A stretch of DNA of 38,962 bases, taken from IMG/VR virus record IMGVR_UViG_3300044816_000100, positions 1 through 38,962 of that record, one strand, 5' to 3'. Every line of letters starts with the position of its first letter. Position 1 is the first letter of the stretch. The stretch comes from a virus. The translations under genes and the position numbers were made by a program. Below are positions 1-38,962 of this stretch, one piece after another. The notes below the pieces were generated by a model. That model was not told the DNA's origin. It did no database searches and worked only from the letters and a program-made list of their open reading frames with translations.

Positions 1-4
1 ACGA

Positions 5-47
5 ACTTTTAATCCCAAGGTCGCAGGTTCGATCCCTGCCCGGCCCA
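5..47 (+). tRNA. 3' fragment of tRNA-Lys(UUU), candidate att core
   Basis: An anticodon loop CTTTTAA (anticodon TTT, Lys) is followed by a perfect 5-bp T stem (GCAGG/CCTGC) around TTCGATC and an acceptor 3' strand CCGGCCC plus discriminator A. No CCA is encoded. The five bases before the loop (ACGAA) do not pair with the TCCCA that should be the 3' side of the anticodon stem. The tRNA identity therefore seems to begin at the anticodon loop, as in a phage att core that copies only the 3' end of a tRNA gene. It could instead be a real tRNA cut by the window edge. Confidence 0.6.
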
Positions 48-111
48 CTCCACGTTCTTCCTGCACTCGCACACGCCCTGTTGGCGACGCTGCGAACACG
101 CCTCGCAGGGT

Positions 112-128
112 GGTACCAAGAAGGTACC
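112..128. repeat. GGTACC-AAGAA-GGTACC inverted repeat
   Basis: Two copies of the palindrome GGTACC are separated by AAGAA, so the stretch can form a 6-bp hairpin. It lies about 65 bases after the tRNA fragment, in the otherwise empty stretch before the first gene. It could be an integrase arm site or a transcription signal; neither is shown. Confidence 0.35.
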
Positions 129-205
129 TTCCCGCGCCGCGAAGCTCTCCCTGAACGCCGCGCCGAGCACGCATACGGGCCACGCGGCCGCACCTGGAGG
201 ATCCC

Positions 206-499
206 GTGAGGTCGGAGCGCATCGACCCGACGATCGGCGTCAGCTGCGGGCACCGCGTTCCGCGCCGGCCTGTCGTCGACGGCGTAACGAAGCGCTACTG
301 GTGCGAGGCCTGCGGCGAGTTCCGGATGAGCGGCGGCCGCTCCAGCGGCGTCGCCGCCTTCGACTTCCTTCTCGAGCTCCGCGACGAGTGCGCCAGTCGC
401 GAGCTCGCCGTCAAGTTCCCGCGCCAGCTCGCGGGCTACCAACTCGCCGTCGTCGAAGCACTCGGCGCGCGGGCAATCATCAACGAAGGAGGCACCTGA
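206..499 (+). CDS. Small zinc-ribbon-like phage protein
   Basis: This is a 97-residue hypothetical protein. A GTG start is preceded by CTGGAGG at good spacing. The N-terminal third has C-G-H near residue 14 and a C-x-x-C-G pair near residue 33 (W-C-E-A-C-G), which could bind one zinc ion. The rest is helical with no motif I recognise. The stop overlaps the start of the next gene (TGATG), so the two are probably translationally coupled. It belongs to the short rightward cluster at the left edge, perhaps the distal end of the early operon if the genome is circular. Function unknown. Confidence 0.65.
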   Translation: MRSERIDPTIGVSCGHRVPRRPVVDGVTKRYWCEACGEFRMSGGRSSGVAAFDFLLELRDECASRELAVKFPRQLAGYQLAVVEALGARAIINEGGT

Positions 500-1188
500 T
501 GGGCATGAACCTCGACACTGTCGAGATCCCGCGGCGCGAGGCACGCGAGTCGTACCTCGACTACCGGCGCGCAGCGAAAGATGCACGTGACCCGGTGATC
601 AAGCGGGAGCTCGAAGAGATGGCCCGCGCGTTCCGTATCGCAGCGCAGGAGGATCGCCCGCTGATCGCGCTGACCCCGACGATCCGCCGCGGCGGCACGC
701 TCGTCAGGACGCGCGTGGTTGGCGAGTCGAAGACGCACTACAGCCTCCCTCGGCTCGCGGTCTGCAACGCCGATGCGCGATTCGCGTTCACGATGGGGGT
801 TGAGCGCGATGGGTCGATCGAGTTCATCGACTCGCTCGGCCGCACCGAGAGGTACCTGAGCGGCCGAATCCGGCTCGACGCAGGGCTCGATCTGCCGGAT
901 GGGTTCCGTGCCGGCGACCGGATCGGTCAGTGGACACGCAGTGCCTGGTCGGCGATGGTGCCGATCGTCCCGCCGAAGCACCGGCCCGCCGGCGCGAACC
1001 TGCGCAACCTGCTCGTCCTGTGGGAAGCGGACGACTGGACATGGGCGACCGTCCCGAGCCCTCCCGGCGACCCCGCCCTGCTGCAGCACGTCGGCGGCGA
1101 CATCTACGCCGTCCTCGCAGCGTGGGATTTGACGCCGCTCGAGCAGCTCGTCCTCAGCGGTCGCAAGCTCGCGGAGGGGATCGTCTAG
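499..1188 (+). CDS. Hypothetical phage protein, 229 aa
   Basis: The ATG at 499 overlaps the previous stop and is preceded by GAAGGAGG, so I prefer it to the longer open frame from 301. The first 60 residues are charged and helical. Residues about 65-215 look like a soluble mixed fold rich in Trp and Pro, with no signal peptide or membrane segment. The length and the D-W-T-W motif near the end are the only clear marks, and I do not recognise the family. It is coupled downstream to 1188-1331 by a TAGTG overlap. Its place next to the candidate att site suggests an accessory or early gene. Confidence 0.65.
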   Translation: MGMNLDTVEIPRREARESYLDYRRAAKDARDPVIKRELEEMARAFRIAAQEDRPLIALTPTIRRGGTLVRTRVVGESKTHYSLPRLAVCNADARFAFTMGVERDGSIEFIDSLGRTERYLSGRIRLDAGLDLPDGFRAGDRIGQWTRSAWSAMVPIVPPKHRPAGANLRNLLVLWEADDWTWATVPSPPGDPALLQHVGGDIYAVLAAWDLTPLEQLVLSGRKLAEGIV

Positions 1189-1331
1189 TGCCGAGACGGA
1201 ACGACAAGGGCCGACGCGTGAACGAGATCCCGCCGCGGAAGATCTTCGCGATCGACCAGACGCCGCGGCCGGCGAAGTTCGAGGCGCGCTCGCAGGTCGT
1301 GCGGCGCGCGCACCGCGGCATCCGCGGCTAG
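1188..1331 (+). CDS. 47-residue basic protein
   Basis: A GTG start at 1188 overlaps the TAG of the preceding gene. The product is 47 residues and strongly basic, with Arg/Lys clusters at both ends and a central P-R-K-I-F-A-I-D-Q-T stretch, so it may bind nucleic acid. It continues the coupled rightward cluster 206-1331. No family is recognised. The support is tight overlap and phase with the upstream gene rather than homology. Confidence 0.5.
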   Translation: MPRRNDKGRRVNEIPPRKIFAIDQTPRPAKFEARSQVVRRAHRGIRG

Positions 1332-1419
1332 TAGAGCCCCGAAGGGAAGCGCGGCCGCCGATCGCCTAGCGGTCGTGCTTTTCTAACCCCCCGCGCGGGG
1401 TAGTCCGCGCGCGTCGCAA

Positions 1420-1515
1420 AATGGGCCGTACGGCCCATTGTCGGCGTCCGGTCGCGTAGGCAGGCTGATGCTGCCCCGAGGGGCCCGGCAGGGCTAAGGG
1501 CGATGACGACTCCGA
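1420..1515 (+). promoter_or_regulatory. Leader with 20-bp palindrome, copy 1
   Basis: A perfect palindrome (arms AATGGGCCGT/ACGGCCCATT, 1420-1439) is followed by about 76 bases that end at the CTG at 1516. The stretch matches the leader of the leftward gene 29384-29689, with shared blocks CGGCCCATTG, GTCCGGT, AGGCAG.CTGA, AGGGGCC and ACTCCGA.TGGAGGCCGCC. The distance from palindrome to start codon is 76 bases here and 77 in the other copy. This is likely a regulator site plus promoter/leader. A second 12-bp palindrome, CCCCGCGCGGGG, lies at 1389-1400. Confidence 0.55.
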
Positions 1516-1817
1516 CTGGAGGCCGCCACGCCCGCAACGCCGCCCGTTCCCTCTGACGATCTCGGTTCGCTCGAGCGCCTCGGCGACTCCTTCGAGTTCG
1601 GGGTGCTGCTACTGCAGCTGCTCGAGCAGCTCGTGGACGTCTACCCGGACCCGCTGTCGAAGGGTGAGCTCGCCGAACGCGCCGGCGTCTCGGCGAGCTC
1701 GAGCGGCTTCTCTCGAACAACCTCGGCTCGCTCCGCTCGCTCGGCCTGCTCGACTACCCGCAGCCGGGCCAGGTTGCTGCGCTGCCGGTGCTGTTCCTCG
1801 AGAGCGCCGCTGCCTAG
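1516..1817 (+). pseudogene. Frameshifted winged-helix-like gene with CTG start
   Basis: From CTG 1516 the frame reads L-E-A-A, then D-D-L-G-S-L-E-R-L-G-D-S-F-E-F-G and L-L-L-Q-L-L-E, nearly identical to the N-terminus of 29384-29689. It then runs into a winged-helix-like segment (Y-P-D-P-L-S-K-G-E-L-A-E-R-A-G-V-S-A). At about 1708-1713 (TTCTCTCG) the frame breaks. The adjacent frame continues sensibly as S-N-N-L-G-S-L-R-S-L-G-L-L-D-Y-P to a TAG at 1817. An extra TC, or one lost base, explains the break. Upstream the frame is closed by TGA 1504. The DNA differences from the paralogue are mostly synonymous, so the start was recently under selection. Confidence 0.55.
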
Positions 1818-2125
1818 CTAAACACCCGGGAAGCCCCCGCGTCGACGCACGAGCGGATCTCGCGCGCGGCGTAGTCGGCGACGTCGAACCCAGCGTCCTC
1901 GAGCGCGAACCTCGCGACGCGGAGCCAGTAACGCATGAGCGGCATCCCGTCGAGCGAACCGTTCGACGCCCCGAGTGTCAGACCCCAGTCGTCAGCCTCG
2001 TAGACGTAGACGTGGTATCGCATAGCCGAGCGTCCGGCCTTGACGATCCAGGGCTCGACCGGCACTGGTTGCATGACCATGGAGTTCTGAAAGAGACCCT
2101 TCAATATCGCTGATTCTCGCGGCAT
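1814..2125 (-). CDS. Hypothetical protein, end of leftward operon
   Basis: This is a 103-residue protein with an ATG start and a weak GGAG. The middle has M-R-Y-H-V-Y-V-Y-E-A-D-D-W-G-L and the C-terminus is a helical segment (Y-W-L-R-V-A-R-F-A-L-E-D-A-G-F). There is no signal peptide. A near-perfect tandem AAAGTTCGG/AAAGTTTGG lies just upstream (about 2129-2150). The stop overlaps the stop of the convergent rightward pseudogene. It is not tightly packed with 2173-2379 and may be transcribed on its own. No family recognised. Confidence 0.55.
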   Translation of the reverse strand: MPRESAILKGLFQNSMVMQPVPVEPWIVKAGRSAMRYHVYVYEADDWGLTLGASNGSLDGMPLMRYWLRVARFALEDAGFDVADYAAREIRSCVDAGASRVFS

Positions 2126-2172
2126 AGCTCCAAACTTTTGCCCGAACTTTAGCCCACTGGGGCTGGCCCCCT

Positions 2173-2379
2173 TTACAGCAGGATCAGCGCGGCGACGACG
2201 GGCCTGCAGCCCTGCTCGACGAGCTCGACGGCCTGGTGGAGGTCAACCTCATGCCAGGGCGCGCGGGCGAGCCGTTCGGCGATCCGGACGCTGTAGCCGG
2301 CCTTGATGAGCACCTCGAGCCGCCAGCCCTCGACCTTCTCAAGCTCGGTCGGAGCTGGCGGGTATTCCTCGGGAATCAC
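2173..2379 (-). CDS. Small conserved protein downstream of endolysin
   Basis: The product is 68 residues. The GTG start overlaps the endolysin stop as GTGA. The first residues are P-E-E-Y-P-P-A-P-T-E-L-E. A helical core follows with W-R-L-E-V-L-I-K-A-G-Y and V-D-L-H-Q-A-V-E-L-V-E-Q-G-C, a pattern I recall from short uncharacterised actinobacterial and actinophage proteins. No catalytic motif or membrane segment is seen. Its place right after holin and endolysin allows a role in lysis or its control, but nothing in the sequence proves it. Confidence 0.7.
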   Translation of the reverse strand: MIPEEYPPAPTELEKVEGWRLEVLIKAGYSVRIAERLARAPWHEVDLHQAVELVEQGCRPVVAALILL

Positions 2380-3461
2380 GCGGCGAGGCTGAGTGCCTTG
2401 CAGGTGGGCTTGCCGACGCGGCCGGTCGCCTGGATCCGGTGTGCACGCTGGAAGCTCGCGACCGCGGCGCGCGTGCGCGGTCCCGCGGCGCCGTCGACGA
2501 GCAGGTGCGCGCCGCGGCGGTTGAGCGCCAGCTGCACGTTCGTGGTCGTGCAAGGCTTCAGCTTCGGCCTGGGAACCGGCCTCGGCTTCGGGACCGGCTT
2601 CGGGTGGTAGCCGCCGGCGCGGTACTCCTTGACGAGCTCGATGAAGCGAGTAATCGGGAAGTGCGGGCCGGCGTCGTGGTGGCCGCCGCCGCAAGCGCCG
2701 AGGTCGGAGTGCTGAAGGATCCCCGGCCGGATGATCGTGCAGCCGGAGACGACAGCGTGCTGGACAGGAACGCCGTACTTGACAGACCAGGCGGCGAAGA
2801 GACGCGCTGTGGCGCGCAGCTGCGCTTCCGGCCACACGGTCTGGCTCGCGTACCCGAGCAGCTCGTCGGAGAGCGCCCACGGGTTGAAGAACGCCTGCGT
2901 CCACGCTTTCGCGTCGTCGGGGACCATCCGGATCGTGTTGCCTGCGGCGTCGGTGGCGACGTTCGAGCTTGCCTGCGCGGCCGGGTTGTTGAACCATGCG
3001 CGGATCGCGTAGAGGCCCTGCAGCGCGCCGAGGCTCGGCATCTCGGCGTCGTGGACCACGAGGATCAGCACCTTGGCGCCGTTGCGGCCGCTGTAGTTCG
3101 TGACCAGCTGAGTGACGGTGATCGGTTCTTGCGCGGCCAGGGTGAGCGGGCGGAGCGTGCCCGCGAGCTGCTCGTTGCGGGCGCGCGCGGTGTACGCCGC
3201 GATCGCGTTCATGGGCGGCGTCTCGTTCACGGAGCCGGCGTGATAGTTCCTTGCGTCGAGCTTCGCGTACGCCTTCTGGCCGGCCGGGGTCAGCTTCGAC
3301 CCGAACACGTTCTTGAAGTACTGCGGATGACTCGCGAACGCGCCCAGGAGAGCGGCGGCGGCGAGCGCGCTGCCGGCGAGCAGGAGGCCGCCGAGGGTGA
3401 TGTGGACGTGGCGCCGCTGCATGCGGCGGCCGCCCCGTCCGGGGCTGCTGTGGCGAGACAT
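2376..3461 (-). CDS. Endolysin: N-acetylmuramoyl-L-alanine amidase with peptidoglycan-binding domain
   Basis: This 361-residue lysin probably cleaves the amide bond between muramic acid and the stem peptide. Residues about 21-43 form a hydrophobic signal-anchor. Residues about 130-280 look like an Amidase_2/PGRP domain, with candidate zinc ligands His137 (V-V-H-D-A-E) and His251 (L-Q-H-S-D) and a G-G-G-H-H-D-A-G-P-H loop. A Pro/Lys linker (285-303) leads to a C-terminal PG_binding_1-like domain with D-G-x-A-G-P-x-T. The start at 3461 is chosen because CAGGAG lies six bases before ATG; upstream in-frame codons belong to another gene's shadow. The upstream neighbour is a holin candidate. Confidence 0.85.
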   Translation of the reverse strand: MSRHSSPGRGGRRMQRRHVHITLGGLLLAGSALAAAALLGAFASHPQYFKNVFGSKLTPAGQKAYAKLDARNYHAGSVNETPPMNAIAAYTARARNEQLAGTLRPLTLAAQEPITVTQLVTNYSGRNGAKVLILVVHDAEMPSLGALQGLYAIRAWFNNPAAQASSNVATDAAGNTIRMVPDDAKAWTQAFFNPWALSDELLGYASQTVWPEAQLRATARLFAAWSVKYGVPVQHAVVSGCTIIRPGILQHSDLGACGGGHHDAGPHFPITRFIELVKEYRAGGYHPKPVPKPRPVPRPKLKPCTTTNVQLALNRRGAHLLVDGAAGPRTRAAVASFQRAHRIQATGRVGKPTCKALSLAA

Positions 3462-3474
3462 GGCGCTCCTGGCT

Positions 3475-3720
3475 TTAGAGGTGGAAGTGGGTCGCGGCGT
3501 AGACGGCGACGCCGACGAGGACGCCGCCGATCGTGCTGCCGACTGTGGCGCCGAGGATCGCGCCAAAGCGCGCGGCGATCCGGACGTCGTGCTTGACGAT
3601 CAGCAGATCGTCCTCGACGACGTCGAGGCGCCCGTCGAGCTTCTCGGTCACCTTGTCGAGGCGTACAGCCTCACGCTCAAGCGCCCAGACACGGGAGGGG
3701 ATCGGGAGCGGGGGCATCAT
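3475..3720 (-). CDS. Holin candidate: coiled coil plus one membrane segment
   Basis: This is an 81-residue protein. Residues about 12-50 form a charged heptad-like helix (R-V-W-A-L-E-R-E-A-V-R-L-D-K-V-T-E-K-L-D). Residues about 53-77 are one Gly/Val-rich membrane segment ending in T-H-F-H-L. Helix plus C-terminal membrane segment, just upstream of an endolysin, resembles XhlA-type lysis proteins. The start overlaps the previous stop (ATGATG). The endolysin follows after 13 bases. Membrane permeabilisation is inferred from position and topology only. Confidence 0.6.
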   Translation of the reverse strand: MMPPLPIPSRVWALEREAVRLDKVTEKLDGRLDVVEDDLLIVKHDVRIAARFGAILGATVGSTIGGVLVGVAVYAATHFHL

Positions 3721-3953
3721 GACACCGCCGCGCTGAGCCACGCCTGGAGGTGCGGGACGCCGCAGAAGTAGTGCTCGGCGGCCTGTCTGCCGACGACCTG
3801 CCCGGGCGTGCCGGCGTTCGGATCTGCGGGGACGTAACGAGCAAGGGTGGCGTTGATGAGGTGCAGCCGCATCAGGGTCGGGTCGGTCTGCAGGTCGGGG
3901 TCGTTGATCGGCTTGCTGCAGTAGTCGCAGGTGACGTTCGGGATCGCGGGCAT
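3717..3953 (-). CDS. Small zinc-finger-like protein
   Basis: This is a 78-residue protein that starts C-D-Y-C-S-K-P-I near residue 9 and has Y-F-C-G-V-P-H-L-Q-A-W near the C-terminus. The two C-x-x-C-like pairs could bind a single zinc ion. A good ribosome site (CTAGGAG) precedes the ATG. It lies between the collar fibre and the holin candidate in the tail-lysis segment and overlaps the holin start by four bases. No known phage tail or lysis family is recognised. Confidence 0.65.
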   Translation of the reverse strand: MPAIPNVTCDYCSKPINDPDLQTDPTLMRLHLINATLARYVPADPNAGTPGQVVGRQAAEHYFCGVPHLQAWLSAAVS

Positions 3954-3965
3954 AGGGCGCTGCTC

Positions 3966-4802
3966 CTAGAACTTGACGATGTAGATGCCGGCGACCTGGT
4001 GGGCCGGCGCGTCGAGGGAATCTGTGCTGACACCGGAGCCGCCGTCGGCTGAACCGGTCGTTGATCCGGTGGTGCTGTTGTATGGGTTGGCGCCCCCCGA
4101 CGAACCGACGTTGGCCGTGCCGGAGACAACGGTGAACGAATGGGAGTGCGGCGTGTGGCGGTGCTGCGGCCGCCGGTTGCCGGAGGTGACGTTGTCGCTG
4201 ACACCGAGGACGCTGATGCTCGAGTGCGACCCGACGTGCAAGGGGTTGCGGCCGCCGAAGAAGTCCGGGAGCGTGAACGTTGTTAGGCCGTCGCCGTCGC
4301 CGAACGGGAGACACGTGGTCGGCGTCGAGACGGCGTCGCTGCCGCTGTGGGTCGCGGCGACGGTGCCTTCGGCTGCGCGTGTGCAGGTTGGGGAGGTGGT
4401 GCCGAAGCCGGCGGTGATCAGGATCTTTTCGGTGCCGATCAGGATCTCGAAGGCGCGGCCGTCGGCCGGCCACTGCGCCGGCCAGGCCGTCAATGGCACG
4501 CTCGTCTGGTTGTTCGTCATCGCGCCGCTCAGGGTGGTTGTGCCGCCGTAGGTGCGTGCGAGGGCCTGGAGTGCGGTGTAGAGGCTTGCGTAGGTGGTGC
4601 GCGAGACCATCGCGCCGTTCGCTTCGAGCCAGCCGCTCTTGACGATGTTCGAGACTTGCCAGCCCGCGGACGCTTTGATCTTGAACTGCAGGTCGCCGAC
4701 GTCGGCGACCGCGTTGAAGTTGTCACGCACCTGCGCATTCCAGATCGTGGCGGTCATCAGCTGACCGACCGTCACGGTGATCGGTGTGGTCCAGACAGCC
4801 AT
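3966..4802 (-). CDS. Tail fibre / tail collar domain protein
   Basis: This is a 278-residue virion protein. Residues about 50-200 match the phage tail-collar fold: G-W-L-E-A-N-G-A-M-V-S-R-T-T-Y near residue 57, then F-T-L-P-D-F-F-G-G-R near residue 176. A roughly 70-residue insert lies between the two halves. The C-terminal 80 residues are rich in Gly, Ser and Thr, with H-R-H-T-P-H-S-H-S, typical of fibre tips that may bind metal. Its start overlaps the upstream gene (ATGA). It probably sits at the tail tip and helps bind the host surface. Confidence 0.8.
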   Translation of the reverse strand: MAVWTTPITVTVGQLMTATIWNAQVRDNFNAVADVGDLQFKIKASAGWQVSNIVKSGWLEANGAMVSRTTYASLYTALQALARTYGGTTTLSGAMTNNQTSVPLTAWPAQWPADGRAFEILIGTEKILITAGFGTTSPTCTRAAEGTVAATHSGSDAVSTPTTCLPFGDGDGLTTFTLPDFFGGRNPLHVGSHSSISVLGVSDNVTSGNRRPQHRHTPHSHSFTVVSGTANVGSSGGANPYNSTTGSTTGSADGGSGVSTDSLDAPAHQVAGIYIVKF

Positions 4803-5314
4803 CAGCTCTTCTTCCGGCGAGGTTTACGAGGAGCTGGCGGCGGCGCGGGGTCGGGTTCGCCGAGGTGGCGACGCACTTGGCCGGCGAGCTCGTCAAGGTC
4901 TTCGTGAGGCAGCCAGTTCCGGAGCGGCGGCTCCGGGACGCGGAGCAGCTGCGCGGCGATCGCGTCCGGATCATCCGGCCAGACCACGCGCGCGTAGGCG
5001 CCGCCGATCGTCGCGTTGAAGCAGCCGTCCGGGCCGGCGCAGAGGAACCTGGGGTCGCTGCGCATCGCAAGCTGCGCGCTGGTGCAGAACGGGCAGCCGA
5101 CGACCCAGCGGCCATGGTTCACGTACACGTGCGTGGTCGTCTCGTCGGTCTCTCCGCGACGGTGGAGCGTCGGGAGGATGTCGTCGACGTAGTTGTCGGG
5201 CTGGTCGTGCAGCGCGAGCACGACGTCCGCGAGCGGCACTCCGACGCGCTCGAGGTGCTCGTGCAGCTGCGGCGTGCCGTAACCGTCCTCGCCGGTGAGG
5301 ATTCTGTTGGCCAA
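4802..5314 (-). CDS. Hypothetical tail-region protein with Cys motifs
   Basis: This is a 170-residue protein with C-P-F-C near residue 74 and C-A-G-P-D-G-C near residue 91, probably a small zinc site, then a Lys/Arg-rich tail (P-R-K-P-R-R-K-K-S). The N-terminal 60 residues include L-H-E-H-L-E-R-V-G-V-P. The start shown is TTG 5314. No ATG or GTG fits and the ribosome site is weak, so the true start is uncertain. The ATGA overlap with the collar fibre gene supports coupling. Its place after the large tail protein suggests a virion or assembly role. Confidence 0.65.
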   Translation of the reverse strand: MANRILTGEDGYGTPQLHEHLERVGVPLADVVLALHDQPDNYVDDILPTLHRRGETDETTTHVYVNHGRWVVGCPFCTSAQLAMRSDPRFLCAGPDGCFNATIGGAYARVVWPDDPDAIAAQLLRVPEPPLRNWLPHEDLDELAGQVRRHLGEPDPAPPPAPRKPRRKKS

Positions 5315-5333
5315 AGAGGTGTTAGGAGGTCGC

Positions 5334-8060
5334 CTAGTAGGAGGCGATCGCGTCGACGTCGATCAGGCTCTTGTCCATCGCCCAGAAGCCGGAGAGCGCG
5401 GCGCTTGCCGGGGCGAGGCCGTACACCGCATGCCATTCCGCGGGAGCGCCGCCGCCTCCGGGCTTGATCTTCAGCTCGATCCTCTCAACGATCGCGTCGG
5501 CAACGATCTGCGGGCCCCCACCAGGCGGCGTCTTCTTCACGCTGATCCGGTCGCCGAGCTCCCGGGTGAGCAGCTCGGTCGCGAACTCATCCGAGAAGCC
5601 GGGCATGTACTCGAGACTGTCGAAGCGCAACCCCGGATCTTTGTAGCGGGCGAGGAACGACGCGGCCGCGTCGGCGGGCTCGGTCGACCCGGCCGGAATC
5701 AGCAGCGCCCGGGTGAAGTCGGCCGGCCAGTAGGCGTCCTGGCTCGCCGCGTCGGCGACCGTGGACGCGGTCCCGGCGATGTCGGTCATCGTTACCGTGT
5801 TGAAGAGCTGCGCCATGTCGTACGACGGCTGCAGCGCCTCGAAGTCGTGCCCGGTCGAGTCGTCGAAGGTGAACTGCGGCGTCGTATAGGGGGCGAGCGA
5901 GAGCGTGTGCCGGTCGATGAAGACGAACCGGCCGGCGCCGTCGATGAAGGAGAGACCTTCCTCGGTCTCTGTGACGTTTAGGATGTGCTCGAGCGCCTTC
6001 TGCTTGTCGGTCGCGAGGTACGTCACACCCGCGACCGTCGAGGCGCCGGCACCGATTACCCGGTCGGCGGCCGGGTAGCCGACCTGATCCAGGAGCGCGC
6101 CCAGGCGAGCTCCTGAGAGCTGCTGCGCGAAGAGCGCACCGCTGAGCGACGTTGTGCCCATCGCGGTGACGACGCCCGTCCCATCGTTGCCTGGCGCGTT
6201 TGCCACGGTGACGAACGCCGCCGCCGCGGTATTCGCGGCGATCACCGCCATGATCTGCGACGCGATCGACGTCGCCGCTCCCGAACCGTTGGTGCCGACG
6301 TTCACGGTGATCGCCGTCCCGGTCACCGACACCGACAAGGGCGTGCTGATCCCAGACACGACGTAGGCGATCGTCAACAGGTTGCCGCCGGGCCCGGGCA
6401 CGGTCGACGTGAAGACGAGATCGTTGTTCGTTCCGGCGAGCGCCGTCGTCAGCGACGCCTTGGTGCTCACAATGTTCTCGCGTGCCAGCGGGCCGAACGC
6501 GTCGACGAGCGTGATCGTCGTCTCCGAATAGTTCAGGCCCGACCAGTCAGGCGGCCACCCTTCGACGTACCCGTTGAACAGATCCTTCGTCTGCAGCGAC
6601 GTGTACGCCGACGTCGCAAAAGGCATCACCCCGGTGGCAGCCGCGGCGTACGACGCGCTACCGAACCCCGGGTCGGTGTTCCCAAGCGCGAAGAGTGCGG
6701 CTGCGTCCGCGTCGGTGAGCGTCCCCGTACCGCACGCAAACCAGAGCACGCGCCCGTCGAAGTGGGATGCGCCGGCCTGGCTCAGAAGGTCGAAGATGGA
6801 CGCAGCGAGCGTCGGGACAGATGTGTTAGCGACCGCCGCGAACGCCCCGCCGTCCACAGACACCTTGGCCTGTGTCGCGGTGACGGCTCCGATGACGGTT
6901 GTAGCCGTGTCGGTGGCGAGCGTCACGGCCGCAGAGACCGCCGGTGATCCAGCCGCCGCGGCCTTGCGTGCCATGTTCCACGTGTTCGTCGCCTCGTCGT
7001 AGTAGAGGCCGAGCAGGTTGTTCGCGTCGTCGCGCCAGTCGAGCAGGTAGTCGGCACCCGCCCCGCCGTGAGCTTCTTGGCTTGTGGCCCAGCCTGGAGC
7101 GACACGGAACGCGAACCACGCCTGGGTCGCGTTCAGCAGCGCCGCCGGTGCTTGCGCGCGGGCTGCAGCCCGCGCCGCGGTCCCTCCATCGGTGTGAACG
7201 TACGGGGTCGCGACCGGCTTCGCCTCGAGCTGGACGCCGTCCATCCAGAAGGTCTCTGCTCGTGCCGTCGTCGTCCGGACCCCGAAGTTCACCTTTACCG
7301 TTGTCGCCGGCGCCAGCATGCTCACGCTGTAGCGAACCCACGAGCTGGTCGGCGTCACCAGAGGGAAGTTCCACGTGAGGAAGCCGCCCGCGGTCCAGAA
7401 GGCGATGTAGAAATAGAGCTGGCCGGTGACCGGCCCCTTGAGCCAGGCGCTCGCGGTATAGGTCACTCCCGCCGAGGCGTCGATCGCGTAGGCCCCGGCC
7501 TCGACGAGGCGTGCCCCCTGGTCGGTCGAGAGACCGTCGGTCACGACCTTTAGGCTCTTGCTGCCGAACTTTTGGGTGGTCGCGTCGAGCGACAGGGTCG
7601 CGCCTGTTCCGTCGGCAAGCCAGGGCTGCGAGGCGGGGATCGACGTCTCGAAGCCGCCGTTCGTGCAGAGGTTCGTGGTGGCTTCCCAGATCCCGAACGA
7701 CGAGTCGGACGACCGGCCGTCACCCTGCGTGTTCGCCGCCCGGCTCGCGTCGGTGATCTCATTCCCGCTGACGGTGAGCGCGGCCGGGAGCGGCCCGTCG
7801 GCGCGGATCCGGCAGCGTTTCATCGGCTTGACGTTCGGCCAGTACGGCGAGCTCGTATAGGTCGGGTCGAAGCGGCGATCGCTGTTGTCGAGCACGAGCG
7901 TCCCCGTCCCCGTTTCGCTGCGGTTCAGCTCGTGCTGCTTGCCCCGCCGCGTCTGCGGCACGTCGACGACGTAGTCAGTGACGTCCGTCCAGACCGGGCT
8001 GCTCGACCGCGGCGGCGTCTGGAACGCGATCTCGACGCGCGGGTCGAGACGAGTGCTCAC
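5334..8060 (-). CDS. Large minor tail protein with lectin-like insert
   Basis: This is a 908-residue protein. The N-terminal 100 residues (V-T-D-Y-V, then G-T-L-V-L-D-N-S-D-R-R-F-D-P) and a later block (L-F-N-G-Y-V-E-G-W near residue 505) match the start and hub part of siphophage minor tail proteins. Residues about 125-290 (T-N-L-C-T-N-G-G-F-E-T, then W-M-D-G-V-Q-L-E) look like a carbohydrate-binding module. Residues about 300-470 look like a LamG/concanavalin-type domain. Roughly residues 545-640 are an Ala/Thr-rich beta region. It likely forms tail-tip structure and binds host glycan. It overlaps the tape measure stop (GTGA). Confidence 0.8.
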   Translation of the reverse strand: MSTRLDPRVEIAFQTPPRSSSPVWTDVTDYVVDVPQTRRGKQHELNRSETGTGTLVLDNSDRRFDPTYTSSPYWPNVKPMKRCRIRADGPLPAALTVSGNEITDASRAANTQGDGRSSDSSFGIWEATTNLCTNGGFETSIPASQPWLADGTGATLSLDATTQKFGSKSLKVVTDGLSTDQGARLVEAGAYAIDASAGVTYTASAWLKGPVTGQLYFYIAFWTAGGFLTWNFPLVTPTSSWVRYSVSMLAPATTVKVNFGVRTTTARAETFWMDGVQLEAKPVATPYVHTDGGTAARAAARAQAPAALLNATQAWFAFRVAPGWATSQEAHGGAGADYLLDWRDDANNLLGLYYDEATNTWNMARKAAAAGSPAVSAAVTLATDTATTVIGAVTATQAKVSVDGGAFAAVANTSVPTLAASIFDLLSQAGASHFDGRVLWFACGTGTLTDADAAALFALGNTDPGFGSASYAAAATGVMPFATSAYTSLQTKDLFNGYVEGWPPDWSGLNYSETTITLVDAFGPLARENIVSTKASLTTALAGTNNDLVFTSTVPGPGGNLLTIAYVVSGISTPLSVSVTGTAITVNVGTNGSGAATSIASQIMAVIAANTAAAAFVTVANAPGNDGTGVVTAMGTTSLSGALFAQQLSGARLGALLDQVGYPAADRVIGAGASTVAGVTYLATDKQKALEHILNVTETEEGLSFIDGAGRFVFIDRHTLSLAPYTTPQFTFDDSTGHDFEALQPSYDMAQLFNTVTMTDIAGTASTVADAASQDAYWPADFTRALLIPAGSTEPADAAASFLARYKDPGLRFDSLEYMPGFSDEFATELLTRELGDRISVKKTPPGGGPQIVADAIVERIELKIKPGGGGAPAEWHAVYGLAPASAALSGFWAMDKSLIDVDAIASY

Positions 8061-11000
8061 GTAATCCCCGAGCTTCCCGTGCGCCGCGCGACACGAAGGA
8101 GCTCGCGCCGGATCGGATCGGCGAGCTGCTTCCCCGCGTTCTCCAGGTCGTTTCCGATCACGGACCCGATGTGCAGATGCAGCTCGATCGAACCGCTGCC
8201 GCCGATGCCGCCGCGGCCGAGAGGAACGACCGCTTCCGGGCCCGCTTCGCCTATCAGTGCGAGCGTGGGCCGACGGACGACCCCGCCTTCGGCAAGCGCT
8301 GTCAGCCGACCCATTGTGAGATAGCTCGTCCCGTCGGCCAACGTGTGCAACGTCGCGGTTGCCCCACTCTGGGTGGAGATCGTCTGCGCGGTCCCGTTGT
8401 TCGTCGCTCGTACCGAGCCGACAGTCGAACTATTGGTGTTCCCGTTGCTGCCCCCGCTCCCGGTCCCGCTCCCGCTGCTGGCGCCGGAGAGCTCGTCGAT
8501 CTTTCGCTTCAAATCGTCCATCGCGTCGCGGAGCAGCTGCGTCGCGATCGCGAGATCCGTGAACTCCTGCTTCACGAAAGCGTTCGCGCTCGAGAGCTCA
8601 CTGAGGGTGATCCCGAAGTTGACGCCGTACACGTTCGCGCCGTTGAGCATCGACTGGAGGTCGCTGAGCGCCACGGTTCCGTCCTGGAGGCCGTTGCCGA
8701 ACCGGGTGAGGCTCGCGTTTAGCTCCTGCTCGAGCACGCTCCGCTCGTCGGTGTAGGTCTTGACCGCGGCCGCGTAATCCTTGTCGGCCTGGGCGCGCTC
8801 CTTGGCCGCCTCGATCTGCAGCTTGTACATGTCGATCGCGCGCACCGCGGCCGCGATCTGCTTCGGGTCAGCGGTCTGCAAGGCGGCGGTCGCCGCGTCC
8901 TGGAGACCGGCGAGCTGATCGGTGGCTTGGAGCTCGGCGAACTTCTTCTCGAGCGGCGTCTGCGCGCCACCCTGGTAGAAGCTGATTCCGAGGGAATCGA
9001 TGTAGGCCTGCGTCTGCTTCTGGAACTTCGTGATGATCTCGCTCGAGATCGCCGAGAACGCCGACGAGACCGCGCTTTGCGCTGCCGACACCTTCGACTG
9101 GAGCGCGTTCACCTGCGACTGCAGGTTCGAGATGATCGACGAGGCGACCGACTTCAAGCTCGTATCGATCTTCCCGATCTGCGAGGTGATCGCCGACCGC
9201 TGAGCCTTGTCGGCGCCGGCCAGCTTCGACTGCAACAGAGCCCGCGCCTTCTCGAGCGCGTCCTCTTCCTGGTTGAAGTACTTCGCCGCGAGCTGGTACT
9301 GCGCGAGCCCGCCGTCGCTCGTCTTGTGACCGTCCACGCCGAGCTGCACCGAGCTCGCATTCTTCGCCGCGAGCTCCGCGTCCGCAGCGTTCAACGCGAG
9401 ACCCTTGATCTTCGCCGTCAGCGGCGAGAGCAGCTTCGTCAGCTGGGCCGGGAACAGAGCATCCTTGATCGCGGTATGCACATCGCGGGCCTTGTTGTCG
9501 AGCTTCGTCACCTCCGCCCGGATCGCATCCGCCTGCTTCCCCGACGCACCCTTCAGCTGCTTCTCCACCTCCGCCCGGGCGAGCTCGATGTCGTGGAGCT
9601 CGCGTCGCAGCCAGACCACCGCCGCCGACCCGGACGCGTTCTTCGCCTTATCAGCGTCACCCGAGATCGCATCGCGCAGCGCCTGCGAGAACAACGCGTC
9701 GCCGCGCACGATCGACGGCTTCTTGACCGTTGAGCCAACGTGCAGGTTCGTCGCGGGTGTCGTGTCGGCCTTTGGCGGCCCCGTCAATGTGGCTGGTGTC
9801 GTGGAGCGTGGCCCGTCGAGGCTCTGGAAGACGAGCTGTCCGCCGACCTGGAACGCGCCGAGGGAGAGCTTCATCACGCCCGGGCCGGGATGCGCAGCCG
9901 TGTTGCTGGGGCCTGCCCCTTCCGAGGCGTAGACCTGGCCGTTGCCGGCGTAGATGCCCATGTGCTGCGGCTGGCCGTTCTGGAAGTTCGTGAAGACGAG
10001 GTCTCCCGGCTTCGGGTTCGTCGTCATCGAGCCTTTGCCGAACATCTGCGTCGTCGTCCGGCCGAGGTTGACGTTGAGGCCGTTGCCGAGCGCCCACGAC
10101 ACGAGGCCGGAGCAGTCCATTCCTCCTGGGCCGGCGCCGCCCCACACGTACGGCGTCCCGATCGCCGACTTCGCGAGGTCGAGCAGCTTCTGCCTACCCG
10201 ACGAATTACTCGATGCGATCCCACCCGCCGTCAGCGCGCTAAGTGCGCCTGCGCCCCCTGGGGCGGTCGTGTAGCCCATCATCTTGTAGGCGTCGTCAGC
10301 GGAGATCTCTTTCAGCGCGCGGCCGCCCGCGCGGACGTAAAACTTGCCGTCCTGTTGGACGATGTTCTGGCCGCCGGTGCCTTGGAAGTTCTGCGGGTGG
10401 CCACCGAACGGATTCGTGGCTCCGGTGATCATCGAGAGCAGAATCGGGATCGTGATCGGCCCCATCCTGGCGAGCATCGTGAGCCGCGATGCGAGCAAGC
10501 CAACCTCGCCGGCTGCGCCCGCCTCACCCGCGGCCTTTCCGATGCCGGTTAGCCCGGCAATGAGAGCGACCGCACCGCGCGCCTTGAACACCAGCGCAGC
10601 GGTGCCGAGCAGCTCGATCGAGTGCTTCGTGCTGCCGGTGATGTCGTTGAGCGCTTCGAAGCTTCCGGACAGGAACTTGACGACGGCGATCAGCAGGTTG
10701 AGCGTGGCGTGGAGGTCGTGCGAGGCGGTGCGGAGGTACTCCTGCATCTTCCCGGTCTGCTCCGACTTCTGGAGCCAGTTGTTCAGCGGGTCGAGGATCT
10801 GGAGGAGGATCGGGCGGAGGCCGTTGCCGATTTCGGCTTCGACGTTCGTGATGTGCGCCTTCAGCCGCTGCTGCTGCACCTCGAGGTCGTTGGTGCTGTT
10901 CTTGAATTTGCCCTGGTAGTCGCGCGTCTGGTTCATGATCAGCGAGTAGGTGGCGAGCGCCTTCTGCGCTGCGGTGAGCGACCCGACGTGCCCGTCGGTC

Positions 11001-11965
11001 GCCTTCTTCAGTGCGGCCTGGGCGCGTTCGAGCGTCAGCTGCGCGGAGGCGGCCTGGGTGGTGCCGGCGCCGTACTTGTCGAGGGCGTGCTGCGCCTTCG
11101 CGGTCGCGATCGCGACCTCTTCCTGAGCGCGCTTCACCTTCCCCGAGTCGACGGCGGCCGCGACGAAGCCCATCCGCATCGCCTCGGCCTTGACGGACGT
11201 CGCGTCGACGACGATCCCGTACTGCTTCAGCCCGCGGGTGCGGCCGGCCATCGCGGCCTCGAACGCGGCGAGCGGCGCGTCGGTGGTCGTGCGTTTGACC
11301 GCGGCGACGTTCGCGGCTGACTGGACCAGGTTCGTCGACATGTTCTTCGACTGGCCTCCGACGAGGCCCATGTTCTTGAAGAGCGTCCCGAGCGTGTTCG
11401 CGTGATCGAGCGCGGCCGCGCGAGACAGTCCCATCGAGTCGGCGGAGTTGCGCGACCAGGCCTTGACGGCGGCGGCGTCGGCCTTGAACGTCTCGCTTGT
11501 CCGCTCGTTCTGGTGGGCGAGGTTGTCCGAGGCCTGCAAGGCCTTGTGGGCGACGTCGACGAAGCCGGCGGTGCTGAGGAACGCGGTCGACGCGAACAGG
11601 AGCTGCTTGCGGAACTCCTTGAACGCGCCGCTGCCGGCGAGCGCGCCACGGACACCAGACTCGAGGTCTCGGTGGAGGTGCTGGAAGTGCCCGTGCGACT
11701 TGTCGAGCTGCGTAGACAGGTGGCTCGTCTCGGCGACGAGCTCCTTCTGCGCCGACCGGAGCCGCAAGGTCTGCTGCGCGGCCTGGACGCTCCCCTCGCC
11801 GTAGCGCTTCGTCGACTCCTCGAGCCGCTTCTGCGCGACGGCGACCTTGATCTGCGCATCCGACATGTCGGTCGAGAACACCTTCGCCGCGTTGGACGCG
11901 GTCTTCAGCGACCGCTCGAACGAGGCCGGGTCGCCGATGATCGGGACTCGGATATCGCGAGCCAT
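8057..11965 (-). CDS. Tape measure protein with embedded NlpC/P60 peptidase
   Basis: This is a 1302-residue protein that sets tail length and is probably ejected with DNA. It is rich in Ala/Lys/Gln coiled coils, with hydrophobic segments near residues 460-520. Residues about 590-710 are an NlpC/P60 (C40) peptidase: G-T-P-Y-V-W-G-G, M-D-C618-S-G-L-V, P-G-D-L-V-F and H668-M-G-I-Y. It probably cuts peptide stems during genome entry. The C-terminus has Gly/Ser linkers and G-E-A-G-P-E-A-V-V-P-L. Its place right after the frameshifted chaperone pair is classic. The ATG has GAGGTGAG upstream. Confidence 0.92.
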   Translation of the reverse strand: MARDIRVPIIGDPASFERSLKTASNAAKVFSTDMSDAQIKVAVAQKRLEESTKRYGEGSVQAAQQTLRLRSAQKELVAETSHLSTQLDKSHGHFQHLHRDLESGVRGALAGSGAFKEFRKQLLFASTAFLSTAGFVDVAHKALQASDNLAHQNERTSETFKADAAAVKAWSRNSADSMGLSRAAALDHANTLGTLFKNMGLVGGQSKNMSTNLVQSAANVAAVKRTTTDAPLAAFEAAMAGRTRGLKQYGIVVDATSVKAEAMRMGFVAAAVDSGKVKRAQEEVAIATAKAQHALDKYGAGTTQAASAQLTLERAQAALKKATDGHVGSLTAAQKALATYSLIMNQTRDYQGKFKNSTNDLEVQQQRLKAHITNVEAEIGNGLRPILLQILDPLNNWLQKSEQTGKMQEYLRTASHDLHATLNLLIAVVKFLSGSFEALNDITGSTKHSIELLGTAALVFKARGAVALIAGLTGIGKAAGEAGAAGEVGLLASRLTMLARMGPITIPILLSMITGATNPFGGHPQNFQGTGGQNIVQQDGKFYVRAGGRALKEISADDAYKMMGYTTAPGGAGALSALTAGGIASSNSSGRQKLLDLAKSAIGTPYVWGGAGPGGMDCSGLVSWALGNGLNVNLGRTTTQMFGKGSMTTNPKPGDLVFTNFQNGQPQHMGIYAGNGQVYASEGAGPSNTAAHPGPGVMKLSLGAFQVGGQLVFQSLDGPRSTTPATLTGPPKADTTPATNLHVGSTVKKPSIVRGDALFSQALRDAISGDADKAKNASGSAAVVWLRRELHDIELARAEVEKQLKGASGKQADAIRAEVTKLDNKARDVHTAIKDALFPAQLTKLLSPLTAKIKGLALNAADAELAAKNASSVQLGVDGHKTSDGGLAQYQLAAKYFNQEEDALEKARALLQSKLAGADKAQRSAITSQIGKIDTSLKSVASSIISNLQSQVNALQSKVSAAQSAVSSAFSAISSEIITKFQKQTQAYIDSLGISFYQGGAQTPLEKKFAELQATDQLAGLQDAATAALQTADPKQIAAAVRAIDMYKLQIEAAKERAQADKDYAAAVKTYTDERSVLEQELNASLTRFGNGLQDGTVALSDLQSMLNGANVYGVNFGITLSELSSANAFVKQEFTDLAIATQLLRDAMDDLKRKIDELSGASSGSGTGSGGSNGNTNSSTVGSVRATNNGTAQTISTQSGATATLHTLADGTSYLTMGRLTALAEGGVVRRPTLALIGEAGPEAVVPLGRGGIGGSGSIELHLHIGSVIGNDLENAGKQLADPIRRELLRVARRTGSSGIT

Positions 11966-11974
11966 CAGCTCACC

Positions 11975-12489
11975 TCACAGTCCGGCTTTGACGAGCTGCT
12001 TGCACTCGTCGAGCGTCGCGTCGAGTTGTGCGGGTGTGAGCCGGAGAAGGTCATGCGGATCGGTGATGTGGTGGAGGCGGCCGAGACTCGGGAACCACTC
12101 GAGCCGCGGGTCGCGGTCGTAGAGCCGGTTCAGCTCTTCCGGCGTGATCTCTTTGCGCCGACGGCGGCCGGAGCGGCCGCCTCGGCCGGGGGGAGCTCGG
12201 GCTCCTCCGCGGCGCCGACGATCGAGACGTGGTTGGCCGGCGTCTTCATCACCGTCTGGATGAGCGCGCCCTCGAACATCTGCGGCTCCGCTCGTCGCAA
12301 AGCGATCAGGTAGTAGGCGGCGACGGCGACGTTGTCGCCGGCGAGCATCCCGAGGAAGCAGTCGCCGGCGAGCATCCTGGTCGCGCTCTTGACGAGCAGC
12401 GACTCCTCGAACGTCCAGTCTTCGGGCAGGTCGAACTCGCGGCGGGTGGTCCCGTCGACGACGATCTTGTCTGTCTTCTTCTCAGGCAT
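11975..12489 (-). CDS. Tail assembly chaperone, -1 frameshift product (gpGT-like)
   Basis: The frame -1 relative to the chaperone gene 12130-12489 is open to TGA 11975. It encodes 58 sensible residues after the shift (E-I-T-P-E-E-L-N-R-L-Y, L-E-W-F-P, L-L-R-L-T-P-A-Q-L-D). A shift near 12151-12156, where GCA-AAG can re-pair as CGC-AAA, would give a protein of about 171 residues. The Lys codon re-pairs well but the Ala codon poorly, so the exact slip site is uncertain. Paired G and GT products just before the tape measure are a hallmark of siphophages. The TGA is nine bases from the tape measure ATG. Confidence 0.7.
12130..12489 (-). CDS. Tail assembly chaperone (gpG-like)
   Basis: This 119-residue protein probably coats the tape measure protein during tail assembly. 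It starts M-P-E-K-K-T-D-K-I and contains E-E-S-L-L-V-K-S-A-T-R-M-L and Y-Y-L-I-A-L-R-R helices. An Ala/Pro-rich tail ends K-R-S-R-R-K-S. GGAG lies seven bases before ATG. Its position between the tail tube and tape measure genes and the overlapping -1 frame identify it, not strong sequence similarity. Confidence 0.78.
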   Translation of the reverse strand: MPEKKTDKIVVDGTTRREFDLPEDWTFEESLLVKSATRMLAGDCFLGMLAGDNVAVAAYYLIALRRAEPQMFEGALIQTVMKTPANHVSIVGAAEEPELPPAEAAAPAAVGAKRSRRKS

Positions 12490-12503
12490 TGGGTTGCTCC
12501 GTT

Positions 12504-12953
12504 TCAGCCGAGGTTGTGGCGGGCGATCAGGTCGTCGACGAGGCCCTGGATGCCGTTGAAGACCTGCTCGCGGTCTTTGTCGACTGCCGGGGTCATGAAG
12601 GCGCGGATGCCGGGTGCGCGGAACCAGGCGGGGTCGGTGCTCTTGCGGCGGCCGCCGCCGAACTCGTAGATCGCCGGGTACCGGTAGCCCTCCGGGTATT
12701 TCGGGCTGACTCGCCTGGCGGTCTCGATCACCCAGGCGGTCGTTCCTTTCACCTGGGTCTTGATCCCCGCGATCAGGTCGCCGCTCCGCTTCAAGCCTTT
12801 CGCGAGCGCGATCGCGCGCGCGTCGGTTGCGACGACGCCGGCGAGGGACCGCAGCCGGGTCGAGAGCTCCCGCCGGAGATCGGCGTCGAGCTGGGCGAAC
12901 GCGACGATGAGCTCGTCGAGGCCCTCGACCTGGAGCGGTCCCTGCGCCGGCAT
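12504..12953 (-). CDS. Tail component, HK97 gp10-like
   Basis: This 149-residue protein has an N-terminal helical half (L-D-E-L-I-V-A-F-A-Q-L-D-A-D-L-R-R-E-L) followed by K-T-Q-V-K-G-T-T-A-W-V, Y-P-A-I-Y-E-F-G and F-M-T-P-A. That is the order of the HK97 gp10-like family, which acts in head-tail joining or tail completion. It sits downstream of the tail tube gene; in many siphophages this family is just upstream, so the order is slightly unusual. The stop is 15 bases before the chaperone start. Confidence 0.7.
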   Translation of the reverse strand: MPAQGPLQVEGLDELIVAFAQLDADLRRELSTRLRSLAGVVATDARAIALAKGLKRSGDLIAGIKTQVKGTTAWVIETARRVSPKYPEGYRYPAIYEFGGGRRKSTDPAWFRAPGIRAFMTPAVDKDREQVFNGIQGLVDDLIARHNLG

Positions 12954-12957
12954 TGCC

Positions 12958-14277
12958 TTATGCCGCGACGTCGAGCGTGGTGTAGCCGAGCGTGATCTGG
13001 GGGTTGACGCCGTCGTTGAGGACGTCGAACGGCAGATCGATCATCTGCAGGTCGCTGCCCTTCACGTCGGGGCTGTTCCCGTTGAAGACGCACGCGGGCA
13101 GCGTGACCTTCAGGCCGCCGTAGAAGCCGGAGCCGCCCGCGTCGATCAGCGTCTGCCCGTTCCAGTTCGCGGTGATCGGTACCGCGGTGCCGGCGACGAA
13201 CAGGTCGTAGAGGGAGCGGTCGTTGAATTCCGCTGTGATCGACCCGGAGAGCTGGTACAGCTTGACCGGGACCGGCTCCTTCTTCAGGGTGCTGGAGCGG
13301 ATCCCGTACCGGTCGGTCTTGTAGCCGACGACGCCGGAGAGCTCGAAGTGGGTGACGTAGTCGATGTTGGTGCCGTTGATGGTGAGCGAGCCGCCGACGT
13401 AGCTGAGCAAGTCGAAGTTCGCGGCGTAGCTGGCCGCGGCGAGCGCCGGCGCGAGATCCTCGTCCTTGCCGTCGGTCGTGATCGTCAGCTGCAGGATCCC
13501 GTCGACGTCGTTGACGAGCTTCCAGCTGACGAACTTGACGCCCTTGTAGCTGAACGGGCGCACCGTCGCGCCGACGTCGGGGACGCCGATCTGGACGACG
13601 AGGCTCATGCTCTTCGGATCGCCGATCGTGTAGGTCTGCAGACGCGCGTTCGTCGCACCGACCGGTGTGGTGATCACGGGCGCGTTGCCGAGCATGTGCT
13701 TGAAGAGCAGGCCGAAGCCTTTCGAGCCGACCTCGAAGTTGAGGTCGCCGGCTGCGCCCTTGCGGTTGCGAATCCGGCGGTCTGTGCGTAACCCACGGTT
13801 GCCGGAGCGGATCGCGGTCGAGTCGATGTTCTGGATGTCCAGCTTCAGCGACTCGTTCTGCAGCTCGAGGAAACGGGTCGGGACGACGAAGTCCCCGTAG
13901 CCGGTGCCGGGAGTGGTCATCGCCGCGGCCGCCGTCGGTGAGGCACCGCCTGTGAGGGCGGTCGAGTCCGCGGTCATCAGCGGCACCGAGCGGCCCTGCA
14001 GGCCGTTCGCGACGAACGTGCACACGACACCGGTGCCGGGGAGCGGGCCGCCGGTGCAGGTGATGCCGCCCGTGCCGACGTTAGGGAGCGCCTGCAGCGC
14101 CGTCTGCACGGCGGCCGCGGCCGCGTTGAAGGCGATCGCAGCGGTCTGCGCACCGTCATAGGTGAGCTTGAACGTGCCGCCCGTGGGCGTGCCCGTGATC
14201 GTGACGGTCTGGACCGCGTTGGTGTAGACCTCTTCCGCGAGGCCTGCCTGGCCTGAGAGGTCGGAGCCGAGAGCCAT
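12958..14277 (-). CDS. Major tail tube protein with N-terminal inserted domain
   Basis: This is a 439-residue protein. After about 20 residues there is a roughly 85-residue module beginning V-T-I-T-G-T-P-T-G-G-T-F-K-L-T-Y, with Q-T-A-L-Q-A-L-P-N-V-G, a beta module I recall from many phage surface proteins. From about residue 130 it follows a tail-tube pattern: V-P-T-R-F-L-E-L-Q-N-E-S-L near the start and L-P-F-D-V-L-N-D near the end. It probably polymerises into the tail tube with the module exposed outside. AGGAG precedes ATG. Confidence 0.78.
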   Translation of the reverse strand: MALGSDLSGQAGLAEEVYTNAVQTVTITGTPTGGTFKLTYDGAQTAAIAFNAAAAAVQTALQALPNVGTGGITCTGGPLPGTGVVCTFVANGLQGRSVPLMTADSTALTGGASPTAAAAMTTPGTGYGDFVVPTRFLELQNESLKLDIQNIDSTAIRSGNRGLRTDRRIRNRKGAAGDLNFEVGSKGFGLLFKHMLGNAPVITTPVGATNARLQTYTIGDPKSMSLVVQIGVPDVGATVRPFSYKGVKFVSWKLVNDVDGILQLTITTDGKDEDLAPALAAASYAANFDLLSYVGGSLTINGTNIDYVTHFELSGVVGYKTDRYGIRSSTLKKEPVPVKLYQLSGSITAEFNDRSLYDLFVAGTAVPITANWNGQTLIDAGGSGFYGGLKVTLPACVFNGNSPDVKGSDLQMIDLPFDVLNDGVNPQITLGYTTLDVAA

Positions 14278-14309
14278 GGGTTACTCCTGCGCGCTTGCGC
14301 TGATTCGGG

Positions 14310-14612
14310 TTAGGCGTCCGCGCCGGCGTCGCCGGCGGAAGCGCTGGTGTTGAGGAAGGCGACCTTCTGGGCGACCGTCTTCACGTCATCGGGGAAGGTG
14401 ACCCCGAGCTCGTCGGCGAGCGCGTCAGCGTCCGCCTGCGACTTCGGTGTCTTCGGTGCTGCCGGGCGAGCCCAGTTGCTGGGCTGCTCGAGCAGCTGCT
14501 TGGCGTAGTCGTCCGGGAAGTCGAACGAGTCGCCCTGCTTGACCTCGGGCTCGCGGCCGTCGGGCAGCGGAACAGTGACGGTGTCGTGACCGCCCTGGTA
14601 GATCAGCTCCAT
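14310..14612 (-). CDS. Small phage protein near tail genes
   Basis: This is a 100-residue acidic protein. It starts M-E-L-I-Y-Q-G-G-H-D-T-V-T-V-P, then Q-G-D-S-F-D-F-P-D-D-Y-A-K-Q-L-L-E-Q, like short phage proteins that begin with a small beta domain. The second half is Ala/Asp-rich. AGGAGAG gives a strong ribosome site. It lies between the tail terminator candidate and the tail tube. Function unknown; a minor virion or scaffold role is possible. Confidence 0.7.
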   Translation of the reverse strand: MELIYQGGHDTVTVPLPDGREPEVKQGDSFDFPDDYAKQLLEQPSNWARPAAPKTPKSQADADALADELGVTFPDDVKTVAQKVAFLNTSASAGDAGADA

Positions 14613-14622
14613 CGTGTCTCTC

Positions 14623-15057
14623 CTAGGTGCGTTGCTTGCACTGGATCCGGATCGTCAGCACCGCGATCCGGACCGTGTCGCTGTGGAACTCCATGAGGCC
14701 TGTGCCGACCACCAGTGCCTGACGGACGGCGCCGCCGACGCTCGCATCGGCGCGGAGCTGCTGCGCGATCTCGTCGCGCAGCACGTAGGCGCGCTTCGTG
14801 GTCGCCTCCTGGTCGGCGCCGTTCTTCTCGACCTTCACCAACACCTCGAGGGTGTAGGTCTCTTCGCGCCGCTGGTTGCCGAGCGCGCCGGTCGCTTCGC
14901 CGTCGTCGTGGATGTCGCCCATGAGAATGAACTCGTTCGCCGGCGACTTCGGGAACCCCCAGCTGATCTGTACGCCCTCGAGCCCGCTGCGAAGTTTGAG
15001 CAGGTCGCGGAGGTTCGCCTTCAGCGACGGCTGGGTGGTCGAGAGAGCGACTGGCAT
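14623..15057 (-). CDS. Tail terminator-like protein
   Basis: This is a 144-residue protein with L-R-D-L-L-K-L-R-S-G-L near residue 16, E-E-T-Y-T-L-E-V-L-V-K-V, and the closing strand V-R-I-A-V-L-T-I-R-I-Q. This is the layout of lambda gpU-like or gp17-like tail terminators, which cap the tail tube and stop its growth. Its place between the head-tail connector and tail tube genes agrees. The start overlaps the connector stop. The call rests on fold pattern and synteny. Confidence 0.62.
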   Translation of the reverse strand: MPVALSTTQPSLKANLRDLLKLRSGLEGVQISWGFPKSPANEFILMGDIHDDGEATGALGNQRREETYTLEVLVKVEKNGADQEATTKRAYVLRDEIAQQLRADASVGGAVRQALVVGTGLMEFHSDTVRIAVLTIRIQCKQRT

Positions 15058-16022
15058 CAGAACACCCGCTGCCGGTAGAGCGGCGCGAGCTGCACCTTCG
15101 CGCCGGACGGGATCCCGTAGGTCGGCGGCGCGATCGGCATCGCCTGGCCAGGCTCGGCCTTGTCAGCCTCCGCGAAGACGCTCATGTCGCGGCGCAGCCA
15201 GGAGAGCACCGTCAGGATCGTCCCGAAGCGCGCCTCGTACGGCACGGTCGGGAAGCCCCAGGCGCCTCGGATGTCGAGGTTGCAATGGCCGAAGTTCGCG
15301 TTGGTCGTCGAGAACAGCTGAACGTTGCGGCTGAGCCGCAGCATCGGCGAGCAGCCGTACCGGGACAGCTCGAGCGAGAAGTCGACGTCCTGGACGAGCA
15401 CCGTTGGCGTCGTCGACTCCGGGTTGATCGTCGCCGAGACGACCGAGCGGAGGTCGGAGCGCGGGATCCCGAGGCTGACGAGCACCGCGTTGCGGACGAT
15501 CCGGGTCGGGTAGACGCGGAACCGGCGGGTGGTCGGCCCGTCGTCGCGTGGCGCGAGCTCGCGGGCGACCTCGTCCATGATGCGAACGGACGCGTAGGTG
15601 ATGTAGTCGCGGATCTTCTCGTCGCGCTCCTGGCTGATCCCCTCCTCGAGCTCGAGCGCCTGGCGGATGTCCGCGAGGGTGCAGAGGTCGACGGTCTGTG
15701 ACGGCGCGTGCGCGAGCACGAGCAGCGTGAACTCGAGCGACTCGAGCAGCTTCCCGTTCGCGAGGGTGGCTGACCACCAGGCGACGTACTCGCCGGCGGC
15801 GGCGAAATCGGCGGCGACCGGGTCGTAGTGGACCTTCCCCGTCGCGGCCGTGTCGATCGTCGCGTTCGCGTTGACGAGGACGGTCGGCGAGTTGAACGTG
15901 CGCATCTTGAACTTGACGGTCGCGTCGGTCAGGTCGACGTTCGCGGTCGATCCGGGGGCGCGCACGGTGTCGGCGATCGCGGGCGCGGTCTGACCGATCC
16001 AATAGATCTGTGTGGCGTTCAT
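15057..16022 (-). CDS. Head-tail connector with N-terminal baseplate-like domain
   Basis: This is a 321-residue protein. The first 110 residues (V-D-L-T-D-A-T-V-K-F-K-M-R, then G-E-Y-V-A-W-W-S-A) look like the beta domain found at the start of BppU-type phage proteins. From about residue 115 (L-C-T-L-A-D-I-R-Q-A-L-E-L, Y-I-T-Y-A-S-V-R-I-M-D) it matches gp6/gp15-like head-tail connectors. ATG 16022 is used, but no ribosome site is seen; instead an 11-bp hairpin sits ten bases upstream. It probably joins the portal ring to the tail, with an extra exposed domain. Confidence 0.65.
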   Translation of the reverse strand: MNATQIYWIGQTAPAIADTVRAPGSTANVDLTDATVKFKMRTFNSPTVLVNANATIDTAATGKVHYDPVAADFAAAGEYVAWWSATLANGKLLESLEFTLLVLAHAPSQTVDLCTLADIRQALELEEGISQERDEKIRDYITYASVRIMDEVARELAPRDDGPTTRRFRVYPTRIVRNAVLVSLGIPRSDLRSVVSATINPESTTPTVLVQDVDFSLELSRYGCSPMLRLSRNVQLFSTTNANFGHCNLDIRGAWGFPTVPYEARFGTILTVLSWLRRDMSVFAEADKAEPGQAMPIAPPTYGIPSGAKVQLAPLYRQRVF

Positions 16023-16031
16023 GGTGAGATT

Positions 16032-16061
16032 GGCGGCCCGCCGATAGACGGGCGGGCCGCC
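16032..16061 (-). promoter_or_regulatory. 11-bp perfect hairpin before connector start
   Basis: The arms GGCGGCCCGCC (16032-16042) and GGCGGGCCGCC (16051-16061) are perfectly complementary around an 8-base loop. The stem ends ten bases before the ATG of 15057-16022, where the ribosome site should be. No T-run follows, so it is a poor classic terminator. It may limit translation of the connector or protect an mRNA end. Confidence 0.6.
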
Positions 16062-16075
16062 CGGGTCCTTCGCGG

Positions 16076-16510
16076 CTAGCTCCGCCGGCGGCGGACGCCG
16101 CGCTTCGGGGGCTTCTTTTTCGTTTCCGCCGGCGCGCCGGCGTTCTTGTCCTCGGGTGCTGCGCCCTGGCTCTTCACGAGCAGCTCCTTCGCGGCGTCGA
16201 TTACGCCGTCGCGGTTCGCGGCGACCGCGGCGACGACGTCGGCCTCGTTCGCCTCGGGGTCGAGCTCGAGCACCTTCGCGACGAGCTCGTCGTTCGACAG
16301 GCTCGCCATGTCCTCGAGCAGCTCGGCGTCGGCCGGCTCGAGCTCGACGTCGTCGTCTTCGTCGTCGCTGGTGAGCTTCTCCGCCCATCCCTCGCCGACG
16401 AAGATCCGTCCGAGGCGTGCAGGAACGGTGTGCTCCTCGCCGACCTCGTACGTGTAGATCTCGATCCCGTCCGGGGATCCGTCGCGGGTTTCGAGCATCT
16501 TGATCTTCAT
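16076..16510 (-). CDS. Phage protein near head-tail genes, acidic with Lys/Arg tail
   Basis: This is a 144-residue protein from ATG 16510, which has a very strong GGAAGGAG six bases upstream. An in-frame GTG at 16579 also has AGGAG, so a 167-residue form is possible. It starts M-K-I-K-M-L-E-T with G-S-P-D-G, an opening I recall from small phage proteins next to connectors. The middle is very acidic (D-D-E-D-D-D). Residues about 80-120 repeat an E-A-N-E-A-D-V-V-A-A-V pattern like a small helical domain. The end is K-K-K-P-P-K-R-G-V-R-R-R-R-S. Role unknown. Confidence 0.7.
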   Translation of the reverse strand: MKIKMLETRDGSPDGIEIYTYEVGEEHTVPARLGRIFVGEGWAEKLTSDDEDDDVELEPADAELLEDMASLSNDELVAKVLELDPEANEADVVAAVAANRDGVIDAAKELLVKSQGAAPEDKNAGAPAETKKKPPKRGVRRRRS

Positions 16511-16605
16511 CGCGTCTCCTTCCGGGGCCGGGCTGCCGGCCCGGTAGACCGCTTTCAAGCGATCGACCGGGACCGGCACGCTCAGCTCCTATCCGTTGTC
16601 GCCCG

Positions 16606-16992
16606 CTAGACGGCCGGGCCGATCTTGTGGCGGCGATGGCCGCGGACGACCATCACCCCGTAGACGCCGCCGGTGGTTGCGCCTGCGACGGTCGAGACGG
16701 GCCGGATGTACCGCTTCTTGCCGCGATAACCGATCCGCTGATGCGTGTTCGACGCGAGAGCGACGAGGGCCGTGCCGAGCAGGTCGGCGGTGACCACGTC
16801 GTTCCACGCCGAGTTGTCGTCGGACTCCTGCACCTTCGGCGTGTGCGTGCCGTCGGTGATCGTCCCGACGTCGAATTCGACCTGGGCGCCTTCGTAGCCC
16901 TGCAGGTCGACGCCAGTGCCGTTCACGGTCGCTGTCTTCGCGCCGGGATTGACGGACTGGACGACGTCGACGTTGTTGTTCAGGTCGCGCAT
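16606..16992 (-). CDS. Virion-associated protein downstream of capsid
   Basis: This is a 128-residue protein. It starts M-R-D-L-N-N-N-V-D-V-V-Q-S and has G-T-G-V-D-L-Q-G-Y-E-G-A and R-Y-I-R-P-V, a beta-rich pattern I recall from a common phage family encoded next to capsid genes. AGAGGAG precedes ATG. It lies 24 bases after the capsid stop. A role as a head decoration or neck protein is plausible; the sequence does not settle which. Confidence 0.72.
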   Translation of the reverse strand: MRDLNNNVDVVQSVNPGAKTATVNGTGVDLQGYEGAQVEFDVGTITDGTHTPKVQESDDNSAWNDVVTADLLGTALVALASNTHQRIGYRGKKRYIRPVSTVAGATTGGVYGVMVVRGHRRHKIGPAV

Positions 16993-17016
16993 GATTTTCT
17001 TCTCCTCTGCTCGGGC

Positions 17017-18183
17017 TTAGGCGATGTTCTGGAGCTTGATCGCCTCGGAGAGGACGACCTGGCCGCCCGTGCGCTTGCGGAAGACGAAGCGGACGTTGCC
17101 GAGCGTGTTCTGGGTGTACGGGTCGCGCTGCGTCTCGATCACGATGCGGTCCGAGATCAGGTAGCCGCGCTTGAAGTCGCCGATCGCGAGCGGCTTCGTG
17201 CCTGAGGCGACATCCGGCATGTCCGGAACCTCGAGGTACGGCATCCCGTCGATCAGCGCCGGCGGGCCGCCGACCATTCCGGCACCGAACTGCGGCGTCC
17301 ACAGGAACTGGTTGGTCGTGTCCTGCAGCTTCCGGATCGCGTAGAGCGTCTTGCGGTTGAGGAGCCAGCGTGCGTTGGGCACGTAGCCGCTCTTGAGCGC
17401 CGCGGAAAGGTCGAAGATCCCCGTCGCGGTCAGAAGCGTGCCGCTGCCCGAGTTGACGGTCGCGACGTTCGGGTGGGTGAGGATGCCTTCCGGCTGACCG
17501 ACGCCCGTGCCCTTGACGAACGCGGTGCCTTCGGCGACGCCGAACTGCTCCTCGGCCTCCATCTGCAGCTGCGCTTCGAGGTCGAAGTAGCTGTCCTCGA
17601 GGTCCTGGTTGTTGATGTCGACCAGGGCGAACAGCTCGTGGTTCGGCACTTCCTCGAGGCCGTACTGCAGCCCCGTCGTCTCCGAGCGCGTTCCCTGCTC
17701 CTGAACCCACTGGGCAGCGAACGTGCCGGTGCGCTTCGGGAACCGCGAGGCGCGGTTCGAGGTCGGGCGGACGCGCGAGATCGAGCGGATCGGCGAGTAG
17801 AGCACGATCCCCTTGATGATCTCGCCAACGAACTCGTCCGGGGCGAGATAGCCGCCGGTGGAGTCGTCGCTGACCGCCAGAACCTTCAGCTCCGGCTCGG
17901 GTGCCTGACCCTTGCGGGCCCACGACATGAACGCCTTGCGCTGCTCGGAGGGCTCCTCGCCGGCACGGCCGGCGCGCTCCTCAGCGAGCTTCTGCATCCG
18001 GACGTCGAGCGCGGCGACCTTCTCGTCGAGCACGTCGTTGATCTTCTGCAGCTTCTGCTCGGTCTCGGCCGAAGCCTCGCCGTGCAGCTTGATCTCGTCC
18101 TTCATCTGCGCATGGACGTCCTTGAACTGCGACTCCCACACGGTCTTGAGCTCGTCGAGGAGCTCTTTGTCGACGACAGACAT
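17017..18183 (-). CDS. Major capsid protein, HK97 fold
   Basis: This is a 388-residue protein. Residues 1-100 are a charged coiled coil (E-L-L-D-E-L-K-T-V-W-E, then L-Q-K-I-N-D-V-L-D-E-K-V-A-A-L), the delta scaffold region removed by the protease. The shell domain begins near residue 105 with D-D-S-T-G-G-Y-L-A-P-D-E-F. G-V-G-Q-P-E-G-I-L near residue 225 is typical of HK97-like capsids. GGAGG precedes ATG inside the end of the protease gene. It forms the icosahedral head. Confidence 0.93.
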   Translation of the reverse strand: MSVVDKELLDELKTVWESQFKDVHAQMKDEIKLHGEASAETEQKLQKINDVLDEKVAALDVRMQKLAEERAGRAGEEPSEQRKAFMSWARKGQAPEPELKVLAVSDDSTGGYLAPDEFVGEIIKGIVLYSPIRSISRVRPTSNRASRFPKRTGTFAAQWVQEQGTRSETTGLQYGLEEVPNHELFALVDINNQDLEDSYFDLEAQLQMEAEEQFGVAEGTAFVKGTGVGQPEGILTHPNVATVNSGSGTLLTATGIFDLSAALKSGYVPNARWLLNRKTLYAIRKLQDTTNQFLWTPQFGAGMVGGPPALIDGMPYLEVPDMPDVASGTKPLAIGDFKRGYLISDRIVIETQRDPYTQNTLGNVRFVFRKRTGGQVVLSEAIKLQNIA

Positions 18184-18188
18184 AGCTG

Positions 18189-18926
18189 TCAGCCTCCGTT
18201 CTTCACGAAGTCGATGAACTCGCCCAACGTGGCCTTCATCGAAGTGATGGCCTCGCTGCGCTTTTGCTGTTCGGCGGCTCCGTCGTCCCGAGTGGAGGCT
18301 TCCGGCTCGGTGGAAAGGAGTGCCTTCACGAGCTCGGGATCAACGTCCCGAAGCTCCTGGAGGAGCCCGGCGAGGCGCCGGAGCTCCACACTTTTGACGT
18401 TCCCGACCTGAGCGAGCTGGTTGGCAGGGAACGTGACCGGCGAAAACTCCCAGAGCTTCAGCTCCTTGAGTCGTCGGTCGACGAGGGCGTCGGTCTCGTC
18501 GCCGATCCACTTGATCGTCTGGTAGCCGATCGACAAACCAGTGATCGCCTTGGCCTTCATCAGCGCGCGCGCTTCCGCGCCGCGGCGCACGTCGAGCACT
18601 AGCTGCCCGAGCGCGTGCAGGCCCTTCACGTCTTCCTCGAGCTCCAGCGAGATACCGATCGGCTCGTACGGGTCGTGCTGCCAGAGGATCGGCACCTGAC
18701 CCTTCGACTCGCGGATCGTTTTCTTGAACGCGCCGGGCTCGACGACGTCGCCGTAGCTGTCGACGTTCCCGAAGACAGACGCGTACCCCTCGAACTGGCC
18801 GTCCTCGCTGATGTCGTCGAGCTTGAACTCGAAGTCCTTGTGCTCGATCGGCGAGCCTTCGCCTTTGCCGAGCAGCTCGGCGAGACGCCGAAGCTCCGGC
18901 GTCACGGCCGGCATCGTTGTAGACAT
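18189..18926 (-). CDS. Prohead maturation protease, HK97 type
   Basis: This is a 245-residue serine protease of the U35-type herpesvirus-assemblin fold. The core has F-E-G-Y-A-S-V-F-G-N-V-D-S-Y-G-D near residue 45, G-A-F-K-K-T-I, I-L-W-Q-H-D near residue 80 and G-L-S-I-G-Y near residue 130, the usual His and Ser sites. The C-terminal 70 residues are helical and may act as a scaffold extension. It sits directly upstream of the capsid gene, in the standard order, and removes the capsid delta domain during head maturation. Confidence 0.92.
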   Translation of the reverse strand: MSTTMPAVTPELRRLAELLGKGEGSPIEHKDFEFKLDDISEDGQFEGYASVFGNVDSYGDVVEPGAFKKTIRESKGQVPILWQHDPYEPIGISLELEEDVKGLHALGQLVLDVRRGAEARALMKAKAITGLSIGYQTIKWIGDETDALVDRRLKELKLWEFSPVTFPANQLAQVGNVKSVELRRLAGLLQELRDVDPELVKALLSTEPEASTRDDGAAEQQKRSEAITSMKATLGEFIDFVKNGG

Positions 18927-18942
18927 CTGGGTGGTGTCCTTC

Positions 18943-19542
18943 CTAGACGGGTAAGAGGAACGCGAGCGCGACCGCCGCTTCCTCGTCTTCGATACGTCGG
19001 GTCTGCTCGAGCTCGAGCGCGACAGCGATCACGCCGAGAGCCGCAAGCACCTGCTCCGGATCCGGGTCGAGGTTCGGCGCCACATACACGCTCGGCGCCG
19101 GCATCACGAGGTCGAGCACCGCCGCCGGCACGCGCACGCTGATCGCGTGGATGTCGACCGGCTTGCGCAGCCGCGGCGCGACCAGCCGCTCCCGAGGCTG
19201 CTCCGGAGGCACGATCACGAATCCGCGGCCGCCACCGGCCAGCGGAAGCAGCATGCCGACCTCGAGCCCGGGCGCCGGGGCGACGAGCGTGACGATCGCC
19301 GACGGCGCGAGCACGGCGAGGTCGACCGTCGGGCCGACCGGGGCGAGTGACTCGGCTGATGCCGCCGGAATCGCGACCGCCAGTCCGACCGCCGGCGGCG
19401 CCGCGACGGCCTGCGATGCCGCAGCCGGGACAGCGACGCCGACGTCCACACTCGCCGCTGGGGCGACCGTCGTCAGTGTGGCGGCCGGAACGGTGACCGT
19501 GATCTGGCTGAGCCAGAAGGTATCGAGCGTCAGCGTCTGCAT
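18943..19542 (-). CDS. Val-Pro-Ala repeat protein in the head region
   Basis: This is a 199-residue protein. The ATG at 19542 overlaps the upstream stop (ATGA). Residues about 15-110 are a degenerate repeat of roughly 18 residues with V-P-A-A or A-P-S-A followed by an alternating V-x-V-x-V strand. This suggests stacked beta strands, perhaps a rod or surface layer. The second half is less regular and ends in a helical stretch with Q-T-R-R-I-E-D-E-E-A. It lies between portal and protease with other virion genes. No family recognised. Confidence 0.7.
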   Translation of the reverse strand: MQTLTLDTFWLSQITVTVPAATLTTVAPAASVDVGVAVPAAASQAVAAPPAVGLAVAIPAASAESLAPVGPTVDLAVLAPSAIVTLVAPAPGLEVGMLLPLAGGGRGFVIVPPEQPRERLVAPRLRKPVDIHAISVRVPAAVLDLVMPAPSVYVAPNLDPDPEQVLAALGVIAVALELEQTRRIEDEEAAVALAFLLPV

Positions 19543-20156
19543 CAGAGGAGCGCGATCTCCTCCCAGGTCAGCGAGAAGAACCCGAGCGGCGACGTGCCGG
19601 CTGCCCCGATCTCCTGGAGGCACAGCACGGCACCTGGGAGCACCGCGTGCTCACCGTCGCACTTGTCCTGGAGGATCCCGGTCGGGTTCGCCGCGATCGA
19701 CGCCATCAGGTCGAGCGCGATCGGAATGCCCGAGAGCGTCGAGCCCTGGAAGGCCTGGCCCTTCGGGGTCGCCTGGTTCCCGACCAGAGACGCGATCGCA
19801 GCAAGGGGGGTGCCGGTTGTGGGCTTGGAGGTCTGCTGCTCGACGGCTGCGTAGAAGATCGAGCCGACGCCGAGCGTCCCCGAGAGGATCCCGAACTCGG
19901 CGACGAGCACCGACAGGATTACCCCGGAGTTCGGAGGGTTCCAGAGCGCGATAGGCGGTGTCGTCGAGAGCGCTGTCCCCAGCGCGACGCCGGCGGCCGG
20001 GGTGACCGCGGAGAAGACGTAGCCGCGCGAGACGGCTTCGTGGAAGTGGCCATGTGCGTCACCGACGACCGTCTCTGCGGTCTTGCCGGCACGCAGGCCA
20101 AATCTCGACCCGTCACCGCCCTGCCGCGGGCCGACGAGCTGCTCGAGCAAACCCAT
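19542..20156 (-). CDS. Putative virion structural protein
   Basis: This is a 204-residue protein. It starts M-G-L-L-E-Q-L-V-G and has G-H-F-H-E-A-V-S-R-G-Y-V-F-S-A-V-T near residue 36, then a beta-rich body with Y-A-A-V-E-Q-Q and a C-terminal W-E-E-I-A-L-L. The pattern recalls phage structural proteins seen in metagenomic genomes, but I cannot name the family. The ATGA overlap with 18943-19542 and the place in the head block support a capsid-associated role. Confidence 0.65.
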   Translation of the reverse strand: MGLLEQLVGPRQGGDGSRFGLRAGKTAETVVGDAHGHFHEAVSRGYVFSAVTPAAGVALGTALSTTPPIALWNPPNSGVILSVLVAEFGILSGTLGVGSIFYAAVEQQTSKPTTGTPLAAIASLVGNQATPKGQAFQGSTLSGIPIALDLMASIAANPTGILQDKCDGEHAVLPGAVLCLQEIGAAGTSPLGFFSLTWEEIALL

Positions 20157-20160
20157 GGTG

Positions 20161-20475
20161 TTACTCCTTGTCTCTGAGGGCCGTCACGAGCTCGCCGACC
20201 GTCTCGGTCAGCTCCTCGATCGCCCTACTCGTGATGTGGTCGTGGACGCGGAAGACGTTGGCGCCGTCGATCCGGTCGACGGCGACGATCGATCCGTCAG
20301 CGCCGCCGATGACGAGCGCTTGCATGTAGACGGTGGTCGCCGCGAACGTGCCGTCCGCCTGCTGCACGTATGCGGTAACAGGGAACGCGCGCACGGACTT
20401 GCCGGCACCGTCGACGGGGAGCGTGACAAGACCCTCCTGGCCCGCGGGAGGAGTGGATGCGATCGGCTGCGCCAT
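20161..20475 (-). CDS. Small protein of the head region
   Basis: This is a 104-residue protein. Residues 1-70 look beta-rich (L-V-T-L-P-V-D-G-A-G-K-S-V, Y-M-Q-A-L-V-I-G-G-A-D-G-S). The C-terminal 30 residues are a charged helix (R-A-I-E-E-L-T-E-T-V-G-E-L-V-T-A-L). A small beta head with an oligomerising helix would suit a virion spike or adaptor, but that is inference. It is separated by four bases from each neighbour. Confidence 0.65.
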   Translation of the reverse strand: MAQPIASTPPAGQEGLVTLPVDGAGKSVRAFPVTAYVQQADGTFAATTVYMQALVIGGADGSIVAVDRIDGANVFRVHDHITSRAIEELTETVGELVTALRDKE

Positions 20476-20478
20476 CTG

Positions 20479-20928
20479 TTAGGACGCCACTGCCTTCAGC
20501 ACGCCGGTTGCGTCCCAGTTGAGCGTGAGCGTGTTGACGACGTTCACGTCGACGCCGAGATCGACATAGCCGAGCAGCTCCGACGTTCCAGCGGTGCCGG
20601 TGTCCTTGTAGACGGCGATGTACCTGACGGTCGCGTTGGCCGCGGTGATCGTCGTCGGGTTCGCGGTCAGCCGCGTCTCATTCGAGGCCGCGTCGTAGCT
20701 GACCGCCTTCCCGGCGAGCGCGACGCCGCCGGCGGTGTACCCGCCGCTCGCAGAGATCTCCTGCGCGCTGACGTCCGACCAGAAGACGTGGTTGTCCTGA
20801 TCAGGCGTGTAGGTGTTCTTGAGCGCGGCCGCCTTGATCGTGTCGCTGGCCCAGTCGACCTTCCGCGACGCCGTCGCGCTCAGTAACCCGAGCTCGGCCT
20901 GGCCGTACCATTTCGCGGTGACCGCCAC
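20479..20928 (-). CDS. Phage structural-type protein (A-K-W-Y-G family)
   Basis: This is a 149-residue protein with the pattern A-K-W-Y-G, then W-A-S-D-T-I-K-A-A-A-L, Y-T-P-D-Q-D, G-G-Y-T-A-G-G-V-A-L, V-R-Y-I-A-V-Y-K-D, L-G-Y-V-D-L-G and a closing T-L-T-L-N-W-D-A-T-G. This is a widespread beta-rich phage family I recall, often encoded with head and tail genes and of unproven function. The GTG start overlaps the portal stop (TAGTG). Confidence 0.75.
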   Translation of the reverse strand: MAVTAKWYGQAELGLLSATASRKVDWASDTIKAAALKNTYTPDQDNHVFWSDVSAQEISASGGYTAGGVALAGKAVSYDAASNETRLTANPTTITAANATVRYIAVYKDTGTAGTSELLGYVDLGVDVNVVNTLTLNWDATGVLKAVAS

Positions 20929-22391
20929 TACGAGCTCTCCTCTTCGCTGTAGAGGGTCTCGGTGCCGTCGGCGCGCTTGACGACGACCTGGCGGTTCGGC
21001 ACCTCGAGCACCGCACGCAGCTCGAGCGGCTCACGTTCGGCGATCGCCTTGAGGCCCTCCGCGATCGCGGCGGCGATCGCGTCGTCGCCGTCCTGGCTCT
21101 TGTAGCCGCCGGCCGGGATCACGATCACCTCGCGGCTCTTGCCGCCGCCGCCGCCGGAATCGTTCGGTGCGCCTCCGACCGGCGTCGCCTGGAGCTCGTC
21201 GCCACGCGGGTCGGGTTTGTAGCCCTCGAGGCGGCGGATCTCGTTCGCGGTCAGCCAGCCGGCCTGTCGCGCATTCTTGTAAGCCTCGTACCGGGCCTGG
21301 GTGTCGGGACGAAGGAGCGCGTCGGAGAGGTGCTCGACGTAGAGGTGCTCGCCGGGCGGGCAAAGGTCCGGGTCGGCGGAGAAGCCCTCATCCATGATCG
21401 TCAGGTACGGGCCGAGGGCGAACGTCACGAGCCGATTGCGCGCGACGTCGGGGGACGATGCGGGCCTCGCGCCGGTGTCGGCGTCGAGGAACTCCTTCGG
21501 GATCCGGTAGATGCCGGCCATCTGGCTCATCGTCAGACGGTTGGCCTCGACGAACTGGGCGTCGTGGAGGTTGATCGGGATCTGCGTGACCGTCGCGCCG
21601 CCACCGACCGCTGCGGTCGAGTGTGCGCGGTCGACGCCGGCGTGCTCGGCGTCCCAGAGGTCGATGAATGCACGCGCCTGCTCCTCGTCGACGTTCTGCG
21701 GGAACGTCAGGACGACGCCGGGCTTGGCGTCGCGGTCGTAGTAGCCGGCCTCGAACCGCTGCCGCTTCAACCCGGTCGCGATCGCGACGCGGGCGGCGCT
21801 GACCGGCGAGATGCCCTCGGGGCTGTAGACGAGGTTGGAGCTCGCGTTCAGTCGGCCGAGCCGGAGGTGGATGATGTCGGTCGCGTCGCGCGTCGTGGCG
21901 TCGCCCGGCTTGCCGGTGTAGGTGTAGTCGTCGAAGACGACGCGGCCGCCGCTCCGGCGTGCCCGCACGAAGCGGCGGTCGAGCACCTCGAGCTGCCGGA
22001 CGCGGCCGCCTGACTTCCACTTCCGGATGAACGCGTTGCCGCCGGCGGCGAGGCTGAGCACGATGTCAGCGCGGAACGCGCCGGGCGTCGTCTCGGCGTT
22101 CGGGCGGCGGTGGAAGAGATCCCACTGCCAGGTGTCCGGCGCACGGTCGCGCTCGTCGCTGCCGGCGCCGCGGTAGACGATCGTTGGGAGCATCGAGATC
22201 GAGTCGGCGAGCATCAGCAGCGCCGCGAGCAGCGCCGGCAAACCGACCGCCTGGTCGGCGCTGATCAGGTTGCCGGCCATCAGCCAGTCGCTCGACGGTG
22301 CGGAGCCCGACCACGGCCAATCCTCGAGGAGCCCCTTCTTGCTGATCGACGTGACGCGGAGCTCGCCCTTGTCGGCGGTTGCGAGGATCAC
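20928..22391 (-). CDS. Portal protein
   Basis: This 487-residue protein forms the dodecameric DNA channel of the head. It starts at GTG 22391 with GGAGGTG upstream and overlaps the previous stop (GTGA). Typical HK97 portal features are seen: L-P-T-I-V-Y-R near residue 67, W-D-L-F-H-R-R-P-N, a helical stem region with Y-Y-D-R-D-A-K-P-G-V-V-L and Q-M-A-G-I-Y-R-I-P, and the C-terminal Y-E-A-Y-K-N-A-R-Q-A-G-W-L-T-A-N-E-I-R. The longer frame upstream of 22391 is a shadow. Confidence 0.92.
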   Translation of the reverse strand: MILATADKGELRVTSISKKGLLEDWPWSGSAPSSDWLMAGNLISADQAVGLPALLAALLMLADSISMLPTIVYRGAGSDERDRAPDTWQWDLFHRRPNAETTPGAFRADIVLSLAAGGNAFIRKWKSGGRVRQLEVLDRRFVRARRSGGRVVFDDYTYTGKPGDATTRDATDIIHLRLGRLNASSNLVYSPEGISPVSAARVAIATGLKRQRFEAGYYDRDAKPGVVLTFPQNVDEEQARAFIDLWDAEHAGVDRAHSTAAVGGGATVTQIPINLHDAQFVEANRLTMSQMAGIYRIPKEFLDADTGARPASSPDVARNRLVTFALGPYLTIMDEGFSADPDLCPPGEHLYVEHLSDALLRPDTQARYEAYKNARQAGWLTANEIRRLEGYKPDPRGDELQATPVGGAPNDSGGGGGKSREVIVIPAGGYKSQDGDDAIAAAIAEGLKAIAEREPLELRAVLEVPNRQVVVKRADGTETLYSEEESS

Positions 22392-22630
22392 GAGAACACC
22401 TCCGGCAGCGCCTGGATGAAATCCACGCGCGCGATCGGGACGGCCACAAAGCCAGCGAGCTCGGTGCTCTGGTCCGGGCCGGTCAGGATGCGAGGAACGT
22501 CGAGCGTGTGGAGCCCGTACCGGCACCCCTTGTAGATGCCCTGCAGGCTCGGTGCGCTGTCGCGCAAGTGGATTCGGACCATGCGGCCGCGCATCCGCCG
22601 GCGACGGAAGAACGTGAGGAGGTTGGGCAT
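22388..22630 (-). CDS. Small conserved protein between terminase and portal
   Basis: This is an 80-residue protein. It starts with a basic run (F-F-R-R-R-R-M-R-G-R-M) followed by V-R-I-H-L-R-D-S-A-P-S-L-Q-G-I-Y, L-D-V-P-R-I-L, S-T-E-L-A-G-F-V-A-V-P and V-D-F-I-Q-A-L-P. This is a small beta-barrel-like pattern I recall from short genes at this place in actinophage-like genomes. Its role in packaging or head assembly is unknown. It overlaps the portal start by four bases. Confidence 0.72.
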   Translation of the reverse strand: MPNLLTFFRRRRMRGRMVRIHLRDSAPSLQGIYKGCRYGLHTLDVPRILTGPDQSTELAGFVAVPIARVDFIQALPEVFS

Positions 22631-22634
22631 CAGG

Positions 22635-24437
22635 TCAGCTGCGCCAGGGGAGCGCGCCGGCGGACGTCGCGGCGGCCTTCTTCTTGGGCCTTGAGACGAG
22701 CACGAACGGCTTCGCCGGCGTCGCGCTGAGCGCGCGCCAGTGAGCGAGCACGGCGGCGGTCGCGCCGTCGATGCGATGCGACCGGCTCTCCTTGTCGATC
22801 GCGTCGTACTCCTTGGTGCCGCGGTAGACCTTCTTGCCGACCGCGTTGCCGAAGTGGCGCGAGAGAACCGGGTCGCCGTCGTGGCCGACCTTGCCCTGAT
22901 CGACGGCCTTCTTCATCGCGCGGACGGCGTCGGACATGTCCTTGCTCTGCGGGTAGACCGGAGCGATCGTGAACCCGGCGCGCGCGAGGTGCTTCGCCTC
23001 GTTCGTGAAGTACTCGGGATCGAAGACGATCTCCCGGATCTTGTACGTCTTCGCGAGCTCGTGGATGTACGGCTCGACGAGCTGCTCGTTGTCGAGTGAG
23101 TCGCCTGGCGGGAAGACGTGCGCGGGGTTGCCGGCGATCGCCGACCACACGCGTGCGCGGACGTGGATCCGTCCGTCAGGTGCCTTCCACGCGAACACGA
23201 CGGCGGTGGTGTCGCCGGAGTAGGCCGCGTCGATCCCGACGTAGATGTCCGCGCCTGCCGGGACCTGGACACCGTCTGCGTGCAAGCGGTTCCAGGCCCC
23301 GGGAGGCAGCCATGAGAATTTGCCCTTCGTCGGCTGGTTCAGGTGCAGCCGACGCCAGTCGTACTCGTCGGCGCCGGGGCGGATCAGCGCTGCGCGGAGA
23401 TCGCCGACCGACACCGTCGAGAGTGGGTTGCAGAGCTTGATGATCCGGTCGTCCTCGATGTCGGCGTCGTCGGGCGCGCCGTACCAGTGCATGAGGAAGC
23501 CGGAGGCCTCGTCGCGCAGGATCATCAGGCAGCCGTCGTTGTAGACCTCGAGCTTCGGGTGCTTCAGCGCGGCGAGGTGGATCTCGCCGAGCAGGCTCGA
23601 CTCGTCGCTATAGGCCTGGGAGATCGCCATCAGCCAAGACTCCCCGGGCCGCTTGTGGAGAGCCTCAGCGATCGCGTTCCAGGTCTCTTTCTGCTGGCGA
23701 TGGACGAACTGCCAGATCTCGTCGCCGATCGCAGCTGACGGGTTCGTGCCGTGCGCGAGATCTCCGATCGAGGAGAGCAGCGTGTAGGCGCCGCCGCGCT
23801 CAGGGACGGCGATCGACGAGCCGTGAACCTTGAGGAAGCGGCCGAGCTCTCCGTCGGTGTTGCGCTTGAGGAATGTCTGAGCGTGGCCGGCCTGCGCTCG
23901 AGCTCCAGCGAAGCCGTACACATCCGGGATCTGGCCGGCCGGAGGATCCAGGACAGCAAGCGAGCCGAACCCAGCGGCGAGCGGCGTCTTCCCGTTGCCC
24001 TTCGGGATCCCGAGCAGGCCGACGTTGAACACGCGCCGGCCGTGGCGGTCGCGGCGGTACCAGTCCTGCACCCACAGCTTCTGGAAGAGCTCGAGGTGGA
24101 AGCGCTTGCCGGCTCGCGGACCGGCGAAGTGGCGGAACGCCCACGGGAAGTAGTTGACGACACGCTCGATGCTGCGGGGTGGGCCGAGCTTCGCGAGCGT
24201 CTCGTCAAGAGACTTCTGTGTGCGCTCCTGCCGAGCGTGCAGCTGCGGGATCGCGTTCGCGAACTGGACCGCGATCCGCCGACGCTCGAGCTCGTGGTCG
24301 GCGACCCGATATTGCTCCTGGAAGCGAGCGAGCGACTTCCAGCGGAGGTCGAGGCCGGCGAGCAGCTCGTGATGGCGTCCAGGACGGAACGAGCCGTCAC
24401 GGACGAGCTCCTCGAGGCTCTTCGTTGGGCGAGCCAC
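22635..24437 (-). CDS. terL: Terminase large subunit (possible small-subunit-like N-terminus)
   Basis: This 600-residue packaging motor has an ATPase Walker A at residues 143-151 (G-I-P-K-G-N-G-K-T) and acidic D239-E240 (I-G-D-E-I-W) as the Walker B site. The nuclease domain begins near residue 399 (V-G-I-D403-A-A-Y-S-G-D), with V-F-D473-P-E-Y and a late H-R-I-D-G-A. The first 60 residues (L-E-E-L-V-R-D-G-S-F-R-P-G-R-H-H-E-L-L) resemble small terminase proteins often encoded separately. No separate small subunit is recognised nearby. Confidence 0.93.
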   Translation of the reverse strand: MARPTKSLEELVRDGSFRPGRHHELLAGLDLRWKSLARFQEQYRVADHELERRRIAVQFANAIPQLHARQERTQKSLDETLAKLGPPRSIERVVNYFPWAFRHFAGPRAGKRFHLELFQKLWVQDWYRRDRHGRRVFNVGLLGIPKGNGKTPLAAGFGSLAVLDPPAGQIPDVYGFAGARAQAGHAQTFLKRNTDGELGRFLKVHGSSIAVPERGGAYTLLSSIGDLAHGTNPSAAIGDEIWQFVHRQQKETWNAIAEALHKRPGESWLMAISQAYSDESSLLGEIHLAALKHPKLEVYNDGCLMILRDEASGFLMHWYGAPDDADIEDDRIIKLCNPLSTVSVGDLRAALIRPGADEYDWRRLHLNQPTKGKFSWLPPGAWNRLHADGVQVPAGADIYVGIDAAYSGDTTAVVFAWKAPDGRIHVRARVWSAIAGNPAHVFPPGDSLDNEQLVEPYIHELAKTYKIREIVFDPEYFTNEAKHLARAGFTIAPVYPQSKDMSDAVRAMKKAVDQGKVGHDGDPVLSRHFGNAVGKKVYRGTKEYDAIDKESRSHRIDGATAAVLAHWRALSATPAKPFVLVSRPKKKAAATSAGALPWRS

Positions 24438-24438
24438 A

Positions 24439-24645
24439 TCAGCCGCTCCGCCTGCGTCCGCGCGGCGCGCGCGCCGGACGCGCCTTCTCCACGACCTCGA
24501 CGCCGACCGCGGACAGCCAGCGGCGCTCGCGCGCGTCGACGCGGCGGGCGCGCTCCGCTTTCCGCCGCTGCTTCGACCGGCGCGCGAACCGCGCCGCGTG
24601 CTCCTCGTTCATCTCGCGCTTCAGCTCCTTCGCCGACTTCGCCAC
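24439..24645 (-). CDS. Short highly basic protein before terminase
   Basis: This is a 68-residue Arg/Lys-rich helical protein (K-E-L-K-R-E-M-N-E-E-H-A-A-R-F-A-R-R) that ends R-G-R-R-R-S-G. The GTG start abuts the preceding TGA. The stop is one base from the terminase start. It could bind DNA or RNA and help packaging, but there is no recognisable small-terminase HTH. Composition alone could also fit a non-functional frame; the tight packing argues for a real gene. Confidence 0.6.
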   Translation of the reverse strand: MAKSAKELKREMNEEHAARFARRSKQRRKAERARRVDARERRWLSAVGVEVVEKARPARAPRGRRRSG

Positions 24646-24861
24646 TCAGCGACCCCGCGGGAACTGAAAGACCAAGTGCGCGGTCAGAATGGTGAGACCG
24701 GCCAGGACGATGATCTGCACCGCGGACCACGTCTCGAGCGCCCAGATGGTCCGGCTGAGCGACTCCCACGGCACGTGCGTGTAGCGGCGGAAGAGGCCGA
24801 GCAGCTCGAGCACGACGAACGCGCCGAACCAGGTGCCCCAAGTGACGTAGGAGCCGGTCAA
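24646..24861 (-). CDS. Small membrane protein, holin-like
   Basis: This is a 71-residue protein. A TTG start at 24861 overlaps the previous stop as TTGA. Two hydrophobic segments, about residues 7-23 (W-F-G-A-F-V-V-L-E-L-L-G-L-F) and 46-66 (V-Q-I-I-V-L-A-G-L-T-I-L-T-A), flank a polar loop R-R-Y-T-H-V-P-W-E-S-L-S-R-T. Two membrane helices with a short loop fit a class II holin or antiholin. The lysis cassette near 3 kb holds another candidate. Start codon uncertain. Confidence 0.6.
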   Translation of the reverse strand: MTGSYVTWGTWFGAFVVLELLGLFRRYTHVPWESLSRTIWALETWSAVQIIVLAGLTILTAHLVFQFPRGR

Positions 24862-25583
24862 GGAGCTGTCCGCCAGTCGGTCGCGATCGCGTGCTGCGCC
24901 GCGGCGAGCGTCAGCTTCCCCGAGCAGATCTCGGCCTTCAGACGGTTCTCGGTCTTGTCCTTCGCGTGCGCGCCCGAGGTGCCGTTCCAAGGCTCGGGCC
25001 AGAGGTTGCGCGGGTCCGTCGGGTTGCCGCCGAGCTCGAGCGAGACGAGGTGATCTTCCTCATAGGCCGACGTCGACCCGGCGAGCCCGTACGCCTTCAT
25101 CTGCGTCTTCTTCAGCGCGGTCGTGTACGACGCGGGCGGGCGGATCGTTGCCGTCCAGCCCTTCACGCAGATCGTCGAGCGGATGTTGCCCTGCGCGACC
25201 TTCGGGTTGAGCGCCCCAGGTGTGCACGCCGGGTCCGGGAGCACGCCGCCGGCGCGAGCGTGGCATGCCGTCGACGCCTTCGGCGCCGGCGCGCCATGCG
25301 CCACACCGACGGTGAACAGGCCGGCCAGGACAGCGACCATCGTGGCCGCGGCCGCCTGGACCTTCGGCGCCGAGTTCCGGTACACCTCGATCACGGCCTT
25401 GCCGCCGACGATCGCCGCGCCCATCGCGAGCGAGCCGAGCGCGTTTAGTCCGTGCGCGCCGAGAATGTGCTGCTGGTTCGCGCCGAGGTCGACGACGAAC
25501 GCGGCGATGAAGACGTCCCCGTAGTGGACGAGACGCTTCCGCGTCACCAGGCCGCCGAGCAGATCAGTCAGGAACTTCATCAC
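24858..25583 (-). CDS. Holin-like membrane domain fused to HNH-like domain
   Basis: This is a 241-residue protein. Residues about 20-97 contain three hydrophobic segments (Y-G-D-V-F-I-A-A-F-V-V-D, A-L-G-S-L-A-M-G-A-A-I-V-G-G, T-M-V-A-V-L-A-G-L-F-T-V-G-V). Residues about 120-235 match a family I recall from secreted bacterial proteins: I-C-V-K-G-W-T-A-T-I-R-P-P-A-S-Y, Y-E-E-D-H-L-V-S-L-E-L-G-G-N-P, P-R-N-L-W-P-E-P, K-D-K-T-E-N-R-L. The D-H...G-G...N-L-W layout resembles a degenerate HNH (His-Me finger) site. The domain would be tethered to the membrane, probably outside. It overlaps both neighbours (ATGA, TTGA). Confidence 0.7.
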   Translation of the reverse strand: MMKFLTDLLGGLVTRKRLVHYGDVFIAAFVVDLGANQQHILGAHGLNALGSLAMGAAIVGGKAVIEVYRNSAPKVQAAAATMVAVLAGLFTVGVAHGAPAPKASTACHARAGGVLPDPACTPGALNPKVAQGNIRSTICVKGWTATIRPPASYTTALKKTQMKAYGLAGSTSAYEEDHLVSLELGGNPTDPRNLWPEPWNGTSGAHAKDKTENRLKAEICSGKLTLAAAQHAIATDWRTAP

Positions 25584-25939
25584 GAGCTCCTCCGTGGTAG
25601 GACGCCGGCCGCGGCACCGAGCTGCAGCCAGGCAAGACGAAACTCCGCGCGTCGCGTCTCCCTCGAGGCAGCGCCCGCGCGCTCAAGCTTCCGAGCGAGC
25701 TTCGCGACCGCGACCCCGCGCTTCCCGAGCTCACCATCGGCCGAGCTGGGCGCGACCGTGCCGGCCTTCGCCCTGCCGCCCGCGACCGAGAACGACTCCC
25801 GATCGGCGTGGACGCGGGCGCGCTTATGCGGGAGGCAGAGCTTCGCGAACCGGCCGACCTTGTCCTCCGCCTCCTCTTCGCAGCCCGGCACCTTGCACAG
25901 CACCGTCACGACCAGATCGTGCGCAGCCACCTCGAGCAT
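25580..25939 (-). CDS. Zinc-finger-like protein with helical tail
   Basis: This is a 119-residue protein from ATG 25939, which overlaps the upstream TGA. Residues about 15-45 have C-K-V-P-G-C and L-C-L-P-H-K-R, a likely single zinc site. Residues about 75-105 are a Lys/Arg/Ala helix (V-A-V-A-K-L-A-R-K-L-E-R). It overlaps the holin/HNH fusion gene by four bases, so the two may be made together. No family recognised. Confidence 0.65.
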   Translation of the reverse strand: MLEVAAHDLVVTVLCKVPGCEEEAEDKVGRFAKLCLPHKRARVHADRESFSVAGGRAKAGTVAPSSADGELGKRGVAVAKLARKLERAGAASRETRRAEFRLAWLQLGAAAGVLPRRSS

Positions 25940-26268
25940 CAGCAGTGCCTCCACTCGCCGGCGTAGATGTAGCCGTGCCAGCCGTTCGGCGCGAGGATTG
26001 AGTTCGAGTTGCGCCGCTCAGGCGGCGCGTCGGCCGGCTCGGGCTCGACGGTGATCGTGCCGTCCGCGTTCTCGCGAACCCAGTGATACGGATCGGCAGG
26101 CCGGTCCGGATGGGGATAGCCGATGAGGAAGAAGCCGTTGTTCGTTTCGAGCTTCGGCGCCATCAGCATCCACGCGACGTACTCCGTCTCTCCCACGATG
26201 ACGATGTGCTTCGAGTAGCCGCCGGGCTCCGGGATGAGCTCGCCGTCCGGGAAGCGCTTGCCGATCAC
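25939..26268 (-). CDS. DUF6527-like small protein
   Basis: This is a 109-residue protein. The C-terminal half (Y-H-W-V-R-E-N-A-D-G-T-I-T-V-E, then N-S-I-L-A-P-N-G-W-H-G-Y-I and G-E-W-R-H-C) follows the W-x-x-x-x-N-x-D-x-T-I-T, S-I, W-H-G-Y/F pattern of DUF6527 as I recall it. The N-terminal half has Y-V-A-W-M-L-M-A-P-K and G-F-F-L-I-G-Y-P-H-P. The GTG start overlaps the previous stop. Function unknown; this family occurs in phages and bacteria. Confidence 0.6.
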   Translation of the reverse strand: MIGKRFPDGELIPEPGGYSKHIVIVGETEYVAWMLMAPKLETNNGFFLIGYPHPDRPADPYHWVRENADGTITVEPEPADAPPERRNSNSILAPNGWHGYIYAGEWRHC

Positions 26269-26450
26269 TGGAACCCGAGCCCTCCGCCCCGGCGAGAGTC
26301 GCGGATCAAGTGGCGGCGCACGGACTCGGCGAGCTCGGTGCCGTCGAGCTCGACGCGGACGGTCACCTCGACGTAGCGAGGCCGCGCGTACTCGCGCACC
26401 GCGGCGAACCCGACCGCGACGCCCGCGAGGAACGTCAACAGGCGCCTCAC
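26265..26450 (-). CDS. Small signal-anchored protein
   Basis: This is a 61-residue protein. Residues 3-18 (R-L-L-T-F-L-A-G-V-A-V-G-F-A-A-V) form one membrane or signal segment. A short beta stretch (Y-V-E-V-T-V-R-V-E-L-D) and a basic tail (R-R-H-L-I-R-D-S-R-R) follow. The GTG start overlaps the HNH stop (GTGA) and its stop overlaps the next GTG. A minor membrane role is likely. No family recognised. Confidence 0.62.
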   Translation of the reverse strand: MRRLLTFLAGVAVGFAAVREYARPRYVEVTVRVELDGTELAESVRRHLIRDSRRGGGLGFQ

Positions 26451-26893
26451 CTGGCCGCCTTGTTGCCTGGGCTGGTTATGGCCACGCTGGCCATAACGCG
26501 CGCGGATCCAGGCACGGGGCGGGCGCGTTCGCCTGGAGCCTCGCGCGACCCCCCCTTAGCGTTCGGCGCGTCAACGACGCCATGACAGTGCGCGCACGCT
26601 GCGTCGACGTCGTCGATCGTCGCGAGCTCATGCCGACCTTCGAGCTCGCGATGCAGGTGACCTGTCGTCGCGAACGTCGTGCAGCCGGGCAGCTTCAGCT
26701 CGCACAGTCCGCCGGCGAGCTCGCGCCGCTCGACGCTGAGCCTTCGCCAGCCGCGAGTGTCGCGACCGTGCTCGCGCTGCTTGCTGTGACGGCGCGCGTT
26801 GTCAGCAGCGGTCGCTGCCTCGAGCTCCGGGCACGAGTGCGATTCCGCCGGCATCACGATCCGCTTGCAGCGGCAGATCTTGCCGACGCTCAT
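26447..26893 (-). CDS. HNH endonuclease
   Basis: This 148-residue protein is counted from ATG 26893, which has GAGGA at good spacing; a GTG at 26938 is possible. An N-terminal C-R-C-K-R and C-P-E-L may bind zinc. The core has G-L-C-E-L-K-L-P-G-C, T-G-H-L-H-R-E, D-A-A-C-A-H-C-H-G-V-V-D, the order of HNH nucleases with structural Cys pairs and a catalytic His. HNH proteins next to terminases nick or cut DNA during packaging in HK97-like phages; here five genes separate it from terL. The C-terminal 40 residues are low-complexity. Confidence 0.78.
   Translation of the reverse strand: MSVGKICRCKRIVMPAESHSCPELEAATAADNARRHSKQREHGRDTRGWRRLSVERRELAGGLCELKLPGCTTFATTGHLHRELEGRHELATIDDVDAACAHCHGVVDAPNAKGGSREAPGERARPVPGSARVMASVAITSPGNKAAR
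26476..26498. repeat. Perfect 10-bp-arm inverted repeat inside the HNH gene
   Basis: The arms GTTATGGCCA and TGGCCATAAC are exact complements around CGC. The repeat lies within the 3' coding part of the HNH gene. Its 23-bp overall size equals that of the lysogeny operator at 33636-33658, though the sequence differs. It could be an operator, an RNA hairpin or chance. Confidence 0.5.
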
Positions 26894-26940
26894 CGTGTCC
26901 TCGTCGCGGTGGACATCGATGAGGTCGAGGCGACCCACAT

Positions 26941-27399
26941 TCAGACGACTGCTGCTTCCTTGACCTCGACGGCGTTCGCTGTTGCGAGCCGCTCGTCGAG
27001 CAGGTCGAGGATCCAGTTCGCCTCGAGCGACGACATGTCGAGCGTCGAGGTGAACTCACGACCGAAGCGCTGCGCGACCTCGTCGAGCGCGTCGCGCTTC
27101 AGGTCGTGCTGGTGCTTGTCGCTGCTGCGGGCCAGCGCGCCGAGCTTGCCGTTGAACGCGCGCACCTGCCCGGTGGTGATCGGCTCAACAGTCGGCCGCT
27201 CACCGAGCAGGCCTGCGCGGTGCGCGACGTCGACGGCGTGCGCCATGTTGCGGACACTCAGCGTGGCGATGATCGCCTTGCGGTGGTTCTTCACCGTCGC
27301 TGGCGCGCGGCATAAGCGTCTCGCTGTGGCTGCGACCGTCTCGCCGTGCGCGGCACCGGCCAGCACGTCGAGCTCGATCGCTGAGAGAGGTCGCTTCAT
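26941..27399 (-). CDS. LuxR/GerE-type HTH protein
   Basis: This is a 152-residue protein. Residues about 4-64 are a GerE-type helix-turn-helix (L-S-A-I-E-L-D-V-L-A-G-A, V-A-A-T-A-R-R-L, A-T-V-K-N-H-R-K-A-I). Residues about 75-145 are a second helical domain (I-T-T-G-Q-V-R-A-F-N-G-K-L, L-D-M-S-S-L-E-A-N-W-I-L-D-L-L-D-E), loosely like phage GemA/DUF1018-type regulators. It may control the late genes or act at the packaging site. ATG 27399 lies 12 bases downstream of a strong hairpin, with no clear ribosome site. Confidence 0.75.
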   Translation of the reverse strand: MKRPLSAIELDVLAGAAHGETVAATARRLCRAPATVKNHRKAIIATLSVRNMAHAVDVAHRAGLLGERPTVEPITTGQVRAFNGKLGALARSSDKHQHDLKRDALDEVAQRFGREFTSTLDMSSLEANWILDLLDERLATANAVEVKEAAVV

Positions 27400-27411
27400 C
27401 CGGGAAATTTG

Positions 27412-27460
27412 AGGCCGCGCCGGCGAGCTGAGGGATGGCCTTTCTCGCCTGGCGCGGCCT
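27412..27460 (-). promoter_or_regulatory. Long stem-loop in the leader of the LuxR-type gene
   Basis: The arms AGGCCGCGCCGGCGAG (27412-27427) and CTCGCCTGGCGCGGCCT (27444-27460) pair over 16 bp with one bulged T and a 16-base loop. In the leftward mRNA the stem ends 12 bases before ATG 27399. It may gate translation or mark an RNA processing or packaging signal. Confidence 0.6.
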
Positions 27461-27504
27461 AGGCGCGCACGCTGCCACCGCCGTCCCGAGGGAAGGAGAT
27501 TTGC

Positions 27505-27591
27505 GTGCGCGCGTTGCAGCCGAACCGCCGCCCGGCCGGCTGCAAACTTCCTCCAGGAACGACGAAGCCCGGCACGCTGGCCGGGCTCTAA
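27505..27591 (+). CDS. Possible 28-residue rightward peptide
   Basis: GTG 27505 is preceded on the + strand by GGAAGGAG at six bases, a stronger ribosome site than most genes here have. The frame is 28 codons, is Pro/Gly-rich and ends TAA just after hairpin 27566-27587. It runs against the surrounding operon in a region of hairpins. No homology is recognised; it may be chance. Confidence 0.2.
   Translation: MRALQPNRRPAGCKLPPGTTKPGTLAGL
27514..27545. repeat. Stem-loop TTGCAGCCG/CGGCTGCAA
   Basis: Perfect 9-bp arms surround a 14-base GC-rich loop. It is one of four hairpins in the 27412-27637 gap. There is no adjoining T-run on either strand. Confidence 0.45.
27566..27587 (-). terminator. Hairpin AGCCCGGC/GCCGGGCT, weak terminator
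   Basis: Perfect 8-bp arms surround a 6-base loop. In the leftward direction the stem is followed by TCGTCGTTCC, a poor U-tract. It lies 50 bases beyond the stop of 27637-27984 and could end part of the leftward transcript. Confidence 0.4.
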
Positions 27592-27615
27592 TGACGCACC
27601 TGTGGCGTAGAGGGC

Positions 27616-27637
27616 GGGCGGGTCTTTCGACCCGTCC
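27616..27637 (-). terminator. GAAA-loop hairpin at the stop codon of 27637-27984
   Basis: The arms pair over eight of nine bases (GGACGGGTC/GACCCGCCC read leftward) around a GAAA tetraloop, a very stable form. The stem begins at the stop codon. No U-run follows, so it could stabilise an mRNA end rather than terminate. Confidence 0.4.
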
Positions 27638-27984
27638 TAGCCGGCTCTATCGGCAGCGGCTTCGACGAACTTGAGAGACGAGCGTTCATCTCTCACTCGG
27701 TGCCGCCAATAGCACTGCCTGCACTTAGGGGTCGACGCGTCGTAATCGGATCCACATCCTTTACAGCGGGCGACATCGCGATCACCGCGCCGGACTTCGT
27801 GGTAGTAACGCCGCTGGTAGCAGGTCACACACCCTTTCTTGAAGACGGCGATTGGGCCACCACAGCCTCGGCACCGTTTGCGTGATCGCCTAACATCGGC
27901 CTCGTGGACGCGAGCTCGGATCGCGCGATCAATCGCCAGACGAAGTAGCCGCCGCTCTTCGCAAGTGAGATCAGAACCGGTCAC
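27637..27984 (-). CDS. Double zinc-ribbon protein
   Basis: This 115-residue protein is counted from GTG 27984 (AAGG seven bases upstream), overlapping the previous gene by 14 bases. After a basic helix (R-R-L-L-R-L-A-I-D-R-A-I-R) there are two Cys modules: C-R-G-C-G-G-P-I with C-V-T-C-Y-Q-R, and C-K-G-C-G-S-D-Y-D with C-R-Q-C-Y-W-R. Each can bind one zinc ion. Such small proteins often bind nucleic acid. Function unknown. Confidence 0.68.
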   Translation of the reverse strand: MTGSDLTCEERRLLRLAIDRAIRARVHEADVRRSRKRCRGCGGPIAVFKKGCVTCYQRRYYHEVRRGDRDVARCKGCGSDYDASTPKCRQCYWRHRVRDERSSLKFVEAAADRAG

Positions 27985-28243
27985 GCTCTGCCTTGAGCAC
28001 TTCGCGTAGCGGATCCGTGCCGCCGATCGCGCCGGCGACGCCGCGGCCGATCGCGGGAATGCCGCGCAGCTTGCTCGTGTCGCCGGCCGCGGTCGCGCTC
28101 GACGGAGACTCCTCGGTCGGGTTGTCGGCGCCGACCTCGAGCATGATCTTCGCGAGCTGCCGTGCCTGCGTAGTCTCCATCTGCTTGCGCTGGAGGTAGA
28201 GGCTGAAGCGGCCATCGCCGATCGGATCTGTGTTGACGCTCAG
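27971..28243 (-). CDS. Small phage protein, start uncertain
   Basis: The well-supported part is Y-L-Q-R-K-Q-M-E-T-T-Q-A-R-Q-L-A-K-I-M-L-E-V-G, a long helix, followed by a Ser/Thr-rich stretch and G-I-P-A-I-G-R-G-V-A-G-A-I-G-G. No ATG, GTG or TTG fits well. CTG 28243 overlaps a TGA as CTGA, and coding-like residues (D-G-R-F-S-L) precede the internal ATG 28180. It is 90 residues from CTG or 69 from ATG. It overlaps the zinc-ribbon gene. Family not recognised. Confidence 0.55.
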   Translation of the reverse strand: MSVNTDPIGDGRFSLYLQRKQMETTQARQLAKIMLEVGADNPTEESPSSATAAGDTSKLRGIPAIGRGVAGAIGGTDPLREVLKAERDRF

Positions 28244-28314
28244 CGGTACCGTCCGAAGAGGATCGCGATCGCGGCCGCGACGAGGGCGCAGCAAGCCAAT
28301 TGAACGACCGGCAC
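28240..28314 (-). CDS. 24-residue membrane micropeptide
   Basis: GTG 28314 opens a 24-codon frame that is almost wholly hydrophobic (V-V-Q-L-A-C-C-A-L-V-A-A-A-I-A-I-L-F) and ends G-R-Y-R. It fills the gap between two genes and its TGA overlaps the CTG start proposed for 27971-28243. No ribosome site is clear. A single-span membrane peptide is possible. Confidence 0.3.
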   Translation of the reverse strand: MPVVQLACCALVAAAIAILFGRYR

Positions 28315-28338
28315 TTGCGGGGCGGATTGCGAGAGCAC

Positions 28339-28785
28339 TCAGCGGCGCTTCACGCCCGGGCGGTTTCCGCGCCGCGCGGCGCGGTTCGGGTATCGCTCGA
28401 CGAGCGGGACGCGCTTCTGGATCAGATGAGGGACAGGCTTCCGCCGGCGGATCAGGTCGACGAGCCACCAGACGCCGCGGCGGCGGCGGTACTCGAGGAC
28501 GAGCTCGAGGAGCGTCGGGCAGTTAGGGCAGGTCCAGCGTCCTCGGAACCGGACGCCGCGGTGGCCGCACGGAAGGAGCTCCTCGCGCGGCGTGCGGCGG
28601 CGGCACAGATCGACGAGCCCGGCGACCCGGCGGCGACGCCGGTAGTGCGCATGGACCATCAGCGGCGGCCGCGCGTGCCGCCGGCTGTAGGTCGGCACGA
28701 CCAGGTGCTCGCGCGGCGCGCGCTGTTCGCCCCACATCTTCAGGTCGCGGTTCAGCTGCTTGCGCCGCTGCTTGGAGGCCTTCAC
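28339..28785 (-). CDS. Arg-rich protein with internal duplication and zinc ribbon
   Basis: This is a 148-residue, very basic protein. H-Y-R-R-R-R-R-V-A-G-L-V-D-L-C-R-R-R near residue 47 recurs as E-Y-R-R-R-R-G-V-W-W-L-V-D-L-I-R-R-R near residue 97, a tandem duplication around a Cys module C-G-H-R-G-V-R-F-R-G-R-W-T-C-P-N-C. It likely binds nucleic acid. The GTG start overlaps the previous stop (GTGA). No family recognised. Confidence 0.62.
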   Translation of the reverse strand: MKASKQRRKQLNRDLKMWGEQRAPREHLVVPTYSRRHARPPLMVHAHYRRRRRVAGLVDLCRRRTPREELLPCGHRGVRFRGRWTCPNCPTLLELVLEYRRRRGVWWLVDLIRRRKPVPHLIQKRVPLVERYPNRAARRGNRPGVKRR

Positions 28786-29006
28786 TGGAAGATCCCTCGT
28801 TGCGCGGCGAGCTCTTCGCGGATCCGGCGTGTGCCGCGGTTGAGCAGTCCGCGGACGGTGCTCTCGTCGATGTCGAGCGCGAGCGCGATCCGACGGTTGC
28901 CGGCGCCGTGCGATTTCAGCTTGAACGCGGTGATCTGCTTCTCGGTGCAGGCGCGCTCGATCAGCTCGCGCAGCTCCGGCTTCACGCTCGAATGCCAGCC
29001 CTTCAC
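28782..29006 (-). CDS. Sigma-70 region 4-like HTH protein
   Basis: This is a 74-residue protein. The core (E-L-I-E-R-A-C-T-E-K-Q-I-T-A-F-K-L, G-N-R-R-I-A-L-A-L-D-I-D-E-S-T-V-R-G-L-L-N-R-G-T) matches the region 4 / HTH pattern of sigma factors and similar regulators. It lacks region 2, so it is not a full sigma factor. It may steer host RNA polymerase to phage promoters. GTGA overlaps join it to both neighbours. Confidence 0.7.
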   Translation of the reverse strand: MKGWHSSVKPELRELIERACTEKQITAFKLKSHGAGNRRIALALDIDESTVRGLLNRGTRRIREELAAQRGIFQ

Positions 29007-29188
29007 CGTGCGACCTCGACGGGCGCGGTGAACGCTTTCGCCCAGACGGTCGTGCGCTTCCCTTTCACCCAGCCGGCGGCGCGAGCGATGATGTCGCGGC
29101 AGTACCAGCAGGACGGGATCCGCAGGAGCGGCAGCCGCGGGTCCGGGCAGGCCGCGGCCTCGCGTTTGCTGCAGACGCCGCAGATCAC
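29003..29188 (-). CDS. Small zinc-ribbon protein
   Basis: This 61-residue protein is counted from GTG 29188, which overlaps the previous TGA. The pairs C-G-V-C near residue 3 and C-W-Y-C near residue 27 can form a zinc ribbon. The tail (W-V-K-G-K-R-T-T-V-W-A-K-A-F) is basic. It is one of several small Cys proteins in this operon. Role unknown. Confidence 0.6.
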   Translation of the reverse strand: MICGVCSKREAAACPDPRLPLLRIPSCWYCRDIIARAAGWVKGKRTTVWAKAFTAPVEVAR

Positions 29189-29370
29189 GCGGCGAGCTCT
29201 TTCGCGTCGCCGAGCGCGCGGAGCGCTTCGCTCGGGAGCTTCCCGATCGGGACGCCGCTCTCGAGAAGGAAGCACGCGGCGATCGACGGCGGCGCTAGAC
29301 CGCGCTCGGTCAGAAGCACGAACGCCGTGTCGTAGGCGCCCTGCGCGAGCGCGCGTGAGACCTCGCCCAT
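29185..29370 (-). CDS. Short hypothetical protein
   Basis: This 61-residue protein is counted from ATG 29370, with AGGGAG nine bases upstream. It is helical: A-L-A-Q-G-A-Y-D-T-A-F-V-L-L-T-E-R-G-L-A-P-P, then C-F-L-L-E-S-G-V-P-I-G-K-L-P-S-E. There is no Cys pair and no membrane segment. The stop overlaps the next start. Family not recognised. Confidence 0.6.
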   Translation of the reverse strand: MGEVSRALAQGAYDTAFVLLTERGLAPPSIAACFLLESGVPIGKLPSEALRALGDAKELAA

Positions 29371-29383
29371 CGACCGCTGCTCC

Positions 29384-29689
29384 CTAGGCCGCGGTCTGTC
29401 CACGAACCTTGTGGCGCCAGTAGACCGCGTCATTGAAGAACGGCACCGCGGCGGCGGCAACCGACGCGCCCTCGGCTTTCACCTCAACGCCGTCGAGCAA
29501 AGGATGCGTGCCGATCAGCAGGACGCCGTCGCCGGCGAACGCTCGGCGGATGTAGATCGTCCAGCCCGGGTCGCCCGTCTCCGCGTTCGGCGTCTCGAGC
29601 AGCTGCAACAGCAGAGACCCGAACTCGAACGAGTCGCCTAGGCGTTCCAGCGAACCAAGATCCGTGTCGTCGGTCAGGGCGGCCTCCAT
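29384..29689 (-). CDS. First gene of the leftward operon, paralogue of 1516-1817
   Basis: This is a 101-residue protein from ATG 29689 (a GTG at 29701 is also in frame). Residues 11-34 (D-L-G-S-L-E-R-L-G-D-S-F-E-F-G, L-L-L-Q-L-L-E) match the N-terminus of the damaged gene at 1516. The C-terminal part (W-T-I-Y-I-R-R-A-F-A-G-D-G-V-L-L-I-G-T-H, W-R-H-K-V-R-G) differs. The shared N-terminus with different bodies suggests a modular oligomerisation or partner-binding helix. The upstream leader is also shared. Function unknown. Confidence 0.68.
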   Translation of the reverse strand: MEAALTDDTDLGSLERLGDSFEFGSLLLQLLETPNAETGDPGWTIYIRRAFAGDGVLLIGTHPLLDGVEVKAEGASVAAAAVPFFNDAVYWRHKVRGQTAA

Positions 29690-29790
29690 TCGGAGTGACA
29701 CGCCCCGCAGCCATCGCTGGCCCCTACGGGATCGCCGTCAGACTGCCTTCACAACCGGACGGCAGCAATGGGCCGACCGGACCATCTTTA
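29690..29790 (-). promoter_or_regulatory. Candidate late-operon leader, copy 2
   Basis: Read leftward, this has CGGCCCATTG, CGTCCGGT, AAGGCAGTCTGA, GTAGGGGCC and ACTCCGAATGG in the same order and spacing as 1420-1515. The palindrome seen in copy 1 is decayed here (29767-29786). No clear -35/-10 pair is seen. It is the only long untranslated stretch before the coupled block that runs to 22 kb, so a promoter is expected here. Confidence 0.5.
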
Positions 29791-29824
29791 CGGCCGGTCT
29801 CGCCTACCCCACCAAGGTGAGAAG

Positions 29825-30031
29825 CTAGCCCGGCTCGGGCGGCAGATCAGACTCAGGCCGCGGCGCACGCCGAAGTCGTTGCGCTTTCCACGCCGTCGTC
29901 ACCACCCCATGCTCGACCTCGAGCTCGAGCCGGCCACGATCGATCACGCCCAACGAACGCACCAAGTCGTCAGCGAGATCCTGCTGCTCCAAACTCAGGA
30001 CGACCATCGCCGCAGCGGTGTCCTCGGCCAC
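29825..30031 (-). CDS. Small hypothetical protein
   Basis: This is a 68-residue protein with a GTG start. After a helical part (L-E-Q-Q-D-L-A-D-D-L-V-R-S-L-G) comes G-R-L-E-L-E-V-E-H-G-V-V-T-T-A, loosely like the short DUF2292-type strand pair. A weak ribosome site makes the start uncertain (an internal ATG is eight codons in). It stands alone between the secreted-protein gene and the late leader. Confidence 0.45.
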   Translation of the reverse strand: MAEDTAAAMVVLSLEQQDLADDLVRSLGVIDRGRLELEVEHGVVTTAWKAQRLRRAPRPESDLPPEPG

Positions 30032-30082
30032 AAGCTAAATAGTGCCTGCAATCGCCGGACGTTGCCAGCAGTCCAGCTTGCT

Positions 30083-30844
30083 CTAGGTGCAGGTGATCTT
30101 CACAAGGTCGACGTGCGAGCCTGGATGTCCATAGACGATGCTCTGCATTTTCACGGTCTGGCCGGCTTTGACTGAGGGCTGTAGAGCGTTCGTGTAGCCG
30201 ACGGTCACGCCCGAAGGATCGACGACGTTGGCCATCACGTAGAGGTCGTAGGAGCAGTCGTTTTGGGTGACCACTAGGTACGAGAAACAGATCGCGCCGT
30301 GCGAGTCTGATTGGCCGTTTTGGAGATCGACGCCGAAGATAGTGCGGCAGGTGGATGGCTGGTACGCGACGTTGCCGCTGCCTGTGCCATCACCGGTCCA
30401 GACAATGAAGCCGGCGGGCGGCGTGTAGGGCGCCGGCTTCGTGAGCGTCAGACTTCCTCCCGTCCATGACGTACCCCAGTTGGTGACGCTGGTGATGTCG
30501 ATCGCGTAGCGCGCCCCATCGCTCGCGCCCACGTCGCAGGAGAAACGCTGGAAGTACCTTGGCGAGCGAGCGTAGGAGTAGCCGCGTGATAGGCCGCGCC
30601 CGGTACAGCTGGCGTTGACGACCTGGACGGTCTTCGCCGCGGCGTTGCTGCCGCCGGGGTGCGAGACGATTCCTCGTGCGACCAGAGTCGCGTTGATCGC
30701 TTCCGTGGTTGCCCACGTGCTCGTCGGCTCGGGCAGCTTCGACCGCGCCGACGCCAACGGCGAGCAGCACGCGAAGACGATGGCGACGGCTGCCGAAGCC
30801 CAGCGTTTCGGGATTATCCCCTTGACACAGGGTAGATAGTCCAT
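30083..30844 (-). CDS. Secreted protein with IS-derived N-terminus
   Basis: This is a 253-residue protein. Residues 1-12 (M-D-Y-L-P-C-V-K-G-I-I-P) are encoded by the left end of the IS element. The original signal peptide follows (K-R-W-A-S-A-A-V-A-I-V-F-A-C-C-S-P-L-A-S-A). The mature part has paired Cys residues (A-S-C-T-G-R-G, F-S-C-D-V-G-A) and looks like an extracytoplasmic beta protein common in actinobacteria. The new ATG overlaps the IS small gene stop (TAATG) with AAAGGA upstream. Placed beside the repressor, it is probably lysogenic-conversion cargo. Confidence 0.7.
   Translation of the reverse strand: MDYLPCVKGIIPKRWASAAVAIVFACCSPLASARSKLPEPTSTWATTEAINATLVARGIVSHPGGSNAAAKTVQVVNASCTGRGLSRGYSYARSPRYFQRFSCDVGASDGARYAIDITSVTNWGTSWTGGSLTLTKPAPYTPPAGFIVWTGDGTGSGNVAYQPSTCRTIFGVDLQNGQSDSHGAICFSYLVVTQNDCSYDLYVMANVVDPSGVTVGYTNALQPSVKAGQTVKMQSIVYGHPGSHVDLVKITCT
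30801..30808. repeat. Left copy of 8-bp target duplication
   Basis: CAGCGTTT directly abuts the left end of the element and recurs at 32854-32861 after the right end. Eight bases is the duplication size known for IS1595-family elements. Confidence 0.9.
30809..30832 (+). repeat. Left terminal inverted repeat of IS1595-type element
   Basis: 24 bases, matching the right end with one mismatch (GATTAT here against GAATAT there). The rest, including the block CCCCTTGACACAGGG, is identical. Confidence 0.92.
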
Positions 30845-30981
30845 TATCCTTTGCCCTGTGAGGGTTTGCGACGATTCTTTTCTGCCTCTTCCTTTGCCCG
30901 GTCGGCAACCTTCTTGGGGAAGAGCTTCCGCAGAGCCTCTTCGGTCGTCAGGTCTTGCGCCTTCTTGCGCGGTCTAGCCAC
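30844..30981 (-). CDS. Small basic IS accessory protein
   Basis: This 45-residue protein is counted from GTG 30981, which has GGAGG seven bases upstream. It reads A-R-P-R-K-K-A-Q-D-L-T-T-E-E-A-L-R-K-L-F-P then a Lys/Glu helix. I recall short proteins of this type beside IS1595-family transposases; their role is unknown. Its start lies ten bases from the transposase start on the other strand, and the same AGGAGCCTCC block holds both ribosome sites. Confidence 0.68.
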   Translation of the reverse strand: MARPRKKAQDLTTEEALRKLFPKKVADRAKEEAEKNRRKPSQGKG

Positions 30982-30991
30982 AGGAGCCTCC

Positions 30992-31900
30992 GTGAACGCT
31001 GAGATGAATCTGCCCAAGCTGATCGAGCGGTTCGGCTCCGAGGACAAGTGCCGCGCCTACCTGGAAGAGCTTCGGTGGCCGGACGGCGTCGTGTGCCCGC
31101 GCTGCGAGTCCAAGAAGATTTCGCGCCTGGCCGAGCGCAAGCAGTACGAATGCTCGGATTGCCGCTACCAATTCTCCGTGACGGCCGGGACGATCATGCA
31201 CGACTCCCACCTGGACCTCTGGAAGTGGTTCCTTGCGATCTACCTGATGGTCGAGTCCAAGAAGGGGATCAGCGCCAAGCAGCTCCAGAGGATGCTCGGC
31301 GGCTCCTACAAGACCGCCTGGTATCTCTGCCACCGCATCCGAGACGCGATGGGCGACGACGAAGAGCGCCCACTGCTCGGGATCATCGAGGCTGACGAGA
31401 CGTGGCACGGCGGCAAGAAGGTCGGGCGCGGCCTCGGCCCGTACAACAGCGGCAAGACGCTCATCATCGGTGCGGTTGAGCGCAACGGAGAAGTCCGGTT
31501 GCGCGTGAGCCGTGGACGGGATCGCGGGACGCTCCACCGCTTCCTCAACGAGGTTGTAGACGACAAGGCCACCGCGATCTACACCGACGACTGGGTTGGC
31601 TACGTCGGCATTGCGGACGAGGACACCTTCCACGAGGTCGTAAACCACGCGAGCAAGGAATGGGTACGCGGAGACGTTCACAGCAACACCATCGAGAACG
31701 TCTGGAGCCTGTTCAAGCGCAGCGTCATCGGCTCCTACCATCAGGTCAGCGTCAAGCACCTGCCCGCCTACCTTGACGAACTGGAATGGCGGTACAACAA
31801 CCGAGACAACCCCTGGCTCTTCCGGGACACCGTGCGGGCGCTGACGGCTGCGGACGCGCTCACGTACAAGACTCTGACGACCCAGCCGCGTCACCCTTGA
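30992..31900 (+). CDS. IS1595-family transposase
   Basis: This is a 302-residue protein from GTG 30992 (AGGAG upstream; ATG 31004 is an alternative). Residues about 34-58 are a zinc ribbon (C-P-R-C, C-S-D-C-R-Y-Q-F), then the helical M-H-D-S-H-L-D-L-W-K-W-F. The DDE domain begins G-I-I-E-A-D-E-T-W-H-G-G-K-K, has I-Y-T-D-D-W-V-G-Y near residue 195 and S-N-T-I-E-N-V-W-S-L-F-K-R-S-V near residue 230, ending with Y-L-D-E-L-E-W-R-Y-N-N-R. It catalyses cut-and-paste or copy-type movement of the element and is apparently intact. Confidence 0.95.
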   Translation: MNAEMNLPKLIERFGSEDKCRAYLEELRWPDGVVCPRCESKKISRLAERKQYECSDCRYQFSVTAGTIMHDSHLDLWKWFLAIYLMVESKKGISAKQLQRMLGGSYKTAWYLCHRIRDAMGDDEERPLLGIIEADETWHGGKKVGRGLGPYNSGKTLIIGAVERNGEVRLRVSRGRDRGTLHRFLNEVVDDKATAIYTDDWVGYVGIADEDTFHEVVNHASKEWVRGDVHSNTIENVWSLFKRSVIGSYHQVSVKHLPAYLDELEWRYNNRDNPWLFRDTVRALTAADALTYKTLTTQPRHP

Positions 31901-31901
31901 G

Positions 31902-32804
31902 CTAGTCCCCTTCGCCTAGAGCAAGTTGGTCGTCGCTTGCGCGGTGATGCTCCCTGACGCGGACGATTCTGCGCTCAATCGACAGCTTCCCGTCGACTCG
32001 TGACTGAATTACACGAACGTCGCAATGAAGCAAGTCTCCCTTGGCGAAAGCCTCGCCGGCGTTGACGCGGGCGATGAACTCCTCGTCGTCGATCGCTGCC
32101 GAGAACTTCCGCTCCCCATCATTGAACCGCCATTTGTTGCCCTCCTCGAACACAGGAGAGACGACCTCCAAAACCATCGGCTGAACGACATCGACAATTA
32201 CGTCCTCACTACCCGGCGCAACTTCGTAGGCGGGCAGGTCGTCTTTCGTCACCTCGGCTTCTGTGGAGGAGTCGACCTTGAACCGAATCACGTCTACGCC
32301 TTCCCGATATAGCGGCGTGACGACCTGCCGGGCTTGCCGACGGATGGGGAGGCTTTTGTAGAGGGTGACCACGTCCGTTGGGATCCCCTCAAGCTTTGTG
32401 CCGTCCTCTAGCGTCAGCGTGACGTGGCCCGGCTCCGTCGTCGCGGATTCCTCTTGAACCACCTTCTGACTACCGATCGACTTGATGAGCCAGAAGAGGC
32501 TCTTCTGAGCACCGACGATCGTGAAAACGAGCCCCTCTAGGGCCTGGATGGGATTCGAGCCGAAGATGTCGACGGCGTCGTCAAACAGCTTGACCGTGTG
32601 AGCGATCAGTTCGACCTCGAACGAGCCTTCCGCCGTCGCCTTGATTTCCAGCGACACAGGCTCACGCGTCGGAAAAACGACCAGACTTGCCGTGGTGAAA
32701 ATCTCCGCGAGCGACAGCAGCGAAGGCGCTAGGTCGCGGACAGGCATCGTCCCGGACGCCAGCGCGGGACCGTCGTACGTGATGTCAAATGTCTTGTCGG
32801 CCAT
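31902..32804 (-). CDS. IS passenger protein, unknown function
   Basis: This is a 300-residue protein from ATG 32804 (an in-frame ATG two codons earlier is possible). It starts M-A-D-K-T-F-D-I-T-Y-D-G-P-A-L. A helical membrane-like part at about residues 85-112 (A-L-E-G-L-V-F-T-I-V-G-A-Q-K-S-L-F-W-L-I-K) is followed by beta-rich domains (T-L-T-L-E-D-G-T-K-L, E-G-N-K-W-R-F-N-D-G-E-R-K-F). I recall similar proteins near IS1595 transposases and elsewhere in bacteria, uncharacterised. It points against the transposase and ends two bases from its stop. Confidence 0.7.
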   Translation of the reverse strand: MADKTFDITYDGPALASGTMPVRDLAPSLLSLAEIFTTASLVVFPTREPVSLEIKATAEGSFEVELIAHTVKLFDDAVDIFGSNPIQALEGLVFTIVGAQKSLFWLIKSIGSQKVVQEESATTEPGHVTLTLEDGTKLEGIPTDVVTLYKSLPIRRQARQVVTPLYREGVDVIRFKVDSSTEAEVTKDDLPAYEVAPGSEDVIVDVVQPMVLEVVSPVFEEGNKWRFNDGERKFSAAIDDEEFIARVNAGEAFAKGDLLHCDVRVIQSRVDGKLSIERRIVRVREHHRASDDQLALGEGD

Positions 32805-32829
32805 GCGCATAGCTTCGGCCTATTCTCGT

Positions 32830-32853
32830 CCCTGTGTCAAGGGGATATTCCCG
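32830..32853 (-). repeat. Right terminal inverted repeat of IS1595-type element
   Basis: The reverse complement matches 30809-30832 in 23 of 24 positions. Confidence 0.92.
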
Positions 32854-32861
32854 CAGCGTTT
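32854..32861. repeat. Right copy of 8-bp target duplication
   Basis: CAGCGTTT, identical to 30801-30808. Confidence 0.9.
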
Positions 32862-32875
32862 CACGCCTTCCGAAG
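32862..32875 (-). other. Stranded original start of the secreted-protein gene
   Basis: Read leftward, GGAAGGC is followed by GTG (32864-32862) and then the duplicated target AAACGCTG. Without the IS this GTG would read straight into K-R-W-A-S-A-A of 30083-30844. With the IS it gives only a 14-residue peptide ending in the element. The ribosome site and start are therefore cut off from their gene. Confidence 0.7.
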
Positions 32876-33015
32876 CTACTCCGCTGGTTGACGATTGTCT
32901 AGAGCCGACCGAGGGATAGCGTTCACATTCGGGACGTAATACCTTGCCTTCTGACGCCTGCGGCGCCAGGCCGTGATCCCCGACTCGGGCGAGGAAGGAA
33001 ACGCCGCAGGGAACG

Positions 33016-33210
33016 ATGGACGAGCGTGAGCGAGCGTCCTTTATCGAGGAGATCGTCGCCGCCCTAGAAGAAGCCGGCGCACCCGAAGGAGCCGAGCTCC
33101 TTGACCTGATGCGGGCCGAGCAGGAGCTCGTCGACGTGCTCGCGGTCTTGCGCCGTCAGATCGCGGCGATCGTCAGGCGTTCGACACGACAGCGGCCACT
33201 AGACGACTGA
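33016..33210 (+). CDS. Small helical acidic protein
   Basis: This is a 64-residue protein with an ATG start and AGGGAA upstream. It is strongly helical (F-I-E-E-I-V-A-A-L-E-E-A-G, E-L-L-D-L-M-R-A-E-Q-E-L-V-D-V-L-A-V-L-R-R-Q-I). The 3' end overlaps the convergent repressor gene by 38 bases. It lies in the space between IS and repressor. No family recognised. The 154-bp gap upstream (32862-33015) may hold its promoter and that of the secreted gene, but no convincing boxes are seen. Confidence 0.5.
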   Translation: MDERERASFIEEIVAALEEAGAPEGAELLDLMRAEQELVDVLAVLRRQIAAIVRRSTRQRPLDD

Positions 33211-33610
33211 CCTCACGCTCGATCGCGAGCATCCGCTGGTCAAGGTTCGCGACGTCAAGTTTGCGATCTAGCGCTGCGAAGTCTGTGCGGACCTCGGCCA
33301 GGCCCTCGACGAGGGCGTGGAGTTGGGCTTTCACATCGCCTTCCTCTTCGCGGTCGCCGTGGAGGAACCACTCGATCGGCTTGTCGAGGACGCGGGCGAT
33401 CTTGGTCAGTTCCGGCCAGTCAGGTACACGCACGTTCTCGTAGTTCTCGACCGTCCGCTTGTGGCGCTCGATCAGCTCGGCGAGCTCTTGCTGCGTTAGG
33501 CCCTTCTCGCGTCGGGCCTGCTTGATGCGGGCCTGAATCGCGGCCGGGTCGATCTGCGACACGAGCAGGAACGTACGGAAGTTGTGGCTGGTTGTCGTCC
33601 AATTATCCAT
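33173..33610 (-). CDS. XRE-family repressor, CI-like
   Basis: This is a 145-residue protein. Residues about 26-86 are an XRE/Cro-CI HTH (I-K-Q-A-R-R-E-K-G-L-T-Q-Q-E-L-A-E-L-I-E-R-H-K-R-T-V-E-N-Y-E-N). Residues about 90-140 are a coiled coil (L-H-A-L-V-E-G-L-A-E-V-R, L-D-R-K-L-D-V-A-N-L-D-Q-R-M-L-A-I-E-R-E) that may give dimers; there is no peptidase domain. AAGGTG precedes ATG. It faces the early genes across a perfect operator and probably maintains lysogeny. Confidence 0.82.
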   Translation of the reverse strand: MDNWTTTSHNFRTFLLVSQIDPAAIQARIKQARREKGLTQQELAELIERHKRTVENYENVRVPDWPELTKIARVLDKPIEWFLHGDREEEGDVKAQLHALVEGLAEVRTDFAALDRKLDVANLDQRMLAIEREVSRLVAAVVSNA

Positions 33611-33620
33611 AGGTCACACC

Positions 33621-33649
33621 TTGCATACGTCCGACGTGTGAGTTACCGT
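33621..33649 (+). promoter_or_regulatory. Candidate early rightward promoter
   Basis: TTGCAT (33621-33626), a 17-base spacer and TACCGT (33644-33649) form a plausible -35/-10 pair. Predicted transcription would start near 33656, within a few bases of the ATG at 33659, so the mRNA would be leaderless. The -10 lies inside the operator. Confidence 0.45.
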
Positions 33650-33658
33650 AACTCACAC
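33636..33658. promoter_or_regulatory. Perfect 23-bp operator palindrome
   Basis: The arms GTGTGAGTTAC and GTAACTCACAC flank a single C. It lies between the divergent repressor and ribbon-helix-helix genes and ends exactly at the ATG of the latter. A half-like GGTGTGACCT occurs near 33611-33620. It is a likely site for the XRE protein, the RHH protein or both. Confidence 0.78.
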
Positions 33659-33850
33659 ATGACGTACGAGTCCAGTCCCGCCTCGAAGAGGCCCAAGCCG
33701 AACGGCCAGCGGATCCCGGTGAGCTCGTATCTCGAGACCGAGACCTACGACGCTCTCGTCGACGCGGCGAATCGAAACGGCAGGACCGTCGCCGGCGAGA
33801 TTCGACTCGCTGTACGTGACCACCTCGAGCGCCTGGCGGCGGCCGCGTGA
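33659..33850 (+). CDS. Ribbon-helix-helix regulator, Arc/MetJ type
   Basis: This is a 63-residue protein. After a basic start, the pattern R-I-P-V-S-S-Y-L-E-T-E-T-Y-D-A-L-V-D-A-A-N-R-N-G-R-T-V-A-G-E-I is a short beta strand plus two helices of the RHH fold. ATG directly follows the operator with no ribosome site, so a leaderless transcript is likely. By position it is the Cro-like first early gene. Its stop overlaps the next start (GTGA). Confidence 0.72.
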   Translation: MTYESSPASKRPKPNGQRIPVSSYLETETYDALVDAANRNGRTVAGEIRLAVRDHLERLAAAA

Positions 33851-33999
33851 TCTCGGATTACTTCATGGCGCTGGGCTGGGTGCTGGCGTGTTGCGCGATC
33901 GCCGTCGTGATCGCCGCGGCGATCTTGCATGTCTGCTGGCTGGTCGAGGATCGCGCGCGCCGGCGTCGTCGCGGGCGGGTTAGCGGGCGGCGGCCGTAG
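33847..33999 (+). CDS. 50-residue membrane protein
   Basis: GTG 33847 overlaps the RHH stop as GTGA. Residues about 8-32 are one membrane span (A-L-G-W-V-L-A-C-C-A-I-A-V-V-I-A-A-A-I-L), followed by an Arg-rich tail (R-A-R-R-R-R-R-G-R). A small early membrane protein could act in superinfection exclusion, but this is inference from place and form. Confidence 0.55.
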   Translation: MISDYFMALGWVLACCAIAVVIAAAILHVCWLVEDRARRRRRGRVSGRRP

Positions 34000-34054
34000 T
34001 GGGTCGGGCTGCTCGGGTGGCGCGTGCTGAGGCTCGCCGGGGGGGGGTCTCGTA

Positions 34055-34492
34055 GTGGCGAGGAAGCCGTCGCATTGGGAGCGCGTGCTCGAGCTGCTGC
34101 AAGACGGGGAGGCGCACAGCCACCACGAGATTTACGCGTTGAACGTGATCGGTCATTCCCGGATCGCGGATCTGCGTGCGCGCCACTACGTGATCGAGCA
34201 GTGGCGCGAGGACGACCCGCGCACGGAAGAGACGACCTACTGGTATCGGCTGCTCGGCCGCGAGGTTCCGGCGCCGGCGGCTGTTGAGGCTTCGCCCGGT
34301 GAGGGCGAGGCGGCCGGGCTTGCGTCGGAGTTCGCCCGGTCGCTTGATGCGGGGGAGGAGGGGCTGCAGTCGGCCGTGCTCCCGGCTGCAGCCTCCCCCG
34401 CTTCAGAAGTGACACCCCAGAAGGGGTCGGCTGGTTCCGCGGGGCCGGCCGACCCCGTGCCTTTGCAGCTGAGCCTGGGCGAGGCGGCCTGA
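34055..34492 (+). CDS. Early HTH protein
   Basis: This is a 145-residue protein. Residues 1-65 (W-E-R-V-L-E-L-L-Q-D-G-E-A-H-S-H-H-E-I-Y, I-G-H-S-R-I-A-D-L-R-A-R-H-Y-V-I-E-Q-W) are a winged helix of a type common in actinophage early regions. The rest is Ala/Pro/Ser-rich linker. The GTG start follows a G-run that may serve as ribosome site. It may act in early regulation or replication. No function is established. Positions 34493-34612 after it hold no gene I can support. Confidence 0.65.
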   Translation: MARKPSHWERVLELLQDGEAHSHHEIYALNVIGHSRIADLRARHYVIEQWREDDPRTEETTYWYRLLGREVPAPAAVEASPGEGEAAGLASEFARSLDAGEEGLQSAVLPAAASPASEVTPQKGSAGSAGPADPVPLQLSLGEAA

Positions 34493-34612
34493 GAGGCGAT
34501 GCCGGCGGCATCAGTGGCCCAACGGTTCCGCGTCGCGGTCGGCTCGAACATCGCCGACGACGTCTGCCCTGACGACCAGGCGCGGCTCGCTGGCCGTCTG
34601 CTCGCGTTCGGG

Positions 34613-35443
34613 TTAGCGCGCTACCGCGGGCCGGCGCCGGCGCGGCGCCTTGCGGATGCTGGTGCGGAGCGCGCCGGCGAGGTCGACGGTGACGGGGCCT
34701 GGCTCGGGTGGATCGCCCGGCGTGTCGGGACGGACGAGCGGCTGGCCGGCGAGCTTCGCCTCGAGGAGCGTCCTGATCAGCGGCCGCTGACGGCTCTCGA
34801 GGTCGTCCGGGGCGAACGTCCCGTGCTTGCGCGTCATCCGCTCGACGAGGTCGAGCGCGAGCTCGAGCTCCTCGTCGGCTACCTCTACGCCCGCGAGTTC
34901 GTCGCGCAGCTCTTCCTCGAGGGGAACGATGTCCTCGCGGAACGCGAGCGTGCGCAGCGTCAACGCACCGTCGGTGGTCGCGCCGATCGCGCAGACGCGT
35001 TCGCTGCCCCAGCCGACGAAGCGGGCGACCGCCGCGGCGTCGCGCTCGACGAGCGCCCCAGCGATCAGCGCGTAGGGGCGAAGCGCGATCCTGCTCTTCG
35101 ACGGGACGAGCCAGTACGAGCGCTCGACGAGGACAGGGTCGACCGCGGCCTCGTCGACGAATCCGGTCACGAGCAGCGTCCGGGATTCGGGCGGCTCGAG
35201 CAGGGCGAGCTCTTCCTTGCTCAGGACGACGTACTCGCCCGGCGCGACCTCCCAGGCGGAGACGAGGTCGGCGGGCTCGAGCAGCTGCTCCTCGACGTTG
35301 CAGTAGGGCTTGAGGGTGATCGGGCTGCTGCACGCGAGGTGGAGCTTCCGGAAGTCCTCATCGCCCTTGCGACGAGCCGACGCGAGCCCGACCGGGACGA
35401 CGACGTCACCGATCTGGAGCGTCAAGTTCAGCAGCGTCTTCAC
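34613..35443 (-). CDS. ku: Ku-type DNA end-binding protein
   Basis: This 276-residue protein is counted from GTG 35443; no clear ribosome site. It follows the order of bacterial Ku: V-V-V-P-V-G-L near the start, F-R-K-L-H-L, G-E-Y-V-V-L-S-K-E-E-L-A-L-L near residue 74, V-T-G-F-V-D-E-A-A-V-D-P, S-Y-W-L-V-P, R-P-Y-A-L-I-A-G-A-L, A-R-F-V-G-W-G and L-R-T-L-A-F-R-E-D-I. The C-terminus ends R-R-R-R-P-A. Ku encircles DNA ends and recruits LigD. No ligase is in the window, so host LigD is likely used, as proposed for mycobacteriophages Omega and Corndog. It runs against its early neighbours. Confidence 0.85.
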   Translation of the reverse strand: MKTLLNLTLQIGDVVVPVGLASARRKGDEDFRKLHLACSSPITLKPYCNVEEQLLEPADLVSAWEVAPGEYVVLSKEELALLEPPESRTLLVTGFVDEAAVDPVLVERSYWLVPSKSRIALRPYALIAGALVERDAAAVARFVGWGSERVCAIGATTDGALTLRTLAFREDIVPLEEELRDELAGVEVADEELELALDLVERMTRKHGTFAPDDLESRQRPLIRTLLEAKLAGQPLVRPDTPGDPPEPGPVTVDLAGALRTSIRKAPRRRRPAVAR

Positions 35444-35472
35444 AAGACCACGGTACCGGGCGTTTCGGTCGG

Positions 35473-35667
35473 ATGAACGCCGCGGCCGCACCGATGCACA
35501 CGCTCGACTGGCTGGTCGTGCTCGCGATCGTCACGGCGCCGTTCCTCTACGCGCTCGCGCTGATTCACACGGCGCAGTGGCGGGCCGCTCGCCGCGATCG
35601 CATAGACGACAGGACGCGCCGGCCGATCGGTGGCGCCTATGACGTCAGGACGCGGCGGCCGTGGTAG
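35473..35667 (+). CDS. Small membrane protein, divergent from Ku
   Basis: This is a 64-residue protein. Residues about 12-33 (L-D-W-L-V-V-L-A-I-V-T-A-P-F-L-Y-A-L-A-L) are one membrane span, then R-R-D-R-I-D-D-R-T-R-R. ATG 35473 lies 29 bases from the Ku start on the other strand, so they may share a control region. The stop overlaps the next start. No family recognised. Confidence 0.55.
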   Translation: MNAAAAPMHTLDWLVVLAIVTAPFLYALALIHTAQWRAARRDRIDDRTRRPIGGAYDVRTRRPW

Positions 35668-35873
35668 TCGAGCTCGGGGTGTTGAAGCAGGCGATCGACG
35701 CCGCGGTCGCGTACGCGTCGCTCTCGACGGTCCCTGTCGAGGAGGCCGTGGAGCTCGCCGTCGACTACTTCCGGATCGACGACCCCGGTGACCGGAAGGT
35801 CGTCGCCCATCTAGTCGATCGGCAACTGCGGATCGACGCGGCCCATGGTCTGAAGGAGGCGATGCGTTCGTGA
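35661..35873 (+). CDS. Small helical protein
   Basis: This is a 70-residue protein with a GTG start overlapping the previous gene. It is helical, with V-L-K-Q-A-I-D-A-A-V-A-Y-A, E-E-A-V-E-L-A-V-D-Y-F and K-V-V-A-H-L-V-D-R-Q-L-R. There is no membrane segment. It directly precedes the replication-initiator-like gene and may be a helper, but there is no homology. Confidence 0.6.
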   Translation: MVVELGVLKQAIDAAVAYASLSTVPVEEAVELAVDYFRIDDPGDRKVVAHLVDRQLRIDAAHGLKEAMRS

Positions 35874-37165
35874 AGCGCCAGGAGGGGTTGAAGCCGCTGT
35901 ACACGTGGCGCTCGGCGATCTCGTCGCCGGAGTCCGGTCTGACCCCGACGGAGCATCACATCGGGCTGACGCTCTCGATCCACATGAACGAGCTCGGCTC
36001 GTCCTGCTACCCCGGGATTGAGCTGCTCGTGCTCGAGACGTGCGGCCGGTCGGCTTCGACCGTGCGCGACGCGCTGCGGCAGATGGACGCGCTCGGCTGG
36101 ATCAGTCGGAGCCTCCGCGTCGGGCGCGGCAACTCGAACGAGTACGAGGCGCTGATCCCGCCCTGGTACGAAACCCACCGGAGCGCGGCGGATTTGAAGC
36201 TTGGCGTCGAGGCGCGGCGACTGCTAGCTCTCGAAGCCGCGAGAGCGTGGCAGGCGAGCTCGCAGGCCCCGCTCAGCGCACCCGTCGTCCCGAGAAAAAC
36301 CCGCCGGAGCGCGGCGGGTTCCGCCGCCGAGCCCGCCGAAAGGGAAACCGCCGGGGCGGCTCGCGAAACCCGCCGGAGCGCGGCAAGAAACCCGCCGGAC
36401 ACCGGCCCCGAGGTCCTCAAGAGGACATCACTGAGTGCTCCAGCAGCAGATCCCTCTCCAAGAACGGAAGCTCTAGACAACGCGAACGGCGAAGATCGGG
36501 CAGCACCTGCTGCTGCTTTCGAGGGGCCACCGTCGGAGGCTTCGATCAAGGCTGCAGGTGCGCGACTGCGCGGCTGGGACAAGGACAGCCTCGGCATCGT
36601 CGAGCCGATCGCTCGGTCGATCACCGCGTCGGAGTTCGAGCGCGTGGTCGCGCATCTCGACGAGCGGTGCGCGAGCGGACGCGTGCGTAACCCCGTCGGC
36701 TTGTTCGTCCGGCTGCTGACGATCGCCCGCGAAGAAGCGCGCGTCGCCGCCCAGGCTGCGTTCCTCGCGAGCCTCGGCCCCTCGCCCTACGTGGGACGCA
36801 GCCCGATCGAGGAGATGAAACGGCACGACCGGGCCGGCTACGTCGACATGCTCGCCACGAAGTTCACGGATGCCGAGCTCCGCGACGCGCTCAACGGCTA
36901 CGTCACCGACGAGGACGAGTTCCGTGTGCTCCTCGCGCGCGCCGCCGACGTCCGCGCCGGCCGGATCGCGATTCGGGAGACACCCGAACAGGCTCGCGTC
37001 CGCGCCATCCGCGAGCTCGTCGACGCAGGCAGCGACGAAGCGACCCTCGCCGAGGCGATCAACGCCATGGCCGACGACGTCGACGAGCTCGAGCTCGCAG
37101 GCCTCCACGACTACGCGACCCGGCTCCAACGCCACAACGCCGCAGACGAAAGCGCGGCCGCCTGA
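35870..37165 (+). CDS. Replication initiator-like HTH protein
   Basis: This is a 431-residue protein with a GTG start overlapping the previous stop. Residues about 25-85 (T-E-H-H-I-G-L-T-L-S-I-H-M, S-S-C-Y-P-G-I-E-L-L, R-S-A-S-T-V-R-D-A-L-R-Q-M-D-A-L-G-W-I) are a HTH_36-type winged helix found in phage replisome organisers. Residues about 120-220 are a low-complexity Ala/Arg/Pro linker. The C-terminal 200 residues are helical, with G-L-F-V-R-L-L-T-I-A-R-E-E. It probably opens the phage origin and loads host helicase, by analogy. Confidence 0.68.
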   Translation: MKRQEGLKPLYTWRSAISSPESGLTPTEHHIGLTLSIHMNELGSSCYPGIELLVLETCGRSASTVRDALRQMDALGWISRSLRVGRGNSNEYEALIPPWYETHRSAADLKLGVEARRLLALEAARAWQASSQAPLSAPVVPRKTRRSAAGSAAEPAERETAGAARETRRSAARNPPDTGPEVLKRTSLSAPAADPSPRTEALDNANGEDRAAPAAAFEGPPSEASIKAAGARLRGWDKDSLGIVEPIARSITASEFERVVAHLDERCASGRVRNPVGLFVRLLTIAREEARVAAQAAFLASLGPSPYVGRSPIEEMKRHDRAGYVDMLATKFTDAELRDALNGYVTDEDEFRVLLARAADVRAGRIAIRETPEQARVRAIRELVDAGSDEATLAEAINAMADDVDELELAGLHDYATRLQRHNAADESAAA

Positions 37166-37536
37166 TGCGCGCTGGCCGGGCTCTTCGAGAAAACTGGCGC
37201 GACGACCGGCGCGACCTCGCGCCGGCACCAGGCCACGACCGGACCAAGGTTTGCCGCGCGCTGATCGAGCAGTGCGGAGACGACCCGGCCCGCGCGGCCG
37301 CGAAGGCGATCCTCGAAGGCATCCTCCGCGACGAGCAGACAGCAGCGGCGCTCGTCGAGACCGGCGTCTCCCGCCGTGACGCCGAGGTGATGGCAACCCA
37401 CGTGCGAGTGCAACGAGAGGCCGACGTCGCAGCCGGACTACCGGCGTGCCGTGAGTGCGGCTGCACCGAGAACGCCGCATGCGTCGGCGGCTGCAGCTGG
37501 GCCGCGCCTGATCTCTGCTCGAGGTGCGCGTGCTGA
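37165..37536 (+). CDS. Cys-rich zinc protein of the early operon
   Basis: This is a 123-residue protein with ATG overlapping the previous stop (TGATG). Residues about 95-123 (C-R-E-C-G-C-T-E-N-A-A-C, G-G-C-S-W, P-D-L-C-S-R-C-A-C) match a Cys cluster I recall from many phage and prophage proteins. The N-terminal half is basic and helical. It is likely a nucleic-acid or protein adaptor with zinc. It overlaps the next gene by 13 bases. Confidence 0.7.
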   Translation: MRAGRALRENWRDDRRDLAPAPGHDRTKVCRALIEQCGDDPARAAAKAILEGILRDEQTAAALVETGVSRRDAEVMATHVRVQREADVAAGLPACRECGCTENAACVGGCSWAAPDLCSRCAC

Positions 37537-37820
37537 CCTACGGCTACGACGTCGACGTCGAGTACCGGGTGCGGGGGCGAAGGGGCTCGCCCGCGCCGAA
37601 GCTCTTCGAGGAAGTCGTGATCGAGCGCGCCCGCGAGGACTGGAAGGGCGAGGCGTCGCACGTTCACTTCGGCCGCTGCGACGGCTGCGGCCGGACGCAC
37701 ACCGACGACGGCAAGCCGCTGCTCGTAGCGCGCCGGCGCCGGTCGGCGAAGGGGTTCCGCTGCTTCACCTGCTGGTTCGTCCGAGACGGCTTCTGCCGTG
37801 TCGAAGGCCAGGCCGCCTGA
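37524..37820 (+). CDS. Small zinc-finger protein
   Basis: This is a 98-residue protein with a GTG start inside the end of the previous gene. Residues about 52-86 carry C-D-G-C-G-R-T-H and C-F-T-C-W-F-V, a zinc-ribbon layout. The first half has Y-G-Y-D-V-D-V-E-Y-R-V and L-F-E-E-V-V-I-E-R-A-R. It is part of the early operon. Function unknown. Confidence 0.65.
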   Translation: MRVLTYGYDVDVEYRVRGRRGSPAPKLFEEVVIERAREDWKGEASHVHFGRCDGCGRTHTDDGKPLLVARRRRSAKGFRCFTCWFVRDGFCRVEGQAA

Positions 37821-37862
37821 TGGTCGCCTGGCGAGACCCGTCCCCTCGCAAGGAGGCTCCGC

Positions 37863-38231
37863 GTGAAGCTGCTCGCCGTCGTCTCAGTCTGCTTGACCCT
37901 CGCCGCCTGCGGGGCTCGCTCGCCGCAGGCCAGCATTCCGGCCAGTCGCGCGCTCGCTTTGCACGTCTCGCGCGTCGTCTTCGGATCTCACGCACCCACC
38001 GCGTTCTGTCTCGCCGGCTACGAGACCGGGCACACGTACTGGCCAGGATCGCACTCGCCCACCAACGATCACGGCGAGTGGCAGATCCACGACGGGCTCC
38101 GCATCTACGGGTCGCGGATCTACGACATCTGGTTCAACGCGCGCGTCGCGTACCGAATGTCGAACGGCGGCCGCGACTGGTCGCCCTGGACCGGCACCTA
38201 CGGCCGCGGCCTCTGTCACGGCCTCGACTGA
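37863..38231 (+). CDS. Lipoprotein with lysozyme-like domain
   Basis: This is a 122-residue protein. GTG 37863 has AGGAGG upstream. Residues 1-16 are a lipoprotein signal with lipobox L-A-A-C16. The mature part (F-C-L-A-G-Y-E-T-G-H-T-Y-W-P, H-G-E-W-Q-I-H-D-G, Y-R-M-S-N-G-G-R-D-W-S-P-W) resembles the short lysozyme or transglycosylase-like fold, with a likely catalytic Glu in Y-E-T-G. It sits in the early operon, away from the lysis genes, so it may alter the wall of the lysogen or block superinfection. The enzyme role is inferred. Confidence 0.68.
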   Translation: MKLLAVVSVCLTLAACGARSPQASIPASRALALHVSRVVFGSHAPTAFCLAGYETGHTYWPGSHSPTNDHGEWQIHDGLRIYGSRIYDIWFNARVAYRMSNGGRDWSPWTGTYGRGLCHGLD

Positions 38232-38269
38232 TCTTTCTCGCCGTGTTGTTCAACCGAAAGGAGACTCGC

Positions 38270-38584
38270 GTGGAGCGAGCGCAATACAGACAGGGCGACG
38301 TTCTGCTCGTCGCGATCGAGAAGATCCCGGCAGGGACGAAGCTGAAGAAGCAGCCGCGTGCTCGGCTCGCCGAGGGCGAGGTCACCGGGCACGCGCACGT
38401 GCTCGACGCGCCGGCCGAAGGTGAGCTGCTCACCGACGTCGACGCGGAGTTCATCCGGATCCTCGGTGCGAACGGGCTCCTGCACCACGAGGAGCACGAC
38501 GCGATCGAGGTTCCGCCGGGCGACTACCAGCGCGTTGCTCAGCGCGAGTACACCCCGGAGGAGATCCGGATGGTGGCGGACTGA
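38270..38584 (+). CDS. Conserved phage/actinobacterial protein upstream of repeat protein
   Basis: This 104-residue protein is counted from GTG 38270, which has AAAGGAGA. It has R-Q-G-D-V-L-L-V-A-I-E-K-I-P, L-A-E-G-E-V-T-G-H-A-H-V-L, L-L-H-H-E-E-H-D-A-I-E-V-P-P-G-D-Y and V-A-Q-R-E-Y-T-P-E-E-I-R. I recall this conserved pattern in a protein encoded beside repeat-rich (DUF6745-type) proteins. The His-rich motifs could bind metal. The stop overlaps the next start (TGATG). Confidence 0.72.
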   Translation: MERAQYRQGDVLLVAIEKIPAGTKLKKQPRARLAEGEVTGHAHVLDAPAEGELLTDVDAEFIRILGANGLLHHEEHDAIEVPPGDYQRVAQREYTPEEIRMVAD

Positions 38585-38962
38585 TGGCGGGCGTCCCGAT
38601 CGAAGCCGAGCGCATTCTCGAGCGGCTGCTGTCGATCGACGACGCCCATCCGCTGATCGATCGCGCACGGGCCGAGGCCGCGTTCCAGCAGCATCTCGCT
38701 GTCCTGGACCTCAAGCCTCGGCCCGTGCGCTGGATCGACGTCGACGAGATGATGCGGGCGGCGCGGGCGGCGTGGGCGGCGTGGGAGGCGTGGGCGGCGC
38801 GGGCGGCGTGGGCGGCGCGGGCGGCGTGGGAGGCGCGGGCGGCGTGGGAGGCGCGGGCGGCGTGGGAGGCGCGGGAGGCGTGGGCGGCGCGGGCGGCGTG
38901 GGAGGCGCGGGAGGCGTGGGCGGCGCGGGAGGCGTGGGCGGCGCGGGAGGCGTGGGCGGCGC
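38584..38962 (+). CDS. Ala-Arg/Trp triplet-repeat protein, partial
   Basis: ATG 38584 opens a frame that runs off the right edge. The first 56 residues (A-E-R-I-L-E-R-L-L-S-I-D-D-A-H-P-L-I-D-R-A-R-A) are a normal helical domain with V-R-W-I-D-V-D-E-M-M. From about residue 58 it consists only of the three-residue unit [R/W]-[A/E]-A, repeated at least 23 times. I recall DUF6745-type proteins with such stretches beside homologues of 38270-38584. The function is unknown and the C-terminus is not seen. Confidence 0.6.
   Translation, partial: MAGVPIEAERILERLLSIDDAHPLIDRARAEAAFQQHLAVLDLKPRPVRWIDVDEMMRAARAAWAAWEAWAARAAWAARAAWEARAAWEARAAWEAREAWAARAAWEAREAWAAREAWAAREAWAA
38755..38962 (+). repeat. 9-bp tandem coding repeat
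   Basis: At least 23 copies of a 9-base unit of the form (C/T)GG-G(C/A)G-GCG continue to the window edge. Variation is limited to two sites, Arg or Trp at codon 1 and Ala or Glu at codon 2, always in frame. Such an array is prone to slippage. Confidence 0.9.

Follow-up and report, generated by a model that had tools for sequence, protein, structure and literature searches.

What does a small temperate phage do with a Ku of its own? Phage Ku has so far been linked to circularisation of the genome only where overhangs are very short, in mycobacteriophages, and it is a long-open question whether the protein is there to protect ends, to bring a ligase, or to hold ends together. The gene described here makes that question testable in a single protein, because its product has kept the ligase-recruiting end while the contact that aligns breaks has changed. 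It lies in an incomplete contig, the 38,962-base virus record IMGVR_UViG_3300044816_000100, which is the window analysed throughout, and it points to a separate acquisition of Ku, apparently out of the lineage of its own host, by a small temperate phage of another class within the Actinomycetota.

The precedent comes from cluster J (Omega) and cluster O (Corndog) phages, which combine Ku with 4-nt 3' overhangs and for which LigD-dependent circularisation has been proposed (PMC3706429, PMC4351075; Pitcher et al. 2006, as cited there). An earlier, sequence-only reading of the window took Omega and Corndog to be the known cases of phage Ku, which is too narrow, as Ku is a general feature of clusters J and O, the Streptomyces phage BillNye has one, and 11 phages with Ku have been counted (PMC8136500); a 2025 survey likewise lists 11 viral Kus, that of BillNye among them (PMC11936186). 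Searching with a cluster J query, we recovered 83 phage records with Ku, nearly all of them mycobacteriophages, and two alignment-based scans of IMG/VR yielded 20 distinct contigs with Ku, of which about half resemble mycobacteriophages. One Ku match labelled as a fecal phage, MT838252, was set aside, as it looks like a fragment of a bacterial chromosome, with the ku gene beside an ORF resembling formamidopyrimidine-DNA glycosylase.

The minus-strand ORF at 34613-35443, which opens with GTG and runs for 276 codons and a stop, encodes a genuine bacterial-type Ku. A longer mechanical ORF of the same frame begins at 35491, but homology to other Kus starts only at the GTG at 35443. The 276-residue protein scores 161.5 bits against the NCBIfam equivalog TIGR02772 (Ku_bact; curated cut-off 150) and 91.9 bits against PF02735 of Pfam (cut-off 25; E 6.3e-26), matches the PHROGs family phrog_4873, 'Ku-like DNA end binding', over residues 1-266 (E 1.5e-32), and finds bacterial Ku among solved structures by phmmer (E 4e-20, residues 9-265). 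It consists of a core of about residues 1-230, a minimal C-terminal region with a helix at 255-265, and a very short basic tail (APRRRRPAVAR). A first AlphaFold2 model built from 9 sequences was poor (pLDDT 67) and was superseded by a monomer model built from 35 window and locus sequences, with a mean pLDDT of 83, falling to 60-70 in the arm (residues 31-70). This model contains the predicted core fold with its ring-forming arm, as well as the C-terminal helix, and over residues 1-233 it resembles the DNA-bound Kus of Bacillus subtilis (Z 18.5) and Mycobacterium tuberculosis (Z 18.4) with an rmsd of 3.3-3.4. Thus the original call of Ku is borne out, including by the structural comparison with mycobacterial Ku. 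The parallel comparison with phage Gam gave nothing: scans of the protein against Pfam, PHROGs and NCBIfam returned Ku alone and no Gam profile, Ku families and Ku structures stand at the top of the lists, and no Gam structure appears among the fold matches of the model, although this last result by itself excludes nothing.

The contig is that of an HK97-type siphophage. On the minus strand it carries the terminase large subunit (22635-24437), nearest to the phiBT1/phiPsal1-type enzymes, and a capsid module (17017-22526) of portal (20928-22526), protease (18189-18926) and major head protein (17017-18183), with tail proteins and an endolysin (2376-3566) encoded elsewhere in the window. Upstream of the terminase, the minus-strand ORF at 26447-26938 is a possible HNH-type protein (E 0.004 to Firecracker gp28, no Pfam match); this assignment and that of a small terminase subunit are both weak. 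The assembled part of the contig holds neither a PF01068 ligase, in agreement with the observation that Ku has no ligase in view, nor an integrase (PF00589, PF00239), and the integrase gene probably lies in the missing segment of the genome. End repeats are absent from the record; its left edge is an att-like tRNA fragment and its right edge an 18-bp tandem repeat (38756-38962, 11.5 copies, encoding an AAWEAREAWAA-like repeat) at which the assembly probably stopped. Megablast of the first 25 kb against phages recovered no relatives, and neither did a terminase scan for close ones. The interval 30804-32858 is apparently a transposon carrying a phage gene inside a phage, as an IS1595-type transposase and a putative phage structural gene of the LAPAL family are enclosed there by 29-nt inverted repeats that are 90% complementary.

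The tRNA fragment identifies the host group. Bases 5-47 of the plus strand are the 3' half of a tRNA-Lys(TTT), identical to the sequence in Thermoleophilia genomes: an exact match was found in 24 genomes, nearly all labelled Thermoleophilia or Actinomycetota and one Acidobacteriota, and ARAGORN, run on eight loci, found a complete tRNA-Lys in the host at each. Immediately before the core the contig reads ACGA where the host copies read GGGG, so its edge represents the phage side of the att site. This match is direct evidence that the phage is temperate and belongs with the class Thermoleophilia. It is a phage of soil bacteria, its candidate hosts being the 24 genomes that share the att sequence. 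Ku is present in 22 of these, in one to three copies per candidate host, and the LigD ligase domain is found over the cut-off in 20 and at E<0.001 in all 24; in a wider draw of Thermoleophilia, 271 of 399 genomes match the phage Ku at E<=1e-10. One Thermoleophilia contig (L014) has a second tRNA-Lys 3' half (753-795) lying 5.4 kb from the intact tRNA (6202-6275), a possible footprint of another element at the same att site.

Within the phage genome, ku adjoins the lysogeny region, as the earlier reading had it, with a gene for a cI-like HTH repressor (33173-33610, minus strand) about 1 kb away. The same reading placed ku against all nearby early genes, which holds for its flanks but not more widely. 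Its immediate neighbours all lie on the plus strand: an early ORF of unassigned function that faces it from downstream (34055-34492), a small membrane-like ORF (35473-35667) that diverges from it about 30 bp from its start, a further ORF (35661-35873), and a gene for a replication initiation protein that weakly resembles O (35870-37165; E 3e-5). The cI-like gene, which with the O-like gene brackets ku, and the structural operon share its minus strand. A TANNNT -10-like element (TACCGT, 35450-35455, minus strand) spans -12 to -7 relative to the GTG, the position expected of leaderless actinobacterial promoters, and is a candidate for such a promoter of ku. It is a consensus match only, to a motif with a background frequency of about 0.0004 per position per strand; several host ku homologues likewise have TANNNT elements near their starts, and a stricter sigma-70 promoter scan for the ku gene found none.

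Where the gene came from is indicated by two maximum-likelihood trees, in which the phage Ku groups with a clade of chromosomal Kus from Thermoleophilia (100/100), away from those of mycobacteriophages, so that capture from the host's own lineage is probable. Placement with the Corndog type is rejected (p-AU 0.003); a position inside the host clade as sister of L119 (98/96) and one beside that clade are not told apart by the test (p-AU 0.256). Identity to the clade reaches at most 42%, and the phage branch, known from one sequence only, measures 2.6 against about 0.1-0.3 in host homologues, or about ten times as long. In the four host contexts inspected, the clade's ku occupies a conserved chromosomal locus, not a prophage, beside an AMP-binding acyl-CoA ligase-like gene, with an NlpC/P60 protein also in view at three of them, and no prophages like this phage were found around host Ku loci. 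Single-sequence scans of viral and genome contigs for close relatives of the phage Ku returned none. Furthermore, none of 38 contigs sharing the capsid module carries Ku, although many of these are short fragments; the capsid module therefore does not need it, which argues for an accessory capture. The clade itself, the second Ku clade of Thermoleophilia (e.g. L080:7607-8470), conserves H35, C38, C48 and H51, which together resemble a metal site, and at the loci inspected its genes lie apart from that of LigD.

Comparison of the phage protein with its relatives shows changes at its N-terminal end: W5, G7 and F11 are invariant in 47 host homologues, and all three are altered. The change covers the N-terminal strand and loop (codons 5-13, 35405-35431, minus strand), in which W5, G7, F11 and L13 of other Kus are replaced by L, L, I and D. 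Through residue 110 the numbering is the same as in M. tuberculosis Ku according to the phmmer alignment, and landmark residues agree with PMC12658125. Asp at residue 13 is unique to the phage protein: of 88 other Kus, 84 have Leu there and three Met or Phe, the last being truncated at its N-terminus. In M. tuberculosis Ku, Leu13 and Val14 form a hydrophobic Ku-Ku contact; the L13A/V14A double mutant retains DNA binding but no longer forms filaments, and its counterpart is non-functional in vivo (PMC12658125). A hydrophobic residue at this contact is a functional rather than a family-defining feature, and its replacement by Asp in the phage protein probably weakens the Ku-Ku filament through which breaks are aligned. 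L13D thus argues against plain reuse of the host's Ku-Ku synapsis mechanism. D13 may be an assembly or sequencing error, but the whole N-terminal strand is also altered. Of the bridging site H35/C48/C51, the phage Ku keeps H35 and C48, and Glu replaces C51; V14 is retained, and D26/H27 of M. tuberculosis Ku are replaced by K/G. Readings taken over from the M. tuberculosis structures (PDB 9i91, 9ig8) rest on 24-28% identity.

At the other end of the protein, the helix that recruits LigD retains D254, L255 and S262, the equivalents of M. tuberculosis D250, L251 and S258, whose mutation prevents the stimulation of ligation by LigD in a study that tested five C-terminal residues (PMC9638933). The equivalents of D247 and R262 within the minimal C-terminal region are V and A, at positions that are also non-D and non-R in the host clade. 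With these residues kept, and with Ku and the LigD ligase domain common among the candidate hosts, the suggestion that the phage depends on host LigD is plausible.

The reading we put forward, possible and held tentatively, is that an end-binding Ku protects the phage ends and recruits host LigD for circularisation, with cohesive ends supplying synapsis. In this scheme, a temperate Thermoleophilia siphophage would have taken up a chromosomal, host-type ku as a single cargo gene beside its lysogeny region, possibly driven by its own short promoter. After injection, the Ku dimer ring would thread onto the linear double-stranded ends and shield them from host nucleases; the conserved C-terminal helix, as its kept residues support, would bring host LigD, or a smaller host ATP-dependent ligase; and with the cohesive ends rather than Ku-Ku filaments doing the aligning, the host ligase would seal the genome into a circle. 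Phages of the phiC31 type have cohesive ends, and the affinity of the terminase to phiBT1/phiPsal1 types hints at such ends here. The equivalog match, the fold, the kept C-terminal residues, Ku and LigD in the candidate hosts, the grouping with chromosomal Thermoleophilia Ku, the terminase type, the constraint described below and the cluster J/O precedent all support this proposal. Against it stand L13D at the filament contact and the changes at W5, G7 and F11, the substitutions at two of the five C-terminal positions examined in PMC9638933 (both of them also substituted in the host clade), the lack of Ku in all 38 capsid-module contigs, and the length of a branch that represents one sequence. 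A narrower version, in which the captured protein is a synapsis-deficient end binder (D13) that still recruits host LigD and would seal only phage ends aligned by their overhangs, sparing unrelated ends, appears distinctly unlikely.

Other uses of the gene have to be weighed against the same residues. The protein might only cap injected or replicating phage ends against RecBCD/AdnAB-type nucleases, with synapsis and ligation given up, much as Mu Gam protects ends (PMC1378119). L13D predicts loss of the filament, and DNA binding could persist, as it does in L13A/V14A (PMC12658125); but pure end protection would not require D254, L255 and S262, and both sequence and fold are those of Ku, with no match to the Gam family, which makes this explanation rather unlikely. 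Charged D13 at the synapsis contact would also suit interference, whereby a divergent Ku pairs with host Ku, or holds ends without synapsis, and blocks host NHEJ, thereby keeping phage DNA from being mis-joined or allowing lysis to proceed. Because the gene comes from the host's own clade, mixed dimers are conceivable, but they are conceivable only, and the LigD-recruiting residues are kept; we regard interference as quite improbable.

The remaining explanations turn on the gene's setting and history. Lysogenic conversion, in which a prophage Ku expressed from its own promoter adds to host NHEJ and helps the lysogen withstand desiccation or DNA damage in soil, would account for a gene that runs opposite to the early genes, near the repressor and behind a candidate leaderless promoter, in a phage whose tRNA att site indicates lysogeny and whose capsid relatives lack Ku; in mycobacteria, moreover, Ku matters for desiccation survival (PMC12658125). 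The candidate hosts, however, already have their own ku genes, and the phage protein is altered at a residue on which this role in survival depends in mycobacteria, so we consider such conversion unlikely. Lastly, ku could be a decaying passenger, taken from the host, functionless and still open by chance, as the long branch and the loss of 28 of 83 clade-invariant residues would suggest. The frame is nonetheless full-length, with strongly biased codon usage (GC3 0.91), and the score lies above the Ku equivalog cut-off. Furthermore, the phage protein keeps 55 of the 83 sites that do not vary in the host clade (66%), twice the rate at which variable sites match the sister sequence (57 of 178, 32%; p 2.5e-7). 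Given this constraint and the codon bias, the gene is not simply decaying, and the passenger explanation is improbable.

Set beside known systems, the phage Ku may work like those of Omega and Corndog though it is of another lineage. As in clusters J and O, it comes without a LigD-type ligase, at least in the assembled contig, and the host would supply LigD. In contrast, cluster J and O phages have genomes of about 70-115 kb with Ku among many co-directional genes, and their Kus keep Leu or Met at residue 13. What is new here is the independent origin, the small temperate phage of another class, the single counter-oriented cargo gene and the altered synapsis residue. With the chromosomal Kus of its own clade (e.g. 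L119/G197) the phage protein shares C38, C48, C151 and the C-terminal helix, but those proteins have a longer basic tail and keep the N-terminal residues that the much diverged phage gene has lost. Mu Gam, which also works on DNA ends, is a possible functional analogue, but the phage protein differs from it in being a full bacterial Ku with a LigD-recruiting helix at the C-terminus. The cluster J Ku has an Lsr2-like tail that is absent here; in Optimus (L004:2977-3828) the protein ends in this DNA-binding tail, as noted already in PMC3706429. A different arrangement is seen in the 95-kb contig IMGVR_UViG_3300047160_009070 (L061), in which Ku and an ATP-dependent DNA ligase (phrog_114, E 2e-44) are encoded on the same strand about 3 kb apart (9719-10843 and 13757-14905), possibly a complete phage end-joining pair.
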